Positions 1-64,000 of a stretch of DNA of 64,000 nucleotides are shown piece after piece. This DNA comes from Limnomonas spitsbergensis. Lineage: Eukaryota; Chlorophyta; Chlorophyceae; Chlamydomonadales. Each line of letters starts with the position of its first letter. Positions within the stretch are counted from its first letter, which is position 1. The notes beneath the pieces are model-generated. The model was not told where the DNA came from, did no database searches, and worked only from the letters and a program-made list of their open reading frames with translations. Location of the stretch: positions 558,001-622,000 of the forward strand of contig JAYJMM010000032.1 in NCBI GenBank assembly GCA_037349105.1, in the 5' to 3' direction. The position numbers were made by a program, and so were the translations under genes.

Positions 1-2520
1 CTGGGGATGACAAGGGGGGGGGGGGGGTCGCAGGTCCGCCAGCAGGGAACAGCAGAGGTGGAGAAAGCGCGATGAGCTTTACCTCAGGATGACAAGGGGG
101 GGGGGGGGGGGTCGCAGGTCCGCCAGCAGGTAACAGCAGAGGTGGAGAAAGCGCGATGAGCTTTGCCTGGGGATGACAAGGGGGGGGGGGGGTCGCAGGT
201 CCGCCAGCAGGTAACAGCAGAGGTGGAGAAAGCGCGATGAGCTTTACCTCAGGATGACAAGGGGGGAGGGGGGTCGCAGGTCCGCCAGCAGGTAACAGCA
301 GAGGTGGAGAAAGCGCGATGAGCTTTGCCTGGGGATGACAAGGGGGGGGGGGGTCGCAGGTCCGCCAGCAGGTAACAGCAGAGGTGGAGAAAGCGCGATG
401 AGCTTTGCCTGGGGATGACAAGGGGGGGGGGGGGTCGCAGGTCCGCCAGCAGGGAACAGCAGAGGTGGAGAAAGCGCGATGAGCTTTACCTCAGGATGAC
501 AAGGGGGGGGGGGGTCGCAGGTCCGCCAGCAGGTAACAGCAGAGGTGGAGAAAGCGCGATGAGCTTTGCCTGGGGATGACAAGGGGGGGGGGGGGTCGCA
601 GGTCCGCCAGCAGGTAACAGCAGAGGTGGAGAAAGCGCGATGAGCTTTACCTCAGGATGACAAGGGGGGGGGGGTCGCAGGTCCGCCAGCAGGTAACAGC
701 AGAGGTGGAGAAAGCGCGATGAGCTTTGCCTGGGGATGACAAGGGGGGGGGGGGTCGCAGGTCCGCCAGCAGGTACCAGCAGAGGTGGAGAAAGCGCGGT
801 GAGCTTTGCCTGGGGATGACAAGGGGGGGGGGGTCGCAGGTCCGCCAGCAGGTAACAGCAGAGGTGGAGAAAGCGCGGTGAGCTTTGCCTGGGGATGACA
901 AGGGGGGGGGGGGGTCGCAGGTCCGCCAGCAGGTAACAGCAGAGGTGGAGAAAGCGCGGTGAGCTTTACCTCAGGATGACAAGGGGGGGGGGGGTCGCAG
1001 GTCCGCCAGCAGGTAACAGCAGAGGTGGAGAAAGCGCGATGAGCTTTACCTCAGGATGACAAGGGGGGGGGGGTCGCAGGTCCGCCAGCAGGTAACAGCA
1101 GAGGTGGAGAAAGCGCGATGAGCTTTGCCTGGGGATGACAAGGGGGGGGGGGGGTCGCAGGTCCGCCAGCAGGTAACAGCAGAGGTGGAGAAAGCGCGAT
1201 GAGCTTTGCCTGGGGATGACAAGGGGGGGGGGGGGTCGCAGGTCCGCCAGCAGGTAAAAGCAGAGGTGGAGAAAGCGCGATGAGCTTTGCCTGGGGATGA
1301 CAAGGGGGGGGGGGGTCGCAGGTCCGCCAGCAGGTAACAGCAGAGGTGGAGAAATCGCGATGAGCTTTGCCTGGGGATGACAAGGGGGGGGGGGGTCGCA
1401 GGTCCGCCAGCAGGTAACAGCAGAGGTGGAGAAAGCGCGATGAGCTTTACCTCAGGATGACAAGGGGGGGGGGGGGTCGCAGGTCCGCCAGCAGGTAACA
1501 GCAGAGGTGGAGAAAGCGCGATGAGCTTTGCCTGGGGATGACAAGGGGGGGGGGGGGTCGCAGGTCCGCCAGCAGGTAACAGCAGAGGTGGAGAAAGCGC
1601 GATGAGCTTTACCTCAGGATGACAAGGGGGAGGGGGGTCGCAGGTCCGCCAGCAGGTAACAGCAGAGGTGGAGAAAGCGCGGTGAGCTTTGCCTGGGGAT
1701 GACAAGGGGGGGGGGGGGTCGCAGGTCCGCCAGCAGGTAACAGCAGAGGTGGAGAAAGCGCGATGAGCTTTGCCTGGGGATGACAAGGGGGGGGGGGGTC
1801 GCAGGTCCGCCAGCAGGGAACAGCAGAGGTGGAGAAAGCGCGATGAGCTTTACCTCAGGATGACAAGGGGGGGGGGGGTCGCAGGTCCGCCAGCAGGTAA
1901 CAGCAGAGGTGGAGAAAGCGCGATGAGCTTTGCCTGGGGATGACAAGGGGGGGGGGGGGTCGCAGGTCCGCCAGCAGGTAACAGCAGAGGTGGAGAAAGC
2001 GCGATGAGCTTTACCTCAGGATGACAAGGGGGGGGGGGGTCGCAGGTCCGCCAGCAGGTAACAGCAGAGGTGGAGAAAGCGCGATGAGCTTTGCCTGGGG
2101 ATGACAAGGGGGGGGGGGTCGCAGGTCCGCCAGCAGGTACCAGCAGAGGTGGAGAAAGCGCGGTGAGCTTTGCCTGGGGATGACAAGGGGGGGGGGGTCG
2201 CAGGTCCGCCAGCAGGTAACAGCAGAGGTGGAGAAAGCGCGGTGAGCTTTGCCTGGGGATGACAAGGGGGGGGGGGGGTCGCAGGTCCGCCAGCAGGTAA
2301 CAGCAGAGGTGGAGAAAGCGCGGTGAGCTTTACCTCAGGATGACAAGGGGGGGGGGGTCGCAGGTCCGCCAGCAGGTAACAGCAGAGGTGGAGAAAGCGC
2401 GATGAGCTTTACCTCAGGATGACAAGGGGGGGGGGGGTCGCAGGTCCGCCAGCAGGTAACAGCAGAGGTGGAGAAAGCGCGGTGAGCTTTGCCTGGGGAT
2501 GACAAGGGGGAGGGGGGGGG
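1..2520. repeat. G-run minisatellite, ~80-bp unit
   Basis: About 31 tandem copies of an ~80-bp unit. Each unit has a run of roughly 8-16 G, then gtcgcaggtccgccagcagg, an AGCAGAGGTGGAG segment and a GCGCGATGAGC segment. Two alternating subtypes differ at the unit end (TTTACCTCAGGATG versus TTTGCCTGGGGATG). Private variants recur at a fixed distance of about 1364 bp: ggtaccagc at 772 and 2136, ggggaggggg at about 264 and 1627, gggaacagc at about 452 and 1815. A block of about 820 bp (~240-1060) is therefore duplicated at ~1605-2430. The long open frames here come from the lack of stops in the unit and are not genes. The array probably continues left of the window. Confidence 0.95.
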
Positions 2521-2559
2521 GCTTTGGTAAGACGAGGCACCAGTGAGTTGACAAGTCAC

Positions 2560-2960
2560 CATCCATGACTACACATCAGATCCATAGATCTGTGATCACA
2601 CACCAGATCCTGCCCAGTACAGGGCAAACGCTGACATGGCACCATCCATCAGCACACTCCAGATCCATGCGCCCACAATCACACACCAGAAATGGCCCAC
2701 AACACGGCAAATGTCGGCACTGATCCATCCATCACCCACACCAGATCCACACATCCAATGATCCATAACAGGGCAAATTTAGACATTGATCCATCCATTA
2801 CCACACACCTAATCCATAGATCCATGGACCCAGCACCACGTACCAGATCCATACATACCATGATCCATGAGCACGTACCAGATCCACACGTCCATGATCA
2901 CGCACCAGATCCAGCCCAGTACAGAGCAAATGTTGACATAGCACCATCCATGACCACGCT
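2560..2960. repeat. Degenerate CCAGATCCAT-type tandem repeat
   Basis: Imperfect repeats of phrases such as CCAGATCCA, TACAGGGCAAA and GCACCATCCATCA occur at intervals of about 60-100 bp. Examples are the 'agtacagggcaaa' near 2617 and the related 'agtacagagcaaa' near 2918. No protein family is recognisable in any frame. Confidence 0.6.
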
Positions 2961-3354
2961 GTGTTTAGGATCCTCCGCCATCTTGTCCGTGCAAGGATGG
3001 ATACCGTCAAGATACCCCGACATATGGTTACGATATTCTGGGGGGGGGGCATTGGTGGGGAGTGTGAGAGGAGAGACAAATGAATCAATAAATAACTATA
3101 CTGGGGACTGTTTCCCATCCTGTTTGTGTAGGGTTGGATACCATCAAGCCCTGACCAAGGTATCCCAACATTTGGTTACGAAACCCTGGGGGCATTGCAT
3201 GGCGAGGGCAGGGGGGGGGGGCATCTTGCCCATGTCAACAAGCAAGCATCAAAGGGGGTGGAGCTAACTGACAATGGAGGTGTAGCACGGAGGATTCAGG
3301 CAGTCAAGGGGGGCGAAGGGGACACGAGGGCGTAGTGATGGATGCAAGGAGAAT

Positions 3355-5010
3355 GCAGCCCCCCCCAAAACAAAACAGCCGCCACCTTCAGGCAGCCACA
3401 CCTGCCCCTCCCCCCCCCAAACCTGCCCCTCCCCCCCCACACCTTCAGGCAGCCACACCTGCCCCTCCCCCCCCCACACCTTCAGGCAGCCACACCTGCC
3501 CCTCCCCCCCACACCTTCAGGCAGCCACACCTGCCCCTCCCCCCCCCACACCTTCAGGCAGCCACACCTGCCCCTCCCCCCCCCACACCTTCAGGCAGCC
3601 ACACCTGCCCCTCCCCCCCCCAAAACAAAACAGCCGCCACCTTCAGGCAGCCACACCTGCCCCTCCCCCCCCCACACCTTCAGGCAGCCACACCTGCCCC
3701 TCCCCCCCCACACCTGCCCCTCCCCCCCCACACCTTCAGGCAGCCACACCTGCCCCTCCCCCCCCACACCTTCAGGCAGCCACACCTGCCCCTCCCCCCC
3801 CACACCTTCAGGCAGCCACACCTGCCCCTCCCCCCCCCACACCTGCCCCTCCCCCCCCCACACCTTCAGGCAGCCACACCTGCCCCTCCCCCCCCAAAAC
3901 AAAACAGCCGCCACCTTCAGGCAGCCACACCTGCCCCTCCCCCCCCCACACCTTCAGGCAGCCACACCTGCCCCTCCCCCCCCACACCTTCAGGCAGCCA
4001 CACCTGCCCCTCCCCCCCCCACACCTTCAGGCAGCCACACCTGCCCCTCCCCCCCCACACCTTCAGGCAGCCACACCTGCCCCTCCCCCCCCCACAACAA
4101 AACAGCCGCCACCTTCAGGCAGCCACACCTGCCCCTCCCCCCCCACACCTTCAGGCAGCCACACCTGCCCCTCCCCCCCCCACACCTTCAGGCAGCCACA
4201 CCTGCCCCTCCCCCCCACACCTTCAGGCAGCCACACCTGCCCCTCCCCCCCCCACACCTTCAGGCAGCCACTCCTGCCCCTCCCCCCCCACACCTTCAGG
4301 CAGCCACACCTGCCCCTCCCCCCCACACCTTCAGGCAGCCACTCCTGCCCCTCCCCCCCCCACACCTTCAGGCAGCCACACCTGCCCCTCCCCCCCCACA
4401 CCTTCAGGCAGCCACTCCTGCCCCTCCCCCCCCCACACCTTCAGGCAGCCACTCCTGCCCCTCCCCCCCCACACCTTCAGGCAGCCACACCTGCCCCTCC
4501 CCCCCCCAAACCTGCCCCTCCCCCCCCCACACCTTCAGGCAGCCACACCTGCCCCTCCCCCCCCACACCTTCAGGCAGCCACACCTGCCCCTCCCCCCCC
4601 CACACCTTCAGGCAGCCACACCAGCCCCTCCCCCCCCACACCTTCAGGCAGCCACACCTGCCCCTCCCCCCCACACCTTCAGGCAGCCACTCCTGCCCCT
4701 CCCCACCCACACCTTCAGGCAGCCACACCTGCCCCTCCCCCCCCACACCTTCAGGCAGCCACACCTGCCCCTCCCCCCCCACACCTTCAGGCAGCCACTC
4801 CTGCCCCTCCCCCCCCACACCTTCAGGCAGCCACACCTGCCCCTCCCCCCCCACACCTGCCCCTCCCCCCCCCACACCTGCCCCTCTTCCCCACACACCT
4901 TCAGGCAGCCACACCTGCCCCTCCCCCCCCACACCTTCAGGCAGCCACACCTGCCCCTCCCCCCCCACACCTTCAGGCAGCCACACCTGCCCCTCCCCCC
5001 CCACACCCGG
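3355..5010. repeat. C-run minisatellite, ~36-bp unit
   Basis: About 43 tandem copies of an ~36-bp unit of the form CACCTTCAGGCAGCCACACC TGCCCCTCCCCCCCC. Some copies are shortened to CACACCTGCCCCTCC, and variants with CAAAACAAAACAGCCGCC recur near 3363, 3622, 3896 and 4095. The G-rich strand is minus here, opposite to the array at 1-2520. All three forward frames and several reverse frames stay open over hundreds of codons because the unit has no stop, so the proline-rich ORFs are artefacts of repetition. Confidence 0.95.
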
Positions 5011-5075
5011 CCACTACGACAACTGCCATGACATGAATGAAGAAAGTGCTTGTTGCACGTCATGCTGTTTCTGAG

Positions 5076-5155
5076 CTCCGGGGGCGTCGCCCCAAACCCC
5101 CCACCCAGGGGTGGCCCCCGGATCCCCAAGCAGGGGGGCTTCGCCACGCCTCGGA
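5076..5155. repeat. GC-rich hairpin cluster
   Basis: Short self-complementary GC-rich pieces lie side by side. GGGGC-GTC-GCCCC is at 5081-5093, followed by CCACCCAGGGGTGG and GGGGGGCTTCGCC. They resemble the small GC-rich palindromes scattered through many algal genomes. No coding capacity is seen between here and 5888. Confidence 0.5.
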
Positions 5156-5689
5156 GTCGTAAAAAATCACCTAAACATTGGTCCAGTGATCACGAAGTGA
5201 TAAATCAGGGTTAAGCCGATTCCTTAAAAAAAACTGACACCCCCCCCGCACCCCCACCAGCCATCATCACAAACACGCACACCTGACCAGTATCCCCATG
5301 TGGGGCCCCAGCTCGAAAGCTTGCCGGCATCCTGTGGGAGGGCATCAGTGCCGCACAGTAGATTTGAATTGCCTGCCCAGGCGTGTTAATAAACATCTTC
5401 TTAAATATCGCTTTCTGGGCAAATGATGATCGAGAAAACAGCTTAACAGATGTTCAACCGGTATTGGCTTTGACGATCAGACGTGTGACTGTCGGAATGA
5501 CACCTCACCTGCTCACGTCATTAATTTTGAGGGCAGGCCATTCGAATCTGCAGCACATCGATGAATAAATAATCCACGCCCGCTGGATCGGATTCAGGAG
5601 GCTTCTCAAAATGTATGGCCCTGGTACTGGTAATGGCCGGTAATGTACTGGTAAAGGCACATCAAATAAATCTTCCACCTTCATACTGC

Positions 5690-5905
5690 TAAGGGCTACC
5701 GTCAAGCCTAGTTGAGTTCACGAGAAACCTGGACCCTTAATAACTCACCATCATCATGCTAGGTTGCCCCGTCAAGCCATTGCAAACGCCAGGAAACATG
5801 AGCCCCATTCCCATCAACATCATGCTGCTAGGGGCTCCCGTCAAGCCTAGTTAAGTTGTGGAGAAACCTGAGCCCTTGATAACTCACCATCATGATGCTA
5901 GGGTG
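5690..5905 (-). repeat. Tandem partial copies of an exon end with splice donor
   Basis: Read on the minus strand, the end of the exon ending at 5888 (CTTGACGGCGCACCCTAGCA, then ATGATG|GTGAGTTAT) recurs downstream. Near 5780-5740 it appears as CTTGACGGGGCAACCTAGCA followed by TGATGATGGTGAGTTATTAA. Shorter GGCTTGACGG...CCCCTAGCAGCATGATG copies lie near 5850-5820 and 5710-5690. The repeating unit is about 70-145 bp and includes the donor site, so several cryptic donors lie in the downstream intron. Confidence 0.7.
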
Positions 5906-7649
5906 CGCCGTCAAGCGCCTGGCCAGCGCCCCGGCACCTGTGTGGAAGCCGCTGACGTAGAAGTACTGGGAGGGGGTGACATCAGAGGAAGCATGCTGAG
6001 AGGGAGTGAAATGAATGTAGGTGTACTGAGGGAGTGAGGGGGTGGTGGTCGAAATAATGGAGGTGTGCTGAGGTGGGTCGAAATGAAAGGGGAGCACTGG
6101 AGGGGAGTGAAATCAGACAAGGTGTCCTCAGAGGGGGGGAAATCAGAGTATGTGCACTGAGCGGGATGAAACTGATGGATGCTTAAATGTGTCTTTCCTC
6201 CGCATTCCCCCCCCCCGAGATTTGTGAAACCGATTTAGGTGAGCCAAATAGGACTCTGAGTTGCCGCATCTCCTACTCATGGCGGGCCATTCTGTCCGGG
6301 GGCATATTTCCCGAGTCCTCATTCATCCGTTTAGCGCTTTCTTGAGTGCGCACGAGGACAACTTTAGGAACTGTCGGGACAGCTACCATAGCAGGCCCGT
6401 TTGTTGACCTGAGCTTGACCTTCCCAAGGCCGGCCGCTCAGGCAGCAGAACTTGCAGCCCCTGGGACTTCCAGCTTAAGGTCAAGACCCGACAGGAATAT
6501 GCCGTGGGCGTACACCAATTTCAATTCAGTGATAATCTGTGCGACCTGCCGAACTCCGCCCGGTCGTAATGCAATATAAATTTCGATCATGAAATAAATA
6601 CCATTCCACCGTTAAGTACCGTACCAGTACATATTTTATGATGAACATCATGAACTGAAATCAGCTGTGCCGCAATTTGTTCATGAAGGGAGCAACGAAA
6701 GCAAGAGAATGTTTTTCACTGGAAATTCCGTGGAAGGTGCATGCAAATATAAAATCGACAAAACTGTGACTATTTGGGCAAAAATAGCTCTGTTGACAGC
6801 ACCGGTACAATTGGTCTACGACAAGTAGCTGCTTTGCGCTTTACATCATACGAGGGTCCTAGCTGCGAACATGCGCGATGCCGAGACCAGACTGCCGGTG
6901 TCACGCATGTCAAGCCCCGAGCTAAGGGAATAATCCAGAAGCAGGCCACTCACCGGCAGGCACCGTAGCTTTCCGGGCTGGTTTGCATGGCTAGTCCGCC
7001 AGCATGGGTTGAGCATTGAGGGCTCGTACTGCTCCGGGGCTTCAGATAGGAGCTCGGGGTCGATTTTGAGGGCTGCCTGTCTAAGCGCCTTCCAGTCCCT
7101 GCCTGGGAGGCTTGCTGGTGTTGCGGTACCTGCACGTGACATGCATAAGAAGGGCTTGCTTGCGCCTGAGCGCCTTCCAGTCCCGCCCATGCAGGCTGCA
7201 TGATGTCACAGCGACTGCGCATGGTATGCAGAACATGGCGTCGGCAGCCGGGAACGCATACTGGGCGACAAGTGGGTACAGAGGGGGGTGGATTGCCAGG
7301 CATGGCACAGTGCTAGTGAGGCTGAACAACCTGGGATATGTACTTTGCATCTCGATGGTCTGGGTACTAGCTACGCAGGCTGGATGCCTGCATGGGACCT
7401 GATCCAGAAAAAATAGTGCAGTGAATTGTGATTTGAAGTGACAGATAGAGGATGAACACCTGTCACATCAGCCTGTGCAGGAGCTGCACGATCTCTTTGA
7501 GGCAGTTTGTAAGACGCCGCTGGAACCAATTCCGAGCTCCGTGTGGCCCAGAAAACGCAGAAAGCCACGGCGACCCCGATTACGGACAGCACTTGGAAGA
7601 CTCGTGTCAGAGGGGCACCCCCGCAGCGCCGCTTCGCTGCAGCCATCAC
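5888..7649 (-). CDS. Carbohydrate sulfotransferase-like type II membrane protein, 5' exons only
   Basis: Three exons fit in phase. Exon 1 is 7649-7460: start Met, basic N-terminus, then a membrane anchor around residues 14-34 (FQVLSVIGVAVAFCVFWAT). Exon 2 is 7129-6954, or from 7102 using a second in-phase AG. Exon 3 is 5965-5888. Exon 2 ends NPCW...LRCLP and exon 3 continues YFYVSGFH...LTAHPSI. This order resembles the NPCW...LRCLPYFY segment that precedes the PAPS loop in CHST15/GalNAc4S-6ST-type Golgi sulfotransferases. The loop is odd: the family's PKxGTT is replaced by HTGAGA and the lysine is missing. Donor GTGAGT follows exon 3, but no later exon is recognisable before the minisatellites. 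Either the gene continues beyond position 1 across a very long intron, or it is truncated. The family call is inference; the exon phasing is direct. Confidence 0.45.
5960..6180. repeat. Degenerate ~30-40-bp tandem repeat
   Basis: Imperfect copies of GGGAGTGAAAT(G/C)A and GTGTACTGAGG recur through the stretch just upstream of the third sulfotransferase-like exon. The stretch lies inside that gene's intron 2. Confidence 0.5.
7150..7200 (-). repeat. Partial copy of exon 2 start of the sulfotransferase-like gene
   Basis: Read on minus, GGGCGGGACTGGAAGGCGCT near 7186 encodes GRDWKALR and matches the GRDWKALR opening of exon 2 (near 7100). It lies upstream of the exon 2 acceptor, in the intron, and diverges downstream. 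A small local duplication covering an exon edge is the simplest explanation. Confidence 0.6.
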
Positions 7650-8189
7650 CGCTTGACGCAGTTATTGTTACAGCGACTACGCATCCACCGATGATCGAAA
7701 GGGTTCTCGAGGGCCCACCAAGCAGGCAAGCAGACGAGCGACCCAGGGAGCTTGCCGGCAAGGCGTCGAGGCTGATGTACTGGCGTTTGGGGAGCTGCGG
7801 CCACTAATGCGCGAGCAACAGCCAACAGGTATTGCTGTGACCAGAGATCTGTCGGCATCAGCAAGATCTATAAAATCGCCCCCTGGTCGACCCGGATGAT
7901 CTGGATCTGATCCGAGCCAGATCTGGACCACATAATTTAAAACCAAAATGGCAAACATAACACGATCAGGGACTGAGGATGTAACAAACCGCTCGTGAAA
8001 TTTCTCAAACGAAGATCCCTGATGTTAGAATGCAATCGCTTATGGTAATCGAGATCGTGCAACGTGTGTCATGAACAGATTATGGTCGGGAATTACAGGC
8101 TTTTCGAATCCTCTATATTCGAACTTCATGATCTAGATCCAAACAACAAGGATCTGCTTTCTCCGCATTTATAGTCAGAAATTCCATTC
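7650..8189. other. Intergenic region, no gene seen
   Basis: Upstream region of the minus-strand sulfotransferase-like gene. Short ORFs occur on both strands but none has family motifs or consistent splice sites. The promoter of that gene should lie in the right-hand neighbourhood of 7650. Confidence 0.4.
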
Positions 8190-8282
8190 AGTGTGATGCT
8201 GAATCGCTGAATTGCTGAATTGCTGAATCGCTGCACTGCTGAATTGCTGAATTGCTGAATTGCTGATGCTGAATTGCTGATG
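8190..8282. repeat. 9-bp microsatellite (GAATTGCTG)n
   Basis: About ten copies of CTGAATTGCTGAATCGCTG-type 9-bp words. The run ends directly against a LINE 3' fragment starting at 8284. Confidence 0.9.
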
Positions 8283-8283
8283 A

Positions 8284-8441
8284 TGACCCCCCTGGGCAAG
8301 CAACCAACACACAACCACCGAACAGTAGCGTGGGAATGAACCCCATAGTGCAGAAGATTAGTAGCCCCAGCCATAAAACATGACGTGGGTGCAAAAGAGT
8401 TCGGGTGGACGCCACCTAGGAAAATTAAGAAGGAAACAAGA
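8284..8441 (-). mobile_element. LINE 3'-end fragment (copy 1 of 3)
   Basis: Matches the 3' untranslated part of the LINE at 35395-37518: GACCCCCCTGGGCAAGC, ATGAACCCCATAGTGCAGAA and ATAAAACATGACGTGGGTGC all recur in order. The extreme 3' end is replaced by the adjacent microsatellite. Only non-coding sequence is present. Confidence 0.8.
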
Positions 8442-8589
8442 AGATCTGAGTGATATTATACAAGTCTGTGTAGAAACTGTGTGATGCGTGAGCGACACTT
8501 CAGTGAGTTTAGATTGTTTTTTCAAGTGTGAACTAGGTGAGGCACTGTGTGATGCCGATTTGATCTCCAATATATCCATAAGTGCTGTC

Positions 8590-9010
8590 GGTATCTTAGA
8601 CGTCTAGACGCCTTCGCAAGCAACGTTTGATGCTAATTGGCCCGCGCGGACTAAATAACATGTGGCTTATTAATTTATTATTGAAGGTAAGGGTTGCGCG
8701 GCTTAACTTGGCAATTAAATTCTGAATTTTTTGCTTGTCAATACCGTTGCCGTACAAGGTCCCCATATATTCCCACTCCGATACCCAGAGGTTTCTGCCA
8801 GTACCGGTATTATTACGTATTCTTATCATTATGTTGTATGGCCTCCCACCAACCCTAACAGTTGCTACTCCTTATCCCGCTAGCTGGCATAGCACCAACT
8901 CCCCATTAAAGAAGCTTCGCGGACTAACATTGAACTGTTGATGGCCTACCGGTATGCGGCTTAATAAAAACTCCTTTTGACCTTTGCTGTAATAAACTCG
9001 AGCATAGGCA
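8590..9010. repeat. Degenerate dispersed repeat (partner at 30620-31080)
   Basis: Shares ordered, diverged blocks with 30620-31080. Each copy has TTATTAAT-rich sequence, then ATTCCCAC...CCGGTATT, CGCTAGCTGGCAT/CTCGCTGGCATTG, CCATT(A/G)AAGA and TTAATA(A/C)AAACT. The protein coding content, if any, is lost. It contains copies of the palindrome TACCGGTA. Confidence 0.5.
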
Positions 9011-9458
9011 ACATACGGTACGTCAAATTAATGGTATCTAAAAATTCTGGCCAATCTCAGGTAAATCCTTATATACCGGTAATTCAGAAGAAAGACTACT
9101 CCTCCGCCGAAGCAGGAGGCGTGAGAACTGCTCGACCCACAGCAGCTCTATCCAGGTTGGTAGGATAGCCCGCTCATCACGATGACATTCTGCGGGGTGC
9201 ATTTGACGAAGCACCAGACGTTTTCCCCGCTTACACCTGGAACACGGTGAATGGAACATTGGCAAGATTTCACCCGCCGACCTCAGGGTGGACGGCCAGG
9301 CAATCAGCGTACTACCACTGAGCCCACCGGGGTTTTGGTAATTCAAATATGTGTCCATGCTGCCACGCTTACTTCTCCATCGTCACATTTTAGTTGTAAA
9401 GGAAATACCATCTGCCAGTTCCCCCAAACAAATTGTGTTGGCATCTTGCATGGGTACC

Positions 9459-9507
9459 GGACAGTTGGACGCCCACGCGGCCGAGCCTTTTTGAGCAGGC
9501 GGTATGC
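9459..9507. mobile_element. Solo terminus of the CGGCCGAG-type TIR element
   Basis: ACAGTTGGACGCCCACGCGG followed by CCGAGCCTTTTTGAGCAGG matches the right terminus of the TIR family described at 15106-16888. The rest of the element is not recognisable. Confidence 0.6.
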
Positions 9508-10088
9508 AAGTTACCAACTTATGTTTGGGATTCCGTGAACCAGTTTTAAAACTGGTTCTCGAGTTCCCAGGATATGGCACCTAACCAGACCAAACATTGC
9601 TGTGGAGGCCACATGCGTAGGACTTCCGCAACCAATGTTCAGTGTGTGGAAGTGTGGGATGAATTGCGCGGGTTCGTATCATAGGTTCCAATGGGTTCGT
9701 ATTCAGGCGTCCGCCCGTCCGCCGTGCCTCCAGTGGGGAGCTGGGGCGCAGGTGCTGAGTTGCGACGCAGATGACGAGCTTACTATGACTTAAATAAAAA
9801 GGCGCGTCCCCCGATGCACGTAGCAGATGTGTCGTGAGTGGGTGCGGTGAAGCTTCCCTGTCACGCGTCGGAAACTGACAGTCTTTTTGCGAAGGAAGTT
9901 CCGGCGGTACAAAAATAAGTGGCAGGCCCTGCTTCTCAATTCCAGGCCAAACTCAACTTCATTCCCTTATGCTGTGTTCCGAAAACTCTCTCATTACCTT
10001 GCTGGACCTCCGAGGCTCTCATTTCATCCCTTCACTCTTTCTGTCTGTCTTCTGGACAGCTTCTTGACATCATCCTGGCAGCCCTCTG

Positions 10089-10165
10089 CGGTCGACCCTT
10101 GTCAAAGGCCTTCTCTACAAGCATTCTCACCGCTTGTGGATACCTGAATCAGTCACTTACCCCGA
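10089..10165 (+). other. Candidate upstream exon, unassigned
   Basis: An open segment ending TACCCCGAG|GTAAGG follows a TTCTGGACAG-type acceptor and reads LAALCGRPLSKAFSTSILTA in one frame. Its outgoing phase (2) does not match the phase-0 exon at 10770. It is therefore either joined through an unseen exon or unrelated. It could belong to the 5' part of the ornithine decarboxylase gene. Confidence 0.2.
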
Positions 10166-10769
10166 GGTAAGGCATTGGGTGACAACCGACAACTCAACAA
10201 TTGGAATTCTGCCCAGTATTTTCTGTTCTTTCGCCTTTGCATAAATTTCGCCCTATCAGCCGTAGAGATACGAATGCGCTCACCTAGAAATCTGCAGCCG
10301 TCATTATGTGATGACCGATTCGGCTTTCTGAGGTCATCACTTCCCAAAGCAGTTGGTTGGTCCACTCACTGCAGCGTTCACCCAATGCGTTGTAAAAATG
10401 TGCAGGCCTCTTACCCAGTCGTCAAGTGTCATGACTTCTGCTGCCATATACGCATCGCACGCCGCTGTTGAGCCTGGGTTGCACCAGCTCGGATTGGAGG
10501 GAACTTTGGGAGCTGCTTTCGGCAACCAAAGCTCGCGCGTCACTCTGGAGAAGAAGGCTACCTCTTGGAAGACGGAGGCGGCGATCACCAATGTGCGTTA
10601 TGAGCTTTCGCTCTCCTATTGGGACATCTCCTTGAGCAATTTTCCCATCTGCTTGTTGTAAAGACAGGCCTTTGATCTGCAACACCGATGAAAGAGCCCA
10701 TAAGGACGAAATGTACGTTTCGTGCCCCCCTAAATCCTGACCTCTGCACTGGCACCTTCGTCTCTGCAG

Positions 10770-13700
10770 GCTGGCTTTGCCTCTGTCCTAGCCCGCAATA
10801 TCCAGGCCTCTGATGTGGTTTCTAAGGACAAGTTCGAGCAGCCCTCTGATCGGGGCCCCTCCCTGGCTGAGGCCAAGGCTCTCAAGAAGACATGGCAGTT
10901 TCAGGTCACTGGCAACATGGCTGCTGCTGTGACCCTGGCTGAAATAAAGGCAGAGCACATTGAGCATGGTGAGGAACACACACTTTACTTGCATCCTGTC
11001 ATTTGGAGATGAAAACTTACCGCCAGTCGTTTGTGTTACTCTTTTTCGTGTGGTTGATGCAGCTTGGGCACAGATTGTAATAAATAAATAGCCTGGGTGC
11101 CTTCGGCGTTCCCTCTGTTGATCTAAACATGTCGCTACCGAAACAGTATTGTGTCATTCTGACTGGCAGCATTCAGATCAGTGCTGTGCCATTGCACCGT
11201 AATTCAGAACTCGTGTTGGTAATTACGGGCCCTTACCGGTAAAAGTAGCTGAATTCGCCTTAACATTACTGTGACTGAAACTCTGCTACGTTATTCAGAC
11301 TCCGTAAGGACCGTAATCAGCAGAGCACTGATGCAGATGCCCTTTTTAGCATTGTGTGTGCTGTTACGTCCTTCACCCCTCAACAGCGGCTCATGCATCA
11401 GTGTGCACCATGCACTGCACGCTTCGCCCACGCATCCCATGGCCCGTGTCTGCAGGCGGCCCCTTGGGAATTCAAGCGGAGGCCTGCAAGCATATCCAGC
11501 AATTGGGGCTCGAGGACACCTTCTACATTGTCGACCTTGGAAATGTCCAGCGCATGTACAAGGTACAAACTCAAGAGCCGCTGTGGGCAGGAGGGGAGGG
11601 GCATTGCCGGGGACTGGGCGGGGATGGCCCATGGAAACCTTGACACATAACCTCTTTCTGCCACATGCCCTCACATCATAATAATACGCATGCGCCCAGC
11701 GAGGGAAGGAGCATATCTGGAAACTTCAGCTAAGCGTTGTTTCTAGGTGAGTTCCTCCTCGGTTGGAATAGTGCCTACTAACTGTGATAACCTAGGGTCG
11801 AGCACCATAGTGGGGTGCGGAAGTGCTGCGCAGCTCTGTGCTGCCACTGCGCCCCTACCGGATCTGCGCTACTAATGCGCCCCCCCCCCCCGCCCGCCCT
11901 GCGCCATTTCTGCGCAGCCCCGCAGGCTCTGCCTGGCAGGGCCTCCTCCCTCACCACACATGCACCCCTGCCCGCCCCGGCCCGGAGCTGACAGCCCTCG
12001 ACGAGCAACGTCGCGCACCTCTCCACTCATTATGACTTGTTGCAGCTGACCTGCTCTTCCTGATGCCGAGCAAGCGGCGGGATGGTGCTGGGAGGTGGTG
12101 CACGATGTGCGACAAGGCAAGGCAAGCGTCAAGGACCTGGAACTACTGCGGCTGCCTGCAGCTACCTACGGACATCCAGCAGCTCCCACAACTCTGTTTT
12201 TCATCTCTACTTTGTTGCCTCTGGTAACCTTTGAATCCTGCCATTCTCCTCACTGCCATGCACATCCCATGCGCATGGGGTACTAACAACCTCTGACTCA
12301 TGTCTTTCTGTGCCTGTCATTAGCAGCAGCAGTCCTACGTTTCACGGCTTTGCATTATGCACTTGTGTAGTAGTCTAATATGTGTGTGTGTTGTACGAGT
12401 GCCATTGGGCAGATTCAGAATGTGTGGATCAGTGATTCAGTGACTGTAATCAAATGGTGTGGATTTGAAATTGCAGGCTTGGAATCAGCTCGAGTGAGCG
12501 GTATGTCTTTGATGTTCGTGCCTCTAAATATATAACGTGATGCAGGTGGTCTAGACCGTGCTCTCCTTGCCTGTGGTGCCTGCTGCATTGCACAAGCTAC
12601 AACCAGCCTGGGACGTCCCACCTCCCCAGGCTGGGCTGGCTACTTTCCGGCGCCTTCCTCGATGGGGCATGCCGTTCTCCAGTGGGGCTAACCCGTCCCG
12701 GTCCCCCCCCACCGCCACGTATTTTCTTGCCCAGGCCTGGAAGGCTGCCATGCCTCGCATTGTACCCTTCTACGCCGTCAAATGCTATCCAGAGCCAGGC
12801 ATCCTGAAGATGCTGGACGCCATGGGCACCGGCTTCGACTGTGCTAGCAAGGGTGAGATCGAGACGATGCTGAAGCTCGGCGTGCCACCCAGCCGCATCG
12901 TGTTTGCGCACCCGTGCAAGCGCGCCTGCGACATCCGGTACGCTCATGAGCACGGCGTGCAGTACACGACGTTTGATACCGAGAGCGAGCTGCACAAGAT
13001 GGCTGCGCTGAACCCAGGGTTCAAATGCATCCTGCGCATCCGCGCCGACGACCCTGAGGCCCGCGTCCCGCTGGGGCTCAAGTACGGAGCGGAGCTGTCT
13101 GAGGGCCCGCGGCTGCTAGCGAAAGCCAAGGCGCTGGGCCTGGCGGTGGTTGGCGTATCCTTCCACGTTGGCAGCGCCTGCAAGAATCTCGCAGCCTTCA
13201 CCTCTGCTATCGAGTCTGCGCGCGCCATCTTCGACCAAGCTCGCGCCCTCGGCTTCGCGATGGAGCTGCTCGACATCGGCGGCGGCTTCACCGGCCACTT
13301 CGACTCGCACGGCAACGTCATCTTCGGCGAGATCGCCAATGCGATCAACGCCGCAGTAGCTGAGCACTTCCCGGCTGAGGATGGCGTGCGCATCATTGCC
13401 GAGCCGGGCCGCTACTTTGCCGAGACGGCGGCCTCGCTGGCAATGCCGGTTTACGGGCAGCGCGACCGTCTGGGCGAGGACGGCAGCGTGAAGCAGAAGG
13501 ACTACTGGCTGACGGATGGGCTGTACGGCAGCTTCAACTGCATTCTGTGAGTTACCAAATCACTTCAAGTGTGTCATCGGGCCATAAGCCCTTGAATGAA
13601 ATAGGGGAAGAAGTGAAAATTCTGCTCCCGGCCTACATTCAGGGGCTGTGTTTGACTGAGCAATGCTGCCCTTTGGGAATGGCACACAGCATACCTTACG

Positions 13701-14580
13701 GTGGGTGTGTTTTTTTCCCTTCAATAATTAGTCTTGGTTTGGGCGTCAAATGATACAGGAAAATTTAAATTCTACTTGTCCATGGCCGCACATGTTTCAG
13801 TCGTGAATTTGTAGTTTTGTCTAAGCCCTGAATCCATCGATTGGAGGGGGAGGAATTATGCCGGATGGAGGGCAAATCAAATTGTCTGAACTGCTTCCTT
13901 CCCTTTCTGATGCCACCTCATACTTTGCCCATGACACCGACATCTTGCCCCCTCCTTGTCTGCCTCCCCTCTGCAGCTACGACGGCCAGAACCCAACATA
14001 CAAGGTGGTCCGATCGCCGCTGCTGCCTTGCACCACTGAGGCAGAGGAGGCCGCCATGTACCCTTCCACCCTGTGGGGCCCCACCTGCGACAGCGCAGAC
14101 ATCCTGTACAAGGACCACATGCTGCCCCAGCTGCGCAACGGTGATTGGCTGCTGTTCCCCAATGCGGGCGCCTACACGCATGCTGGAGCCTGTGATTTCA
14201 ACGGGTAGGTGTTTTGGGGGGCTGGATGTTTTTTTTTATAAAGGGGAGATGTTTTTGGTCAGGTCTACAAAAAAGTGTGGAGGGAATTAGCCCTTGTTAG
14301 GTTTCATTTTACATATAGTTCACTGGGACCATGGTCCCAACCCTAAACCTTAAACCCTTGGTCCATGGTCCAAACTCCTTCCCCCATACGCTCACACTGA
14401 TCCTTGCTGCTACAATCCCTATGTCAGCTTTGCCCAGTGAGTGCCTCGCATGCCCCTTGCTGAGCTGCTATCTGAACCTGCCCATGCAGGATTGAGGCAA
14501 CCAACCCCAACAAGTTTTACGTCTTCTCCGACTCAGCTGTTGACTCGATCGACGGCTTTCAAGATGTGAACGCGTCCTAG
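10770..14580 (+). CDS. ODC: Ornithine decarboxylase (5' end not resolved)
   Basis: A PLP-dependent group IV decarboxylase that converts ornithine to putrescine, the entry step of polyamine synthesis in the cytosol. Five exons join in phase: 10770-10968, 11456-11562, 12735-13546, 13977-14204 and 14490-14580, giving 478 codons from the first resolved exon. Visible family marks are FYIVDLG, then PFYAVKCYPEP with the PLP-binding lysine, GTGFDCASKGEIE, VSFHVGSACKN, the glycine loop DIGGGFTGHF, IIAEPGRYF, and WGPTCDSADIL with the catalytic cysteine. The stop is TAG at 14578. The first exon (AGFASVLARN...) begins after a good acceptor in phase 0, so at least one upstream exon with the start codon is missing from this model. 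An in-frame ATG at 12558 lies in intron sequence. Intron 1 carries a MITE (11179-11330). Substrate could also be lysine or arginine in divergent members, but the motifs favour ornithine. Confidence 0.93.
11179..11330. mobile_element. CAGTGCTGTGC MITE, copy 1
   Basis: A 152-bp non-coding element with near-perfect terminal inverted repeats (CAGTGCTGTGC ... CAGAGCACTG). The interior shares AGTAGCTGAATT and GTGACTGAAACTC with the other copies. It sits in intron 1 of the ornithine decarboxylase gene. Confidence 0.8.
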
Positions 14581-15105
14581 CATCGACACACTGCCCGCTT
14601 GCTAGTACTACAGGATCTGTCGATTTTTTTCATATACACATACATCAAAAGATTTCATTGCATCTGCGTTGCAATAAAGTTTTCATTTGGGTCAGGGCCT
14701 TTCCAGTCTGGTGCGTCTGCTCCCGTGGTTACAACGTCCTACATCGTTTTAGGGGCTCTATAACGAGGAATCCCTATTTTATGACTTTTGGAATTTGGTT
14801 CAGTCCGGCTTGGCTGGGGAAGTCGCAGGTGCCTCTCTATTTCCTCGCTATGTGTTCAAGGGACTTATTAATATGCTGTCGTGGGACTGGCGACACCTAC
14901 CAGTGATTGTCTGCGGCTGTAAAAGGAACGTTGAAGCTTGCCAGGAGCAAATTTCAGAAAAGTTGTTAACAATGCTGGTTAGCTTGTTTAAGGCTCAGTC
15001 TCCAGGGCTTAAGACCTCGTCCCATGGTTAGTGTCAAGAGAAGCCTTCAACACGGAGATCAACAACTTCCGATGCTACCGAGCAGCAAAATCGCCCCAAG
15101 GCTTA
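14581..15105. other. 3' flank of ODC, no gene seen
   Basis: The 3' untranslated region of the decarboxylase begins here, and an AATAAA-like word occurs near 14671. No further coding signal is recognised. Confidence 0.4.
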
Positions 15106-15750
15106 TCAATGACATAACACCTCTGGGCCCTGCTCAAAAAGGCTCGGCCGCGTGGGCGCCCAACTGTCTCGTTGGAAAAAAAGAAACTCAAGTAAAGAGG
15201 GAAAGGAGGAGAGGAAAACAAAGGAAAGAACTACCTTCCCCCCAAAGGAAAAGGCAGCCCGAAGTAAACCTTGCCCCTCTCAAGCCTATTCCCCAAGAAG
15301 GCAAAGAAAAACAACAAAACTAGGCCTCAACAAAGCGAACGACGTCCTCAACAAAAGCCAGAGCCTCCCATCCAAGCCTGCCCTGGTACAACTCGAGGCT
15401 TGCACGCCTGCTGAGTCTGGAAGACTCAGTAATGATATACACTGCCCTGCATCCAATGTTGCTTTCTTTCCTCTTAGTTGAGGGCGGGGGATTCGGTTTT
15501 CCTTTCTGGGGTGGGCCTTTCGTTTCCCTCTTGCTTTCTATCATCTCTTTGCTTTTGCTTACTGGTGGTCACGAAATGGACGGGCTGGGGAGTGGGGAGC
15601 CTCAAGACTTGCTTTCCTTTTGGGGTGGTCTTTTCCATCTCCTTTTCTCGTCTGTCTCTTTCCCCTCCCTCTTGCAATTCGTTTCCATTCCTCCCGACCA
15701 GCCAGCCTGGTGCCCCACGGGCGAGCCTTTTGAGCATGGCCCGGAGGTCG
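15106..15750. mobile_element. TIR element, ~645 bp, CGGCCGAG family
   Basis: The left end (TCAATGACATAACACCTCTG, then GGCTCGGCCGCGTGGGCGCC) is mirrored at 15709-15748 (GAGCCTTTTGAGCATGGCCC, GGAGGT). Inside the ends, purine-rich sequence on the left (GGGAAAGGAGGAGAGG...) faces pyrimidine-rich sequence on the right (CCTTTTCTCGTCTGTCTC), so the inverted repeats extend well beyond 60 bp. No transposase is encoded, so this is a non-autonomous element. Confidence 0.7.
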
Positions 15751-16238
15751 ATGACGTTACACCTATGGGGGCCTGCTCAAAAAGGCCCGGCCGCTAGGGC
15801 GCCTAACTACAGGGTTGGGAGGAAAGGGCGACACAAACACAAGGGGGCAGGGGGGAAATGAGGAAAAGTGGGAAATCAAGTGAAGGGACAAACAAAAGGC
15901 TGGAAAAGAAAGACAAAGGAAGTTCCAGCCTCTGAATACGTCTACGCCTCAACGATATCTACGTCTTCCAGAAAGGCCATGGCATCCCATCCAAACATGG
16001 CCCAGAAGTGCAACGGCATTGCCTGCTCTGAATCGTGGAGCAGTGTTCGTCTCAATACGTTTCTTTATAAACCATCAAATTTAGAGACTGGCACTGCAGC
16101 CCGAGAACTTGAGGCCAATCACAGCCGGGTCAATGCCTTACCATTGAGAGCTTACGTAACCTACTCGCTTGTAACAGACAGTTGGGCGCCCATGCGGCCG
16201 AGCCTTTGCAGCATGGCCCAGAGGTGTCATGTCATTAA
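15750..16238. mobile_element. TIR element, ~490 bp, abutting the previous one
   Basis: The left end at 15750-15818 (TGACGTTACACCTATGGGGG, CTCAAAAAGGCCCGGCCGC) directly follows the right end of the preceding element. The right end is at 16178-16238 (CAGTTGGGCGCCCATGCGGC, CATGGCCCAGAGGTGTCATG). The two elements share their junction, suggesting insertion of one copy into the end of another. Non-coding. Confidence 0.65.
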
Positions 16239-16260
16239 CCTGTTCCATTGGTTTGTACGC

Positions 16261-16319
16261 GAACAGTTGGGCGCGGCCAAGCCTTTCAGTGCCAGGTCCA
16301 GAGGTGTAACGCCATTGAC
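16261..16319. mobile_element. Solo right terminus, TIR family
   Basis: GAACAGTTGGGCGCGGCCAA then CCAGAGGTGTAACGCCATTG matches the right end of the family. A more diverged terminus (GTCGACGCCCAGAAGGGCCC, ATATAACGTCATTGAC) follows at 16449-16497. Confidence 0.6.
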
Positions 16320-16717
16320 ATTATAACGGATGCCTTGGCTTTTGTGGCAGATGTGGTCACAGTCATAGAGGGCTAGACTCTTCCGAACCGGGGGGCTGAA
16401 GGTCCTTTTGGTAATTTCCCTTTTCTTCCAGTTTCCTGTTCCCCCCAATCAGGACAGGTCGACGCCCAGAAGGGCCCAGAGATATAACGTCATTGACTTA
16501 GTTGTCCTGTGCCCTAGACGCCTGGCGGGTTGATAAAATCATGTTGTTTTTAAACAGCTGGATTTCCCAAACTATGTTCATGCATGTAGCCATAAATGTG
16601 GACAGCAGGAGTTGCATCATCGGCCCGGATATTCTTAGACTGCTCTTGTAAAGCGCTCAGTGTTCATAAAAACTGCTAGTTACTTGACAGCAGGGGTGAT
16701 CTTACGGATTTTGTCAA

Positions 16718-16888
16718 TGATACAAGCCCTGCTCAGAAAGGCTCGGTCGCGTGTGTGGGGGCCCAACTGTCTGGTTGGGAGAAAAAGGAAACTGAGCAAG
16801 AGGGGACGTGTGCAAGCGCTCAATATTACAGTCGGGCGACCACACGGCCGAGCCTTTTGAGCATGGCCCAGAGGTGTAACGCCATTGC
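16718..16888. mobile_element. Short MITE of the CGGCCGAG TIR family
   Basis: Left end at 16718-16778 (AAGCCCTGCTCAGAAAGGCT, CCCAACTGTCTGG) and right end at 16833-16888 (ACGGCCGAGCCTTTTGAGCA, CCAGAGGTGTAACGCCATTG) enclose only about 55 bp. This is the most compact complete copy and shows that the two termini belong to one element. Confidence 0.75.
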
Positions 16889-17623
16889 TGACAGGTAACA
16901 TGAGAAATACCAGAATTAAAAAAGCAGGCTAGATATCTTGAATCAAGAGCTAGAACACCACCATCAGCTAGATTACGAAATCGTGTGTAATGGCTCAAAG
17001 TGTAATAGAGCGCCATGTTGTATGTAAATGTAACAATGATGCGCAACGCGCGAAAAAGTACATCCGGATAAGGGAATCCTGACGCCAGAGGTCATTGACC
17101 CCTTTGTAAGTTAACAATGCAACAAAAACATTGGCTCCAACCTTGCTTGTCTACCTGCAAAACATACCACCGAGCCATTTGTAACAAAACAACCTGAGCA
17201 GCCAAAAAATAAAACCAAGAACATTGCTGGATCATCATCTCAGATAATCCTAGCAAACGGAGGGAAGGTGCTTATTCAAACGAGCTCCCACACGCATGCA
17301 TGCACCACCACCATTTATTTAGCCTCGGGCCCCACGGAAACGGAATTCTATATCAAAATAGAATAAAACCGAAGGCAACAGAACTCTCTACTGCGCACAC
17401 GGAAGACAATGACCAAGAAAATATTTGAAAAGACACTCTCTCACCCCTAAACAAATCGTTGCGTGCTGCACGCAACTGTTGCAGGCCTCATAATCACTCG
17501 GTACACTCAAAAAAGATAAGGCGCCTAACTCAAGTCAGCTATGAAGGAGAGGAGCAAGATGGCTCATAGCTTGATATATGCTAGATCGTCGTTAATGAAT
17601 GCCTCTTAATGCCTGTTCCCACG
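16889..17623. other. AT-richer intergenic region, no gene seen
   Basis: Lies between the TIR cluster and the 3' end of the minus-strand HAD gene. It should hold that gene's 3' untranslated region; nothing else is recognised. Confidence 0.4.
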
Positions 17624-20600
17624 TCAGATCTGCATGTCTCCCTTGAGCACCTTATCGGCGACCTGCTCGAAACTTGTGACATCTGATCCCCAAAGCCACG
17701 CGGGAATGCCGGCGTCTCGGGCTCCCCACACATCATTCCGCCTGCGAGCGAGAAAGAACAGCCGCGTCAGGAGTTGCAGCAAAACCGAGCACACAGGCCA
17801 TTCATATCAGCAATGGGCATCATTCCGGCCATGAGCAAGGAAGACAGTTATGTGAGCCACTTCATAAACGTCAAGACAGCAGACCGAGCACACACACAGA
17901 CTACTCATGCCAGTATCGGGCATCAATGAATATGACCTCGTCGAACTTCCCTGTTGGAATACTGTTTGTCCACTAGCACCTAGCACCTACCATTCAGGAG
18001 TACAGCCACTGGGGGACATAACAATGATTGATGCAACTCCAGTGGCATGCTGCCAGCGAGCAAAATAAGCCCTTTGACCACTGCCACCTGTCCTCCTCTT
18101 TTCCCCTCCCTCTCGGCAACCTGCTCAGCGCCACGGGCCCAACGATTTTCCCAATCCACGCCCCAGGGCCCTCTATATTTACCCATTTATTGAACCCCTG
18201 TCCATCTCAGCGTCACCTGTCATCACCCACGACGCCCACCGCTCTCTTTTCTCTCTCTCTCTCTCTCCCCCTCAGCCTCAACTGTCCGCCCAGGTGATCC
18301 ATCCATTGAGCACACTGCATAATGCCCACCTCACTCTCTCTCACAGTTCCTCCCCCTAAGCCTGTCATTGCCCAGGTGATCCGTCGGACACACGGCATTA
18401 TGCCCACCTCACTCTCAATCACACTGTCTCCCCCTCAGTCTCACCTGTCGTCTCCCAGATGTACAACTTGGTTGGCTTTGAGCCCCAAGCGAGAAACCGC
18501 CTCCTCAAACAGTAGCGGACAAGGCTTCTCAACGCCCTCCTGCACATAAGTTCACACACAGCATAGCTCACCAGTTCACACAAAGCTTTTCACACCCGTT
18601 CACACCCAGGGAAGTTTGTGAAAGAGCCCTAAAGTTGCAGTCAGGTCAGAGCCCAGCTGAGCCTCCTCGAAACACTGCCCCTAACACTGCAAAGGGCAAG
18701 ACATCAAGTCACATGCAAGTATGCAACGCTCCCACCAACCCCCATGTCATCAACGCTCAACAACTGTTGTTATCATACTTGGGGTCATGCCAGGCACCAT
18801 TGCAAGCATGGGCCACTACCAAGCAGCTCACGCCTTTCTTATTCCTGCCAAGGGTCCACCTTCTGTGGTCCGCCTCTTGGGCCTCTAAGGCCTGATAGCC
18901 TATAGTGATAGGGGCCCAACATCGGCCAGCAGCGGCACCAGTAGTATGACAGGCCAAACCTAGGGCCTCCAGCTAATGGTTGGCATGGCGATATTCAACA
19001 GATTTGCAAATAGAGGCAGAACGCACCTCTGCGCTCACGATGATTTGGTCGAAGAGGGACGTCAGCTTGAGGCCATCGAGCAGAGGGCGCAGCCTCGTGT
19101 CGAAGTTGGAGACGACTGCCAGCTTGATGCCGTGGCTCCGAAGGCGGTTCAGCGCCGCAACCGCCCCTGGGGTCACAGTCCATGCTTCCGGACGCTGGTA
19201 GTACCCGTAAATCTAGAAACAAACCAGGACAAGGAGAAATTACATTTCTGTTCATGTGTTTCTTATTTGAAGGGGCCACGCACCTAAAACCGGGTACAAG
19301 AGCACAAGAGCTAGATTACGGTGCGGAGGGAGCGAGTGAGGGGTCACCAGGACGTGGCTTGCAAGGCCATTGGAATTTCCCCAGCTGCAAGCCACAGCCA
19401 ATGCTGCTCAGCTCCGCCCTCTCTACAGCTTCGCTTGGATTCAGTATACATCAAAGATCAAGGATCCGGATCTGGATATCCCAGCCTGCCCTGGCCCTCC
19501 CCACCTGCTCAAACATCTCGATGGAGTCGTTGCCAGTTGACTGCGTGACAATGTGCTTCCAGAAGGGCTTGCCGTCGCCGACGTACCGGATGGACGACTC
19601 GGTCCACGGGCTGTTGTAGGCACTGCGATGGGAGAGTTGGAAGAAGTGGCAGGATCAGGTCAAGAAAGTTAGACTCAGCGGCATTCTGAGGACTGCAGAC
19701 GAGGAGCGCCAAATTACATGGGGACAGAGGGGGAGCACCCTTGAGTTGAACACAGCTGCAGTCGAGGGGCAGTTGCTGAACACGTGTGCGAGTCAGCAGG
19801 GAAAAGATTTGAAGAAAACGCTGAATGAAGGATGATGCTGAAAGAAGGACTCGACTGAATAATGCTGAAGAATTCTGGAGAATGCTCAAGAATGCCGAAT
19901 GAAGATAAATGTTTCAACGCCAGGCTTTCGAAAATGCTGGCATGCAACAGCAGGCGCTGAGGCAATGCGCGTCAGGAGACATGATCAGTTAGCAGATGTC
20001 CTCATGTATGTCAGGCCATCCAGCCATTTCCTAGTGATCCAAACATCGTTCAAACATCTGGCAATGGGCAAGACTTGTTTGCGCATCGGCACAATGGTCT
20101 GCCCTGCGGCCTGCCCAAAGCTTGTCTGGTACACAAATAAAACTCACGTTCGGAAGCGTCGCAGGATCTCATCTTCACTGAGGGTGACACCAAAGGGCTT
20201 GCCGTAGCGCAGGTACACCTGTATGTGGGAAAGGGGTGTATGCGGGGGCAGGGGTGAGGGGCAGGTGGAGATATAGCAGGTGGTGGGGGAAAGCGGGAGG
20301 GGAGAGGCAAATCTGTGAGGTGATCAGAGTGGAGGGCTGAAGTTTTTATGGGGGGGGGTAGGGGGCAGGCAGAGGCTGGCTTGAAAACCAAGGGACTGGA
20401 TGTAAGGTCCAGGGGTGTGTGGGATTCTGGGTTCTTTGGCCGATGAACCGCCAGAAGGCTTGCGGTTGCAGGCGAGGGCGGATGCAGCTGGTAAAAGGCT
20501 GGATCGAAACCAGGGGCTGGGTGCCAGGGCTGTGTGTGTGTGTTGGTAGCTTTCTGGGCAGATAAGGGCCTGAAGTATCTTCGTGTCACATCAGGGGAAG

Positions 20601-21105
20601 CATAGACTTGGATCTTGCAGCAGGCAGAGGCTCGGCGGGACCGCAGTGCGGATAGAGATGCAGCGTGGGGTGGAAATTGGGTGGGGCGTGCGCGAAAATG
20701 CCACGAGCAGGGAGAGGATCATGCCTCGAGCGTGCGATGTCGTACCGGTGTGAGGGGTTGGAGAGCAGGATTCAGTGGTAGGCTTACCGCTGCAGCGCTC
20801 TCTGAAGGCGAGCAAAGCGTTCCAGCAGCGTCGACAAGGAGACCCTTGACGGACGGGGTGCCGTGCATACGCTGTGCGAACTCACGGGGAAGAAACCGGG
20901 GCAGGCTGCGTGGCGCCGTATCGATGTGGCACAACGTCCATTTCTGGGGCTGTGTCGATGTGGCTGCTGCAGTAACTGCCGTGGACTGAGTGCCAGCGCT
21001 GGAGCTCACGAGCCTGTTGCGTTTCAAGGGTATCACCCCCCCTGCTGCCAAGCCCAGAGCAGCGCCTTCACGTGCCAGCTTGTGCGTTGCGGTGAGAATC
21101 ATCAT
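17624..21105 (-). CDS. HAD-superfamily hydrolase, HDHD3-like
   Basis: Six exons join in phase: 21105-20788, 20218-20148, 19622-19505, 19212-19027, 18539-18445 and 17741-17624, giving 301 aa. The HAD motifs are in order. Motif I is LLVDAAGTL (about residues 89-97), motif II is LAVVSNFDTR (about 200-209), the motif III lysine is in EGVEKP (~236), and motif IV is HLGDDRRNDVWGARDAG (~257). The layout, including YGKPFGV, PFWKHIV and AWLWGSDV, matches the HDHD3 branch of phosphatase-like HAD proteins. Motif I has alanine where classical HAD phosphatases carry the second aspartate (DxD), as is common in HDHD3 proteins, so phosphatase activity is uncertain. The first ~80 residues are basic and Ser/Ala-rich with no family match and could be an organelle transit peptide. 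The start at 21105 is the first of two adjacent Met codons. Confidence 0.88.
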
Positions 21106-22640
21106 CGTACTGACGTGACTGCTCGTTCCAGGAGATTGAGCGTGTGCTAGTCCACTTTTGAAAGCTGATACTCGGAGTAGCGGGAGAGGAGGGAAGAAAA
21201 AAGCCTGGAAACGTGACTTGTTTACGGCACCTTCTGTGACGGGGAAGGCTCAGCGAAGGCTTCTCACTGATGACGGGGGCGTGTCAGCACTAGTCCGATG
21301 TGGACACACTGATATGTGTGAACATGCGTAGATTGGGTTGGGACGTGGCAGTGCGTTGATGACGAGACCGTGACGTGGGCAAGAGTTAGTTCCTTTCCTG
21401 AGAAAGCGTCCGACAGCGTCTTGCTTTCGAAAATTCGGTTGCTGACGCGTTCGCTGCTATCGTGGCTGTTGTCCACGTCGCCGATTACCACAGCAGTTCG
21501 AAGCAGCCCGCTATGGGCAACGCTGACGCCTTAGAACAACACCAGCAGTGCATGCAGCTTTTACTGTACAATAACGTATTACAGACATACCTGGTAGCGC
21601 TGCGCATGCCTAGTCCAAACGTGTGTCCACCACCATCCTGATGCAAGTCCCTACTTATTTTGCTCGGTCTTGACCAAGTGCAGCCACTTAACATGACCCC
21701 CTACACTGCTTTCACCCCTTTCACCCAGCTGTACATCTGCCTGCATATCCATCTACCCTGCCCTCTCTAAAATGGGGACTCCGGCGTGCACCCTGCCCAC
21801 CTAGGCTTTGCCCCACAGACATCAGTCAGGGGCCCATGCGGCCGAGCCTTTTCAGCATGGCCCAGAGGTAAAACGAATCGGATTGGATGGGCAAAGGGAA
21901 AGAAAGGTCATTGACATGTGACCCAGCAGGGTTTGAAAGATTGCATTTGTCCGTGGCTGGCTGTCGTTATCTGAGCGCTAGGTTGGTTGCCATGTGACCA
22001 AACTTGCAAACACCACTACAACGGGCTAGTGTTTCTTTTTTTCCGGCTACAAAACCAACTTCGGCTGGCCGCCCCGCGGCCGATGAGATCAAACCTGGAC
22101 CAGCCTACGACTGGTGGCGAAGGCAGCAAGGCTGTCCACAAATGGGGCCTCAGCCCTCCGGGCAGATGCTGGTGTGTAGCTGACATATAGCAGAGTCACG
22201 AAAAGTAAATACTGGGTACGGCCACACTTCAGACAGAAATGCCGGATTTCATCTCTCGCATCAGGTATGTGCATTATACTGAGCCTCCAAAACCACGTTG
22301 TATTGACGTCCTGGCTAGTTCAGGAAGTCACTTATGGGCCAGAAGCAGGGCGGTAGACCTTGGAGCAGGCACGCAAAATATTGCCGCTTGGCCTGGCTTT
22401 CAGAACAATGCTGAGGCCCGCGGGTCGCGGCTAGCATGATCAGGAGGGCCTCAGTGGTTGCATGCAGGCCTGTCCAAGGCGCTTCAGTTGTCTAGAAGCA
22501 CCCTGTCAATGACGGTACAGCTATGGGCCATGTCCCCAAAGGCAGATATGGCAATGCGTGTTTCAGTCACAACTATGGTGTCTTGCTATCCCTGTAACCC
22601 GATATATCAGTGACCATGCCGATCCCGGAGCCCACCCCCA
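21106..22640. other. Intergenic region, no gene seen
   Basis: Upstream of the HAD gene. Contains one solo TIR-family terminus at 21826-21875 (CATGCGGCCGAGCCTTTTCA, GCATGGCCCAGAGG). The remaining short ORFs lack family motifs. Confidence 0.4.
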
Positions 22641-22671
22641 AAATAATTTAGTATACCGGTATTGGTTGAGG

Positions 22672-23168
22672 GCTATGTGAAGTTTTTTGTGAAGTTTTTA
22701 CAGTCCAACAGAGCATCATACTTGATGCATGGGACATGTGCCCGTAAACCGGTACAGGCACTTGATACACTACCGTAGGACAGAAAGCGAAAACCATTGA
22801 CCCCCCTGGGCAAGCACCTAGCACACAACCACGCGGTGGCGTGGGAATGAACCCCATAGTGCAGAAGATAAGCCCCAGCCATAAAACATGACGTGGGTGC
22901 AAAAGAGTTCGATTGAGCACCGCCTAGAGAGTTAGGGGGGAGACAGGAATTTTGGCAAAGTTTTGAGATGATTCTCTCTTTTCATCATACACTGAACGAT
23001 AAAACAACGAAATTTCTTCCAGAACACATATGCAGAATCCGCTGCATTTAGTTTGCCCCACACTCCATTTGCGTACCATATCATGGCCTCATCCTCTTCC
23101 TCTAGAAAATTATGGAAAGTAAGGTTAAACTGAAAACGAAGGTCTGTATAGAACGGGCAGTAAATCTT
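22672..23168 (-). mobile_element. LINE fragment, 3' ~500 bp (copy 2 of 3)
   Basis: Nearly identical to 35395-35891 of the larger LINE. It covers the 3' untranslated region with the duplicated GTGAAGTTTTTTGTGAAG tail and about 200 bp encoding the C-terminus of the reverse transcriptase ORF. The right edge (5' truncation) falls inside the coding part, the usual result of incomplete target-primed reverse transcription. Confidence 0.88.
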
Positions 23169-23189
23169 GCTAGTCCCTAGTGGAACTCA

Positions 23190-23333
23190 GGTGTCGGACT
23201 GGGTCTTTTCTGCCTCCCCTTTTGTTCCTCTTCCCCCCTCTTCCTTTCAGTTTCATATTTTCTCCCTTCTGAACAGTTGGGCGCCCAGGCGGCCGAGCTT
23301 TGAGCGGGCCCAGAGTTGTAACGTTATTGACAG
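23190..23333. mobile_element. Right half of a TIR-family element
   Basis: Pyrimidine-rich arm (CCTCTTCCCCCCTCTTCC) followed by the terminus GAACAGTTGGGCGCCCAGGC, GGCCGAGC, CCAGAGTTGTAACGTTATTG. It lies directly beside the LINE fragment. A short open segment at 23345-23500 on minus (PAKDPLTFWIEWGFYPPRPE) has no recognised family. Confidence 0.6.
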
Positions 23334-23692
23334 GGCTATGGGAGATACAAACGGCTAGACCAGAGAGACCCCACCCTTGTACTCGCAGCAGGTTCATTGG
23401 CGATCTCAGGGCGTGGCGGGTAGAATCCCCACTCGATCCAAAACGTCAGCGGATCCTTGGCTGGTGGATTCATATGGAAGTGCATCGTCAAGGGTAAGTG
23501 GAAGTCTTGAAAACAATGAGTTGCCCTCACCCCCATCTACCCAACTCATAACCTTGTTGAGTTCGCAAGCTGTAGTGGCATCAAAGCAACATGGCCTAGC
23601 CTGCTGGAAACCTGAAATGTGCCAACGACTAGCCAGGCCTGTCTGTTTCATTTCCTGGGGTAGTCCCCGAACAGGGTCACGCGCATCCAGCT

Positions 23693-23864
23693 CAGTGCTG
23701 TGCCGTGATGCTGTGCAAGTGCGCAGTTGGCCGTACTTAAGAAATTGTGTGCGTAATTGCGGTTCCCTACTGGCAAAAGTGGCTGAAATTGCCTTCAAAT
23801 AATAGTGACTGAAACTCGGCTACACAATTCAGCCACCATAAGAACCTTCATCGACACAGCACTG
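23693..23864. mobile_element. CAGTGCTGTGC MITE, copy 2
   Basis: A 172-bp element with ends CAGTGCTGTGC and ACACAGCACTG. Interior words GTGACTGAAACTC and AATTCAGCCACC are shared with the copies at 11179, 61828 and 63583. Intergenic, non-coding. Confidence 0.8.
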
Positions 23865-24478
23865 AATTGAAGCTCCCCTTGGCATCCCATGGCCTGAAAG
23901 ACTCGGGAACCAGAACAGGTCAGCAGCTGCAACAGCGACATCAGTTTCCGGGTTCAACACCATTTCAACCCAGCCCTAATAAGGACCTTGGACGCGCTAG
24001 GCACAACAGAGGCCACAAGCCTGCTAGGACACACTCCTCTCCATACACTAGACTGGCTGCATTCACAACAAGCGCACGACCGCGGAAATACCACATTTCT
24101 TGGTATTAGCAACCAGAGGGGCTCGGGCGGAGCACTAACTGCGCCCCAAGAGGTGCTACTTTTCCACCTTAACGCTAGGTTCTGCACCTTTGCATTAAGG
24201 CGCGCTCTGCAATGCTTATGCTCTTGTCTCTTTCTCTCCTTCATGACAGTGACTGCAGGTCCTGCCGATCCTCTGACCAGTCCCAGACTCCCAGCCCACC
24301 CCAGGTCTAGAACTTGCATCCTGAGCTCTTGTTGTCATGCATCGGACAGTCAGATTGCAAATGCGGAAATGCTGCTACTGATTGCAGTGACCGAAGAAAG
24401 GCTTGGCTGGCTCGAGGCACATGCCGCTACCGGTTACAGATGAAGACACCAGCCTTCTCCCAAGCACAGTTCCGTCAA

Positions 24479-27400
24479 TCACGTGGCTGCCTCCTCCTCC
24501 TGTGCGCCCCGGTCCCGCTCCTGTGGGCGGGCCGGCGCCGGCACAGCGCCCGCGGCCCCGTCAGCCTCGGAGCCCGCGGCGACTGAGCCCGAGGAGGGCA
24601 CGCTGACCAGTGACCTCGCCGCAGACACGATCGTCGGCTCCGGCAGCGAAGGCGGCTTCCAAGCAGCCCCGCCGCCCACCAGCGGCTGGAGCACGCTCAG
24701 CGTCGTCGCCGCAGCGGCAGGCTGCATCACCTGCGCACCCGCGCCCGAGTAGATGCTGCTGCTCGCCGCGGGCGTGTATGCCGCGGCAGTCGGCGAGAGG
24801 GAAGCGCCGGCGTGAGGCGGCTCAACCGAGGAAGCCGACGGACCGCTAGTGGCGATCAACTTCGACGAGAGCGGGTACACGCCAGCCGGGGGATAGGCGA
24901 CGGGAGGCTTCGCCACCTGGGGGTGGAACCCCCGGGGAGGCGCGGCCACAACCGCCAAGCCCGCTGCCGCCAGATTTGCAGGGCTGCTGTCAGCCGCACT
25001 ATCCCTCTCCCAGGGCTTGGGCATTGGCTTGGACTTGGGGTCCGAGAGGGCCCGGGTCGGGTCAGGAGGCTTGTCGTTGATATCAGTCTAAAACAGGTGG
25101 ACAGGAAACCTGAAATTAGAGGCCCTTCACAGCATGGTAGCACGAAACGGCACGATACTGGACAAGCCGGGCTGTATTACTAAGGTGGCACATATGGCAC
25201 AACTCAGCGGCTAGACCTGCTCCACGTAAAACGCCGTTTTGTGCCACCATGCTTAACATGGTAAAAAAAGTCCCAAAGAAAGGGCTTGGAAATTGTGCCG
25301 ACACCCGGTCCAATGCTGGTCACACATCCCCCTCACCACATGCAGCCAGTTCACGAAGTTCCAGTGTCTAACGCTTTCCTTGCCACGCCGGTATATGAGC
25401 CCCAGGGTTTGATATTACCGGTACACAACCATGGGCCCTTGAGGGTTTAGGGTTTAGGGTTGGGTTGCCATACGTATGGCAACGCTGAGATTACCGGCCA
25501 GGGCGCGTGAGGGTATGATCCCCTTCTGCATTCTCAGGCAGGATGTCGGTTCTGGGCATGACATACCCTAGCGATATAGAGCAGGATGTCGGCCCAGTGT
25601 ATTTGGCCCACACTTACATTTGGAGGCGGGATGTTGGTCCAGGGTTGCAGAGTATATGGCCCACCCTAACATGAATAGGCAGGGTGTCCCCTCAGGGTGC
25701 GAGACCCACCCTAACATTCGGAGGCGTGATGCCCTTGGCCACCATGTCCATAACCTCGTGGAAGGATTGAGGATACGTTAGATCCTCATCCGGCTTGGCT
25801 CCGGGCAGCCGAGCCGACGCCTCACCGGGCGCCAAAGCAACAGAGGCTGCGGCTCCAATGCCCGTCATGGAAGGGTTTGACATCTTGTCCTGGCCCAGGC
25901 CCTCACCGCGAAGGGTCAAGCTGGCTCCAGAGCCGTTCCCGGAGCCAGCAGCATATGTAGCCTCCCTTCCTGCAGTGGCGGCTCCGGGAGCTGCCGCAGC
26001 GGCCGAGGGCGCCGCAGCCGCTGCCCAAGCCGGCGCCACCACCGCCGTGGCTGCGGGGGCAGCTGGAGCGAGAGACTGGGGCGATGAGGGGGTTCCGAGC
26101 CAGCCAGCGGGCGGCCTGAACGAGCCTCCGCCATTCGAGTAATGTGAGAACCCGCCGTCGTCGTAGCCGTTCCCGTATCTAGCAGGGGCGTCGAAGCGGC
26201 CGCCATCCGCCTGCCCCGTCGCGTAGCGGGACGCAGCTGATGTCTGCTTGAGCTCGCGCACCGCATCGGTGAGCTCCCGGCGCGCGTCTTTGTCGCTGCA
26301 CGGAAGGTGTTCAGGGTTCAGGATTTTGAGGGTTTGCATGAGCAGGGCAAAAAGGGCACAATAATAGTCGGCAGGCCCATGGGCACTTGATAAACCTGGT
26401 GCGGAAAGGACAGGGCTCAGCTGTTTAGGGTTCTCTCGAAAAGGCCAGCCGGCCAGAGGGATGGGAGGGGAGTAAATGGGAGTAAATCTTGTTCTTGGCA
26501 TTCATTGTTAAGGTATTTAGGGTTCTCTCAAAAAAGGGATAGGGTCAAAAAGGAGTGAATGGGCTTGAGACAGGGGGGGGATGCATAGGGGGGGCGGAAA
26601 GGCAACTTGTTCTTGGCATTCAGGGCTAAGCTGTTAAGGGTTCTCCCAGAAAGGAGGCTAGGGCAAAAAGGAGTGACTGGGCTTGAGAAGGGGGGGATGC
26701 GGAAAGGCAACTGGTATTCGGCTTTCAGGGCTGGGGGGATCCACCTCTTGGTCACGTGGATCCCACATTCCCATGAATGAAAAGCCTGCACCATAATGTG
26801 AGATTTACAGGCTTCGAGTTCTTCCAGGAACATCGTGATTAACAAAAGCGTACTGTTGTTGACACGCTTTCACGTCGTGGTAGGAGGGACTCTGTGGCAG
26901 GGCTGCATCGAGTGTCAACCCCGTCTTGGAGCAGGTGCGGTCATAAAGCAGGATGTCAGCCAAATGTAACCACTCAGATCAAAGGAGACCTGGGAGGGAC
27001 TCCTGCTCACCATGAACTCCAAATCATTCTTGCATGGTGGCTAGGTTACGTTTCAGCTACGACTAAGCTACCTTCTGGCCTCCAACCAAGGGCCCCATGC
27101 GCTACTGCCTGCCAGCCAGCCATGCCGCTTGGGCCAGAGAGTGAGGAACGGCTTCGCCCCAATCCGGCCTTTGGCATCCCGCGAAAGGTGGCAGGAAAGG
27201 CCGGTGACCGGAGGAAAAAAAGAAACACTGTCCACTCCAACCGCTCAGACGGCAGGCCTCAAGCAGTGTTTTGTCATCTACGACTCAGCTAAATGTCAGC
27301 TACATTCCGGCTTCTGACCGGAGGCCCCGTTTGTGGCCAGCCATGCTACTTTGGCCATGTGTGGTAGGCTGGTCCATGCTTGATCCTAAACAAGCCTTTG

Positions 27401-28865
27401 GCGGCCTGCCGAAGATGGACTTGTAGCCAAAAAAGAAACACTGGTCTCAAAGATCTCCACTTGAACCAGCTCAGCAGCGTGAGGGAAGCAGCAGCGCCCC
27501 ATCATGGCATGAACCGTTTAAATGTAAAAGCGAAAGAAAACGCATCTGTTAGATCTGCACCGCACCTCATCGCCTGCTCCTTGAGCGCCCTCGCGGCCTC
27601 AGCCATACTTTCGCTGGCCGCCTGCAGCTGCTCCTGCACCTTGCGCAAGACCTCAACTGCATCCAGGGTCTCCTGCCGGTGCCGATCGTGCTCCTCTTGC
27701 CTGGCCCGCATGGCGGCCGTCCAGCTGCGGTACATGCTGGCGAGGTACGGTACGGCAATCGTCTGGACAGCGTACACTCCAGCCGCCACCACACTCAGGC
27801 CCAGAACAACCTGTGGCGAGGAGTACTGGTCATGTTATGATGCGTCACTAGATCAGCTTCAGTCAGCTACATGACGGCCTGTGGCCAAGGGATCATGGTG
27901 CAACAAACCCTGTTGCTTGGGCCGTCAGCAAGAAGCTGGTCAAGGTTTCCTGCCCGTCTGCCCAGTGGGGGGTGCCCAGCAGTCTGCATTAGGCAGTTAT
28001 GCACTGAGGTGAAATACTGGCAGGCAGTCTGTCACGGCTGAGGGTTGGGGAAAGCAGTCCATCATGGTCGAAAGACTGGCTCATGAGGGGTCTGTTTTAC
28101 GTCGGCAGGCTGCAGCGGCGCCCCGCTGATCTGCTACAGCGCGGCCATGCAGGCTGATTTAGGGTGCTGCATGCATGTCTATTTGCCCAATCTCAGCCCA
28201 ATCTCAACGCTCATCCTATTTTGGCCCTCAAGTCCTGATGAACCCGTTCATTAATCCAAGAATGATGCTTACGGACCTATTAAATTATCCCAAAGTGCAT
28301 GGCTAGGTCAGCTAGGAAGCCAAGCAGACACTCAGGCAACCACTGCTTTCCCTCAAGACAGGAACTTGATCATGCTTCAAGACACTGCTTCTTCTGCTGG
28401 CAAGCACTTCGTGACTTTCTGTACTAGTACCTGAGTCCAGCGAATAGGCTCTGGCTGGGTAGGAGCCGCAACTGGCTGGGGGGCTGCAAGTTGCTGACTA
28501 GACACAGGCACCATATGCTGCTGCTGCTGTGGCTGCTGCCCTGACTGCTGAGCTTGGGGCACATACGTGACGAGGCCAGATCCTTGCTGACTGGCCGCGA
28601 CCGTCGTCGCTACGGCTGGGAGGGTAGCAGATGTTTCCTCGGGCACCCTCTTGAACGATTCTTCGATCTCGGCAGCAGTCAGCCCCTTCCTTTCGAGGAA
28701 CGAGCGCTTCGTCGCAGAGGGAGAGGAACGGACTTGCGGATGCGTGAGGAAGGATATCGCGTTTTGAATTTGGTCCTCGCGCAGCGGGGGAGCAGGTTGA
28801 GGTGATCCTGATTCAGCAACTACCACCGGAGGTGGCCCAGGAGGGGCACCACCGTCGTCAGACAT
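24479..28865 (-). CDS. PEX14: Peroxisomal membrane docking protein PEX14
   Basis: Peroxin 14 forms the docking and translocation site for PEX5 (and PEX7) cargo complexes on the peroxisome membrane. Four exons join in phase: 28865-28431, 27810-27566, 26295-25710 and 25087-24479, giving 624 aa. The conserved N-terminal PEX14 domain is at about residues 29-75 (LREDQIQNAISFLTHPQV ... FLERKGLTAAEIEESFKRV). A Gln/Pro-rich linker follows. A hydrophobic segment starts exon 2 (about 146-168, VVLGLSVVAAGVYAVQTIAV), then comes a coiled coil rich in Gln/Glu/Arg (~175-225). The plant-type block SFHEVMDMVAKGITPPNVR spans the exon 3/4 junction and continues TDINDKPPDP ... KPMPKPWE. The C-terminus is low-complexity Ala/Pro/Ser. 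The Met at 28865 is chosen because it directly precedes the domain; an in-frame ATG at 29057 would add 64 unrelated residues. Length is somewhat above typical plant PEX14 (~500) owing to Ala-rich insertions. Confidence 0.94.
25440..25466. repeat. Interstitial plant-type telomere motif
   Basis: GGGTTTAGGGTTTAGGGTTG contains consecutive TTTAGGG words. It lies in intron 3 of PEX14. It is too short to be a telomere. Confidence 0.7.
26395..26740. repeat. ~115-bp degenerate tandem repeat in PEX14 intron 2
   Basis: Three imperfect units share TTAGGGTTCTC(T/C)C, AAAAAGGAGTGA(A/C)TGGGCTTG, GGAAAGGCAACT and TTGGCATTCAGGGCT in the same order. Located just upstream (minus sense) of exon 3. Confidence 0.7.
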
Positions 28866-29067
28866 CTCTAACCAGACACAGGTAAAAATAAGATGACGCA
28901 CGCGAGTGCCACAACTTTCAGCGCCATGCTGACGTAGGGTGGTTGTACGTTCCACCATGGAAGGTTTCGGAGCAAGGTGACCACTGCCCAGGGCCAGAAA
29001 TGCAAGACGGTGTACCGACTGTGTACGGCATTTAAAATCCCGTATTCCTGAAGCCACGCTCAGGCGT

Positions 29068-29093
29068 TTTCTTTCTTTCTTTCTTTCTTGCCC
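29068..29093. repeat. (TTTC)n microsatellite
   Basis: About six uninterrupted TTTC units, just upstream of the PEX14 gene in minus sense and close to the left edge of the truncated non-LTR element that starts near 29100. Confidence 0.9.
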
Positions 29094-29172
29094 TCACGTT
29101 ACGGACGGTGAAATCACCATATCTTGTGCTACATACACCCGCATAATCGAAGAAAATGCCCACTCTTTACCC

Positions 29173-30262
29173 TTGTATAACAATCACATGTGGCAGTCTT
29201 CTGCTTGCCACTTTTCTCTGAAGCGCTGCATCCTCCGTATGCGAGCCAACCTCTTATGGACAGCTAAACGGGCACTTCTCTTCCGTATTCCCTACAAAAC
29301 AACAGTGCGCTCGTTTACCGATGGCCTTTGCCCCATATGTACACCACCTCCTACTGGCCCACCTGACGCTACTTCTGACACAAAGGGACACATGTTTAGA
29401 AGATGCAGGCATCCCCGTATGCAGGCCTCTTATATCTCCCGACACAACAAGGCCCTCTGCCTCATCCAACGTTCCCTCCACAGAGGCACAAAGAGTGGAA
29501 TGTTCACAATTATGGATGCCACACCCGCTTCATCCCTCCCACCAGGCGTCTATGACACCCGTATTCCGCAATGGATGCTTCCCGCTGTCCCCCCTGCCAC
29601 ACTCTGCCGCCTTCGTCCAGATCTCCTCTTAATTGAAGGCCTTACCATTGCCGATCTCCACAGTTATCCTCCCGCCCGGCTTGCCGACCCTGCCTTCCTT
29701 CTTGACCTCCAACACCGTTGTACCATCCATGTTATTGAGCTCGGGTTTACCTCCAATCTACAATTCTGCCTGTCCCACAAATCCACACAACATGCACAGT
29801 TGGTACAATTGCTTCGCTCCGCAGGATGGAACCTCACTACACCTGTTATAGACCCACTCCACACTCCTGCCCCCCACCCTCTTACATATCCGTTACCCCC
29901 CCCTGCTACAGGCATCCTCTACCCCTATGTTCACCTCGTCATCATTGGTTGCTCTGGCATTTTCTATAAAGATATCATGCACCTCTTTCCAGTCCTTGGT
30001 ATCACACCCTTCAATGTCCCCCCACTGCTCAAACAACTAGCAGTTCACACTGTCCAATCTGCCTATTCCATTCTCCGACTTCGCCGTTACCTTGAAAACA
30101 GTCCACCCGACTGCCGTCCAGCATCTCCCCCTGTTCTCACTGACCCGCCATAGCCCCTTTCTCCCTTTAAGGGTATACAGACCGGGGCTTGGGCGTCTCG
30201 TCAACCTGTACTTCCCAAAATCCACGCCGCATCGGCGTTCTCTTTTCTTTTCTTTTCTTTTC
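29173..30262 (+). mobile_element. 5'-truncated non-LTR retroelement, zinc finger and restriction-like endonuclease domain
   Basis: A single open frame (29173-30153, 326 aa) keeps only the C-terminal part of a reverse transcriptase polyprotein. After SFTDGLCPIC comes a C-x2-C...H-x4-C finger ending HMFRRC. Further on, RLRPDLLLIEG and then HVIELGF match the R/K-PD...E pattern of the restriction-like endonuclease found downstream of the RT in R2/CRE/NeSL-type elements. No RT domain is present, so the copy is 5' truncated. It ends in a (CTTTT)n tract at about 30238-30262, compatible with a 3' tail. The frame is intact to its stop, suggesting a fairly recent insertion. The exact clade cannot be set without an alignment. 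Confidence 0.6.
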
Positions 30263-30469
30263 AAGAGAGCGTAGTATGAGGGCCCAAAGTGCTCCTCTTG
30301 CTTACATGACCAATGCAACAAAACATGTGCCTATAGCCCAACCAGCTCTACCATGCGTTGTTAATTTCAGCATGCTCAACTGAAGGTTCGAGTACATCAT
30401 GGCCTAAGGCCTGGGTAGTACAGCGTTCAAATTGTTGATGGCTGGACTCTTACTGGGGAATCATCGAAT

Positions 30470-30590
30470 AACCTGACTCTTTCGATCCCCCCTCTTTCTT
30501 GCAGTGCCCATTTTCCCCAACCAGACAGGTGGGCGCCCACACGCCGGACAGAGCCTTGTTTTTACAAGGGCTCAGAGAAGTGTTGTCAAA
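30470..30590. mobile_element. Right terminus of a TIR-family element
   Basis: Pyrimidine-rich CCCCCCTCTTTCTTGC is followed by GACAGGTGGGCGCCCACACG, CAGAGCCTTG and GGGCTCAGAG. A diverged right end of the family. Confidence 0.5.
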
Positions 30591-30619
30591 CATGAGGCTA
30601 AGCGCAACTGAATGATTGA

Positions 30620-31080
30620 TTTCATCTCGCGGGGATCACACTTCACAGTGAAGACTTCCTGCACAGAAGGCCTTAGCAAGCAATACCGTACCGGTAGGCG
30701 TCCTTTGTCTTTGCACCGTTTATAAACTGCACAACATATTACAGTGTTAATTGGCCTCCGCGGAATCACACTCATGAATCATTAATAAATCAAGTACCGG
30801 TGAGGGTCTTATGGCTGTACTTGGTAATTTATTTATGGATATCGGCTTGTGAGTACCTATGAGTTACAGAGTCCCACACCGATTCCCACACCATTCCCAC
30901 ACCGAGACCGGTATTCTTAGTTATCATCATGTTATACCGCATGTGGTTCCACGACTTATCTCGCTGGCATTGCGCCGGCTATCCATTGAAGAGGCATTGC
31001 GTATTAACATAAAACTATCAATATTGACGGCCTCTGCAGTTTAATACAAACTACTTTTCGACCTTGCGGATTATAAAACC
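30620..31080. repeat. Degenerate dispersed repeat (partner at 8590-9010)
   Basis: Ordered blocks in common with 8590-9010, including CTCGCTGGCATTG, CATTGAAGA, TTAACAT...AACT and TTTAATACAAACT. Non-coding in its present state. Confidence 0.5.
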
Positions 31081-31239
31081 CTATAATCAATTGCCTCATG
31101 TGAAGGCAAAAGACGTTTACGGTAGCTACCGGCTTTACTTCCGTGGAATTTCCTTGCCTTCTGTCCTTCACAAATGGCAATCAGCAAAAGCTGCAGCTTG
31201 TCTGCCTGCCCTGTCCTTCCGACTTACTTGAGGGCTTTA

Positions 31240-31556
31240 TTCTTTAGGAGCTGTGGAATCGGCTTTCTTTTCCTCTCTTTGGGGGGGTGAGGGATATTTT
31301 TCATTTTGTTCCTCTCTTGCTTTCTCTCCCCTCTTAAATTTTCCCTGCTCAGGCCTTGATTCTAGAGGGGCGAGGAACCTTCGCACTGTCTTTCTATTTT
31401 TGGGGGGGGCATACTTTCCTTCTCCTTTGTGTTCCTCTCTTTCTTCCCTGCCCCCTCTGAACTTGACTTTCCTTCTCCCAATTTCACTGTTGGGCACCCA
31501 TACGGCTGCGCCTTCATTTTTCTGCACGGCCCAGAGGTGTTACCGTACGTCATTGA
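31240..31556. mobile_element. Right half of a TIR-family element with long pyrimidine arm
   Basis: Two related pyrimidine-rich blocks (CTTTCTTTTCCTCTCTTTGG..., CTTTCTATTTTTGGGGGGGG...) precede the terminus CACTGTTGGGCACCCATACG, CACGGCCCAGAGGTGTTACC, GTCATTGAC. The arm matches the right arm of the 15106-15750 element. Confidence 0.65.
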
Positions 31557-32842
31557 CCTTGAGGGAACCAGCCAACCAGGAGGCTTCTAGGGGCCAGCAA
31601 GGAGGGGCCAGGGACATTGCGAAATAGGCAACGCTACATGACAAGTTAACAAGGCGTCTAGCTTGTAATAGACAATTTGCTACTTGCAAGTCCAAATTAG
31701 CTTATTCGAACCATCCATCGAAATGCTGTCCGCTTTTGGAAAATCCTCCCCATTTCACTTAATGCCTCGTGCTTTTTCCAAGTCTCATCCTGCAGTATAC
31801 AAGCAGTACAGCTCATGCAGTGTTGCTGTGCAACTTATATCCTGTCCGCCCTAATCTTCGCCTCACTCAGGCATATCTTGCATCATGCAGGATGGAGGTC
31901 TTCGAATCTGTACTGAGCCTCAATGACATCGTTGTGGGCTGCAGCGACCGGTAATCCAGGTGCTGTGGGATGACGATATCAGAAACTGGAACGTGTGTGC
32001 ATGGTCCTTCATCTAGAGTTACCTGATACGACCGTTTGCATCCATCAGCGGCCTGGTATGGTTACCCATTTTTGCGTGGCGAACTTGGCCAATAACTCAG
32101 TTGCATGCATGCATGGTGATTTTTGTCGGCATTTTAGGCTCATGCATGGGTATTGGAAGGCTGCGTCCTTGTAATTTTGCTACCGTATGTATGGTCTGCA
32201 TCACTCGGTTGCCTTCGCAAGTTGCATGAGGTGCCTGTATGGTGAGTCTTGAGGGTCAGTGGGGACATATCCCTGAACACCAAATTAAAATCAACGGTGC
32301 CTTACGTTTCTTTGTTTTGGAGATACGTTTAGTTGTGGGCGAATCCTAGTGACTGCGTATTTGAATCGGGCCCCCCACTCGGTGCGACCCCGGCCACCTG
32401 CCCCCGGCCCCGATTTCGCTCCGTAGTTTGAACGGGCCCACTGGTCAAAGCTAGTGAAATGCATAGGTGACAGGACCGACAGACTTCCGTGATATGCCAC
32501 CGCGACTTGCTAGTATCTTTGAGTCGCGCATGGAGGAGCATGGTCGTCAGATGGTCGGTAGCTACCTAACCAACTGTCACTGCATATCGTAAGAAGAAAA
32601 CTCTGGCATGCATAAACGTGCGCATGTGATGATGCTGCAGCTGATGTTTATGCTGCTGGGTTGAGGCCTGTTGTCCAATGGATCACACCCAGATTGAGCT
32701 CAACTGGTTGGTCAGGTACGAGATCTCCACACCTTCCGTCCCTACTGACCCCTGCTCCTGGAGCTGGAGGTGTCTATGTCCATTGTGCACAGTTTGCATT
32801 ACCAACTTGGCATCATCTGACATTATTTGAAATCCATTCGCA
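31557..32842. other. Upstream region of profilin, no gene seen
   Basis: Contains GC-rich sequence around 32365-32420 and TGCATG-rich stretches near 32100-32150. The profilin promoter and 5' untranslated region should be in its right part. No conserved ORF. Confidence 0.4.
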
Positions 32843-33468
32843 ATGTCCTGGCAGGTACAGACATAGCCGCTTGCTCGTAAGCCTTGATCTCGCTGTGAAG
32901 GACCTGACTCTCATGTCTCCTCATTCAGGCTTATGTAGACCAAAACTTAATGTGCGCGTTGGACTCTGATGGGACGACGCTTGCGTCAGCAGCCCTTCTC
33001 GGACATGACGGAAACATTTGGGCCAGCTCTGCAGCGTTTCCTGCCATCACTGCCGAGGAAGCAGCGGTGCTCATGACCATTCTCAGTACGGGAACATCTG
33101 AGACTGGTAGCTTTACGATCGGTGGCGAGAAACACTTTGTCCTGAGAAGCGAAGATCCTGAAACCAAAATCCGTGGAAAGTGCAAAGGAGGAGGCTGTGC
33201 TATCAACAAATCGGGTCAGACCCTCGTCATTGGCATTTGGGCAGGTGAGGCCAAGCCTGGATAGCATTGCAACCAAGCAAGCCCTTGTTCGTTTTTGTCC
33301 GATTGCATGCACCTGAAGGGACCAGGGGAAGATGAAAGGAATGGTTTGAGGGCACAGCTCCACAAATCTCAAATCCTTGTACATTACCATGCAGAGCCTG
33401 TCCAGCCGAGCGCGTGCAACCGAGTGGTGGAGGCGCTCTGGGAGTACCTGATAAATACAAACTACTGA
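32843..33468 (+). CDS. Profilin
   Basis: A small actin-monomer-binding protein that also binds poly-proline ligands and phosphoinositides; it controls actin assembly in the cytosol. Three exons: 32843-32854 (only MSWQ), 32929-33244 and 33395-33468, giving 133 aa, the usual profilin length. The N-terminus MSWQAYVDQNLM is the profilin signature. LLGHDGNIWASS, the HFVLRSED...IRGKCKGGGC stretch, INKSGQTLVIGIW and the C-terminal CNRVVEALWEYL follow in family order. The first exon codes for four residues and ends in a consensus donor (CAG|GTACAG). The C-terminal exon was found by phase (1) and family pattern. The single extended forward frame over 32929-33264 misses both ends of the protein. Confidence 0.95.
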
Positions 33469-33536
33469 TGAGCCGGGCCTTGGAGGGAGCATCCCGACTC
33501 AGTGGTCTGCTTCGGATATCACTGGGTTTATCCAGT

Positions 33537-33541
33537 TGTAA
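33537..33541 (+). other. Candidate polyadenylation signal of profilin
   Basis: TGTAA, the usual chlorophyte polyadenylation motif, lies about 70 bp after the profilin stop. This supports the gene end and the green-algal assignment. Confidence 0.5.
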
Positions 33542-35394
33542 CTCAGTTGAACCCTCGGTGTGAAGCAAACAGAAAACAGCAGGATAGGATACCAGGCTAC
33601 CTAGCTGCACTCCTGGTATCGTGCTGATGTCAATTGATAGATCTTCCAGACTTTCTTATATCATTGAACATTGAAGTCATGATGCTGTCAAAGCAGCTGA
33701 ACCTTAGGAGGGTAGGAGTCCCAGGTGCTCTGGCCTTTTGGGGCAGTGATAACGTCCGCTTGGATCGGGTTGGCGCCTAGCCTAGGATGTCCAACTTTGG
33801 TGTGGACAGATAGAAGTGGATTCTACAAACTATGATTGTCAGGATCTTTGATATATTGTTCTTTCTGATCAATTACCTCATCCAGTTGCAAGCCCAAGGA
33901 CGTAACCTGCCCATGAGAAACAATGTAAGCAATGTTCAAGACTCCCAAGTCGCTACAATGGTACGGAAATTTCTGGAACTCTTGCATTCGCTGGCTTCTA
34001 CAGCTTTGGCGCGGGTAACTGAGCAGTGCAACTCACCTGCCACTTGCCACGACTCTACGGATGAGCCCTACACTAAACGGTGAGCCCAATCCTTTAGGTT
34101 TCGCCAAACCTTCGAAATATCCGTCAGACACAACGCATATGGGCCCTACCAATTCCCTGCCAGGCACCAAATCATATCATAAATCATTTTGTTGCTTCTT
34201 CATTTGCTGGTTCTGAAAGGAAATATAACCTATATAATAATTATCTTGATGCACAGCAGGCAGGGCATTGTCCTGACTCTCGTACGTCTGGTCCAAGGTC
34301 AATGACGTTACACCTCTCAACAGCATCCTACGTATGTTTGAAGGTGACTTCGACAGGACGAAGCAGGTAGGGATGGAACAGGGAGGAATAGACGCTCTCA
34401 ACCCCGTCCCTTGGCTCTGGAAATAAAGATGGAAATATAGAAAAACCTGGGAATTTCTCAAAGGAGTTGCAAGTCTTGTCGTCTGGAACCAGGGAGAGTC
34501 TGGAACTAAGGCCTTTCTAGGAGAGGCCTATTATTTCGATTCCCACACAGAGTCTTCCCTTGGCAGGCAGTGCCTCGACTCGCAAATGGCCGCCAGTTGC
34601 TGAGGGCATTCGTTGGCGTGAATCAGGGGAGAATAAGCCTTCATATACAGCCATACGCTTTACAAGCTTCCTCTTGCTGGTGGGTCCTGGTAATGCTTGG
34701 CAGCGTGAACTTCACGGCCGCATGGACCAATTCCTGGGTTTTGTCCCTCAGGACTACTGAGCGCATGCCCTTCTCCCCACAAAACGTAGATGTCCCTGGG
34801 GTGGGGCAGGGCACCTGTTGTTCCCCCCTTGCCATGGCCAGGCCCGTGCATGATAGCAAACACTCTTGCCTCGCATGCGCATTTGGTGGGGCCCACACCT
34901 CTCATGCTGCGGCCGGCCCCCTATTCCCATGTGAAGTAAAACGCTGCATATTACCTTGTACCGCCCCTGGGTTGTACAACCTTGAGTTGTACTGCCCCTG
35001 CTTTGTACCGCCCTGGGTTGCCCTGCATGGACCTGGAGATGCACCCTGAGGCACTGCATGGGCCACGAGCTTCTGCGCCCCTCGCCCCAAGCACATATAT
35101 ATATATATGTATGTATATATATATGTAACTTGAGGGAATCAATGCCAGACCCATCCGCACAAACCGAATCACTTGGTACCCCTGCTGCCCCAACGGTCAG
35201 TACATCCTGCAGGGTAGCAAGGTGACTCACCCAAACCAGTACCCATCAGCTCCGCAGTCTCACTAACCTTGCACAGAGAGCAGACCATCTGTCCCCGGGT
35301 GCAACATGCCTCGCACGCAATTACAACCTGTTGAAACCATGCAACTTTGTTTGTGTGGTCCTGCGTCATCCTCTCCCTTCCCAAGTTTTCAGTG
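33542..35394. other. Intergenic region, no gene seen
   Basis: Holds a partial TIR-family left end at 34298-34318 (GTCAATGACGTTACACCTCT) and an (AT)/(GTAT) microsatellite at about 35093-35125. Other short ORFs have no recognisable motifs. Confidence 0.4.
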
Positions 35395-37518
35395 CTATGT
35401 GAAGTTTTTGTGAAGTTTTTACAGTCCAACAGAGCATCACACTTGATGCATGGGACATGTGCCCGTAAACCGGTACAGGCACTTGATACACTAGGACAGA
35501 AAGCGAAAACCAGTGACCCCCCTGGGCAAGCAACTAGCACACAACCTCGACAGTGGCGTGGGAATGAACCCCATAGTGCAGAAGATAAGCCCCAGCCATA
35601 AAACATGACGTGGGTGCAAAAGAGTTCGATTAAGCACCGCCTAGAGAGTTAGGGGGGAGACAGGAATTTTGGCAGAGTTTTGAGATGATTCTCTCTTTTC
35701 ATCATACACTGAAAGATAAAACAACCAAATTTCTTCCAGAACACATATGCAGAATCCGCTGCATTTAGTTTGCCCCACACTCCATTTGCGTACCGTTTCA
35801 TGGCCTCATCCTCGTCCTCTAGGAAATTATGGAAAGTAAGGTTAAACTGAAAACGAAGGTCTGTATAGAACGGGCAGTAAATCATGTGAAGCTCATCCTC
35901 CCGACATTTAAGATTGCAACATCTACAAATCCTCTCGCTACGAGGCACACAGGGTTTCTCAAAGCGCCCCGTCTCAACATTCAGCCAATGCGACCCCATC
36001 CGATACCGGGCTACAGCAAAAATAATATTAGGCTTACTCAAATTGTACCAGAAAGTCTCCTGCACATCACGCTTAATTTGGAACCACTTAGAGAACGTGA
36101 ACAATTTGAACCCCGAGCGTTCTGAGTCAGGAGTAGCACTTACTGACAGGGCCGTACGTGGCATGTCCCTGGAAATTTTGGAAAGCCACTGATCCCTAGC
36201 TGAATTCACAATGACCTCAATATCCAAAGAGGTATTGGCTGATGCAGTCAATAAATCAATACCCAGAGTCATCAATATCGTAGACAGAAAACCAGCCCAA
36301 CAAAGTGAAGTGCCAGCCTTCACCAAATCACAACTTTCCTGCATAGCCATTTTCACAAGGTCATTGTCAGGCCTCAGATTAATTATATTCCAAAAACTCA
36401 GGGTCTGCTGAAAAAGACTTAAGATAAGGGGTTCACGGTGCAGTTCACTCATGAGAACATACTCGGCCACAGACTTGCGAAGACCCAGACACTGCCTAAG
36501 GAAACCCTTGTGAATTACCTCCAAATCTCTAGAGAAACCAGTATCTGTCAAGCCGACTCCTTTCGCAAGGAGACCTGGTCCCCAAATTTCACACCCATAA
36601 AACAGAATAGGCTTCACTAAAGAGTCAAAAAGATGACATTTGATGTGAACATTGTGTATGTCAAGCTCATGACATCTCCGGACCATGGCATACAAAGCTG
36701 CCCTCCCTTTGTTGACACAACGTCTACCTGCTCCCTTCATACCCTCTGCCTCATCAAATAACATACCCAAGTAGATGAAAAAGGGCTTAATATCAAGAAC
36801 GCTAAATGACTACAATATTTCTGGTTAAAAACAACTGCTTCAGATTTTTTATATTGACTGTCAAGGCATTGTGGCGACAAAAAATATGGAGAGCATCAAG
36901 AAGTTTTTGCAGATCATCCGGCGATTCAGCGAATAACACCAGATCATCAGCATAAAGTAAAACTCTGACCAAAGCATTTGAAAGACGGGCGCCAATATCA
37001 GGGCACTCACTTGCGACAAACTTCTCGAAACGGTCGATAAACAGGCCAAACAATAAAGGGGACAGCGGGTCTCCTTGTTTAACACCCATAAAGGAGGAGA
37101 AACTATCTCCCAGTTTACCACCAACCCGTACACGGATTTTTACATCCTGATACATCTCCTTCAAACTTTCTAAAATCCGGCCGTGCACACCCATGCTCTG
37201 TAAACTCCGCCACAATAAATCTCTGTCAATGCAGTCATATGCCTTCCTAAAATCAATGAAAGCAGCAAAAATCGTTTTTTTCTCCGAATGGTATTTTTCA
37301 ATAATGTGGTTTAGAATGAAAGCATTATCAGGTGTTCCCCGTCCATGCCGAAAACCTGCCTGGCCATCGGCTCTGAAACCCTGACTTTCTGCCCAAGAAT
37401 CAAGACGTTGCAATAAGACGAGGGAATATAATTTGGATAGGGCAGTTCCGACGGCAATACCCCTATAATCGTCTTTGATGTAGTGCTTTGACTGACTATG
37501 TCCTATCCATGTAGGCAT
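35395..37518 (-). mobile_element. 5'-truncated LINE with reverse transcriptase (copy 3, longest)
   Basis: The coding part spans 37518-35649 on minus and begins inside the RT domain (DDYRGIAVGTALSKLYS). It contains AFIDFRKAYDCIDR, GVKQGDPLSPLLFGLFID and the catalytic YADDLVLFAES, then a thumb region and a C-terminal C-x2-C...H...C cluster (CRCCNLKCREDELHMIYCPF). The frame is broken twice: at an A-run (36845-36850 on plus) and at a T-run (about 36778-36782). Joining the frames restores the RT-to-thumb continuity (...YLGMLFDEAEG), so these are single-base homopolymer indels, either mutations or sequencing errors. The 3' untranslated region ends at about 35395 with a duplicated GTGAAGTTTTT. Endonuclease and ORF1 are missing. 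Probably L1-like or a related APE-type clade; this is not settled. Confidence 0.85.
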
Positions 37519-38702
37519 GTCGAAGCTGAAGTTGCCTACCGGTCCAAGAAGCGTCCCTCGTCAACCGATATCCTCTTCGTTACGAAGGACGACATCATAC
37601 GCCCAGGCCTGCCCAGGTCAGCAGGACAGCATGATGCTGTTTTTTGCGTCAAAGATGTGACCAGTTGCCTCGTGATGCAGCCAACAATTCCGCCGTCCTC
37701 TTTCTCCAGAGATTCAAGAGGCGTCGCCACCTCGAGCCACATGCCGGCAGATGGCGCAGATTCTCGAGCTGCATCATCTGGAGCTGTCTATTTGTCAGAA
37801 AGTTATGGTTGGTGCAAGAATCATCTGAAAGTGGAGGGGGGGAGGGTAGGCAGGGTTAGCAGAAATTGCTCCATCCTGTCTTTGTCTTAAAGGATGTTAC
37901 CCCTTGATGTGACCCTGCCCCGTCGGCCCTTCACGTATCTCCTAGACACCCCTGGCAAATCCCGCTTGAAGCCTGTTGGCACTTATGGCAGTCCCTCTCG
38001 CCACCTTTCCTCCTTGCACGCAAAAAAGTATGTATGAAACTAGGTATGAAACTAAATGCTAAACTAGGTATTTAACTAGGGAGATTCGAACGCTGGCGGT
38101 GGTTGGGCAAGGGAGCTGGCTGCACAGAAGGTATTGACAATGTTACGGCTTATTGATTTAAAAACTGCCATGCCGCAGGAGACAACGACTGTGAAGTGGA
38201 CCATGGCTTTCTCCTGCAAAGATGTTACTTGTTATGGGGTTGGTCTTGGGGCTGGACAAAAGACACGCAAGCATAAATAGTGCTGCCAGGGCAACAAGGT
38301 GGCCTGCCCCATTCTAGCGTGGTTATATGTTGCCGTGGATCATAGGCGTTAGAAGAAGGTTGGTCCCTGAGAAGGATCTCTCTTTTGACTCACCAGTATT
38401 CCAATATTTGACAGCACAGATGCAAAATGCACAGACGACGCCTCCTGCCTGCCAGGGGTGGGCGTGGCCGGGGGATGGGACCAGATATACGTCGGGGGGA
38501 GGATACGAGACTGGGAGCCCCTAGAAGTAGTACCCCTAATAATGAGGTTGTTTAGGAAAAACAAATAGGGGAAATAAAGGCAGGGGACGCACAAACGCTG
38601 GGCAGGATGGCAAATGAAAGGAAGCCCCGTGTCGTGTGACAACTCAATAATTCTGCAGAAACGGTGCAGGTTCTAAAAGGTTGTGCACCAGGATAATTAT
38701 TG
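37519..38702. other. Intergenic region between LINE and retroelement
   Basis: A 130-codon plus-strand ORF at 37498-37890 overlaps the LINE edge. It reads AEVAYRSKKRPSSTDILFVT and has no recognised family. Nothing else is seen up to the target duplication at 38703. Confidence 0.35.
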
Positions 38703-38706
38703 AGTT
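38703..38706. repeat. Target-site duplication AGTT (left copy)
   Basis: AGTT directly before TGTCGCACC. The same four bases follow the right end at 57892-57895. Confidence 0.6.
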
Positions 38707-38950
38707 TGTCGCACCATAAAGCAGTAACCGTGCCAAAATGGTGTAAGCTGTCCTTACTGCCTTAGAGAGGCTCAAACTACTCACAACTAAGGTTCAACAC
38801 CCGTACATACGTGCCTCTTGTACTACACTGCTGAGGTACAAGGGCTGTAAAGGGGTAACTTGGTACAGCGTACCGCATAAGAGCTAAGGCTGGTGTAAGG
38901 CTGGCCTGCCCGGGCGCCCCTAGCTGTGGGTACCGCCCCTACTTTACTCG
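38707..38950 (-). repeat. Terminal repeat segment A (3' end of element)
   Basis: About 245 bp, starting TGTCGCACCATAAAG on plus and ending TTTACTCGC at the junction with B. Identical by eye to A' at 39594-39838. Together with the following B it forms an 885-bp TG...CA unit (38707-39591). Confidence 0.9.
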
Positions 38951-39591
38951 CGATGGTTGCTTCTGGTCCGTGGTGGACTTCTTCCCCACTGAGTGGCGGA
39001 CACCTACGGGCGGACTCAGCGTCTACACGCTGGCCGCGAATGCGCAGCGCGTTAAGCTGTGGCTGGAACTTCTAGATGACAGGCGTGGATCTGGCCGCTT
39101 GTAGAGCTGCGACTAAAGGCCTGTCGGGTCGCGAACCCTGCAGGTCGTTATGAGTCACTTACCGCGTGTAGCGGGCGAAGCCGTAGCCGTAGACTGCGGA
39201 CGACGTGGTCCTAGGTAGGGCTGGGCTTCGGGTTAGGTGTTCTCGTGCTTGCTAGATGGCGGGGTCGCTGTTCTAGGCTTGACTGGCTTAGTGGTACTGG
39301 CTTTGATGCACTTCACTGGGTAGGTCTCCGAGATCTAGCCGGTGCTGGTTACAAATAGAGGCCTGTCCACTTAAAAGGAACGAAGTGAACGTCAAGCGTG
39401 CAAGCCGGGATTCAAAGGTCCCGGCAAGCCCTATGCACTGAGTACGGGAAACCCTGCCTCAGACCTTCCCGAAAGTGGGAAGCTGGGCTCCTAACCCTAA
39501 AAAGGGGGCTCCGCAGGGAAGCTGCGGAGTCTACGGGGACGCGTCAGCGGTCCCTACGGTTTTGGCACGTATACTGCATTATACCGTGACA
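38949..39591 (-). repeat. Terminal repeat segment B, 3' copy
   Basis: 643 bp, identical by eye to 57249-57891. Contains a perfect hairpin (CTCCGCAG-GGAAG-CTGCGGAG, 39509-39529) and the 24-bp sequence 39364-39387 that is complementary to the primer-binding-like site. A small antisense ORF recurs in both copies and is not considered a gene. Confidence 0.93.
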
Positions 39592-39593
39592 GC

Positions 39594-39838
39594 TGTCGCA
39601 CCATAAAGCAGTAACCGTGCCAAAATGGTGTAAGCTGTCCTTACTGCCTTAGAGAGGCTCAAACTACTCACAACTAAGGTTCAACACCCGTACATACGTG
39701 CCTCTTGTACTACACTGCTGAGGTACAAGGGCTGTAAAGGGGTAACTTGGTACAGCGTACCGCATAAGAGCTAAGGCTGGTGTAAGGCTGGCCTGCCCGG
39801 GCGCCCCTAGCTGTGGGTACCGCCCCTACTTTACTCGC
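39594..39838 (-). repeat. Terminal repeat segment A', internal copy
   Basis: About 245 bp, identical by eye to 38707-38951. It is joined to B through GC, so the junction reads GACAGCTGTC, a perfect 10-bp palindrome of two element ends. After it the sequence diverges into the element's 3' untranslated region. Confidence 0.9.
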
Positions 39839-40039
39839 CCCCCGCTCCTCACGAAACGCACACCGGGCGTGCGTGGGGAGCCGGACTAGGGGTGGTACTG
39901 AAACTGAGATCGGAAGAATATGTACACTCAGGCCTGGTCAGTTCCCTAACACGGAACCCTCTTAAACACCTGCAGACCTGATTGGCTACTCTCTGGCCTG
40001 ATCAGGGCAAACAGAATCTGGTACCATCACAATTGTCAT

Positions 40040-40510
40040 GCGTGTTTGAAATCAAGAACCGTCAGACGACAGAACTCGTCAGAATCATAATTCCTCAGAA
40101 CCATCAGAAACGTCGGAACTCATAAGGAGGCAGCACTCCACAGAAACAGAAACAGAACTCGTCAGAGGTACAATTCCTCAGAACCATCAGAAACATCGGA
40201 ACCCATCAGGAGTCAGCACTCCTCAAAACCAGAAACAGAACTCGTCAGAACCCATCAGGCGTTACGGGAGTCAGTACTCCTCAGAGACAGAAACAGAACT
40301 GGTCAGAAGCATATTCCTCAGAACCATCAGAAACATCGGAACCCATAGGAGTCAACACTCCTCAGGACCAGAAACAGAACTCGTCAGAACCCATCAGACG
40401 TCATCAGGAGGCAGTACTCCTCAGCAACAGAAAAGAAACCTGTCAGAAATCATCAGAAGCGGAAATCCTCAGAACCCATCTGAGACTGGAATTGGAAGCC
40501 TACAGCTGGT
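40040..40510 (-). repeat. Tandem repeat in the 3' untranslated region of the retroelement
   Basis: Degenerate units of roughly 75-140 bp are built from CTCAGAACCATCAGAAACAT, CGGAACCCATCAGGAG, CAGCACTCCTCA and GAAACAGAACTCGTCAGAA. They lie between the pol stop (40696) and A'. Function unknown; packaging or polyadenylation roles would be guesses. Confidence 0.8.
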
Positions 40511-40695
40511 TGCACGAGACTGAACCTGACCTACAGAATCCTTCTGTTAATCAACCTCCACCCAAATAGCCGCTGCTCTCGCCCCACTGCACCGTTGACA
40601 CTCGGCCCTAAGCCTCAGGAGACGCTTGCAGTAGCAGCGGTGCTAACTCGAACCTGCCCCTAGGTAGCTGGCTCCGTGGCAATGCTGGTGTGCTC

Positions 40696-43600
40696 TTATC
40701 CCTCCTGGCCGTCCCCCCTGGCTGTCTGTCCCTTGGCAGCTGTCTCCTCCTCTGTACGTGCTGCGTCGGCGGCCGCTTTGGCCCTGCGTAGGACTGCCCT
40801 GGGTGTGACGTTGGCTTCTCCCCTGCCTGTTGTATATGAAATGTCATACAACCCGTTCGGCATGGGCCTGGCGATGCCCCGCTCCATTTGTTTGGTGGCC
40901 GGGTTGGTGGCCATGACCTCCACCTCAGGCTTGTCCATGGCTCCTGTCTCCTGGGCTGCTCTGGCGGCTGCCCTGGCTGCCCGTGGCGCTGCCCCCTCGA
41001 GGTGGGCTGGGGTGCAGGGTCCCGCAGCTGCGGCCGGGCCCGGCTCTTCGCTTGTCCTTGCTGCTGGCTTGCACCTGGGGCACATCCAATCGCCCTCGGG
41101 GATGGCGTGTAGCGCCGGCGTGAGGCAGTCCATGTGCCAGCCGGTATTGCATGCGTCACACAGGAGCATGACTTCCCCCCGGTCGGGTAGGCGGCAGACT
41201 TCGCAGGACAAGCTGATGTTGGGCCTGGTGGAGCCGAAATCCACCCTGCCTTTCAGGTTGGGGAGGTGGCATGGGGAGCAGTTGACTGCGTTCTCTGTTA
41301 CGGTCAGGCCATCGGCTCCCTCCAGCACCAACGCCCCCGTCTCCCCCAGCCTCTGCACCCGCAGGATTTCTGGCCTGGCCTTGGGGTCGAGGCTGCGTCG
41401 CTCTGAAGCGTACCGGACGTACACGTAGTCCCCAACGGCGAATCGCCTGACCTGGGGCACATATCCTCCTCCGCGGATCCTGGCGTAGCGCAACTTGTCC
41501 CGGTGCTGTGCGATCTTGAGGTGCTCCCCCGCGACCGGGAGGGCCTCCTTGATCCTGGCTACCCTGGCGAGGAGCAGGTCTGCGGCTTCCTCCGCTGTAG
41601 CCACTCGCGCTGTGCTCCACAGGTCTGCCCCGACCTTGGAGGGGAACACTGGCTTCTGACCGTACAGGACCTCGTAGGGGGCCATGCGTGTAGCCTGCTG
41701 AGGCGAGCATCGGAACCCCAGCGCTACCCATGGGACCATCCTGTCCCACGAGTCGTCGCTGCTCCCATCCCCGCAGCACTTGCGCAGGCCCGCCTTGAGT
41801 GTCTGGACCGCCCGTTCGGATAGCCCATCCGCCTGGGGATGGTTGGCAGAGGTGGTGCGATGGTCAATGAAGCAGTCTAGTAACATGTCTTGGAACTCTC
41901 CCTGGAACTCTGTCCCCTGATCGGTGACCACCTCTGCGCATCCCCCAAACCGTGCGACCACGTTTTGGAAGAATGCCAAGGCCGTCACGTCAGACGCCTT
42001 GCTGGGGATGGGGATAAGCTCCACCCACTTGGAGTAGTGTTCAACACACACCATGACGTACCGGTTGCCCCTAGGCGTGGTAGTGAACGGCCCGCACAGG
42101 TCCACACCCCAGCGGAAAAATAAACCCTCAATAGGGAGTGGGTGCAGGTCTGGCTGCGTGTGATTGAACGTGGACGCCCTTGCCCTGTCGCACACCCCGC
42201 ACTCCTGGACAGCCTTCCTGACTGCTGCCCTAAGCCCTCTCCACCAGTGCTGCTGCATGATCATGAAGGCCGTGCGGTGGCTGCCGAAGTGACCGGTGTT
42301 AGCGTGAGCTTCCCTGATGACTGCCTGTCTGTCCTCGGGCCTGGGAACTACACACCGCCGCCCGTCTGGCATCACTCTTATCAGCACGCCCCCTCTCTCT
42401 GGTTCCCACTGGAAAGGTGCGGCTCTACGTTGCACCCTGGCCTGTTCCCCTGCCTCTGCCCCTGCGGGGTGCCTTTTTGATTGCAGGTAGCGCAGGACTG
42501 GCACGTCTGTCCATACGTCCACCCCTGCGGCAGGTCCTGCAGCGCACCCTGGAGGGTCTACGACCGCCCCTGCCCCGTCGTCTGCACCCTGGACAGGCTC
42601 TGGTTCCGGGTCAGGCTGCCCACCTGGTTCCTGGGCGGCATCCGCCCAGTCTGCTGCCGCTGACTCCCCCAAGCACTGCCGATACGTTGCCGCTGCCTCG
42701 CCCTCGCCGGAGCATGCAGTGCCTGCACTGGCTAGGGCGCAATGTGTGGACGTCAGGGTCATGCCGATAGCCAGGTCGCTGTCCGGGCCTGGTAACCCAG
42801 CCCTGCGGGCCAGCTCCCTAGGGATGATCTTGGCCGCCTCGAGGGCTATGGTGAACCAAGCCTCGAGAGCCCAAGCATCCATGCACCTGCCCAAGGCGGC
42901 CCTCCTATCGCCCTCAGGAAAGTCGTGGCGGGGCAAAGTGGACCCCACTGCGTACCCCATGGCCCTCTCCCTTTCGTTGGCATTGGGTTCCTGCAGGCCC
43001 CCCATGGGCCTGAACACCATGCCGATCTGCCCGTTCCGGAAAGCGTAGGATGCGGGGGTGGCCATGAGGCAGGGCAGCGCCCTCCTAGGTTGCCCAGATA
43101 CATTGATACGGTACCCGCCGTTATCGGGGCAGGCCACGACCTGCGCCCTACTGCCCTCGTCCAGAATGTCATCCACAATACCGTCGTGCGGCCTATGCGA
43201 TGCCTGGATAACAAACTCAATGTCTGCGGCTGGTGCTAGGTTGCCCCAGTAGTTGCGCGTGCGGTGGGCATAGGATCCCACCTGCGCTGCATCAAACAGG
43301 GAAGGCCTACCCAGCAACCGGCACACTTCGCCGAAAGCCTCTACGCTAGCCTTCTCGCTACGCTGGTTTAGCTGCATAGCGACATTTTCGATCAAGTATG
43401 CTGGCGGCCTGGCCCTTTGCAGGACCTGCAAGGAGCCTAGCAGCCTGATAAGCGGGAAGAAAGACTTGCTCCTGTCCCCCTCGAGCCCCTTGCCCTTGCC
43501 TGCAGCCGACAAGTCGTGACACTCCCATCCTGCTACCAGAAACCACTGGCGGCCCTGCTGTGCCCCAGCCTCTATGAAGTGCTGGGCAGTAATGGAGTAC

Positions 43601-46600
43601 ACGTCCTGGGGCAATGCCCTGAACGCCCCCTCGACGGCTGGCGCTGGGAGCAATAGCGGGTATTGCTTGTGCAGCTGCACCAGTCTTCCCCCCGCGATCT
43701 CCCGCATGGAGGCACTGGTATCGGCGTACAGATACTGCGTGACCGGGATGCCTGCCCTAAGCACCATCTCAAGCCCAGAGCACATACCTCCGAAGGGCTC
43801 GAACAGGACCACTCCCTCTCGTTCCAGGGCGTACACCGCCTCTGTCGGTAGGCATGCCGTATCCACCCCTGCATGGAGGTGGGCCGGGGTCGAGCGGGGC
43901 AGGTCGGTCAGCACATTGCTGATCAGGTTCCTGGCCCTGGCCCTGCTATTGAAAACTCTTTCTGCAGCGCTGGCAGGCTGTGCCTGCTCATCGTCCTCAT
44001 CCTTTGCGCTGGAGATAGCCTGGCCGCACGGGGCCACTGTACACGCCGTCTCGGCAGCCCGCAGGCGGCGCACGCTTCGCCTGCCCTCCTGTGCTAGGCG
44101 AACCACCTGATCTGCGTGCCACTGGTTTACCCTGCCTAGGCCTGTGAGCATAGCGACCTGTGGTCCGCAGGTGGTCTCACTAGGGGTGTGCGGCTCAGGG
44201 GTGACATCGTCTAGCCGTGCCCCTGTGCGGTCATTGGATGATGGGAGGGGGGACCTGGACGGGATATCTGCGTTCTGGTGGCAGGCCCCTGACCGGTGGA
44301 CAATGGTAATGTCAAGCTCCTGCAGCATGAGTGCCCAGCGTGCGTGCTGCCCCACTAAGGCCTGGTTATCCATGAGATAGGTGAGGGGTTCGTGGTCCGT
44401 GACCAAATGCACCTTGCACCCAAAGAGCATATGGCGGTACGTCCGGGCAGCGTACACAGCCGCGAGCATTTCCCCCTGAAACGACGAGTAGTTCTTTTCG
44501 CTTTTGTTCAGGGAACGGGAAGTGCAGGCGACCATGTACTCCCTGCCGCTGTCGTCACACTGCCCTAGCACCGCCCCTATACCCTGCTTAGAGAAGTCGG
44601 TGTACAACAGGAATGGCCGTGGTGGCCCCTTGCCGTCTGGACCCGTTCCGCTGTAGTCAGGTCTGCGCAGCACCCTGCCTCCCTCGCACATCTCAGTTTT
44701 GATCAGCTGAAACGCCTGGGCCTGTTCGGGCCCCCACACAAACGGGACCCCCTTGACCAGCAGTGCGTTGATGCATGCGGCCTTTCGAGAGAAATCCGGG
44801 ATGTAGCACCGGTAGAAATTCAGGAATCCCATGACCTCCTGAATGTTCTTGACCGATGCGGGTTCGGGCAGAGCCATGACGGCCGCTATTTTGGCTGCGT
44901 GCGGTGTGAGGCCTTGGGCCGAGACGTTGTGGCCGAGGTACTCTACCGTGGCACACCCAAACAGGGACTTGTCAGGATGCGCGCGTAGTCCTACTGCGTG
45001 GAGCATGTCTAGCATGAGCTCTACATGCCTGATGTGATCTGCAGGCGTGTCACTATACACCAGCAGGTCGTCAATGAATGCCACACAGAAGGAGCTCAGG
45101 CCTGCCCTGGCGATCTCTTCCTCCATCATACGCTGGAAGAAGGGAGGCCCGTTGCGCAGCCCAAAGTTCAACTTAGTGTACATCCAGAGTTCTGGGCCCA
45201 TCCAGAAAGCCGTCTTGGGCTGGTCCTCGGCCTTGATCGGGATCTGCATGAACCCTGACCTCAGATCCACCTTGCTAAATACTTTAGCTGTGCCCAGGTT
45301 CTGAAAGATAGTTTCCATCCTGGGGATGGCAAACTCCTGCTTGGCTGTGCGGAGGTTCATTCTCCTCATGTCGTGCGCAATGCGGTGATCTGACCACTCG
45401 CCAGTCTCGGCACACTTCTTGGCCGCTACGACTGAGTTGGCCGCAAACTTGATGGGCCCTCCCTGGGGGACCCTGACAATAATGCCTGCCTCTATCATGG
45501 GCTGGCACTTCTCTTTGAAAATGGCTGCTTTAGGGGGTGGCATGTCCCTTGCTTTCTGAAAGCACGAGCTGTGCTCGTCCTCTAGGGCCAGCGTAAACTC
45601 ACCCTGCGCACCGCAGTAGCCTGGCAGTTCCAGCATGGAGTAGGCGAACGCCCCTTGGCGGTCCCGCAGGCTCTGCTCCAGCTGCTCCTGCTGCTCCCCA
45701 GAGAAGTCGGGGTGCTTCCCGAGCAGCCACCCCTCTGCAGTTTTGACGTACTCTGAGGGTGCATGCACCACTCCTCCGGGCTGGAACATGTCTATGACTC
45801 CTCCCGCCAGCGGTTCCCCTGTCCCTGCCTGTGACCCTGCGCTGGACGTGCCCTGATCCCAGGTGCGTTGCGGACGGGGGGGCCGAGGGGCGGGCATATC
45901 CACTGGGGGTCGCAGCCAACCAGGCTCCAGCTTGGCGGCTGCCTCCCTGCTGCTGACGAATGCTCCTTGTCCGGCAGTGAATCCCCCTCCTCGCACGCCC
46001 CTTCCGCTGGCCTGTGCCCCGGGGAGGCAGGAGAGCAGGAGCCACACCAATGCCAGATGGCATAGGCAAGCCAGAAGGCCCCTGAATGCCGTGCAGGGGA
46101 GGAGACCCCTGCAGCCCGGGTGCTGCCTGGGGCAGGGCTGTGGACCTGCAGGCGCTGGCGGCGATGGCACGGCTGGCGGGCCCCGGTCCCCTGGTCCCTC
46201 CTGCCAGGAGATTTCCAGCTCCACCTGACTGATCCTGGCGGGCGGCGATGGGCACCCTGTGCTATTACTGGCGTCTCTTGCCACTGCTTTCCTGCGTCGT
46301 TGGCGCGCGCGGGTCCTGGCGTTCCTTGCCCTTCGCGCTGCTGCTGCTCTGACCTTGGAGGGGTCCGCTGGTCTGGTGTCGCCCTTGCTGGAGGGGGTCT
46401 GATGTCTCTCTGCCGTTGTTGGACCTGCGCAGCCTGTATCGGGTCTGTAAGCGCGTTCCGGGCTGACAGTCTGGGTTCTGGCGTTGTCGCTGCTCCTGGC
46501 TGCGCTGCGCGGCTGTCGGTCCAGCTGGTGGGGCTGGAGCATTGTTCGCTGGATGGCCTGGTAGTTCCATAGGCTGGTTCTCTCCGGAACCCCCCATTCC

Positions 46601-49600
46601 ACCGGCCAGTTGTCCAATGGCTCGCCTGCCTCTGGCCACCGCCCCTCGTCATGGGCCTTGATGAGTTCTGCCCCAATGGTCAGGATCTGGGCGTACTGGA
46701 CTGCGTGCATGGACGGCTGTAGGGGCTGGTCTGCTGTTTCCTTGTACCATTCCCTGAATGGCACCGGGCGCTGCTCCCTCCTTCTAGCCTGGTCGGCTTC
46801 GTCCTGCCTTCGTTCCTCGATGGCCTGCCTCACGTCAGAGACGGTGGCCCTGCTGTGCGTCGCTTTGAACACCACCTCCCGTTCGCCAGGCAAGGCTTCC
46901 TGCTCGCTGCACCACCAGCGCACCCCGAGCCTGGAGTCCTCCTCCATCTGCCTTTGCCTGATGAACCCCAGCGACTGGTTCCTTTCGGGGCATGCAATGG
47001 CTAAGTGCCCCTGGTGGAAGCAGATGGTGCACCTGCCCTCTCGCAGGCGTGGTGCGGGGCATGCGTGGTAGTCGTGCCCCTTTTTTCCACAGCGCTCACA
47101 CGGCTCGTTGTGGACTGAGTGGTGGCCCCACGCCGGGGGGACTGCATCGCTGCAGCCGCAGCAGGCCCACGCCCCCCGCCGGGTGCCTCCTACGCCCGGC
47201 TTGTTCATGCAGGCGCTGCAGGCTGTGGCGTGGCAGCGACAGCACCGCCGGCCGGGCTGATCTGTTGGACCGATGCGCTCCCCGCATCCCAAGCAGCTAG
47301 GCAGCCTGACCTCGGGGGTCATGCAGAACTGACACATCCTGGCGGTCCCTGTCCGTGGTGTTCTCATGCACAGGTCATGCCATGCTGTTCCGCATGCGCT
47401 GCACCAAATCAAGCGCTCGCCTGCGCGGGTCTGGTCGCATCCTGCGCACGGCTCCGTGTGCACTGGGTCTGAGCCATAGGAGCGGCCTGGGGACACGGCG
47501 CCGCCTGTACCTGGGCCCCTTGCCAGCTCTGGTGGCGGTGCCTCGCTGAGGGCCCTTAATCGGCCGCGGAACGCCTGCTTCAGCTCCTCCGCCGCCTGGT
47601 TGCGCCCCTGCAGCCTGGGGTCGGGGCTGGGGTCTGGGACCATGCTCAGCCTGTAACGCAGGCTGGCCTCGATGCGGCTGCCCCTGAGCTCGGTGCCTCC
47701 CTGGGGGACCGGCCATGGCACCCTGTCCTCGAGCCGTTGCCTGTCCCGCTGTGCCACAAATTGTCGTAACTCGTCATCCCACTGCTCCTTGCTGAGATCT
47801 GTTCCTCTATCGGGCTCCCCCTCGGCTGCCAGGTGTGGCGAGCCAGGGTCCTCAGGATCTGGATTGCTGGCCTCGCTGCCGGTGTCGCTGAGCCCTCTGC
47901 TCCAGTTGGGTGGGGCATCTGCCTGGATTCTCAGGGGTGCTACCGGCCCTGGCTGCTCTGCCGGGGCTCGGCTCTGCTGGCTGGATCCCTGCGTATGACC
48001 TGCTGAAGGTGCAGTATGCTCGCTGGGCACTGCCGCTCCTCCCTCTGATGGCTCGGTGTGCCTCGCTGTGTCTGCCGGCTCCCCCTCAGAGTCTGAGTCT
48101 GGCAGTAGCTGCGGTAGTCCTGTCAGGCTGTTCTCCTCGTCTGACTCAGGCCAGTCCACCTCGTAGTTGCCCCCCCTCAGGGAAGTGAAGAAAGATTGCT
48201 CCCTGCTGTCTGGCTGCAAGTGGAGGGTGGTGTCGTCGGGGCTATGAGCGCTGCCTGGGCTGGCCGCCTCCCTGAATGCTCCCCAACGCCCCCGCGGCGT
48301 CTCATGACGGTCCGCTATGCCCCTATCCAGCAGGCTTGTCAGATTCCTCAAGGCCTCATCGTAATTGCTGCAGCTGAATAGGGGGTGGAGCGTGACTGCC
48401 CCCCTGGGGTGCCATTGCTGCCACAGGCGGACGGTAGCAGCTGGGGCAGACCAGTGGGGCAGCAAGGAGGCTGGGACGCCGTTGTAGTAGGCTGCCTGCT
48501 CCACCCGTAACCACTGCTGTAGGCAGCTCTGCAGCCTGTCCTGGGCAAAGGCTGAGAGGGTAAGTGCCTCCTCGCCATGCCACGCGGTTGCGCCCATTTC
48601 TGGCGTGCCGTGCGCTGACACTTGCGTGGGGCAGTCGGCCCTCTCCTGGGGTGCCCACAGCTCGTCCACTATCTCGATGTTCTTGACAGCCGCTGACATC
48701 TGTCCTGGCAGCAATGTCCTGTTAAGGGCCATCATCATGATGGCCCATACCGCTGGGTCTGCCCCTCGAAAGGTAGCCACCGCGTGCTCCTCTGCCTGTT
48801 CTACAGAGGGGAACCGGTCACTCAGCACCCGGGTAGCTGTCTTGAAGAAGAACCACACGGGCTGGTCATCGCGCGTGGCGTGCATGTGCATCCACGCCCG
48901 CGGTGTCGGGTGCGCCCACCGCCTCTCCGAGTCCTCGTGGTAGTATGCCACCGCCAGCCTAACCGGGATAGCGGCCCTGGCGTCGCCCGGCTCGTACCCC
49001 CAGGGGACCGCCTGGCCCAAGACCTCTCTGGCGATGTCTCGCCCCCTCTCGACGATCGCTGGGCATTGGCGAGGCGTTCCTGGGTGGAGGATCCCGGCAC
49101 CGTCGTACCCGCTGTGGTCCCGCAGTGCCGCCAGGGCGTACGCCTGCCTGGCTGCCGCTTGTGTGGGTACGCAGACGGCCTGGTTGGCCAGGCACGGGTG
49201 GCAAGCGAGAGTCATGACGCAGGTTTCTGCCCATGGTGTCCGCATGAACCCGTCGTGGGCGTGCTGCCACATGCCGTATGCCCGTGCCGCGTCTGGTATC
49301 TCTTGGCTGGTCCTGAACTGCTCCTCTGCTGCGGTAATCCCCTCCTTGACGACGCTGCCCAGGAGTTCGCTGACGCAGTTGGCATAGAGAGGAGTTGGCC
49401 ACGTGGAGCTCATGAACTCTTCCATGGCCGTGCTAGGCCTGATGTGACCTTTAATGGCCGCAGCCAGGAGCCCCGCTGTGACAGCGTCCATGGGAAAGAC
49501 CAACCTTGCTACTGCCTGCATTGCTGCCTGTCTGTCAACACAGATGACTTCCCCCCGCGGTACGCACCAATGGTTTTGCAACCTGCACAGGCCGTCCGCG

Positions 49601-49839
49601 CCCGCTCCGGGAAGGGTGACCATGGCCGCTGTGGCGGCTACCTCTGGCATGTCTGTTCCTGCCGGGTACCACTGCACGAAGCAATGCCTAGGCCAGGGCT
49701 CGCCAGGCCCTGGGCCCGGTGCGTCGAGGTCCTCTGCGTCTTCTACTGCGCTGAGGTCGCTGTCTCCCCAGTGGTCTGGGTTCTGCGGCTCCTCTGGTTC
49801 CCACCTCTGCTCTCTTTCGCTGGGTACCTCCTCCTGCAC
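40696..49839 (-). CDS. pol: Retroelement pol polyprotein with DNMT3-like methyltransferase and two PHD fingers
   Basis: About 3047 codons counted from a GTG at 49839. There is no ATG, and the frame stays open upstream across the gag stop, so it is probably read by +1 frameshift from gag. Approximate domain order: unknown N-terminal region (1-790); PHD-like C4HC3 finger (795-840) and further Cys pairs; two zinc knuckles CERCGKKGHDYHAC and CTICFHQGHLAIAC (~915-950); hydrophobic segment LLACLCHLALVWLLLSCLPG (~1254-1273); RT (~1420-1640) with FIDDLLVYS; RNase H (~1735-1860) with YTDFSKQGIGAVL and VTDHEPLTYL; cytosine-5 methyltransferase (~2005-2335); integrase zinc finger H-x3-H...CGVC (~2505-2550); DDE core (~2580-2675) with GVDLCGPF, VTDQGTEF and ADGLSERAVQ; APYEVLYGQKP; and a canonical C4HC3 PHD finger (~2882-2924). 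A methyltransferase between RNase H and integrase is exceptional. No tyrosine recombinase is seen. Confidence 0.95.
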   Translation of the reverse strand: MQEEVPSEREQRWEPEEPQNPDHWGDSDLSAVEDAEDLDAPGPGPGEPWPRHCFVQWYPAGTDMPEVAATAAMVTLPGAGADGLCRLQNHWCVPRGEVICVDRQAAMQAVARLVFPMDAVTAGLLAAAIKGHIRPSTAMEEFMSSTWPTPLYANCVSELLGSVVKEGITAAEEQFRTSQEIPDAARAYGMWQHAHDGFMRTPWAETCVMTLACHPCLANQAVCVPTQAAARQAYALAALRDHSGYDGAGILHPGTPRQCPAIVERGRDIAREVLGQAVPWGYEPGDARAAIPVRLAVAYYHEDSERRWAHPTPRAWMHMHATRDDQPVWFFFKTATRVLSDRFPSVEQAEEHAVATFRGADPAVWAIMMMALNRTLLPGQMSAAVKNIEIVDELWAPQERADCPTQVSAHGTPEMGATAWHGEEALTLSAFAQDRLQSCLQQWLRVEQAAYYNGVPASLLPHWSAPAATVRLWQQWHPRGAVTLHPLFSCSNYDEALRNLTSLLDRGIADRHETPRGRWGAFREAASPGSAHSPDDTTLHLQPDSREQSFFTSLRGGNYEVDWPESDEENSLTGLPQLLPDSDSEGEPADTARHTEPSEGGAAVPSEHTAPSAGHTQGSSQQSRAPAEQPGPVAPLRIQADAPPNWSRGLSDTGSEASNPDPEDPGSPHLAAEGEPDRGTDLSKEQWDDELRQFVAQRDRQRLEDRVPWPVPQGGTELRGSRIEASLRYRLSMVPDPSPDPRLQGRNQAAEELKQAFRGRLRALSEAPPPELARGPGTGGAVSPGRSYGSDPVHTEPCAGCDQTRAGERLIWCSACGTAWHDLCMRTPRTGTARMCQFCMTPEVRLPSCLGCGERIGPTDQPGRRCCRCHATACSACMNKPGVGGTRRGAWACCGCSDAVPPAWGHHSVHNEPCERCGKKGHDYHACPAPRLREGRCTICFHQGHLAIACPERNQSLGFIRQRQMEEDSRLGVRWWCSEQEALPGEREVVFKATHSRATVSDVRQAIEERRQDEADQARRREQRPVPFREWYKETADQPLQPSMHAVQYAQILTIGAELIKAHDEGRWPEAGEPLDNWPVEWGVPERTSLWNYQAIQRTMLQPHQLDRQPRSAARSSDNARTQTVSPERAYRPDTGCAGPTTAERHQTPSSKGDTRPADPSKVRAAAARRARNARTRARQRRRKAVARDASNSTGCPSPPARISQVELEISWQEGPGDRGPPAVPSPPAPAGPQPCPRQHPGCRGLLPCTAFRGLLACLCHLALVWLLLSCLPGAQASGRGVRGGGFTAGQGAFVSSREAAAKLEPGWLRPPVDMPAPRPPRPQRTWDQGTSSAGSQAGTGEPLAGGVIDMFQPGGVVHAPSEYVKTAEGWLLGKHPDFSGEQQEQLEQSLRDRQGAFAYSMLELPGYCGAQGEFTLALEDEHSSCFQKARDMPPPKAAIFKEKCQPMIEAGIIVRVPQGGPIKFAANSVVAAKKCAETGEWSDHRIAHDMRRMNLRTAKQEFAIPRMETIFQNLGTAKVFSKVDLRSGFMQIPIKAEDQPKTAFWMGPELWMYTKLNFGLRNGPPFFQRMMEEEIARAGLSSFCVAFIDDLLVYSDTPADHIRHVELMLDMLHAVGLRAHPDKSLFGCATVEYLGHNVSAQGLTPHAAKIAAVMALPEPASVKNIQEVMGFLNFYRCYIPDFSRKAACINALLVKGVPFVWGPEQAQAFQLIKTEMCEGGRVLRRPDYSGTGPDGKGPPRPFLLYTDFSKQGIGAVLGQCDDSGREYMVACTSRSLNKSEKNYSSFQGEMLAAVYAARTYRHMLFGCKVHLVTDHEPLTYLMDNQALVGQHARWALMLQELDITIVHRSGACHQNADIPSRSPLPSSNDRTGARLDDVTPEPHTPSETTCGPQVAMLTGLGRVNQWHADQVVRLAQEGRRSVRRLRAAETACTVAPCGQAISSAKDEDDEQAQPASAAERVFNSRARARNLISNVLTDLPRSTPAHLHAGVDTACLPTEAVYALEREGVVLFEPFGGMCSGLEMVLRAGIPVTQYLYADTSASMREIAGGRLVQLHKQYPLLLPAPAVEGAFRALPQDVYSITAQHFIEAGAQQGRQWFLVAGWECHDLSAAGKGKGLEGDRSKSFFPLIRLLGSLQVLQRARPPAYLIENVAMQLNQRSEKASVEAFGEVCRLLGRPSLFDAAQVGSYAHRTRNYWGNLAPAADIEFVIQASHRPHDGIVDDILDEGSRAQVVACPDNGGYRINVSGQPRRALPCLMATPASYAFRNGQIGMVFRPMGGLQEPNANERERAMGYAVGSTLPRHDFPEGDRRAALGRCMDAWALEAWFTIALEAAKIIPRELARRAGLPGPDSDLAIGMTLTSTHCALASAGTACSGEGEAAATYRQCLGESAAADWADAAQEPGGQPDPEPEPVQGADDGAGAVVDPPGCAAGPAAGVDVWTDVPVLRYLQSKRHPAGAEAGEQARVQRRAAPFQWEPERGGVLIRVMPDGRRCVVPRPEDRQAVIREAHANTGHFGSHRTAFMIMQQHWWRGLRAAVRKAVQECGVCDRARASTFNHTQPDLHPLPIEGLFFRWGVDLCGPFTTTPRGNRYVMVCVEHYSKWVELIPIPSKASDVTALAFFQNVVARFGGCAEVVTDQGTEFQGEFQDMLLDCFIDHRTTSANHPQADGLSERAVQTLKAGLRKCCGDGSSDDSWDRMVPWVALGFRCSPQQATRMAPYEVLYGQKPVFPSKVGADLWSTARVATAEEAADLLLARVARIKEALPVAGEHLKIAQHRDKLRYARIRGGGYVPQVRRFAVGDYVYVRYASERRSLDPKARPEILRVQRLGETGALVLEGADGLTVTENAVNCSPCHLPNLKGRVDFGSTRPNISLSCEVCRLPDRGEVMLLCDACNTGWHMDCLTPALHAIPEGDWMCPRCKPAARTSEEPGPAAAAGPCTPAHLEGAAPRAARAAARAAQETGAMDKPEVEVMATNPATKQMERGIARPMPNGLYDISYTTGRGEANVTPRAVLRRAKAAADAARTEEETAAKGQTARGDGQEG
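42830..43830 (-). other. DNMT3-like cytosine-5 DNA methyltransferase domain in pol
   Basis: Motif order is complete. Motif I is VVLFEPFGGMCSGLEMVLRA (SAM binding). Motif IV is VAGWECHDLSAAGKGKG with the catalytic cysteine. Motif VI is YLIENVAMQ. Motif VIII is AQVGSYAHRTRNYWGNL. Then comes RALPCLMATPASYAFRNG, and a motif X region with ERERAMGYAVG and ALGRCMDAWALEAW. The CHDLS after the catalytic Cys and the AHRxRxxWGN block resemble DNMT3 (CNDLS; AHRARYFWGN) rather than DNMT1 or bacterial Dcm. The residue before the catalytic cysteine is Glu, where nearly all C5 methyltransferases have Pro (PC). All other key residues look intact, so activity is plausible but unproven. It would be released or act within the polyprotein. 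Confidence 0.88.
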
Positions 49840-49954
49840 CCATGTCCTTTCTGTTGGTCCGTGCTCTGTCCTGCAGCTGCGGTGCCCGCTGCCTGCGGTT
49901 GGGGGCCGGCTGGTGACGCCCCCTGTGGCCCCAAGGGCCTGCAGCGTGAAGCTG

Positions 49955-52900
49955 CTACCGCCTCCTTCCGCGGAAGCTGCCGGCCTTGGGCCTGCGGCGG
50001 GGCCCCCTGCCTCCGGGGTACCTGCGTCCCTCTGGCGGTCCTGGCAGGAAGTTGGCGGGCGGGGCGCCTGCCTGCCTGGCTGCCCATACCTCGAATGGCT
50101 CGTTCTTTTCTGCCTCGAACAGGTCGCGAAGGTGTATGCGCTGCTGGTTGTCGCTGGGGGGTTCCTCCTGCCTGAGGCTACCGTGCCCCAGGTTGTCCTG
50201 GGCTTGCGCCCGGCCTTCGCCCCCGCCGCTGGGCCTCCAAGGCTGGGCCTGCCTCTGGTTGCACTCGAAGGCGAAGTGGCCGCTGCCTCCGCACTTGTAG
50301 CATGCTTCCTTCTGGGTAGGGGGTGCTCTGCCGGTCCTTCCCCTGGCAGAGTCCTCCGGCGGTGCCCACCTGATCATTCTGTTCTCCCCTGGCTCCTCGG
50401 CTGTCGCATGCCTACCGGGGCTGTGGTGCTGGCGTTGCCTAATGGGGCTTCTGGCTCTGCCCTGCGGCCAGCGCTCGCCGCAGGGGCTGCGTGGCGTCTC
50501 CCCTTCCCAGCGCCTGCCGCTCCCGTCCTCGTGTTCTCTGCTGCCGCGGTTGGATGGTTTCCCTGGGGTAACGGGACTGCGGCTGCGGGTTCTTCTGTTC
50601 CTGCTCCTGCCGTCTGGGCTGAGGGCCTCCCTGCCCCTGGGCCGCTGGTTGCCACCGCTGGCTCCCTGCGGGGGTGGAGGTGGCTGCCTGTACGGCCGGC
50701 GCTCGTCCTTGCACTGGATTCCTTTTAGCTGCTCGGTGCTTGGAGCCCGCCGCTCCCTGCTGTGGCTACTGCGCCGTGGGCTCCTTCCCCTTGGCTGACG
50801 CTCTGCGGCGCTGGCGCTCCTAGGCTCCCTGCCGCTGACGGGGTTGCTGCTTGGGCCGCTGCCTGGCTCCCTTGCCCGTGGAGAGGGGGTGCGGCTGGCC
50901 CTTGCCATGGGGAGATTTCTCTGCTTGGGCTTGGCGCTATTGTCCCTTAGAGACTGAATCAGATCCTCCGGGTACTCCCTTAGGGCAGGGTCGTCGAGCT
51001 CGTTCAGAACCTCCTGCACCTCAGTGGGCGTACCCCTGGACGTTCCTTCTTTGCCGTCCTGCTCTCCTCCCCTGGCCCCATCGCTTGGTGCTGCGTCCTG
51101 CTGTGGGGGCTCGATAGTTGTGTCCGCCTCAGGCTGCTGCTGCCTGGCCTCCCTTGCCCCGCTGCAGGCCTCCCGCAGGGCTCCACAGGGGCGCTGGGGG
51201 GCCGGCCCACTGGCTGCTTTTGTGCCCTTGTACTCCTCCTTGTACCTCTTTTTGAGCTCATTGACCTCTATGATCCACTTGGCGCACTCGCCCTTCCACC
51301 GGGCCATCTCCTTGTCCGAGGCGCCGTCCGCCATTGCCCGGGCCTGTTCCGTCTTGAAGGAATAAATGTCTGCCTCCCTGCTGGCGATCCTCTGCCTGGC
51401 TGCGGTCTGGATGGCTCTGTTCAGGACCTCGACCCGGGCCTCCAGGCAGCTGATGACGGCTGCCCCGGGCGCACCCCTGTCCGCCGGCAGCTCAGTCTCT
51501 GATTCGGTAACTCCCTCATCGCTGGAGCTGGTGTCCTGATTGTGCGTAGCCGGGGAGCCTGGCTGGCAGCTGCCTCTGCTGTGCGTGTCTGCCCCCTGGC
51601 CCGGCTCGTTCTCCAGGAGCTCCCCTAGCCGCCGCTCGCATTCCTGGTCTGAATGCGATCTGCGCATGTCGCAGTACGCGCACGTGCCTTCCCTGTTGCG
51701 CAGGGCACTCCTGACCTCCTGTCGGACTGTGTGCTCCTGTACCATGGCTAGCCTTGCCTTGTCCCGCGCTGCTACGGGGGGCTCCATGGCTTTGCCGACC
51801 TTGTCTCCGCTGATGGACCGGCTCCCGGTACCCCTGGTACCGTCCGGGTCCGCCGGCGCTGCGCGAGCTTGGGTAAGGGTTACTGGGTTTGTCTCGGGCG
51901 CTGCAGCAGGGTTGGTTCCCTTTTTCCCTGCGTGCTGGCGCGCTGCCTCAGTACCTGCGCCACGGGCCCCTTTGGCCTTGGCCGGCCTGTCCCCTTCTGG
52001 TGCTGTCGCCGGTGCCTCTGCCGCGGGCAAACGGGTGACACGGTTTGCGGCGACTGTAGTTTGCGTCGCAGGGCCGCCTGTACCTGTCACCATGGCACAT
52101 TGTGGGGTTAAGTCTGGGTTCATCTCGCCCCAATCTGCCGGCCACTCTTCAGGCACCCAGGCGGGGTCGTCCAAGCCTGCCCAGGTTGCCGCGGCTGCCT
52201 GGTGGGATCCTGCTGGTGATATCAGTTCTAGCGGCAGGGTGAGCTCGTCGGCTCCTCCTTGAGGGAACAGGGTGAGGCGCCCTGCGGCTTCTAGGATTCC
52301 CCCATACTTGAGGAATTCGGGGTTCCCTACCAGGTGCTCATACGCGTCAGGAGGCGTCTTGACCACCCTGACTGCTGCCTTCTCCACGATCGCATTCGGG
52401 CTTCCATACCCGTATACGACGTAGATGAACAGAATCCCGTACAGGTCTGCTCCTGCATTATCGGTTGTCCTGATCTTTTCATCCGTCCTCACCAGCTTGG
52501 CCCCCATGGCTACCAGCTGTTCTGCTATGTTGACGGTGATGACATGGCATGAACATGCCGTGTCCATTAGTGCCTTCTGGGCCACCAGCACCTTCCCTTT
52601 CACCATGAGGCCTACGCACTGGCTGTAATCTCGCCTGTCGTTTGTGAAGTATTGTAGCCTCGGGCTGATGGTGATCTTACGACCCTGACCTATCCAGCCC
52701 GGCTCACCACGGACCGGCGTGACTCCCATGGGCATGGTGGTGTGCGCCAGCGCTGTAAGTCGTTCGTTGATGTAGCCCACCTGCGCACGGACATCGCACA
52801 GGCCGTCAGCTAGTCGCCTAAGAGCAAGCCTTTTCTCTCCCTTCCTGGAAGGGTGTTCAACAGCCAGTGGCTCCTCCTCCTCCTCACTGCTAGAGGAGGG

Positions 52901-55900
52901 TCTAAAGGACCGCGGCCTGGCGTTGTGGGCTGCCTGCTTGTACTCTCCAGGCTTGGGTGCCAGCCCAACCTGCGTTAGGAGGGCCACGGACTCGCTGAGC
53001 ATTTCGGCCACCGTTTGGTGCCACCCATCCGGCTCAGCGAGCTCGGAGGGGCCAGAAAGGTGAGACAGATGAGCGGACTGCTGGCCATGCCCCGCCTGCC
53101 CCTGCGGCTGCCTCTGGGCCGGCCTGCCTCCTTGGTTCCTGTCGTAGGTCCTGTTCACGGGTGGCCCCTGTGGTCTTGGAGGCGGTGGATACTGCTGTTG
53201 AGGCGGCCGTGCCTGCCCCGTGGTGATGTCAGTGGCCAGGGGGGCAGGGCGGCGTTCATCTCTAGCCCTGGGAGTCCTGCAGTCCCTTGCCAGGTGGTCC
53301 AGGCTGCCGCATTGGAAGCAGGCTTTGGGGGCGCCCCCAGCGCTGTGGGTGCTGGTTGTCAAGGCTGTGGCTTGGTCGGCCCACGTGACGCCCTTGGCTC
53401 TGCTTTCCTGCCTGGCAGGCTGGCTGCTGTTCTGGTATGGCGCAACCCCTGGTCCATCCCCTCTGGGCCTGGCTTCCCACTGGCTGGGCCGATCCCGCCT
53501 GCCGCGCCCCGCCTGTTGCTCCCCCTGGCTCCTCTGCTGATGGTCTCCTGGTCCTTGCCTGGAGTCCATGGCAGCCAGGTCCCCCAATTCCAGGGCGAAC
53601 CTCTCCCACAGCAGTACCTGCTGCGTCAGAACCTCTACCTGGGCCTCGTCTGTCATGTGCAGGTATCCTGGCACGGTCATGATGAACGCTGTCAGCTTCA
53701 CCCTGACTGCCCCTGGCAGCCCTTCGTAGAACATGTGGGCTACCGAATGCCTCCTGCCGAAGTGGTCCACTGCGTCTCTGGAGATTTGCAACAGCTCTGC
53801 TGTAGACATGACTCGGAAGGCGAATGCCTCCACTGTCTCCTCTGGCTTGACGCCTGGGTCCAAGGTGGTCTTGACCCCGAGTTTCAGGCCGGTGATTGCT
53901 GCCCTCTCATCTGAAGTCGGCTTGCCCACCTCCCTTTGGACCACCCTGATCCACAAGGTTAGCAAGGACACCTCACAGGTCGGCTCCTCCACTGGGGCTC
54001 TCCATGCTTCCCGGATCCGCTCGACCTCCCTGGAAGCTTTGTCTCCTTGCGGCGCTGATCGTATGGCGACCACCAGTGGGCCCACGCAGGCCGGCTTGGC
54101 TGTCCACATATCCACCAAGGAGCGGACCAACAGGGCCATGGCTGAAGGAGACTGGCAAGATCCTGCAATCTCGCCAGCCACCACAGCCAGGGCTGGCGGC
54201 TCGTCCGATAAAGCCAGGCGGTTGTGCGAGCCCCAAGAGCTGCAGGCCTGGCAGTATTGCCTGGCTGCGACTGCCCCCGGGTGGGACATGTCCAGCACTG
54301 GCACGTTGCCCTGAATGTTGGGGATCTTGGTGAACCGCGTTCCACCAGCCAACTGCAGGATCATCTGTTGCTGCAGCCGTATGTTTGTCTCCGCCTGCTC
54401 TTGGGCTATCCTTTCCCTTCTGCGCCTTGCAGATTCCCTGCTGGGGCCTGGGCCGCGCCCCTCTGTATCCTCCGAGCTTGACATGCTGGGGTCCGAGCCA
54501 GATCCGCCGCCGCCGTTCCTGGTTGGGCTCTGCCTGCGCCGATCCCGCTGGTCTCTGCGGTCCGCGCTCAGGTGGGATTGCCTTCTACCGGATGGCCTAC
54601 TGCCCTCCGAAGGCTGCCTTGCCGGGTCCTGGCTCCTACCCCCTTCTGACTCTGCCTGCCTGCTGGGCTGGTAGCTGCTATGCCTGCTGGGCTGCGTTCC
54701 ACCTGTGTACTCCCTTGCCTCGGAAGCTGACAGGCAGTCGTCCCTGCTTTCCTGTCTTTGCTGGTAGTCTCCCCCCGTGGGGCCCGCCGGGTTGATTTCC
54801 TGAACGACCCTCCTTCCTTGGCTGGGGCCTTGGCTCCTCTCCGGCCTGCCTCGTGCCTGCGCTGCTTGTCCTCGCAGGAACTCAGCAATGTGATCCACCT
54901 GGCTTTCCTGGCCACTGTGCTGATCTACGAAGCGCAACAAGTCGTGAGATTCTTGCCTGCTGGCCCTCCTTGGCGCTGGGTCCTGCTGGAAGCTGGTTGC
55001 CCTGGGCTGTTCGCTGGCCGCTGGGCTGCTGGGTCTGGGTCTGCGCTCTACGTCTAGCCGCTGGTTTCGGAGGCTGGGCTCACTGCTGGCTTCCAGGCTC
55101 TCCCATCTGGCCTGTCGTGCAACAGGAACGGTCCCTTCCGTCTGCTGCTGCCATTGCCCCTCCCTGCGGTCATCTTGCTGTAGCCTGGATGCCTCGAACC
55201 CTTCCCACTCCTCGAGCTCCTCCTGCTCTGATTCGGGCTCCTCCAGATCCCCTGCTGTGCCGCTGCACCACTTGTCGGCAAAGGCTTTGACAGCCAGAGC
55301 CGCCTCTGGCCCTGCTGGTCCTCTGGACACTCTGCGCAGGGCCGCCAGCAGCGTTGCTCGGTCCTGTCCCGTGTGCGGGATGCCCATAAGGGCCTTTGTT
55401 GCCCATTCCGCCAAGTGGTGGCTTTGGAACTCCTTGATAGCCCGGGCCTGATCGCTGAGGTGGACGAAACACTTGGAGCACACCTGCTGCCATAGCCGCC
55501 CTGCCCATTGCAGGATGTCTGCCCATCCAATGGGCTGGAGTCCTGGTGGCTCTGCTGCACCCGGCTGGCTTATGGTCCCTGCGCGTTCTCCCGCTGCCGG
55601 GCGCCGTTCTCCTGGGATGGGCGTCCACTCTGGATTGCTGAAATATCCGTAAAGGCTATGGGCCTGGCCGCTGTCCTCCTTTTCCCTGCTGGTGCCCTCT
55701 GCCACGGTCTCCTGGCTTGGCCTATTTGCACTGGCCGGGAACCTGGACTGGGGTGTGCCGTACGTTGACGCCTCTGTTGCTTCCTCTGCCGGGATACGGG
55801 GCGGCCTTGCCTGTTTCACCCTGTGCGGATCTGGCCTGGGCGGGATTCCCGTTGGCGCCTGCATTCTTCCGTGCTGATCTGGCGGCACTACCTTGGCGTG

Positions 55901-56581
55901 TGGCTCAGCCTGCGGCTGCCATATTCTGGTAGCCTGCATTGTCGTGGCTTGTGTGTCGCTGTATTTCTGCAGCTCCCGTGGCCTCCCTGTTGTTTCCGCT
56001 GACTCCCCTTGGGACTGCTGTTCGCTGGATCTCGTCCGCTCCATCCTGACCACTGTTGACTGGACCATCCCCTTGACCCCTGTGGGTTCAAGCTGGGGCT
56101 CCTGGTCTGGTCTGGGCTCAGCCTTGCCTCCTTCCCTTTCTGCCTCCGCAGGCAGGTCATCCGGAGGTCGTGCTGGCCCGCCACCCTCTCCTACACCACC
56201 GGTCTGAGACCTCACAGTGGGTGGCTCTGAGGTCGGGTCCAGGGACTCATCGTCGGGAACCGGCCATTGCTCGTCCTCCTGGCTTGGGCCAGGGGGTATG
56301 CGCGCTATGCCGCCTCGTCCGATACCCCTGCGCGTCACTTGAACCTGCACCATATCCTCATCCAAGGCTAGGGTGCTGTCGGCCCCTTGGACCTTGTTTT
56401 CCATTATGCCTGCATATTCACCATCTGACAACCCAATGGCAATTAGCCTAGCTTCCTCTGCTACGGCTGCATTGATGGGTGTCATGGGGTCATTGCCTGG
56501 TTCCATTCCTCTCACTCGTGCACTGCGTCTTGCAGCCTCTGGATGCAGGTGACGATCATGATCTACCACTGCGTCCTGCAT
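49955..56581 (-). CDS. gag: Retroelement gag with retropepsin-like protease and two zinc knuckles
   Basis: A 2208-codon ORF with ATG at 56581, very long for a Ty3-type gag. The first ~700 residues are low-complexity, rich in Gln, Arg, Pro, Glu and Ser. A structured, capsid-like stretch follows (about 735-1010; for example YCQACSSWGSHNRLALSDEP and HMFYEGLPGAVRVKL). A perfect zinc knuckle CFQCGSLDHLARDC is near 1088. A retropepsin-like domain is near 1335-1420, with ALMDTACSCHVIT in place of the usual DTG/DSG and YEHLVGNPEFLKYGGI as the flap-end/ILGxDFL-like block. A second long Arg/Ser/Pro-rich region leads to another knuckle, CYKCGGSGHFAFEC, near 2093. The last part overlaps the pol frame. 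DTA instead of DTG is unusual for a retropepsin and should be checked. Confidence 0.88.
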   Translation of the reverse strand: MQDAVVDHDRHLHPEAARRSARVRGMEPGNDPMTPINAAVAEEARLIAIGLSDGEYAGIMENKVQGADSTLALDEDMVQVQVTRRGIGRGGIARIPPGPSQEDEQWPVPDDESLDPTSEPPTVRSQTGGVGEGGGPARPPDDLPAEAEREGGKAEPRPDQEPQLEPTGVKGMVQSTVVRMERTRSSEQQSQGESAETTGRPRELQKYSDTQATTMQATRIWQPQAEPHAKVVPPDQHGRMQAPTGIPPRPDPHRVKQARPPRIPAEEATEASTYGTPQSRFPASANRPSQETVAEGTSREKEDSGQAHSLYGYFSNPEWTPIPGERRPAAGERAGTISQPGAAEPPGLQPIGWADILQWAGRLWQQVCSKCFVHLSDQARAIKEFQSHHLAEWATKALMGIPHTGQDRATLLAALRRVSRGPAGPEAALAVKAFADKWCSGTAGDLEEPESEQEELEEWEGFEASRLQQDDRREGQWQQQTEGTVPVARQARWESLEASSEPSLRNQRLDVERRPRPSSPAASEQPRATSFQQDPAPRRASRQESHDLLRFVDQHSGQESQVDHIAEFLRGQAAQARGRPERSQGPSQGRRVVQEINPAGPTGGDYQQRQESRDDCLSASEAREYTGGTQPSRHSSYQPSRQAESEGGRSQDPARQPSEGSRPSGRRQSHLSADRRDQRDRRRQSPTRNGGGGSGSDPSMSSSEDTEGRGPGPSRESARRRRERIAQEQAETNIRLQQQMILQLAGGTRFTKIPNIQGNVPVLDMSHPGAVAARQYCQACSSWGSHNRLALSDEPPALAVVAGEIAGSCQSPSAMALLVRSLVDMWTAKPACVGPLVVAIRSAPQGDKASREVERIREAWRAPVEEPTCEVSLLTLWIRVVQREVGKPTSDERAAITGLKLGVKTTLDPGVKPEETVEAFAFRVMSTAELLQISRDAVDHFGRRHSVAHMFYEGLPGAVRVKLTAFIMTVPGYLHMTDEAQVEVLTQQVLLWERFALELGDLAAMDSRQGPGDHQQRSQGEQQAGRGRRDRPSQWEARPRGDGPGVAPYQNSSQPARQESRAKGVTWADQATALTTSTHSAGGAPKACFQCGSLDHLARDCRTPRARDERRPAPLATDITTGQARPPQQQYPPPPRPQGPPVNRTYDRNQGGRPAQRQPQGQAGHGQQSAHLSHLSGPSELAEPDGWHQTVAEMLSESVALLTQVGLAPKPGEYKQAAHNARPRSFRPSSSSEEEEEPLAVEHPSRKGEKRLALRRLADGLCDVRAQVGYINERLTALAHTTMPMGVTPVRGEPGWIGQGRKITISPRLQYFTNDRRDYSQCVGLMVKGKVLVAQKALMDTACSCHVITVNIAEQLVAMGAKLVRTDEKIRTTDNAGADLYGILFIYVVYGYGSPNAIVEKAAVRVVKTPPDAYEHLVGNPEFLKYGGILEAAGRLTLFPQGGADELTLPLELISPAGSHQAAAATWAGLDDPAWVPEEWPADWGEMNPDLTPQCAMVTGTGGPATQTTVAANRVTRLPAAEAPATAPEGDRPAKAKGARGAGTEAARQHAGKKGTNPAAAPETNPVTLTQARAAPADPDGTRGTGSRSISGDKVGKAMEPPVAARDKARLAMVQEHTVRQEVRSALRNREGTCAYCDMRRSHSDQECERRLGELLENEPGQGADTHSRGSCQPGSPATHNQDTSSSDEGVTESETELPADRGAPGAAVISCLEARVEVLNRAIQTAARQRIASREADIYSFKTEQARAMADGASDKEMARWKGECAKWIIEVNELKKRYKEEYKGTKAASGPAPQRPCGALREACSGAREARQQQPEADTTIEPPQQDAAPSDGARGGEQDGKEGTSRGTPTEVQEVLNELDDPALREYPEDLIQSLRDNSAKPKQRNLPMARASRTPSPRAREPGSGPSSNPVSGREPRSASAAERQPRGRSPRRSSHSRERRAPSTEQLKGIQCKDERRPYRQPPPPPQGASGGNQRPRGREALSPDGRSRNRRTRSRSPVTPGKPSNRGSREHEDGSGRRWEGETPRSPCGERWPQGRARSPIRQRQHHSPGRHATAEEPGENRMIRWAPPEDSARGRTGRAPPTQKEACYKCGGSGHFAFECNQRQAQPWRPSGGGEGRAQAQDNLGHGSLRQEEPPSDNQQRIHLRDLFEAEKNEPFEVWAARQAGAPPANFLPGPPEGRRYPGGRGPRRRPKAGSFRGRRR
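49958..50180 (-). other. gag-pol overlap, candidate +1 frameshift region
   Basis: The gag stop (TAG, 49957-49955) lies in a region where the pol frame is also open. Read +1 relative to gag, no stop was found over the last ~200 nt of gag. Because pol has no usable ATG near its start, +1 frameshifting (or stop readthrough with a frame change) is the likely means of expression. The slip site cannot be fixed by eye. Confidence 0.5.
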
Positions 56582-57224
56582 TTTCTATTGCTGGGTGCTG
56601 AGCAGCCGTGCCGGCTCGCTGTGTGGGCTCACAGCAGCAGGTCACTGGCTCAAAGCCTGCTTCCGTTCTCCTCTACCTTCTGCAGGCTGGTTAGGCGTCG
56701 CTAGACAGGTCAAGCACGGGTAAATTTTTTTTAACCTGGTTCTGGCGGATATTTTCACCTTCTGGACTGCTGTCTCGTCCGCTATCTTGCTGGTCTCGTC
56801 CGCTATTCCTCCGCTGATTCGTCGCGCAGCTTCCTCCTCGATCTCCGCAGGGCCTGCTCAGGCTGCAATCTGCAGCTTCGGATATTCCTGCACACAGTCT
56901 TGGGTTGCCTGCTTTTAAACTCGGATCCCAGATCCTTGCTCACTTCTGTCAACACGCAGGCTGTGCACTCTACCACGGATGCAGGCCACGTGCACAGGTA
57001 ATATCAGCTGGGTTTATAACTCCACAGCCTGATCTTCAAGCTACGTCTGCTTCTGGGTTGCCACGCCCAGCGCAAGCAGGAATTGACTTGGGTTCTATGG
57101 AGAATCCTCTGCTAAGTGATTTTGAGCTGTCCAAGGTAGATCACTGCCTTCAAAAAGAAATTCAAGTTCACAGCACATGCACCTTTAGCAGGATTCGCTG
57201 GATCAAGCTGATCAGGCTTAGACC
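56582..57224 (-). other. Retroelement 5' leader
   Basis: About 640 bp between the primer-binding-like site and the gag ATG. It holds no long ORF in the sense direction. Packaging and translation signals would be expected here. Confidence 0.6.
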
Positions 57225-57248
57225 CACTTCGTTCCTTTTAAGTGGACA
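57225..57248 (-). promoter_or_regulatory. Self-complementary primer-binding-like site
   Basis: In sense direction the 24 nt directly after the 5' B repeat (TGTCCACTTAAAAGGAACGA, then AGTG) are the perfect reverse complement of 57687-57664 within B, about 205 nt from the element's 5' end. Tf1-type Ty3 elements prime reverse transcription by folding the mRNA 5' end onto a site just inside the LTR. The position here fits that model if transcription starts near 57687. A tRNA primer is not obvious. Confidence 0.6.
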
Positions 57249-57891
57249 CGCGATGGTTGCTTCTGGTCCGTGGTGGACTTCTTCCCCACTGAGTGGCGGA
57301 CACCTACGGGCGGACTCAGCGTCTACACGCTGGCCGCGAATGCGCAGCGCGTTAAGCTGTGGCTGGAACTTCTAGATGACAGGCGTGGATCTGGCCGCTT
57401 GTAGAGCTGCGACTAAAGGCCTGTCGGGTCGCGAACCCTGCAGGTCGTTATGAGTCACTTACCGCGTGTAGCGGGCGAAGCCGTAGCCGTAGACTGCGGA
57501 CGACGTGGTCCTAGGTAGGGCTGGGCTTCGGGTTAGGTGTTCTCGTGCTTGCTAGATGGCGGGGTCGCTGTTCTAGGCTTGACTGGCTTAGTGGTACTGG
57601 CTTTGATGCACTTCACTGGGTAGGTCTCCGAGATCTAGCCGGTGCTGGTTACAAATAGAGGCCTGTCCACTTAAAAGGAACGAAGTGAACGTCAAGCGTG
57701 CAAGCCGGGATTCAAAGGTCCCGGCAAGCCCTATGCACTGAGTACGGGAAACCCTGCCTCAGACCTTCCCGAAAGTGGGAAGCTGGGCTCCTAACCCTAA
57801 AAAGGGGGCTCCGCAGGGAAGCTGCGGAGTCTACGGGGACGCGTCAGCGGTCCCTACGGTTTTGGCACGTATACTGCATTATACCGTGACA
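57249..57891 (-). repeat. Terminal repeat segment B, 5' copy
   Basis: 643 bp, identical by eye to 38949-39591. In sense direction it begins TGTCACGGTATAATGC and should contain the promoter. It is followed by the primer-binding-like site and not by segment A. Confidence 0.93.
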
Positions 57892-57895
57892 AGTT
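57892..57895. repeat. Target-site duplication AGTT (right copy)
   Basis: AGTT directly after the terminal CA; pairs with 38703-38706. Confidence 0.6.
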
Positions 57896-60280
57896 GTTTG
57901 ATGTAAAGAAGAGTAACTGATATAATGAGTAAGTTGTACTGCTGACACGTTATATCTGTGATTATGGATCTGGTAGGACTGCTGAGACGATATATCTATA
58001 TAGAAAGAGATATGTAAGGAGCTGCTAAGACTGTTCAGAGCTGGCTTCAGTGTGCTCTGCTATGAGTGTATGGCACTTCTAGGGCTGGCAGGGGTGCCGG
58101 CCATCTACCTTCCTTTGTGGGCTGGTGAAGCTTAGGGTGGCCTGGGTCGCCCTAGGGATCTCTCCGCTAAGTCTGCTGGAACACATACCTGTCTTTTCTT
58201 AAATGCACCCATTGTTTGTAGACCCCCCGTCCCCGTGCCCCCTTTACTTAGCACCCCTTGCGGCATTGCCTACCACTTCTGCATAAACCATTCGTTTTGT
58301 AAGCTTAGCTTTGGAAAGCTTGCATCAATCTCAACCAAGTTGGTGGATGGGGTCTTTCCAGTTATAATCCCCCCCACACTCACTAGCATCCTTCGGCCAA
58401 GCTCCTGCCTGATTCTAGGTACCGACAAAAACCAGACACCATACAGGTATCCGACAGTTGCCGATAGGTTGATTTCTGCCCCCTCAGAAATCCCGTTTCA
58501 CCCACGGCCATTAGAATGTATGGATGATTCAAATCGTAGCTGTAGCAAACTCCACTGTTCGTCAAATATATGAAGATAGTGCGGTCGGTCAGTGGTATTT
58601 TATAAGAAATAATTGCCAGGGGGGACAATCAGTCAATGACGTTACACCTCTGGGCCCTGCTAATAAAAGGCTCGGCCGATTGGGCGCCTATGTAAAAGGG
58701 GCAGAAAAAAAAGAGGAAAAGGGGTAACCAATCAGTCTTTCGATATCTGGACCTACAAGGAGGAATCCGACCGTCTGACATGAATGCTGGCGGCCCCTCC
58801 TCCCCTGTCAAGGATCAGAGCATGCCTTGGACAACATGGTGTCCCCTTCTCCCCCATCAATATTTTGAGTGCATGGACATCAACACAACTGACCGCACAA
58901 CAAGACTTGTCAATCAAGGCCTCTTCCGCCCCTGTTTGCAACATGCCGTCATAGAACCCATGACCGCATATGTATCCCTCGTTTAGGGGATATGGGAGCT
59001 AGTGGTCAAGACGGTCATGTAGGAGAGTCTACATCAGTAGTACATCGTACTCAAACTATGCAAAAAGAGAAACGGAAGATCTCAACTATTCATCTCCTAA
59101 GCATTGTGTAAATGGCGTTGTAAATTCTGCGTAACCGAAGCTTTATGCACCGCCGTTTGACACATTTTGACCGGTATCACTGTTCTCCCATTCACCGGGG
59201 CAGGCTAACCAGTCTGGGTGACGCTTCCCGTTTCAAGAGAGGTGAGGGTCGTCCGAAGGAGGGATTACCCCGTGGGGAATTAGAGACATGGCAGTTGGCA
59301 GCCCAGCTCTTTAGGCTGCTTCTATGCAGCTTCACCCAGTACACCCCGGCATTTAAAGCCGAACACCCCACCTGCTTGAACAGCTGTGGAACCAGGCCAC
59401 CCCTCCCAGTTGTGGCACCGCATAGCTCCCTGTTGTAGGCAGCACATGCGGGCGTGGGCAGTGGCTGTATGCACTCTGCAACACAATGGGTGGCCTGGGA
59501 CTCTGGGAAGGGGGCAGATTTGTGAAAAAACATCATGGGAGGTGTGGGTGGAGCAGCAAGCCGGAGGAAAGGTGCACAATATAGCCTTAGGGTGATGGGA
59601 GGGGAGGGGAAGGAACACGGCGCAGCCACATGGCAAGATGTTGGCGATGAGAGAGCATGTAAGAGGATGAGCACGGCTCATCTCACAGCGTGGTTTGGGG
59701 GGCAGGGGTGGTATTTAACAGAGAAGCGGCGCAGCGACATGGCGGAACGCAGGTGGTGAGTGGAAAGTCGGGCAAGATTGGCTCATCTCTCCACACACCC
59801 AGCCTCTGCGCCATCATCCATCCGTCCACACCCTCAACCGCGTCCCACCTGGGCAAGCTTGGCATGGTCACCGCTGCTGCATGGCACCTGCCCAGCTCCG
59901 CCATCTCCCACGGGGCCAGCAAGAGGGCCGCCGCCCCTTCTCCATCTCGGCAAGCACATGCACTTGCGGGGCGCAGCTAGATGCCACATTGGGCAGGTGT
60001 CATGATAACCTGTGACACAATCCTGTCACAGGTTATCAGCACTGAAGCCGTGGGACATCCTGACAGTGACACACACTTCCAACACAGTTCACACAAAAAA
60101 ATGCACCGATGCGCTTCCCTCCTCCTCAATTCCAGAAATGCGACACATGCTCCATTGTGTCTACCTTCTCCCTGGATCACAAGTCGCAGCCCGCCTGTGT
60201 TCCCTCTGACACCCCTCCTTCATGGGGGGTGAAGGCGTGAAGCCACCCCAGAGAAGGTCAGAAATTCCTTGGCAGGTTTG
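57896..60280. other. Intergenic region with TIR-family left end
   Basis: Imperfect repeats of CTGCTGA(C/G)ACG(T/A)TATATCT occur at 57930-58000. A TIR-family left terminus is at 58628-58690 (GTCAATGACGTTACACCTCT, GGCTCGGCCGATTGGGCGCC), followed by a purine-rich arm. Several ORFs of 60-160 codons occur at 59145-60005 on both strands; none shows a recognised family or a convincing exon chain. Confidence 0.4.
60003..60038. other. Perfect 15-bp inverted repeat hairpin
   Basis: TGATAACCTGTGACA is followed by a 6-nt loop CAATCC and then TGTCACAGGTTATCA. The arms are fully complementary. It could be a transcript hairpin or a protein-binding palindrome; no neighbouring gene is assigned to it. Confidence 0.85.
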
Positions 60281-60430
60281 CACATGTTCTTGACGAAGTC
60301 CTCAAGCAAGTCATGTGCATTGCCGTGCATGCCCCCGTCTGCCTTGTGCGCTCCTCATCCGCCCTCGATTCAGCCGGCACTTCCCTGGGCACTTCCTCTG
60401 AACCAGGACCTCAGCTGCAGCCTTGAGCGG
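60281..60430 (+). other. Possible terminal exon of an unidentified gene
   Basis: After a TTCCTTGGCAG acceptor an open segment reads FAHVLDEVLKQVMCIAVHAP and stops about 48 codons later with TGA. A TGTAA lies near 60655. The amino-acid composition looks protein-like, but no upstream exon or family was recognised, and the alternative frame (stop at 60526) also stays open. Confidence 0.2.
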
Positions 60431-60925
60431 TCAGCACGATGGCGTACACCTCAGCAAGCCTTCCGATCCCAGTATCGCAATGCGCTTGCTGGCAAGAAAT
60501 ACAGGGTTTTGTCGCCAAACGAATGAAATAGTGGCACGTTATGGCAGTGCAGCGCATCTCCAGAGGGAGAAGAGGAAGAAGAAGAGTGGGAATCTATGAC
60601 TTGAGGTGGTCGTGCAGAGAAGCCATATACATATTTAAACTTCTTGACCAGAGTGTAATGTATGTTAAGGTGTACTGTAAGACAAACGTGCAAAATTGTG
60701 TTGGCATGGTGTGTACCGGTAGGGTCTCGATGCATGCTCATCTCAACGGATAACTCCATTCACAGCTGTTGCGATCGGCAGTAGCTTCGAAGGCGGTAAC
60801 GCGATCGCTCCGAACCATCAACCGCTCTTCTAACCCACCGTACGGCCCGTGATCGGGCGCGATATGATCAGTCACATCCCACTTAGCCAGTTTCTTCTCT
60901 CCCCTTCTTCACTCCAACCTCGAAG

Positions 60926-62754
60926 ATGCAGACTGCCATGAACCTACGCAGCAGCGCCTTCAAGGCTGGCGTCAAGGCGCCTCGGGCAGCACGGTACGTC
61001 TATTTCTGCAACCAGTACACTATCTGCCTTTGCGCCAGAAATTCACATGCCGACAAACTAACGTTGCATTCAACCACGCCACTGCAGCCCCTGTGCACGC
61101 ATGACCGTGCGTGCCGTGGCTGAGGTCGACGCTCCTGCGAAGATGGTAAGACTCCGCTAGGGGGTCAGCATTTTTCGACACGCTGCTCTAGTTGAAGCTG
61201 AAAGGGCTTTACTTACTCTTCGCAGTCTGAGCGCAAGGTGGGGCCCCTGCAGAGGGGAGGCACACTGTCCGGCGAGGAGGCCGCTGGCAAGGTAAGCCTC
61301 CCCACCCTACATCGATTCGTGCACCAGACAAGATTGGGTTTTCGGCTTTTCATGTTTTCGTCGTCGAAGGCAGCGACCGACCCTGCTTTCATTCGAATTG
61401 AAACAGGACGCTGGTGCCGTGGCCAAGGCCGCTCAAGCTGGTTCGAAGTCGTTGGGCGTGTTCAACCAGATTGTCGACGGGAGGTTCAAGGACGACCGCT
61501 GGATGAACGGAACCTGGACCATCAGCAAGTTTGCTGGAAAGGACGGAGAGACCGACTGGGACAAGGTGCGAGTGGAGGCATGCCATGTGCCTGCCATTTA
61601 CCACAGTGTGTGCCAGAGGTGTGGACCATGGGACATGGTGCGAATGGAGGCAAACCGTGTGCCTGGCCTGCCTTCAAGTCCAGGTACCTGCAAAAGAGGC
61701 ACCGACCCAATTTAGCATGCTCTGAAACTGCTGCTAAGGATGCATACCTTATGCCCACCCGCCACTACAACTCTCGGAAGGTAATGTGACGAGGCCTGCC
61801 ATGGAGGCACACCAGTTGCATACCAACCAGTGCTGTGCAATGGCGCCGCAATTCAGATATGGTGTAAGTAATAACGGTCTCGTCCGGTTAAAAGTAGCTA
61901 AATTTGTCTTGAGAATACGGTGACTGGCATTCAGAATACGGTGACTGGCATTCATTCGTAATTCAGCCACCGTAAGCACCGCAATGGCGCAATCGGCACA
62001 GCACTGGTACGGGCACACCCCCTCCTAATGTGTTGTGCCTCGCCTGCCATGGAAGCTTACCAGGAGCCTGCCACCTACACCTCTGCTAAATTAACGCGCA
62101 CTAGGCCTGTCATGGAGGCAAAGCTGGTACCTATACCTTTAGGGTAGGCATGGCGTACTAGCTCTCAGGTAGGAAGGATGCAGTGGCATGCACCAGGCCT
62201 GTCATGGAGGCACAGCTGGTACATGCCACTACATCCCTCGTATCTAGGAGCGCCTACGCCATGCCTACCATGGAGACATAGGGATGGGTGCCAGCAGAAA
62301 CCCCCCACCTACCGTCGTGGCTGCTGGGGCCACTGCTCATCACTGAATGCAAACAATGCGCCTAAGTCTACACTCGCCTGACTTATCCCTTCACCCATTA
62401 GCGCCCTAGGGTCGCTGTTACTAAGTGAACGCAACCACCCACAGCCTTAATCGAAAGGGCCAGGCAGATCGAGCCGAGGGGATGCGCTGACTCAGCAACA
62501 GCGGCAACACCGCCACAGGGTCGTTGACGATATCGCTAACAAGCAACTTACCCCTGACAATGTTGCTAACAACTTCCCGCTGATGATGTCGCTAACAGAC
62601 AACTCCCTTCCCCCCGCAGGTGATCGACGCAGAGATTGCGCGCCGGAGCCTCCTGGAGCAGACCCCCATCCCATGCACCAACGAGGATCAAGTGCTGTTT
62701 GACACCGCCACCATCCCCTGGTGGGCCTGGGTCAGGCGCTTCCATTTGCCCGAG
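60926..62754 (+). CDS. LIL3: Light-harvesting-like protein 3 (LIL3), N-terminal exons
   Basis: LIL3 is a thylakoid membrane protein that in plants stabilises geranylgeranyl reductase and protochlorophyllide reductase, and so supports chlorophyll synthesis. Five exons join in phase: 60926-60993, 61088-61145, 61226-61291, 61407-61565 and 62620-62754, giving 162 aa so far. The N-terminus (MQTAMNLRSSAFKAGVKAPR ... MTVRAVAE) looks like a chloroplast transit peptide. The family blocks are [51 protein letters not shown] and FHLPE. In LIL3 these lead directly into AELLNGR and the chlorophyll-binding-like membrane helix. That exon is not found in the 1.2 kb after 62754, so the gene continues beyond the window or is interrupted. 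Intron 4 carries a MITE and tandem repeats, and a partial copy of exon 5 follows it. Confidence 0.92.
61828..62006. mobile_element. CAGTGCTGTGC MITE, copy 3, in LIL3 intron 4
   Basis: Ends CAGTGCTGTGCAATGG and CGGCACAGCACTG. The interior has an internally duplicated GAATACGGTGACTGGCATTC. Flanks share GTAC/TACC-like bases but no clear target duplication. Confidence 0.8.
62040..62290. repeat. Degenerate tandem repeat in LIL3 intron 4
   Basis: Repeated AGGCCTGTCATGGAGGCA and AGCTGGTACCT/AGCTGGTACAT words at roughly 55-105-bp spacing. Related GTGCGA(G/A)TGGAGGCA words occur at 61566-61660. A second short repeat (CGCTAACA...CAACTTCCC type) lies at 62530-62610. Confidence 0.6.
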
Positions 62755-62820
62755 GTGAGCTTAGGCATCAGGGTTCATTTGTGCGCTCTTTAGCCCAAAC
62801 CCTAATCAATGACTTCCGTT

Positions 62821-62902
62821 ATGTTTGACACGGCCACCGTTCCTTGGTGGGCCTGGGTCAGGCGCTTCCACTTGCCTGAGGTGAGCCTAGGCATCAGGGT
62901 TC
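62821..62902 (+). pseudogene. Partial duplicate of LIL3 exon 5 with its donor
   Basis: Repeats the last ~20 codons of exon 5 ([18 protein letters not shown]) plus GTGAGCCTAGGCATCAGGGT of the following intron. Differences from exon 5 are four synonymous third-base changes and one Ile-to-Val. No acceptor gives an open path into it: the only nearby TAG acceptor is followed by an in-frame TAA. It is therefore scored as a non-functional copy. Confidence 0.75.
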
Positions 62903-64000
62903 AACCTGTGCGCTTCAAAGTCTTAACCCTTATCAAGGACTGAAGTACTTTGGGGGGGGGCAAGCAGCCACGCTAGCGGGCCCAGAAGGTTCAGCATCCA
63001 TCCCGCACGGTTGTAAAATATTGGGTGGTTTTCATCCGGCCCTTGGAAATTAGCAATGGCAACAGCGTAGCTAAAACACTCATATCAAGTGGAAGCAAGC
63101 CTAGGGGATGCTGGTACTTGACTGATCTTCACCCTGAAGACTGGTCTAAACCCTTAATTGAGCACTGGTCTTTACTCTTATGTTGGTTTAAAGCATTTAC
63201 CCTAAACACTGGTCTAAACCCTAACTCAGGTGTGAACCCCACACAGGTATCAACCCTGAACCCTGGTCTTAACCCTCAACCCTAAACACTTGACCCTGGA
63301 ACTTGACTTTTTTTGTGAAACTGCACTCTCCCTCGACAGCAGTGAGCATTCCAGGCATCTTCCTTGATGCTCGAAAGCACCACTGTGACCGACCCGCTGC
63401 CTTGTGAATCCCCTTCAGGCGACCCTGTCGTATGGCCTCCATCGAAGACGGTCTTTAACCTGTCAGGGTCCCATGCAGCATGCTTCCCTGTGTTACCCTT
63501 AACCCTATCACTGACAATCTTAACCCTGTCTGGGCCTCCTATGGCATGCTGTGTAAAACAGAAACTGCCCGGGCCTCCTGCGCAGTGCTGTGCTGAGTAA
63601 ATTCCTTACGGTGGATGAATAAAGTAGCTGAGTTTCAGTCAACGTAATTGCAAGGCAAATTCAGCTACTTACCAGTGAGGGACCGTAAGTACTTACACAA
63701 TTTATGAATAAAGGCGCAATTCAATTGCACAGCACTGCACCTGCGGCATGCGATGTAGTGCTTCCCAGTGGATGCAAAGTCCCGCTGATCCATAGCGTCA
63801 AACCGCTTTCGGATGCCATGGAGCTTACCAAGCGCTCTTAGCAGGCATCCCCTCGGCAATCCTCCCCCCTTATCTGATTCAACTGTCCACCATATTGGCG
63901 CAGGCCGCGCTGTTTCCTCAACCCTCTCGTGCCCCCCACATAGCGACGTGTCATTTCCCCCCTGCGCCACCACCGTTGTACCCCCTGTACTTTCACATCA
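62903..64000. other. LIL3 downstream intron or flank, no exon seen
   Basis: Contains CCCTAAACACTGGTCTAAAC-like degenerate repeats at 63150-63300 and a MITE at 63583-63737. The expected ELLNGR-helix exon of LIL3 was not found. Confidence 0.4.
63583..63737. mobile_element. CAGTGCTGTGC MITE, copy 4
   Basis: A 155-bp element with ends CAGTGCTGTGCTGAG and ATTGCACAGCACTG. The interior contains AAGTAGCTGAGTTTCAGTCA and, inverted, AAATTCAGCTACTTACC, so the element has extended internal symmetry. Confidence 0.8.

Follow-up and report, generated by a model that had tools for sequence, protein, structure and literature searches.

A Ty3/gypsy retrotransposon of Limnomonas spitsbergensis with a DNMT3-type methyltransferase in pol and split repeats that suggest integration from a DNA circle

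The window, a stretch of 64,000 nucleotides from the green alga Limnomonas spitsbergensis (contig JAYJMM010000032.1, positions 558,001 to 622,000), contains a Ty3/gypsy retrotransposon, apparently of recent insertion, whose pol retains a DNMT3-type cytosine methyltransferase and whose end layout suggests that the element re-enters the genome by way of circular DNA. The sequence itself shows the domains, the selection on them, the order of the repeats, the target duplications, the primer complementarity and the kinds of joint (Table 1), and a cycle is proposed, which we consider probable, of self-primed cDNA, a two-LTR circle and a single opening of that circle by integrase at a palindrome in the LTR.

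Table 1. Features of the element, in window coordinates
Feature	Position	Strand	Details
Whole element	38707..57891	minus	19,185 bp; sense order B1-interior-A1-gc-B2-A2; outer ends TGTC...GACA
Target duplication AGTT, left copy	38703..38706	.	4 bp
Target duplication AGTT, right copy	57892..57895	.	4 bp
Repeat B1	57249..57891	minus	643 nt, 5' end of element; same sequence as B2
Putative self-primer binding site	57225..57248	minus	24 nt, adjoins B1 end; fully complementary to a segment 205 nt inside B
Putative primer sequence in B1	57664..57687	minus	second copy in B2 (39364-39387); proposed RNA 5' end
gag-protease frame	49955..56584	minus	2209 codons; a pair of CCHC knuckles; DTACSC, a protease-like motif
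pol frame	40696..50373	minus	3225 codons, stop-free
Reverse transcriptase	44923..45375	minus	Pfam RVT_1, aa 1667-1817, E 4.2e-22
RNase H	44317..44622	minus	Pfam RT_RNaseH, aa 1918-2019, E 1.2e-29
DNMT3-type C5-methyltransferase	42829..43884	minus	aa 2164-2515 by 7-row profile
Integrase zinc-binding domain (H2C2)	42175..42339	minus	Pfam Integrase_H2C2, aa 2679-2733, E 6.4e-12
DDE integrase core	41836..42111	minus	Pfam rve, aa 2755-2846, E 1.1e-10
PHD finger, after integrase	41071..41205	minus	Pfam PHD, aa 3057-3101, E 1.5e-9
Purine-rich tract GGAGCGGGGGGCG	39836..39848	minus	immediately upstream of A1; inferred role
Repeat A1	39594..39835	minus	242 nt; A1 = A2 in sequence
Palindrome GACAGCTGTC	39588..39597	.	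spans A1-gc-B2; proposed integrase site; single occurrence in element
Repeat B2	38949..39591	minus	643 nt
Repeat A2	38707..38948	minus	242 nt; B2-A2 joint (38949/38948) = CGCG|AGTAAAG

An ordinary LTR pair was ruled out, since the ends of the element have only B in common and A is present twice at one end. B1 and B2 were covered by a 646 bp blastn match with one mismatch, located just beyond B. Among the hallmarks of Ty3/gypsy elements, the order of reverse transcriptase (RT), RNase H and DDE integrase (IN), a short target duplication and TG...CA ends were found; a full LTR at each end was absent, an exception already known from KnitGypsy-Dnmt3, and the split order was present in all seven copies examined (two clades). 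The gag and pol of the window copy form two overlapping frames in different phase, which corrects an earlier reading. What we take to be the protease was assigned by eye from a DTACSC-type motif in the gag frame, in which no protease was matched by Pfam. Scans of the 64-kb window with Rfam (gathering scores) and for tRNAs gave no matches. As the preliminary description had stated, pol runs without interruption from RT into integrase. Its single minus-strand frame (3225 aa) has the domains in the order RT, RNase H, C5-methyltransferase, DDE integrase and PHD finger. The best PDB match of this frame was Ty3 Gag-Pol (E 1.7e-69), PFV integrase chains were also among its PDB matches, and PHD was matched by two Pfam stretches and in PDB by WSTF, CHD4 and KDM5-type fingers.

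The preliminary description had also placed a DNMT3-like methyltransferase between RNase H and integrase, and on this Pfam, profile and fold agreed. Pfam DNA_methylase was matched at aa 2278-2342 with 21.7 bits (slightly below the curated 22); the profile placed the domain at 42829-43884, against 42830-43830 as first given. Motifs were located at aa 2191 (FEPFGG), 2282 (GWECHDLS), 2327 (LIENV) and 2370 (HRTRNYWGN), so that the catalytic Cys, ENV and HR.R..WGN of the motif series first described are present, and motif IV, in which Pro-Cys is usual for the C5-methyltransferase family, reads Glu-Cys. DNMT3A was the closest solved structure in a single-sequence search (E 7.7e-7), and in the profile search of solved structures it came ahead (1.4e-22) of the best DRM (2.5e-14), HhaI (2.1e-10) and DNMT2-type (2.2e-7) matches. 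A fold search with a predicted model as query (pLDDT 79.5, pTM 0.84) returned 170 rows at E <= 0.001, of which the best 50 were all DNMT3 entries (top E 4.2e-14). By profile and predicted fold the methyltransferase is thus of DNMT3 type with its catalytic residues kept.

Across 66 aligned domains, the catalytic Cys was found in 65 (one gap), the Glu of ENV in all 66, and the three residues of HR.R in 65/66, 65/66 and 66/66, respectively; the residue before the catalytic Cys was Glu in 52, as in the window, Pro in 12, Ala in 1 and Met in 1. We read Glu-Cys as a variant and no ground for exclusion from the DNMT3 type. As estimated from sequence comparison, the domain is kept by strong purifying selection, with dN/dS near 0.1 (0.088-0.108 between the window domain and five clade II copies, dS 1.36-1.62). 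Within clade I, pN/pS was 0.133 for the methyltransferase and 0.089 and 0.110 for flanking pol upstream and downstream, the downstream part being the integrase region, pairs of too low ungapped identity (20 upstream, 22 downstream) being left out. The domain could instead be an inactive or structural passenger, or act on RNA. Replacement of the Pro in 54/66 domains would fit such a role, as would the lack of activity of the Klebsormidium enzyme in yeast, which its authors describe as inconclusive (de Mendoza et al. 2018, PMC5890265); the near-invariance of the catalytic Cys, the ENV Glu and HR.R and the selection on the domain nevertheless make it unlikely.

That the arrangement is due to chance or is a misassembled host gene was refuted by the rest of the genome. 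From 1059 first-look candidates, 109 copies of the domain were scored, 94 of them without a stop inside the match and 28 with, in addition, an open frame of 5011-5514 codons; relatives of the element in the same genome number in the hundreds. Among the seven copies examined for repeats, GACAGCTGTC was found at A1-B2 in every one, and the 4-bp target duplication was exact in six, with 3/4 bases in C4. The 24-nt primer complement was perfect in 4/7, and self-priming is proposed here from this complementarity. In C35, C102 and C40 (3/7), the primer site was one base short (16 nt perfect plus a bulge), so that renewal of the site from the primer cannot occur in every round. Clade II carries its own primer and site, with 6/24 positions changed and complementarity again perfect. 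In Family III (~40% identical), the palindrome occurs once and no A2 was found within 3 kb.

For analysis of the B-A joint, 40 3' ends were read, from 100 listed among 357 purine-tract matches. The joint was exact in 29 of the 31 ends reaching A2, equal to a blunt joint of the proposed cDNA ends, and contained one extra base in 2/31, these counts being not fully independent (L096 and L097 share a flank and are possible duplicates). A2 was absent from the stretch read in 9/40 ends: three had B running into an inverted B (L079 and L080, which show a single joint from its two sides and are likewise not independent, plus one more), one ran into a clade II B, and five were without any repeat. Aberrant joints comprised B2 cut at 326 (C39), 22 nt of primer site retained before TAAAG (C103), an inverted, cut B attached to an entire retained primer site (C21), and another inverted, cut B attached to a B end (C4:5531k). 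Because of the positions of the self-complementary primer site and the purine tract, the cDNA would have its termini where B stops and where A begins, and because primer-site remnants lie there in C103 and C21, the B end in particular would be a cDNA end. A conventional LTR of the form B-A, with cDNA ends at A-gc-B, was disfavoured by the primer site after B, the purine tract before A and the joint errors at the B end.

In the proposed cycle, the RNA would start inside B, its own first 24 nt would prime minus-strand DNA on the site after B1, and plus-strand DNA would be initiated at the purine tract before A1, giving a linear cDNA flanked by conventional LTRs, each of them A-gc-B. The cDNA ends would be joined into a two-LTR circle, a step proposed from sequence only, and the DDE integrase would open this circle a single time. 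The cut, in the palindrome GACA-GC-TGTC of one of the LTRs, would fall after CA with loss of GC, and insertion with a 4-bp target duplication would then leave the repeats split as B-interior-A-gc-B-A. The PHD finger may help to steer integration, and the methyltransferase would most likely act on the cDNA, the circle or the fresh insertion. Since the integrase could cut either palindrome of such a circle, the order B-A-gc-B-interior-A would arise as well; it was found in 0/7 copies, which counts against the model, as do the bulged primer sites (3/7), the C4 duplication, the 9/40 ends without A2 and Family III.

If, alternatively, A2 were copied from RNA in every round, TGTC/GACA would be the true cDNA ends and a circle would be unnecessary. 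The identity of 29/31 B-A joints would be expected of an inherited joint, and the A copies of the window element are identical, likewise its B copies. A primer site after B, however, would start the minus strand upstream of A2 and leave A2 uncopied, and the remnants in C103 and C21 mark a cDNA end at B; we regard templated repeats as distinctly unlikely. A DIRS/PAT-type cycle, with the circle integrated by the tyrosine recombinase of another element and the DDE integrase a relic, is highly improbable: PAT-type tyrosine-recombinase elements typically have split direct repeats (PMC3266345), and the window element shares them, but its family has 4-bp target duplications (6/7) and TG...CA ends, DIRS1-like insertion being described as making no duplication (PMC3266345), no tyrosine recombinase was matched by Pfam in the seven frames of the element that have 250 codons or more, and the integrase region is conserved (pN/pS as above).

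The circle model may be compared with foamy virus, whose integrase is described as cutting the palindrome of two-LTR circles after CA on both strands, with a 2-nt 5' overhang (Delelis et al. 2005, PMC1180852). In the virus the LTR-LTR joint itself forms the palindrome, whereas in the window element the palindrome lies within the LTR, and opening the circle would therefore permute the element. A wider proposal is that an old green-lineage Ty3 group integrates from end-joined two-LTR circles, the integrase palindrome having moved to mid-LTR, each insertion being a circular permutation, circularisation being obligatory and the methyltransferase marking the circle as host DNA; this is tentative, and nearly as apt to hold as to fail. 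If true, the two-LTR circle, once proposed as a precursor for retroviruses and mostly set aside, would be a genuine integration precursor. The repeat layout is relevant to a long-standing question, whether circles can serve integrase as precursors. Tf1-type self-priming Ty3 elements have a primer site complementary to their own RNA near the LTR, of ~11 nt in Tf1; the putative site of the window element has 24 nt, and its repeats are split. In chromodomain-bearing Ty3 elements a histone-reader-like domain likewise follows integrase, a chromodomain there and a PHD finger here.

Among related proteins (best-scoring candidates by shared words), the order RT-DNMT-IN-PHD was found in 29/33. The nearest named element among the candidates scored, from Haematococcus lacustris, has this arrangement, as do many metagenomic elements; a sister arrangement occurs in Closterium, which with Marchantia forms a streptophyte sister group. 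Distances for the methyltransferase and for RT+IN were correlated over 49 elements (r 0.86; 0/2000 permutations as high), the RT+IN tree holding the 49 rows in which the two domains were both of sufficient length, and the DNMT tree omitting rows with <=250 profile positions as well as P0016 (almost identical to P0017) and including an added bacterial row. Independent capture from a host gene in the alga, as first suggested, would suit the long branch of their own on which the window and clade II domains stand (0.89), but is left unsupported and scarcely credible by the common domain position, the co-variation with RT+IN, the Haematococcus element and the streptophyte sister group. No host DNMT3 or Klebsormidium-named rows were among the relatives retrieved (best candidates), and no host DNMT3 was among the best candidates of the own-genome search, where one may have been missed. 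Exon-like DNMT fragments in the genome (L005, L006, L008) were rejected as DNMT3, matching HhaI instead.

With a Dnmt3 domain in a Gypsy Pol and DIRS-like repeats, the window element fits the definition of Gypsy-Dnmt3, a kind already known; what we infer in addition is the self-priming, circle and palindrome route to its split repeats. In the published description, KnitGypsy-Dnmt3 of Klebsormidium nitens is an LTR Gypsy element whose Pol likewise contains a Dnmt3-type domain, with DIRS-like repeats and purifying selection (Ka/Ks under 0.2); it differs in its charophyte host, and the two are compared here by description (PMC5890265). SymbioDIRS-Dnmt3 of dinoflagellates, as described there, shares a Dnmt3 domain in pol, and its A-coding-B-A-B repeats are counted as a further likeness, but it has a tyrosine recombinase where the window element has a DDE integrase; two copies methylate CG in yeast (PMC5890265). 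Self-methylation of cDNA was already proposed in that work (PMC5890265), and we hypothesise the same for the present element. Among the papers listed by a literature search, none was seen to give a circle reading of Gypsy-Dnmt3 elements or to describe a chlorophyte Gypsy-Dnmt3. To the charophyte in which these elements were described, the present analysis adds Haematococcus, Cymbomonas, Closterium, Marchantia and a large number of metagenomes. Cytosine methylation commonly silences retroelements, and a lineage keeping a DNMT3-type enzyme under strong selection offers a case in which to test why a silencing mark should be written by a parasite; its repeat layout provides a concrete, testable route to split repeats in a Gypsy element.

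A scan of IMG/VR gave at least 80 loci with C5-methyltransferase matches (26-44% identity, each covering part of the query), which were set aside. In the L. spitsbergensis genome the telomere repeat TTTAGGG was found at 5520 places, which, like the Haematococcus origin of the nearest named element, makes a green-alga host likely; TTTTAGGG was absent.

Pfam searches of the 3225-codon pol frame returned reverse transcriptase (RT), RNase H, C5-methyltransferase, zinc-binding and DDE integrase (IN) domains and a PHD finger, in that order. Both the methyltransferase sequence and a 7-row profile matched DNMT3A/3B ahead of DRM, HhaI and DNMT2, and the 50 fold matches listed for the modelled domain (mean pLDDT 79.5, pTM 0.84) were all DNMT3 entries. 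The preliminary description had placed a DNMT3-like methyltransferase between RNase H and integrase of a Ty3 pol, and was borne out by domain order and by the profile and fold matches. In the window copy, the pol frame overlaps, in a different phase, a 2209-codon frame containing a DTACSC motif, which we take to be protease-like, and giving no Pfam match for protease. A frame change is probably carried by the window copy, because an open frame of 5011-5514 codons, with no stop in the match, is listed for 28 of 109 scored genome copies.

In sense orientation the element reads B1 (643 nt), interior, A1 (242 nt), the two bases gc, B2 and A2, where A and B are split direct repeats. A1 is identical to A2 and B1 to B2, so the insertion in the window is recent. 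The order B-interior-A-gc-B-A was found in 7/7 copies, those of the window and contigs C39, C40, C102 and C35 (methyltransferase clade I) and C17 and C4 (clade II), the clade II B being just 67% identical. The 4-bp target duplications vary among copies and are exact in 6/7; in C4, three of the four bases agree. The relevant passages of PMC3266345 describe split direct repeats in PAT-type tyrosine-recombinase elements and state that insertion of the DIRS1-like kind produces no target duplication. The element shares the split repeats but pairs them with DDE-type insertion; no Pfam match to a tyrosine recombinase was found in seven element frames of ≥250 codons.

Features of the element and its surroundings (positions within the window)
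Feature	Position	Strand	Description
Whole element	38707-57891	minus	TGTC...GACA ends, target duplication AGTT
Second frame (gag-protease)	49955-56584	minus	2209 codons, two CCHC knuckles
Pol frame	40696-50373	minus	Single stop-free frame, 3225 codons
Diverged direct repeats between pol and A1	40055-40456		Unit ~83 bp; only partial match in two other copies
Long tandem repeat	1-2518		Unit ~80 bp, 93-99% identity between shifts
Long tandem repeat	3383-5007		Long open frames on the plus strand
Host-like gene	12555-13550		Ornithine/arginine decarboxylase domain, E 1.2e-77
Broken non-LTR-type reverse-transcriptase frames	35649-37560	minus	RVT_1 E 1.8e-27 in 36802-37560

The 24-nt stretch immediately following B1 in the window element is the perfect complement of a stretch 205 nt into B. 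In clade II the corresponding 24-nt pair differs at 6 positions and is again perfectly complementary. One base of this putative primer site is missing from 3/7 copies (C35, C102, C40), and 328 matches to the site with ≤2 mismatches were found in the genome. GGAGCGGGGGGCG immediately precedes A1. Together, the putative primer complement after B1 and GGAGCGGGGGGCG before A1 would place the cDNA ends at the end of B (...CGCG) and the start of A (AGTAAAG...), giving ordinary A-gc-B LTRs. Forty 3' ends, from contigs early in the match list and not all independent, were fetched. At the B2/A2 joint the two proposed cDNA ends were directly abutted in 29 of the 31 that reach A2, with one additional base in two. 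The nine of 40 stopping short of A2 comprised L079 and L080 (G000:C21:287690-288594), a single joint viewed from either side, with the B end plus complete primer site fused tail to tail with an inverted, cut B; L069 (G000:C4:5531464-5532224), with the B end likewise fused tail to tail with an inverted, cut B; L084, which continues into a clade II B; and five without any repeat. A-to-A spacing was 886-889 in 14 of 16 copies with two A matches, the exceptions being C39, in which B2 is truncated at 326 with GTAAAG following, and C103, which retains 22 nt of primer site ahead of TAAAG. Errors of this type would be expected if cDNA ends had been joined.

The element's outer ends coincide instead with GACAGCTGTC, a palindrome that lies within the LTR and occurs in 7/7 copies. 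A two-LTR circle would yield the observed repeat order if opened once at GACAGCTGTC, the cut following CA and GC being lost; circle and cut are inferred from sequence, the evidence used throughout this analysis. Foamy-virus integrase is described as making such a cut at a two-LTR joint that is palindromic, and this joint was conserved in 36/40 clones (PMC1180852); there the palindrome is the two-LTR joint, whereas here it lies inside the LTR. A cut at the circle's other palindrome was seen in 0/7 copies, a result for which the circle reading does not account.

Long tandem arrays of the LTR lie at G000:C15:1174570-1216233 (L064-L066), extending to the contig end, G000:C18:10349-143633 and G000:C69:955937-987401. 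The C15 and C18 units are ~885-887 nt, A-gc-B, head to tail, and the joint of CGCG to AGTAAAG recurs in the array piece read; in C69 a purine-tract/A-start pattern recurs every ~547 nt. The A-gc-B junction pattern occurs at 1045 sites genome-wide. Seven primer-site matches in the same orientation at 4650-4666-nt steps (G000:C84:280231-308213) form a tandem array of a short element derivative.

All 66 retroelement methyltransferase domains compared have the ENV Glu, and 65 have the catalytic Cys, the remaining one showing a gap; for the H and the two R residues of HR.R the counts are 65, 65 and 66. Directly before the Cys, where known C5-methyltransferases usually have Pro, 52 of these domains have Glu and 12 have Pro, with Ala and Met once each. 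Constraint on the domain is strong, with dN/dS of 0.088-0.108 between the window and five clade II copies (dS 1.36-1.62). Within clade I, pN/pS was 0.133 for the methyltransferase (28 stop-free loci of 30, 378 pairs), 0.089 for upstream pol (21 loci, 190 pairs) and 0.110 for downstream pol (23 loci, 231 pairs). The firmest functional statement these comparisons support is that the methyltransferase is retained by selection along with the rest of pol. The PHD finger 3' of integrase resembles WSTF, CHD4 and KDM5-type fingers (PDB matches), some of which read unmodified H3K4, and may guide integration or the methyltransferase. Methylation of cDNA by the methyltransferase, suggested for such elements in 2018 (de Mendoza, PMC5890265, in the part on these elements), would be compatible with a cycle having a circular stage.

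The genome (260 Mb, 124 contigs) holds at least three methyltransferase clades: I (window), II (~79% identical in the domain) and III (~40%, L047); copy counts are lower bounds, with the best candidates alone scored. Clade III (L047, L203; G000:C3:762600-772500) has the motif GFMC, not GWEC, and on its 3' side GACAGCTGTC occurs once and A2 was not found within 3 kb. Among 33 scored homologous pols, the order was RT-DNMT-IN-PHD in 29, RT or IN was missing in 2, and the methyltransferase preceded RT in 2, an order also seen in Closterium. No RT was found in the Marchantia proteins, which group with this second order, or in a Cymbomonas protein, which groups with the first. In the DNMT tree (66 rows: 39 and 13 labelled by order, 14 unlabelled; neither a host DNMT3 nor any row named Klebsormidium among them), a single branch separated the two orders (support 100/100, with the bootstrap not yet fully settled). 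The RT+IN tree of 49 rows likewise separated them, 38 against 11 (SH-aLRT 100). Methyltransferase and RT+IN distances were correlated (r 0.86, 49 elements), also within the first order alone (r 0.84, 38 elements), with 0/2000 permutations as high in either case. The order-matched trees and this correlation argue that the methyltransferase is a long-term resident of the elements and no recent capture in this alga; neither they nor the order shared with relatives support the independent capture raised earlier as a possibility.

KnitGypsy-Dnmt3 is described, in the section of de Mendoza 2018 covering it (PMC5890265), as having Dnmt3 within the Pol of a Gypsy element, a DIRS-like repeat arrangement and Ka/Ks under 0.2; the window element is of the same kind in all three respects. 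A 2025 survey cites that case, in its pertinent passage, for streptophytes and dinoflagellates (PMC12344493). As far as our searches show, the likely chlorophyte host, the lineage spread and the Glu-Cys motif are new, as are the findings on joints, priming and target duplications. The telomere repeat of the genome is TTTAGGG. The volvocine type, TTTTAGGG, was not found in it. These telomeres and the nearest relatives suggest a green-alga host with a telomere other than the volvocine type. Further C5-methyltransferase genes with intronless surroundings occur at L001 (G000:C30), L002 (G000:C93) and L003 (G000:C14), and their neighbours, such as a DNA-ligase-like frame beside the L001 gene, look giant-virus-like by eye.
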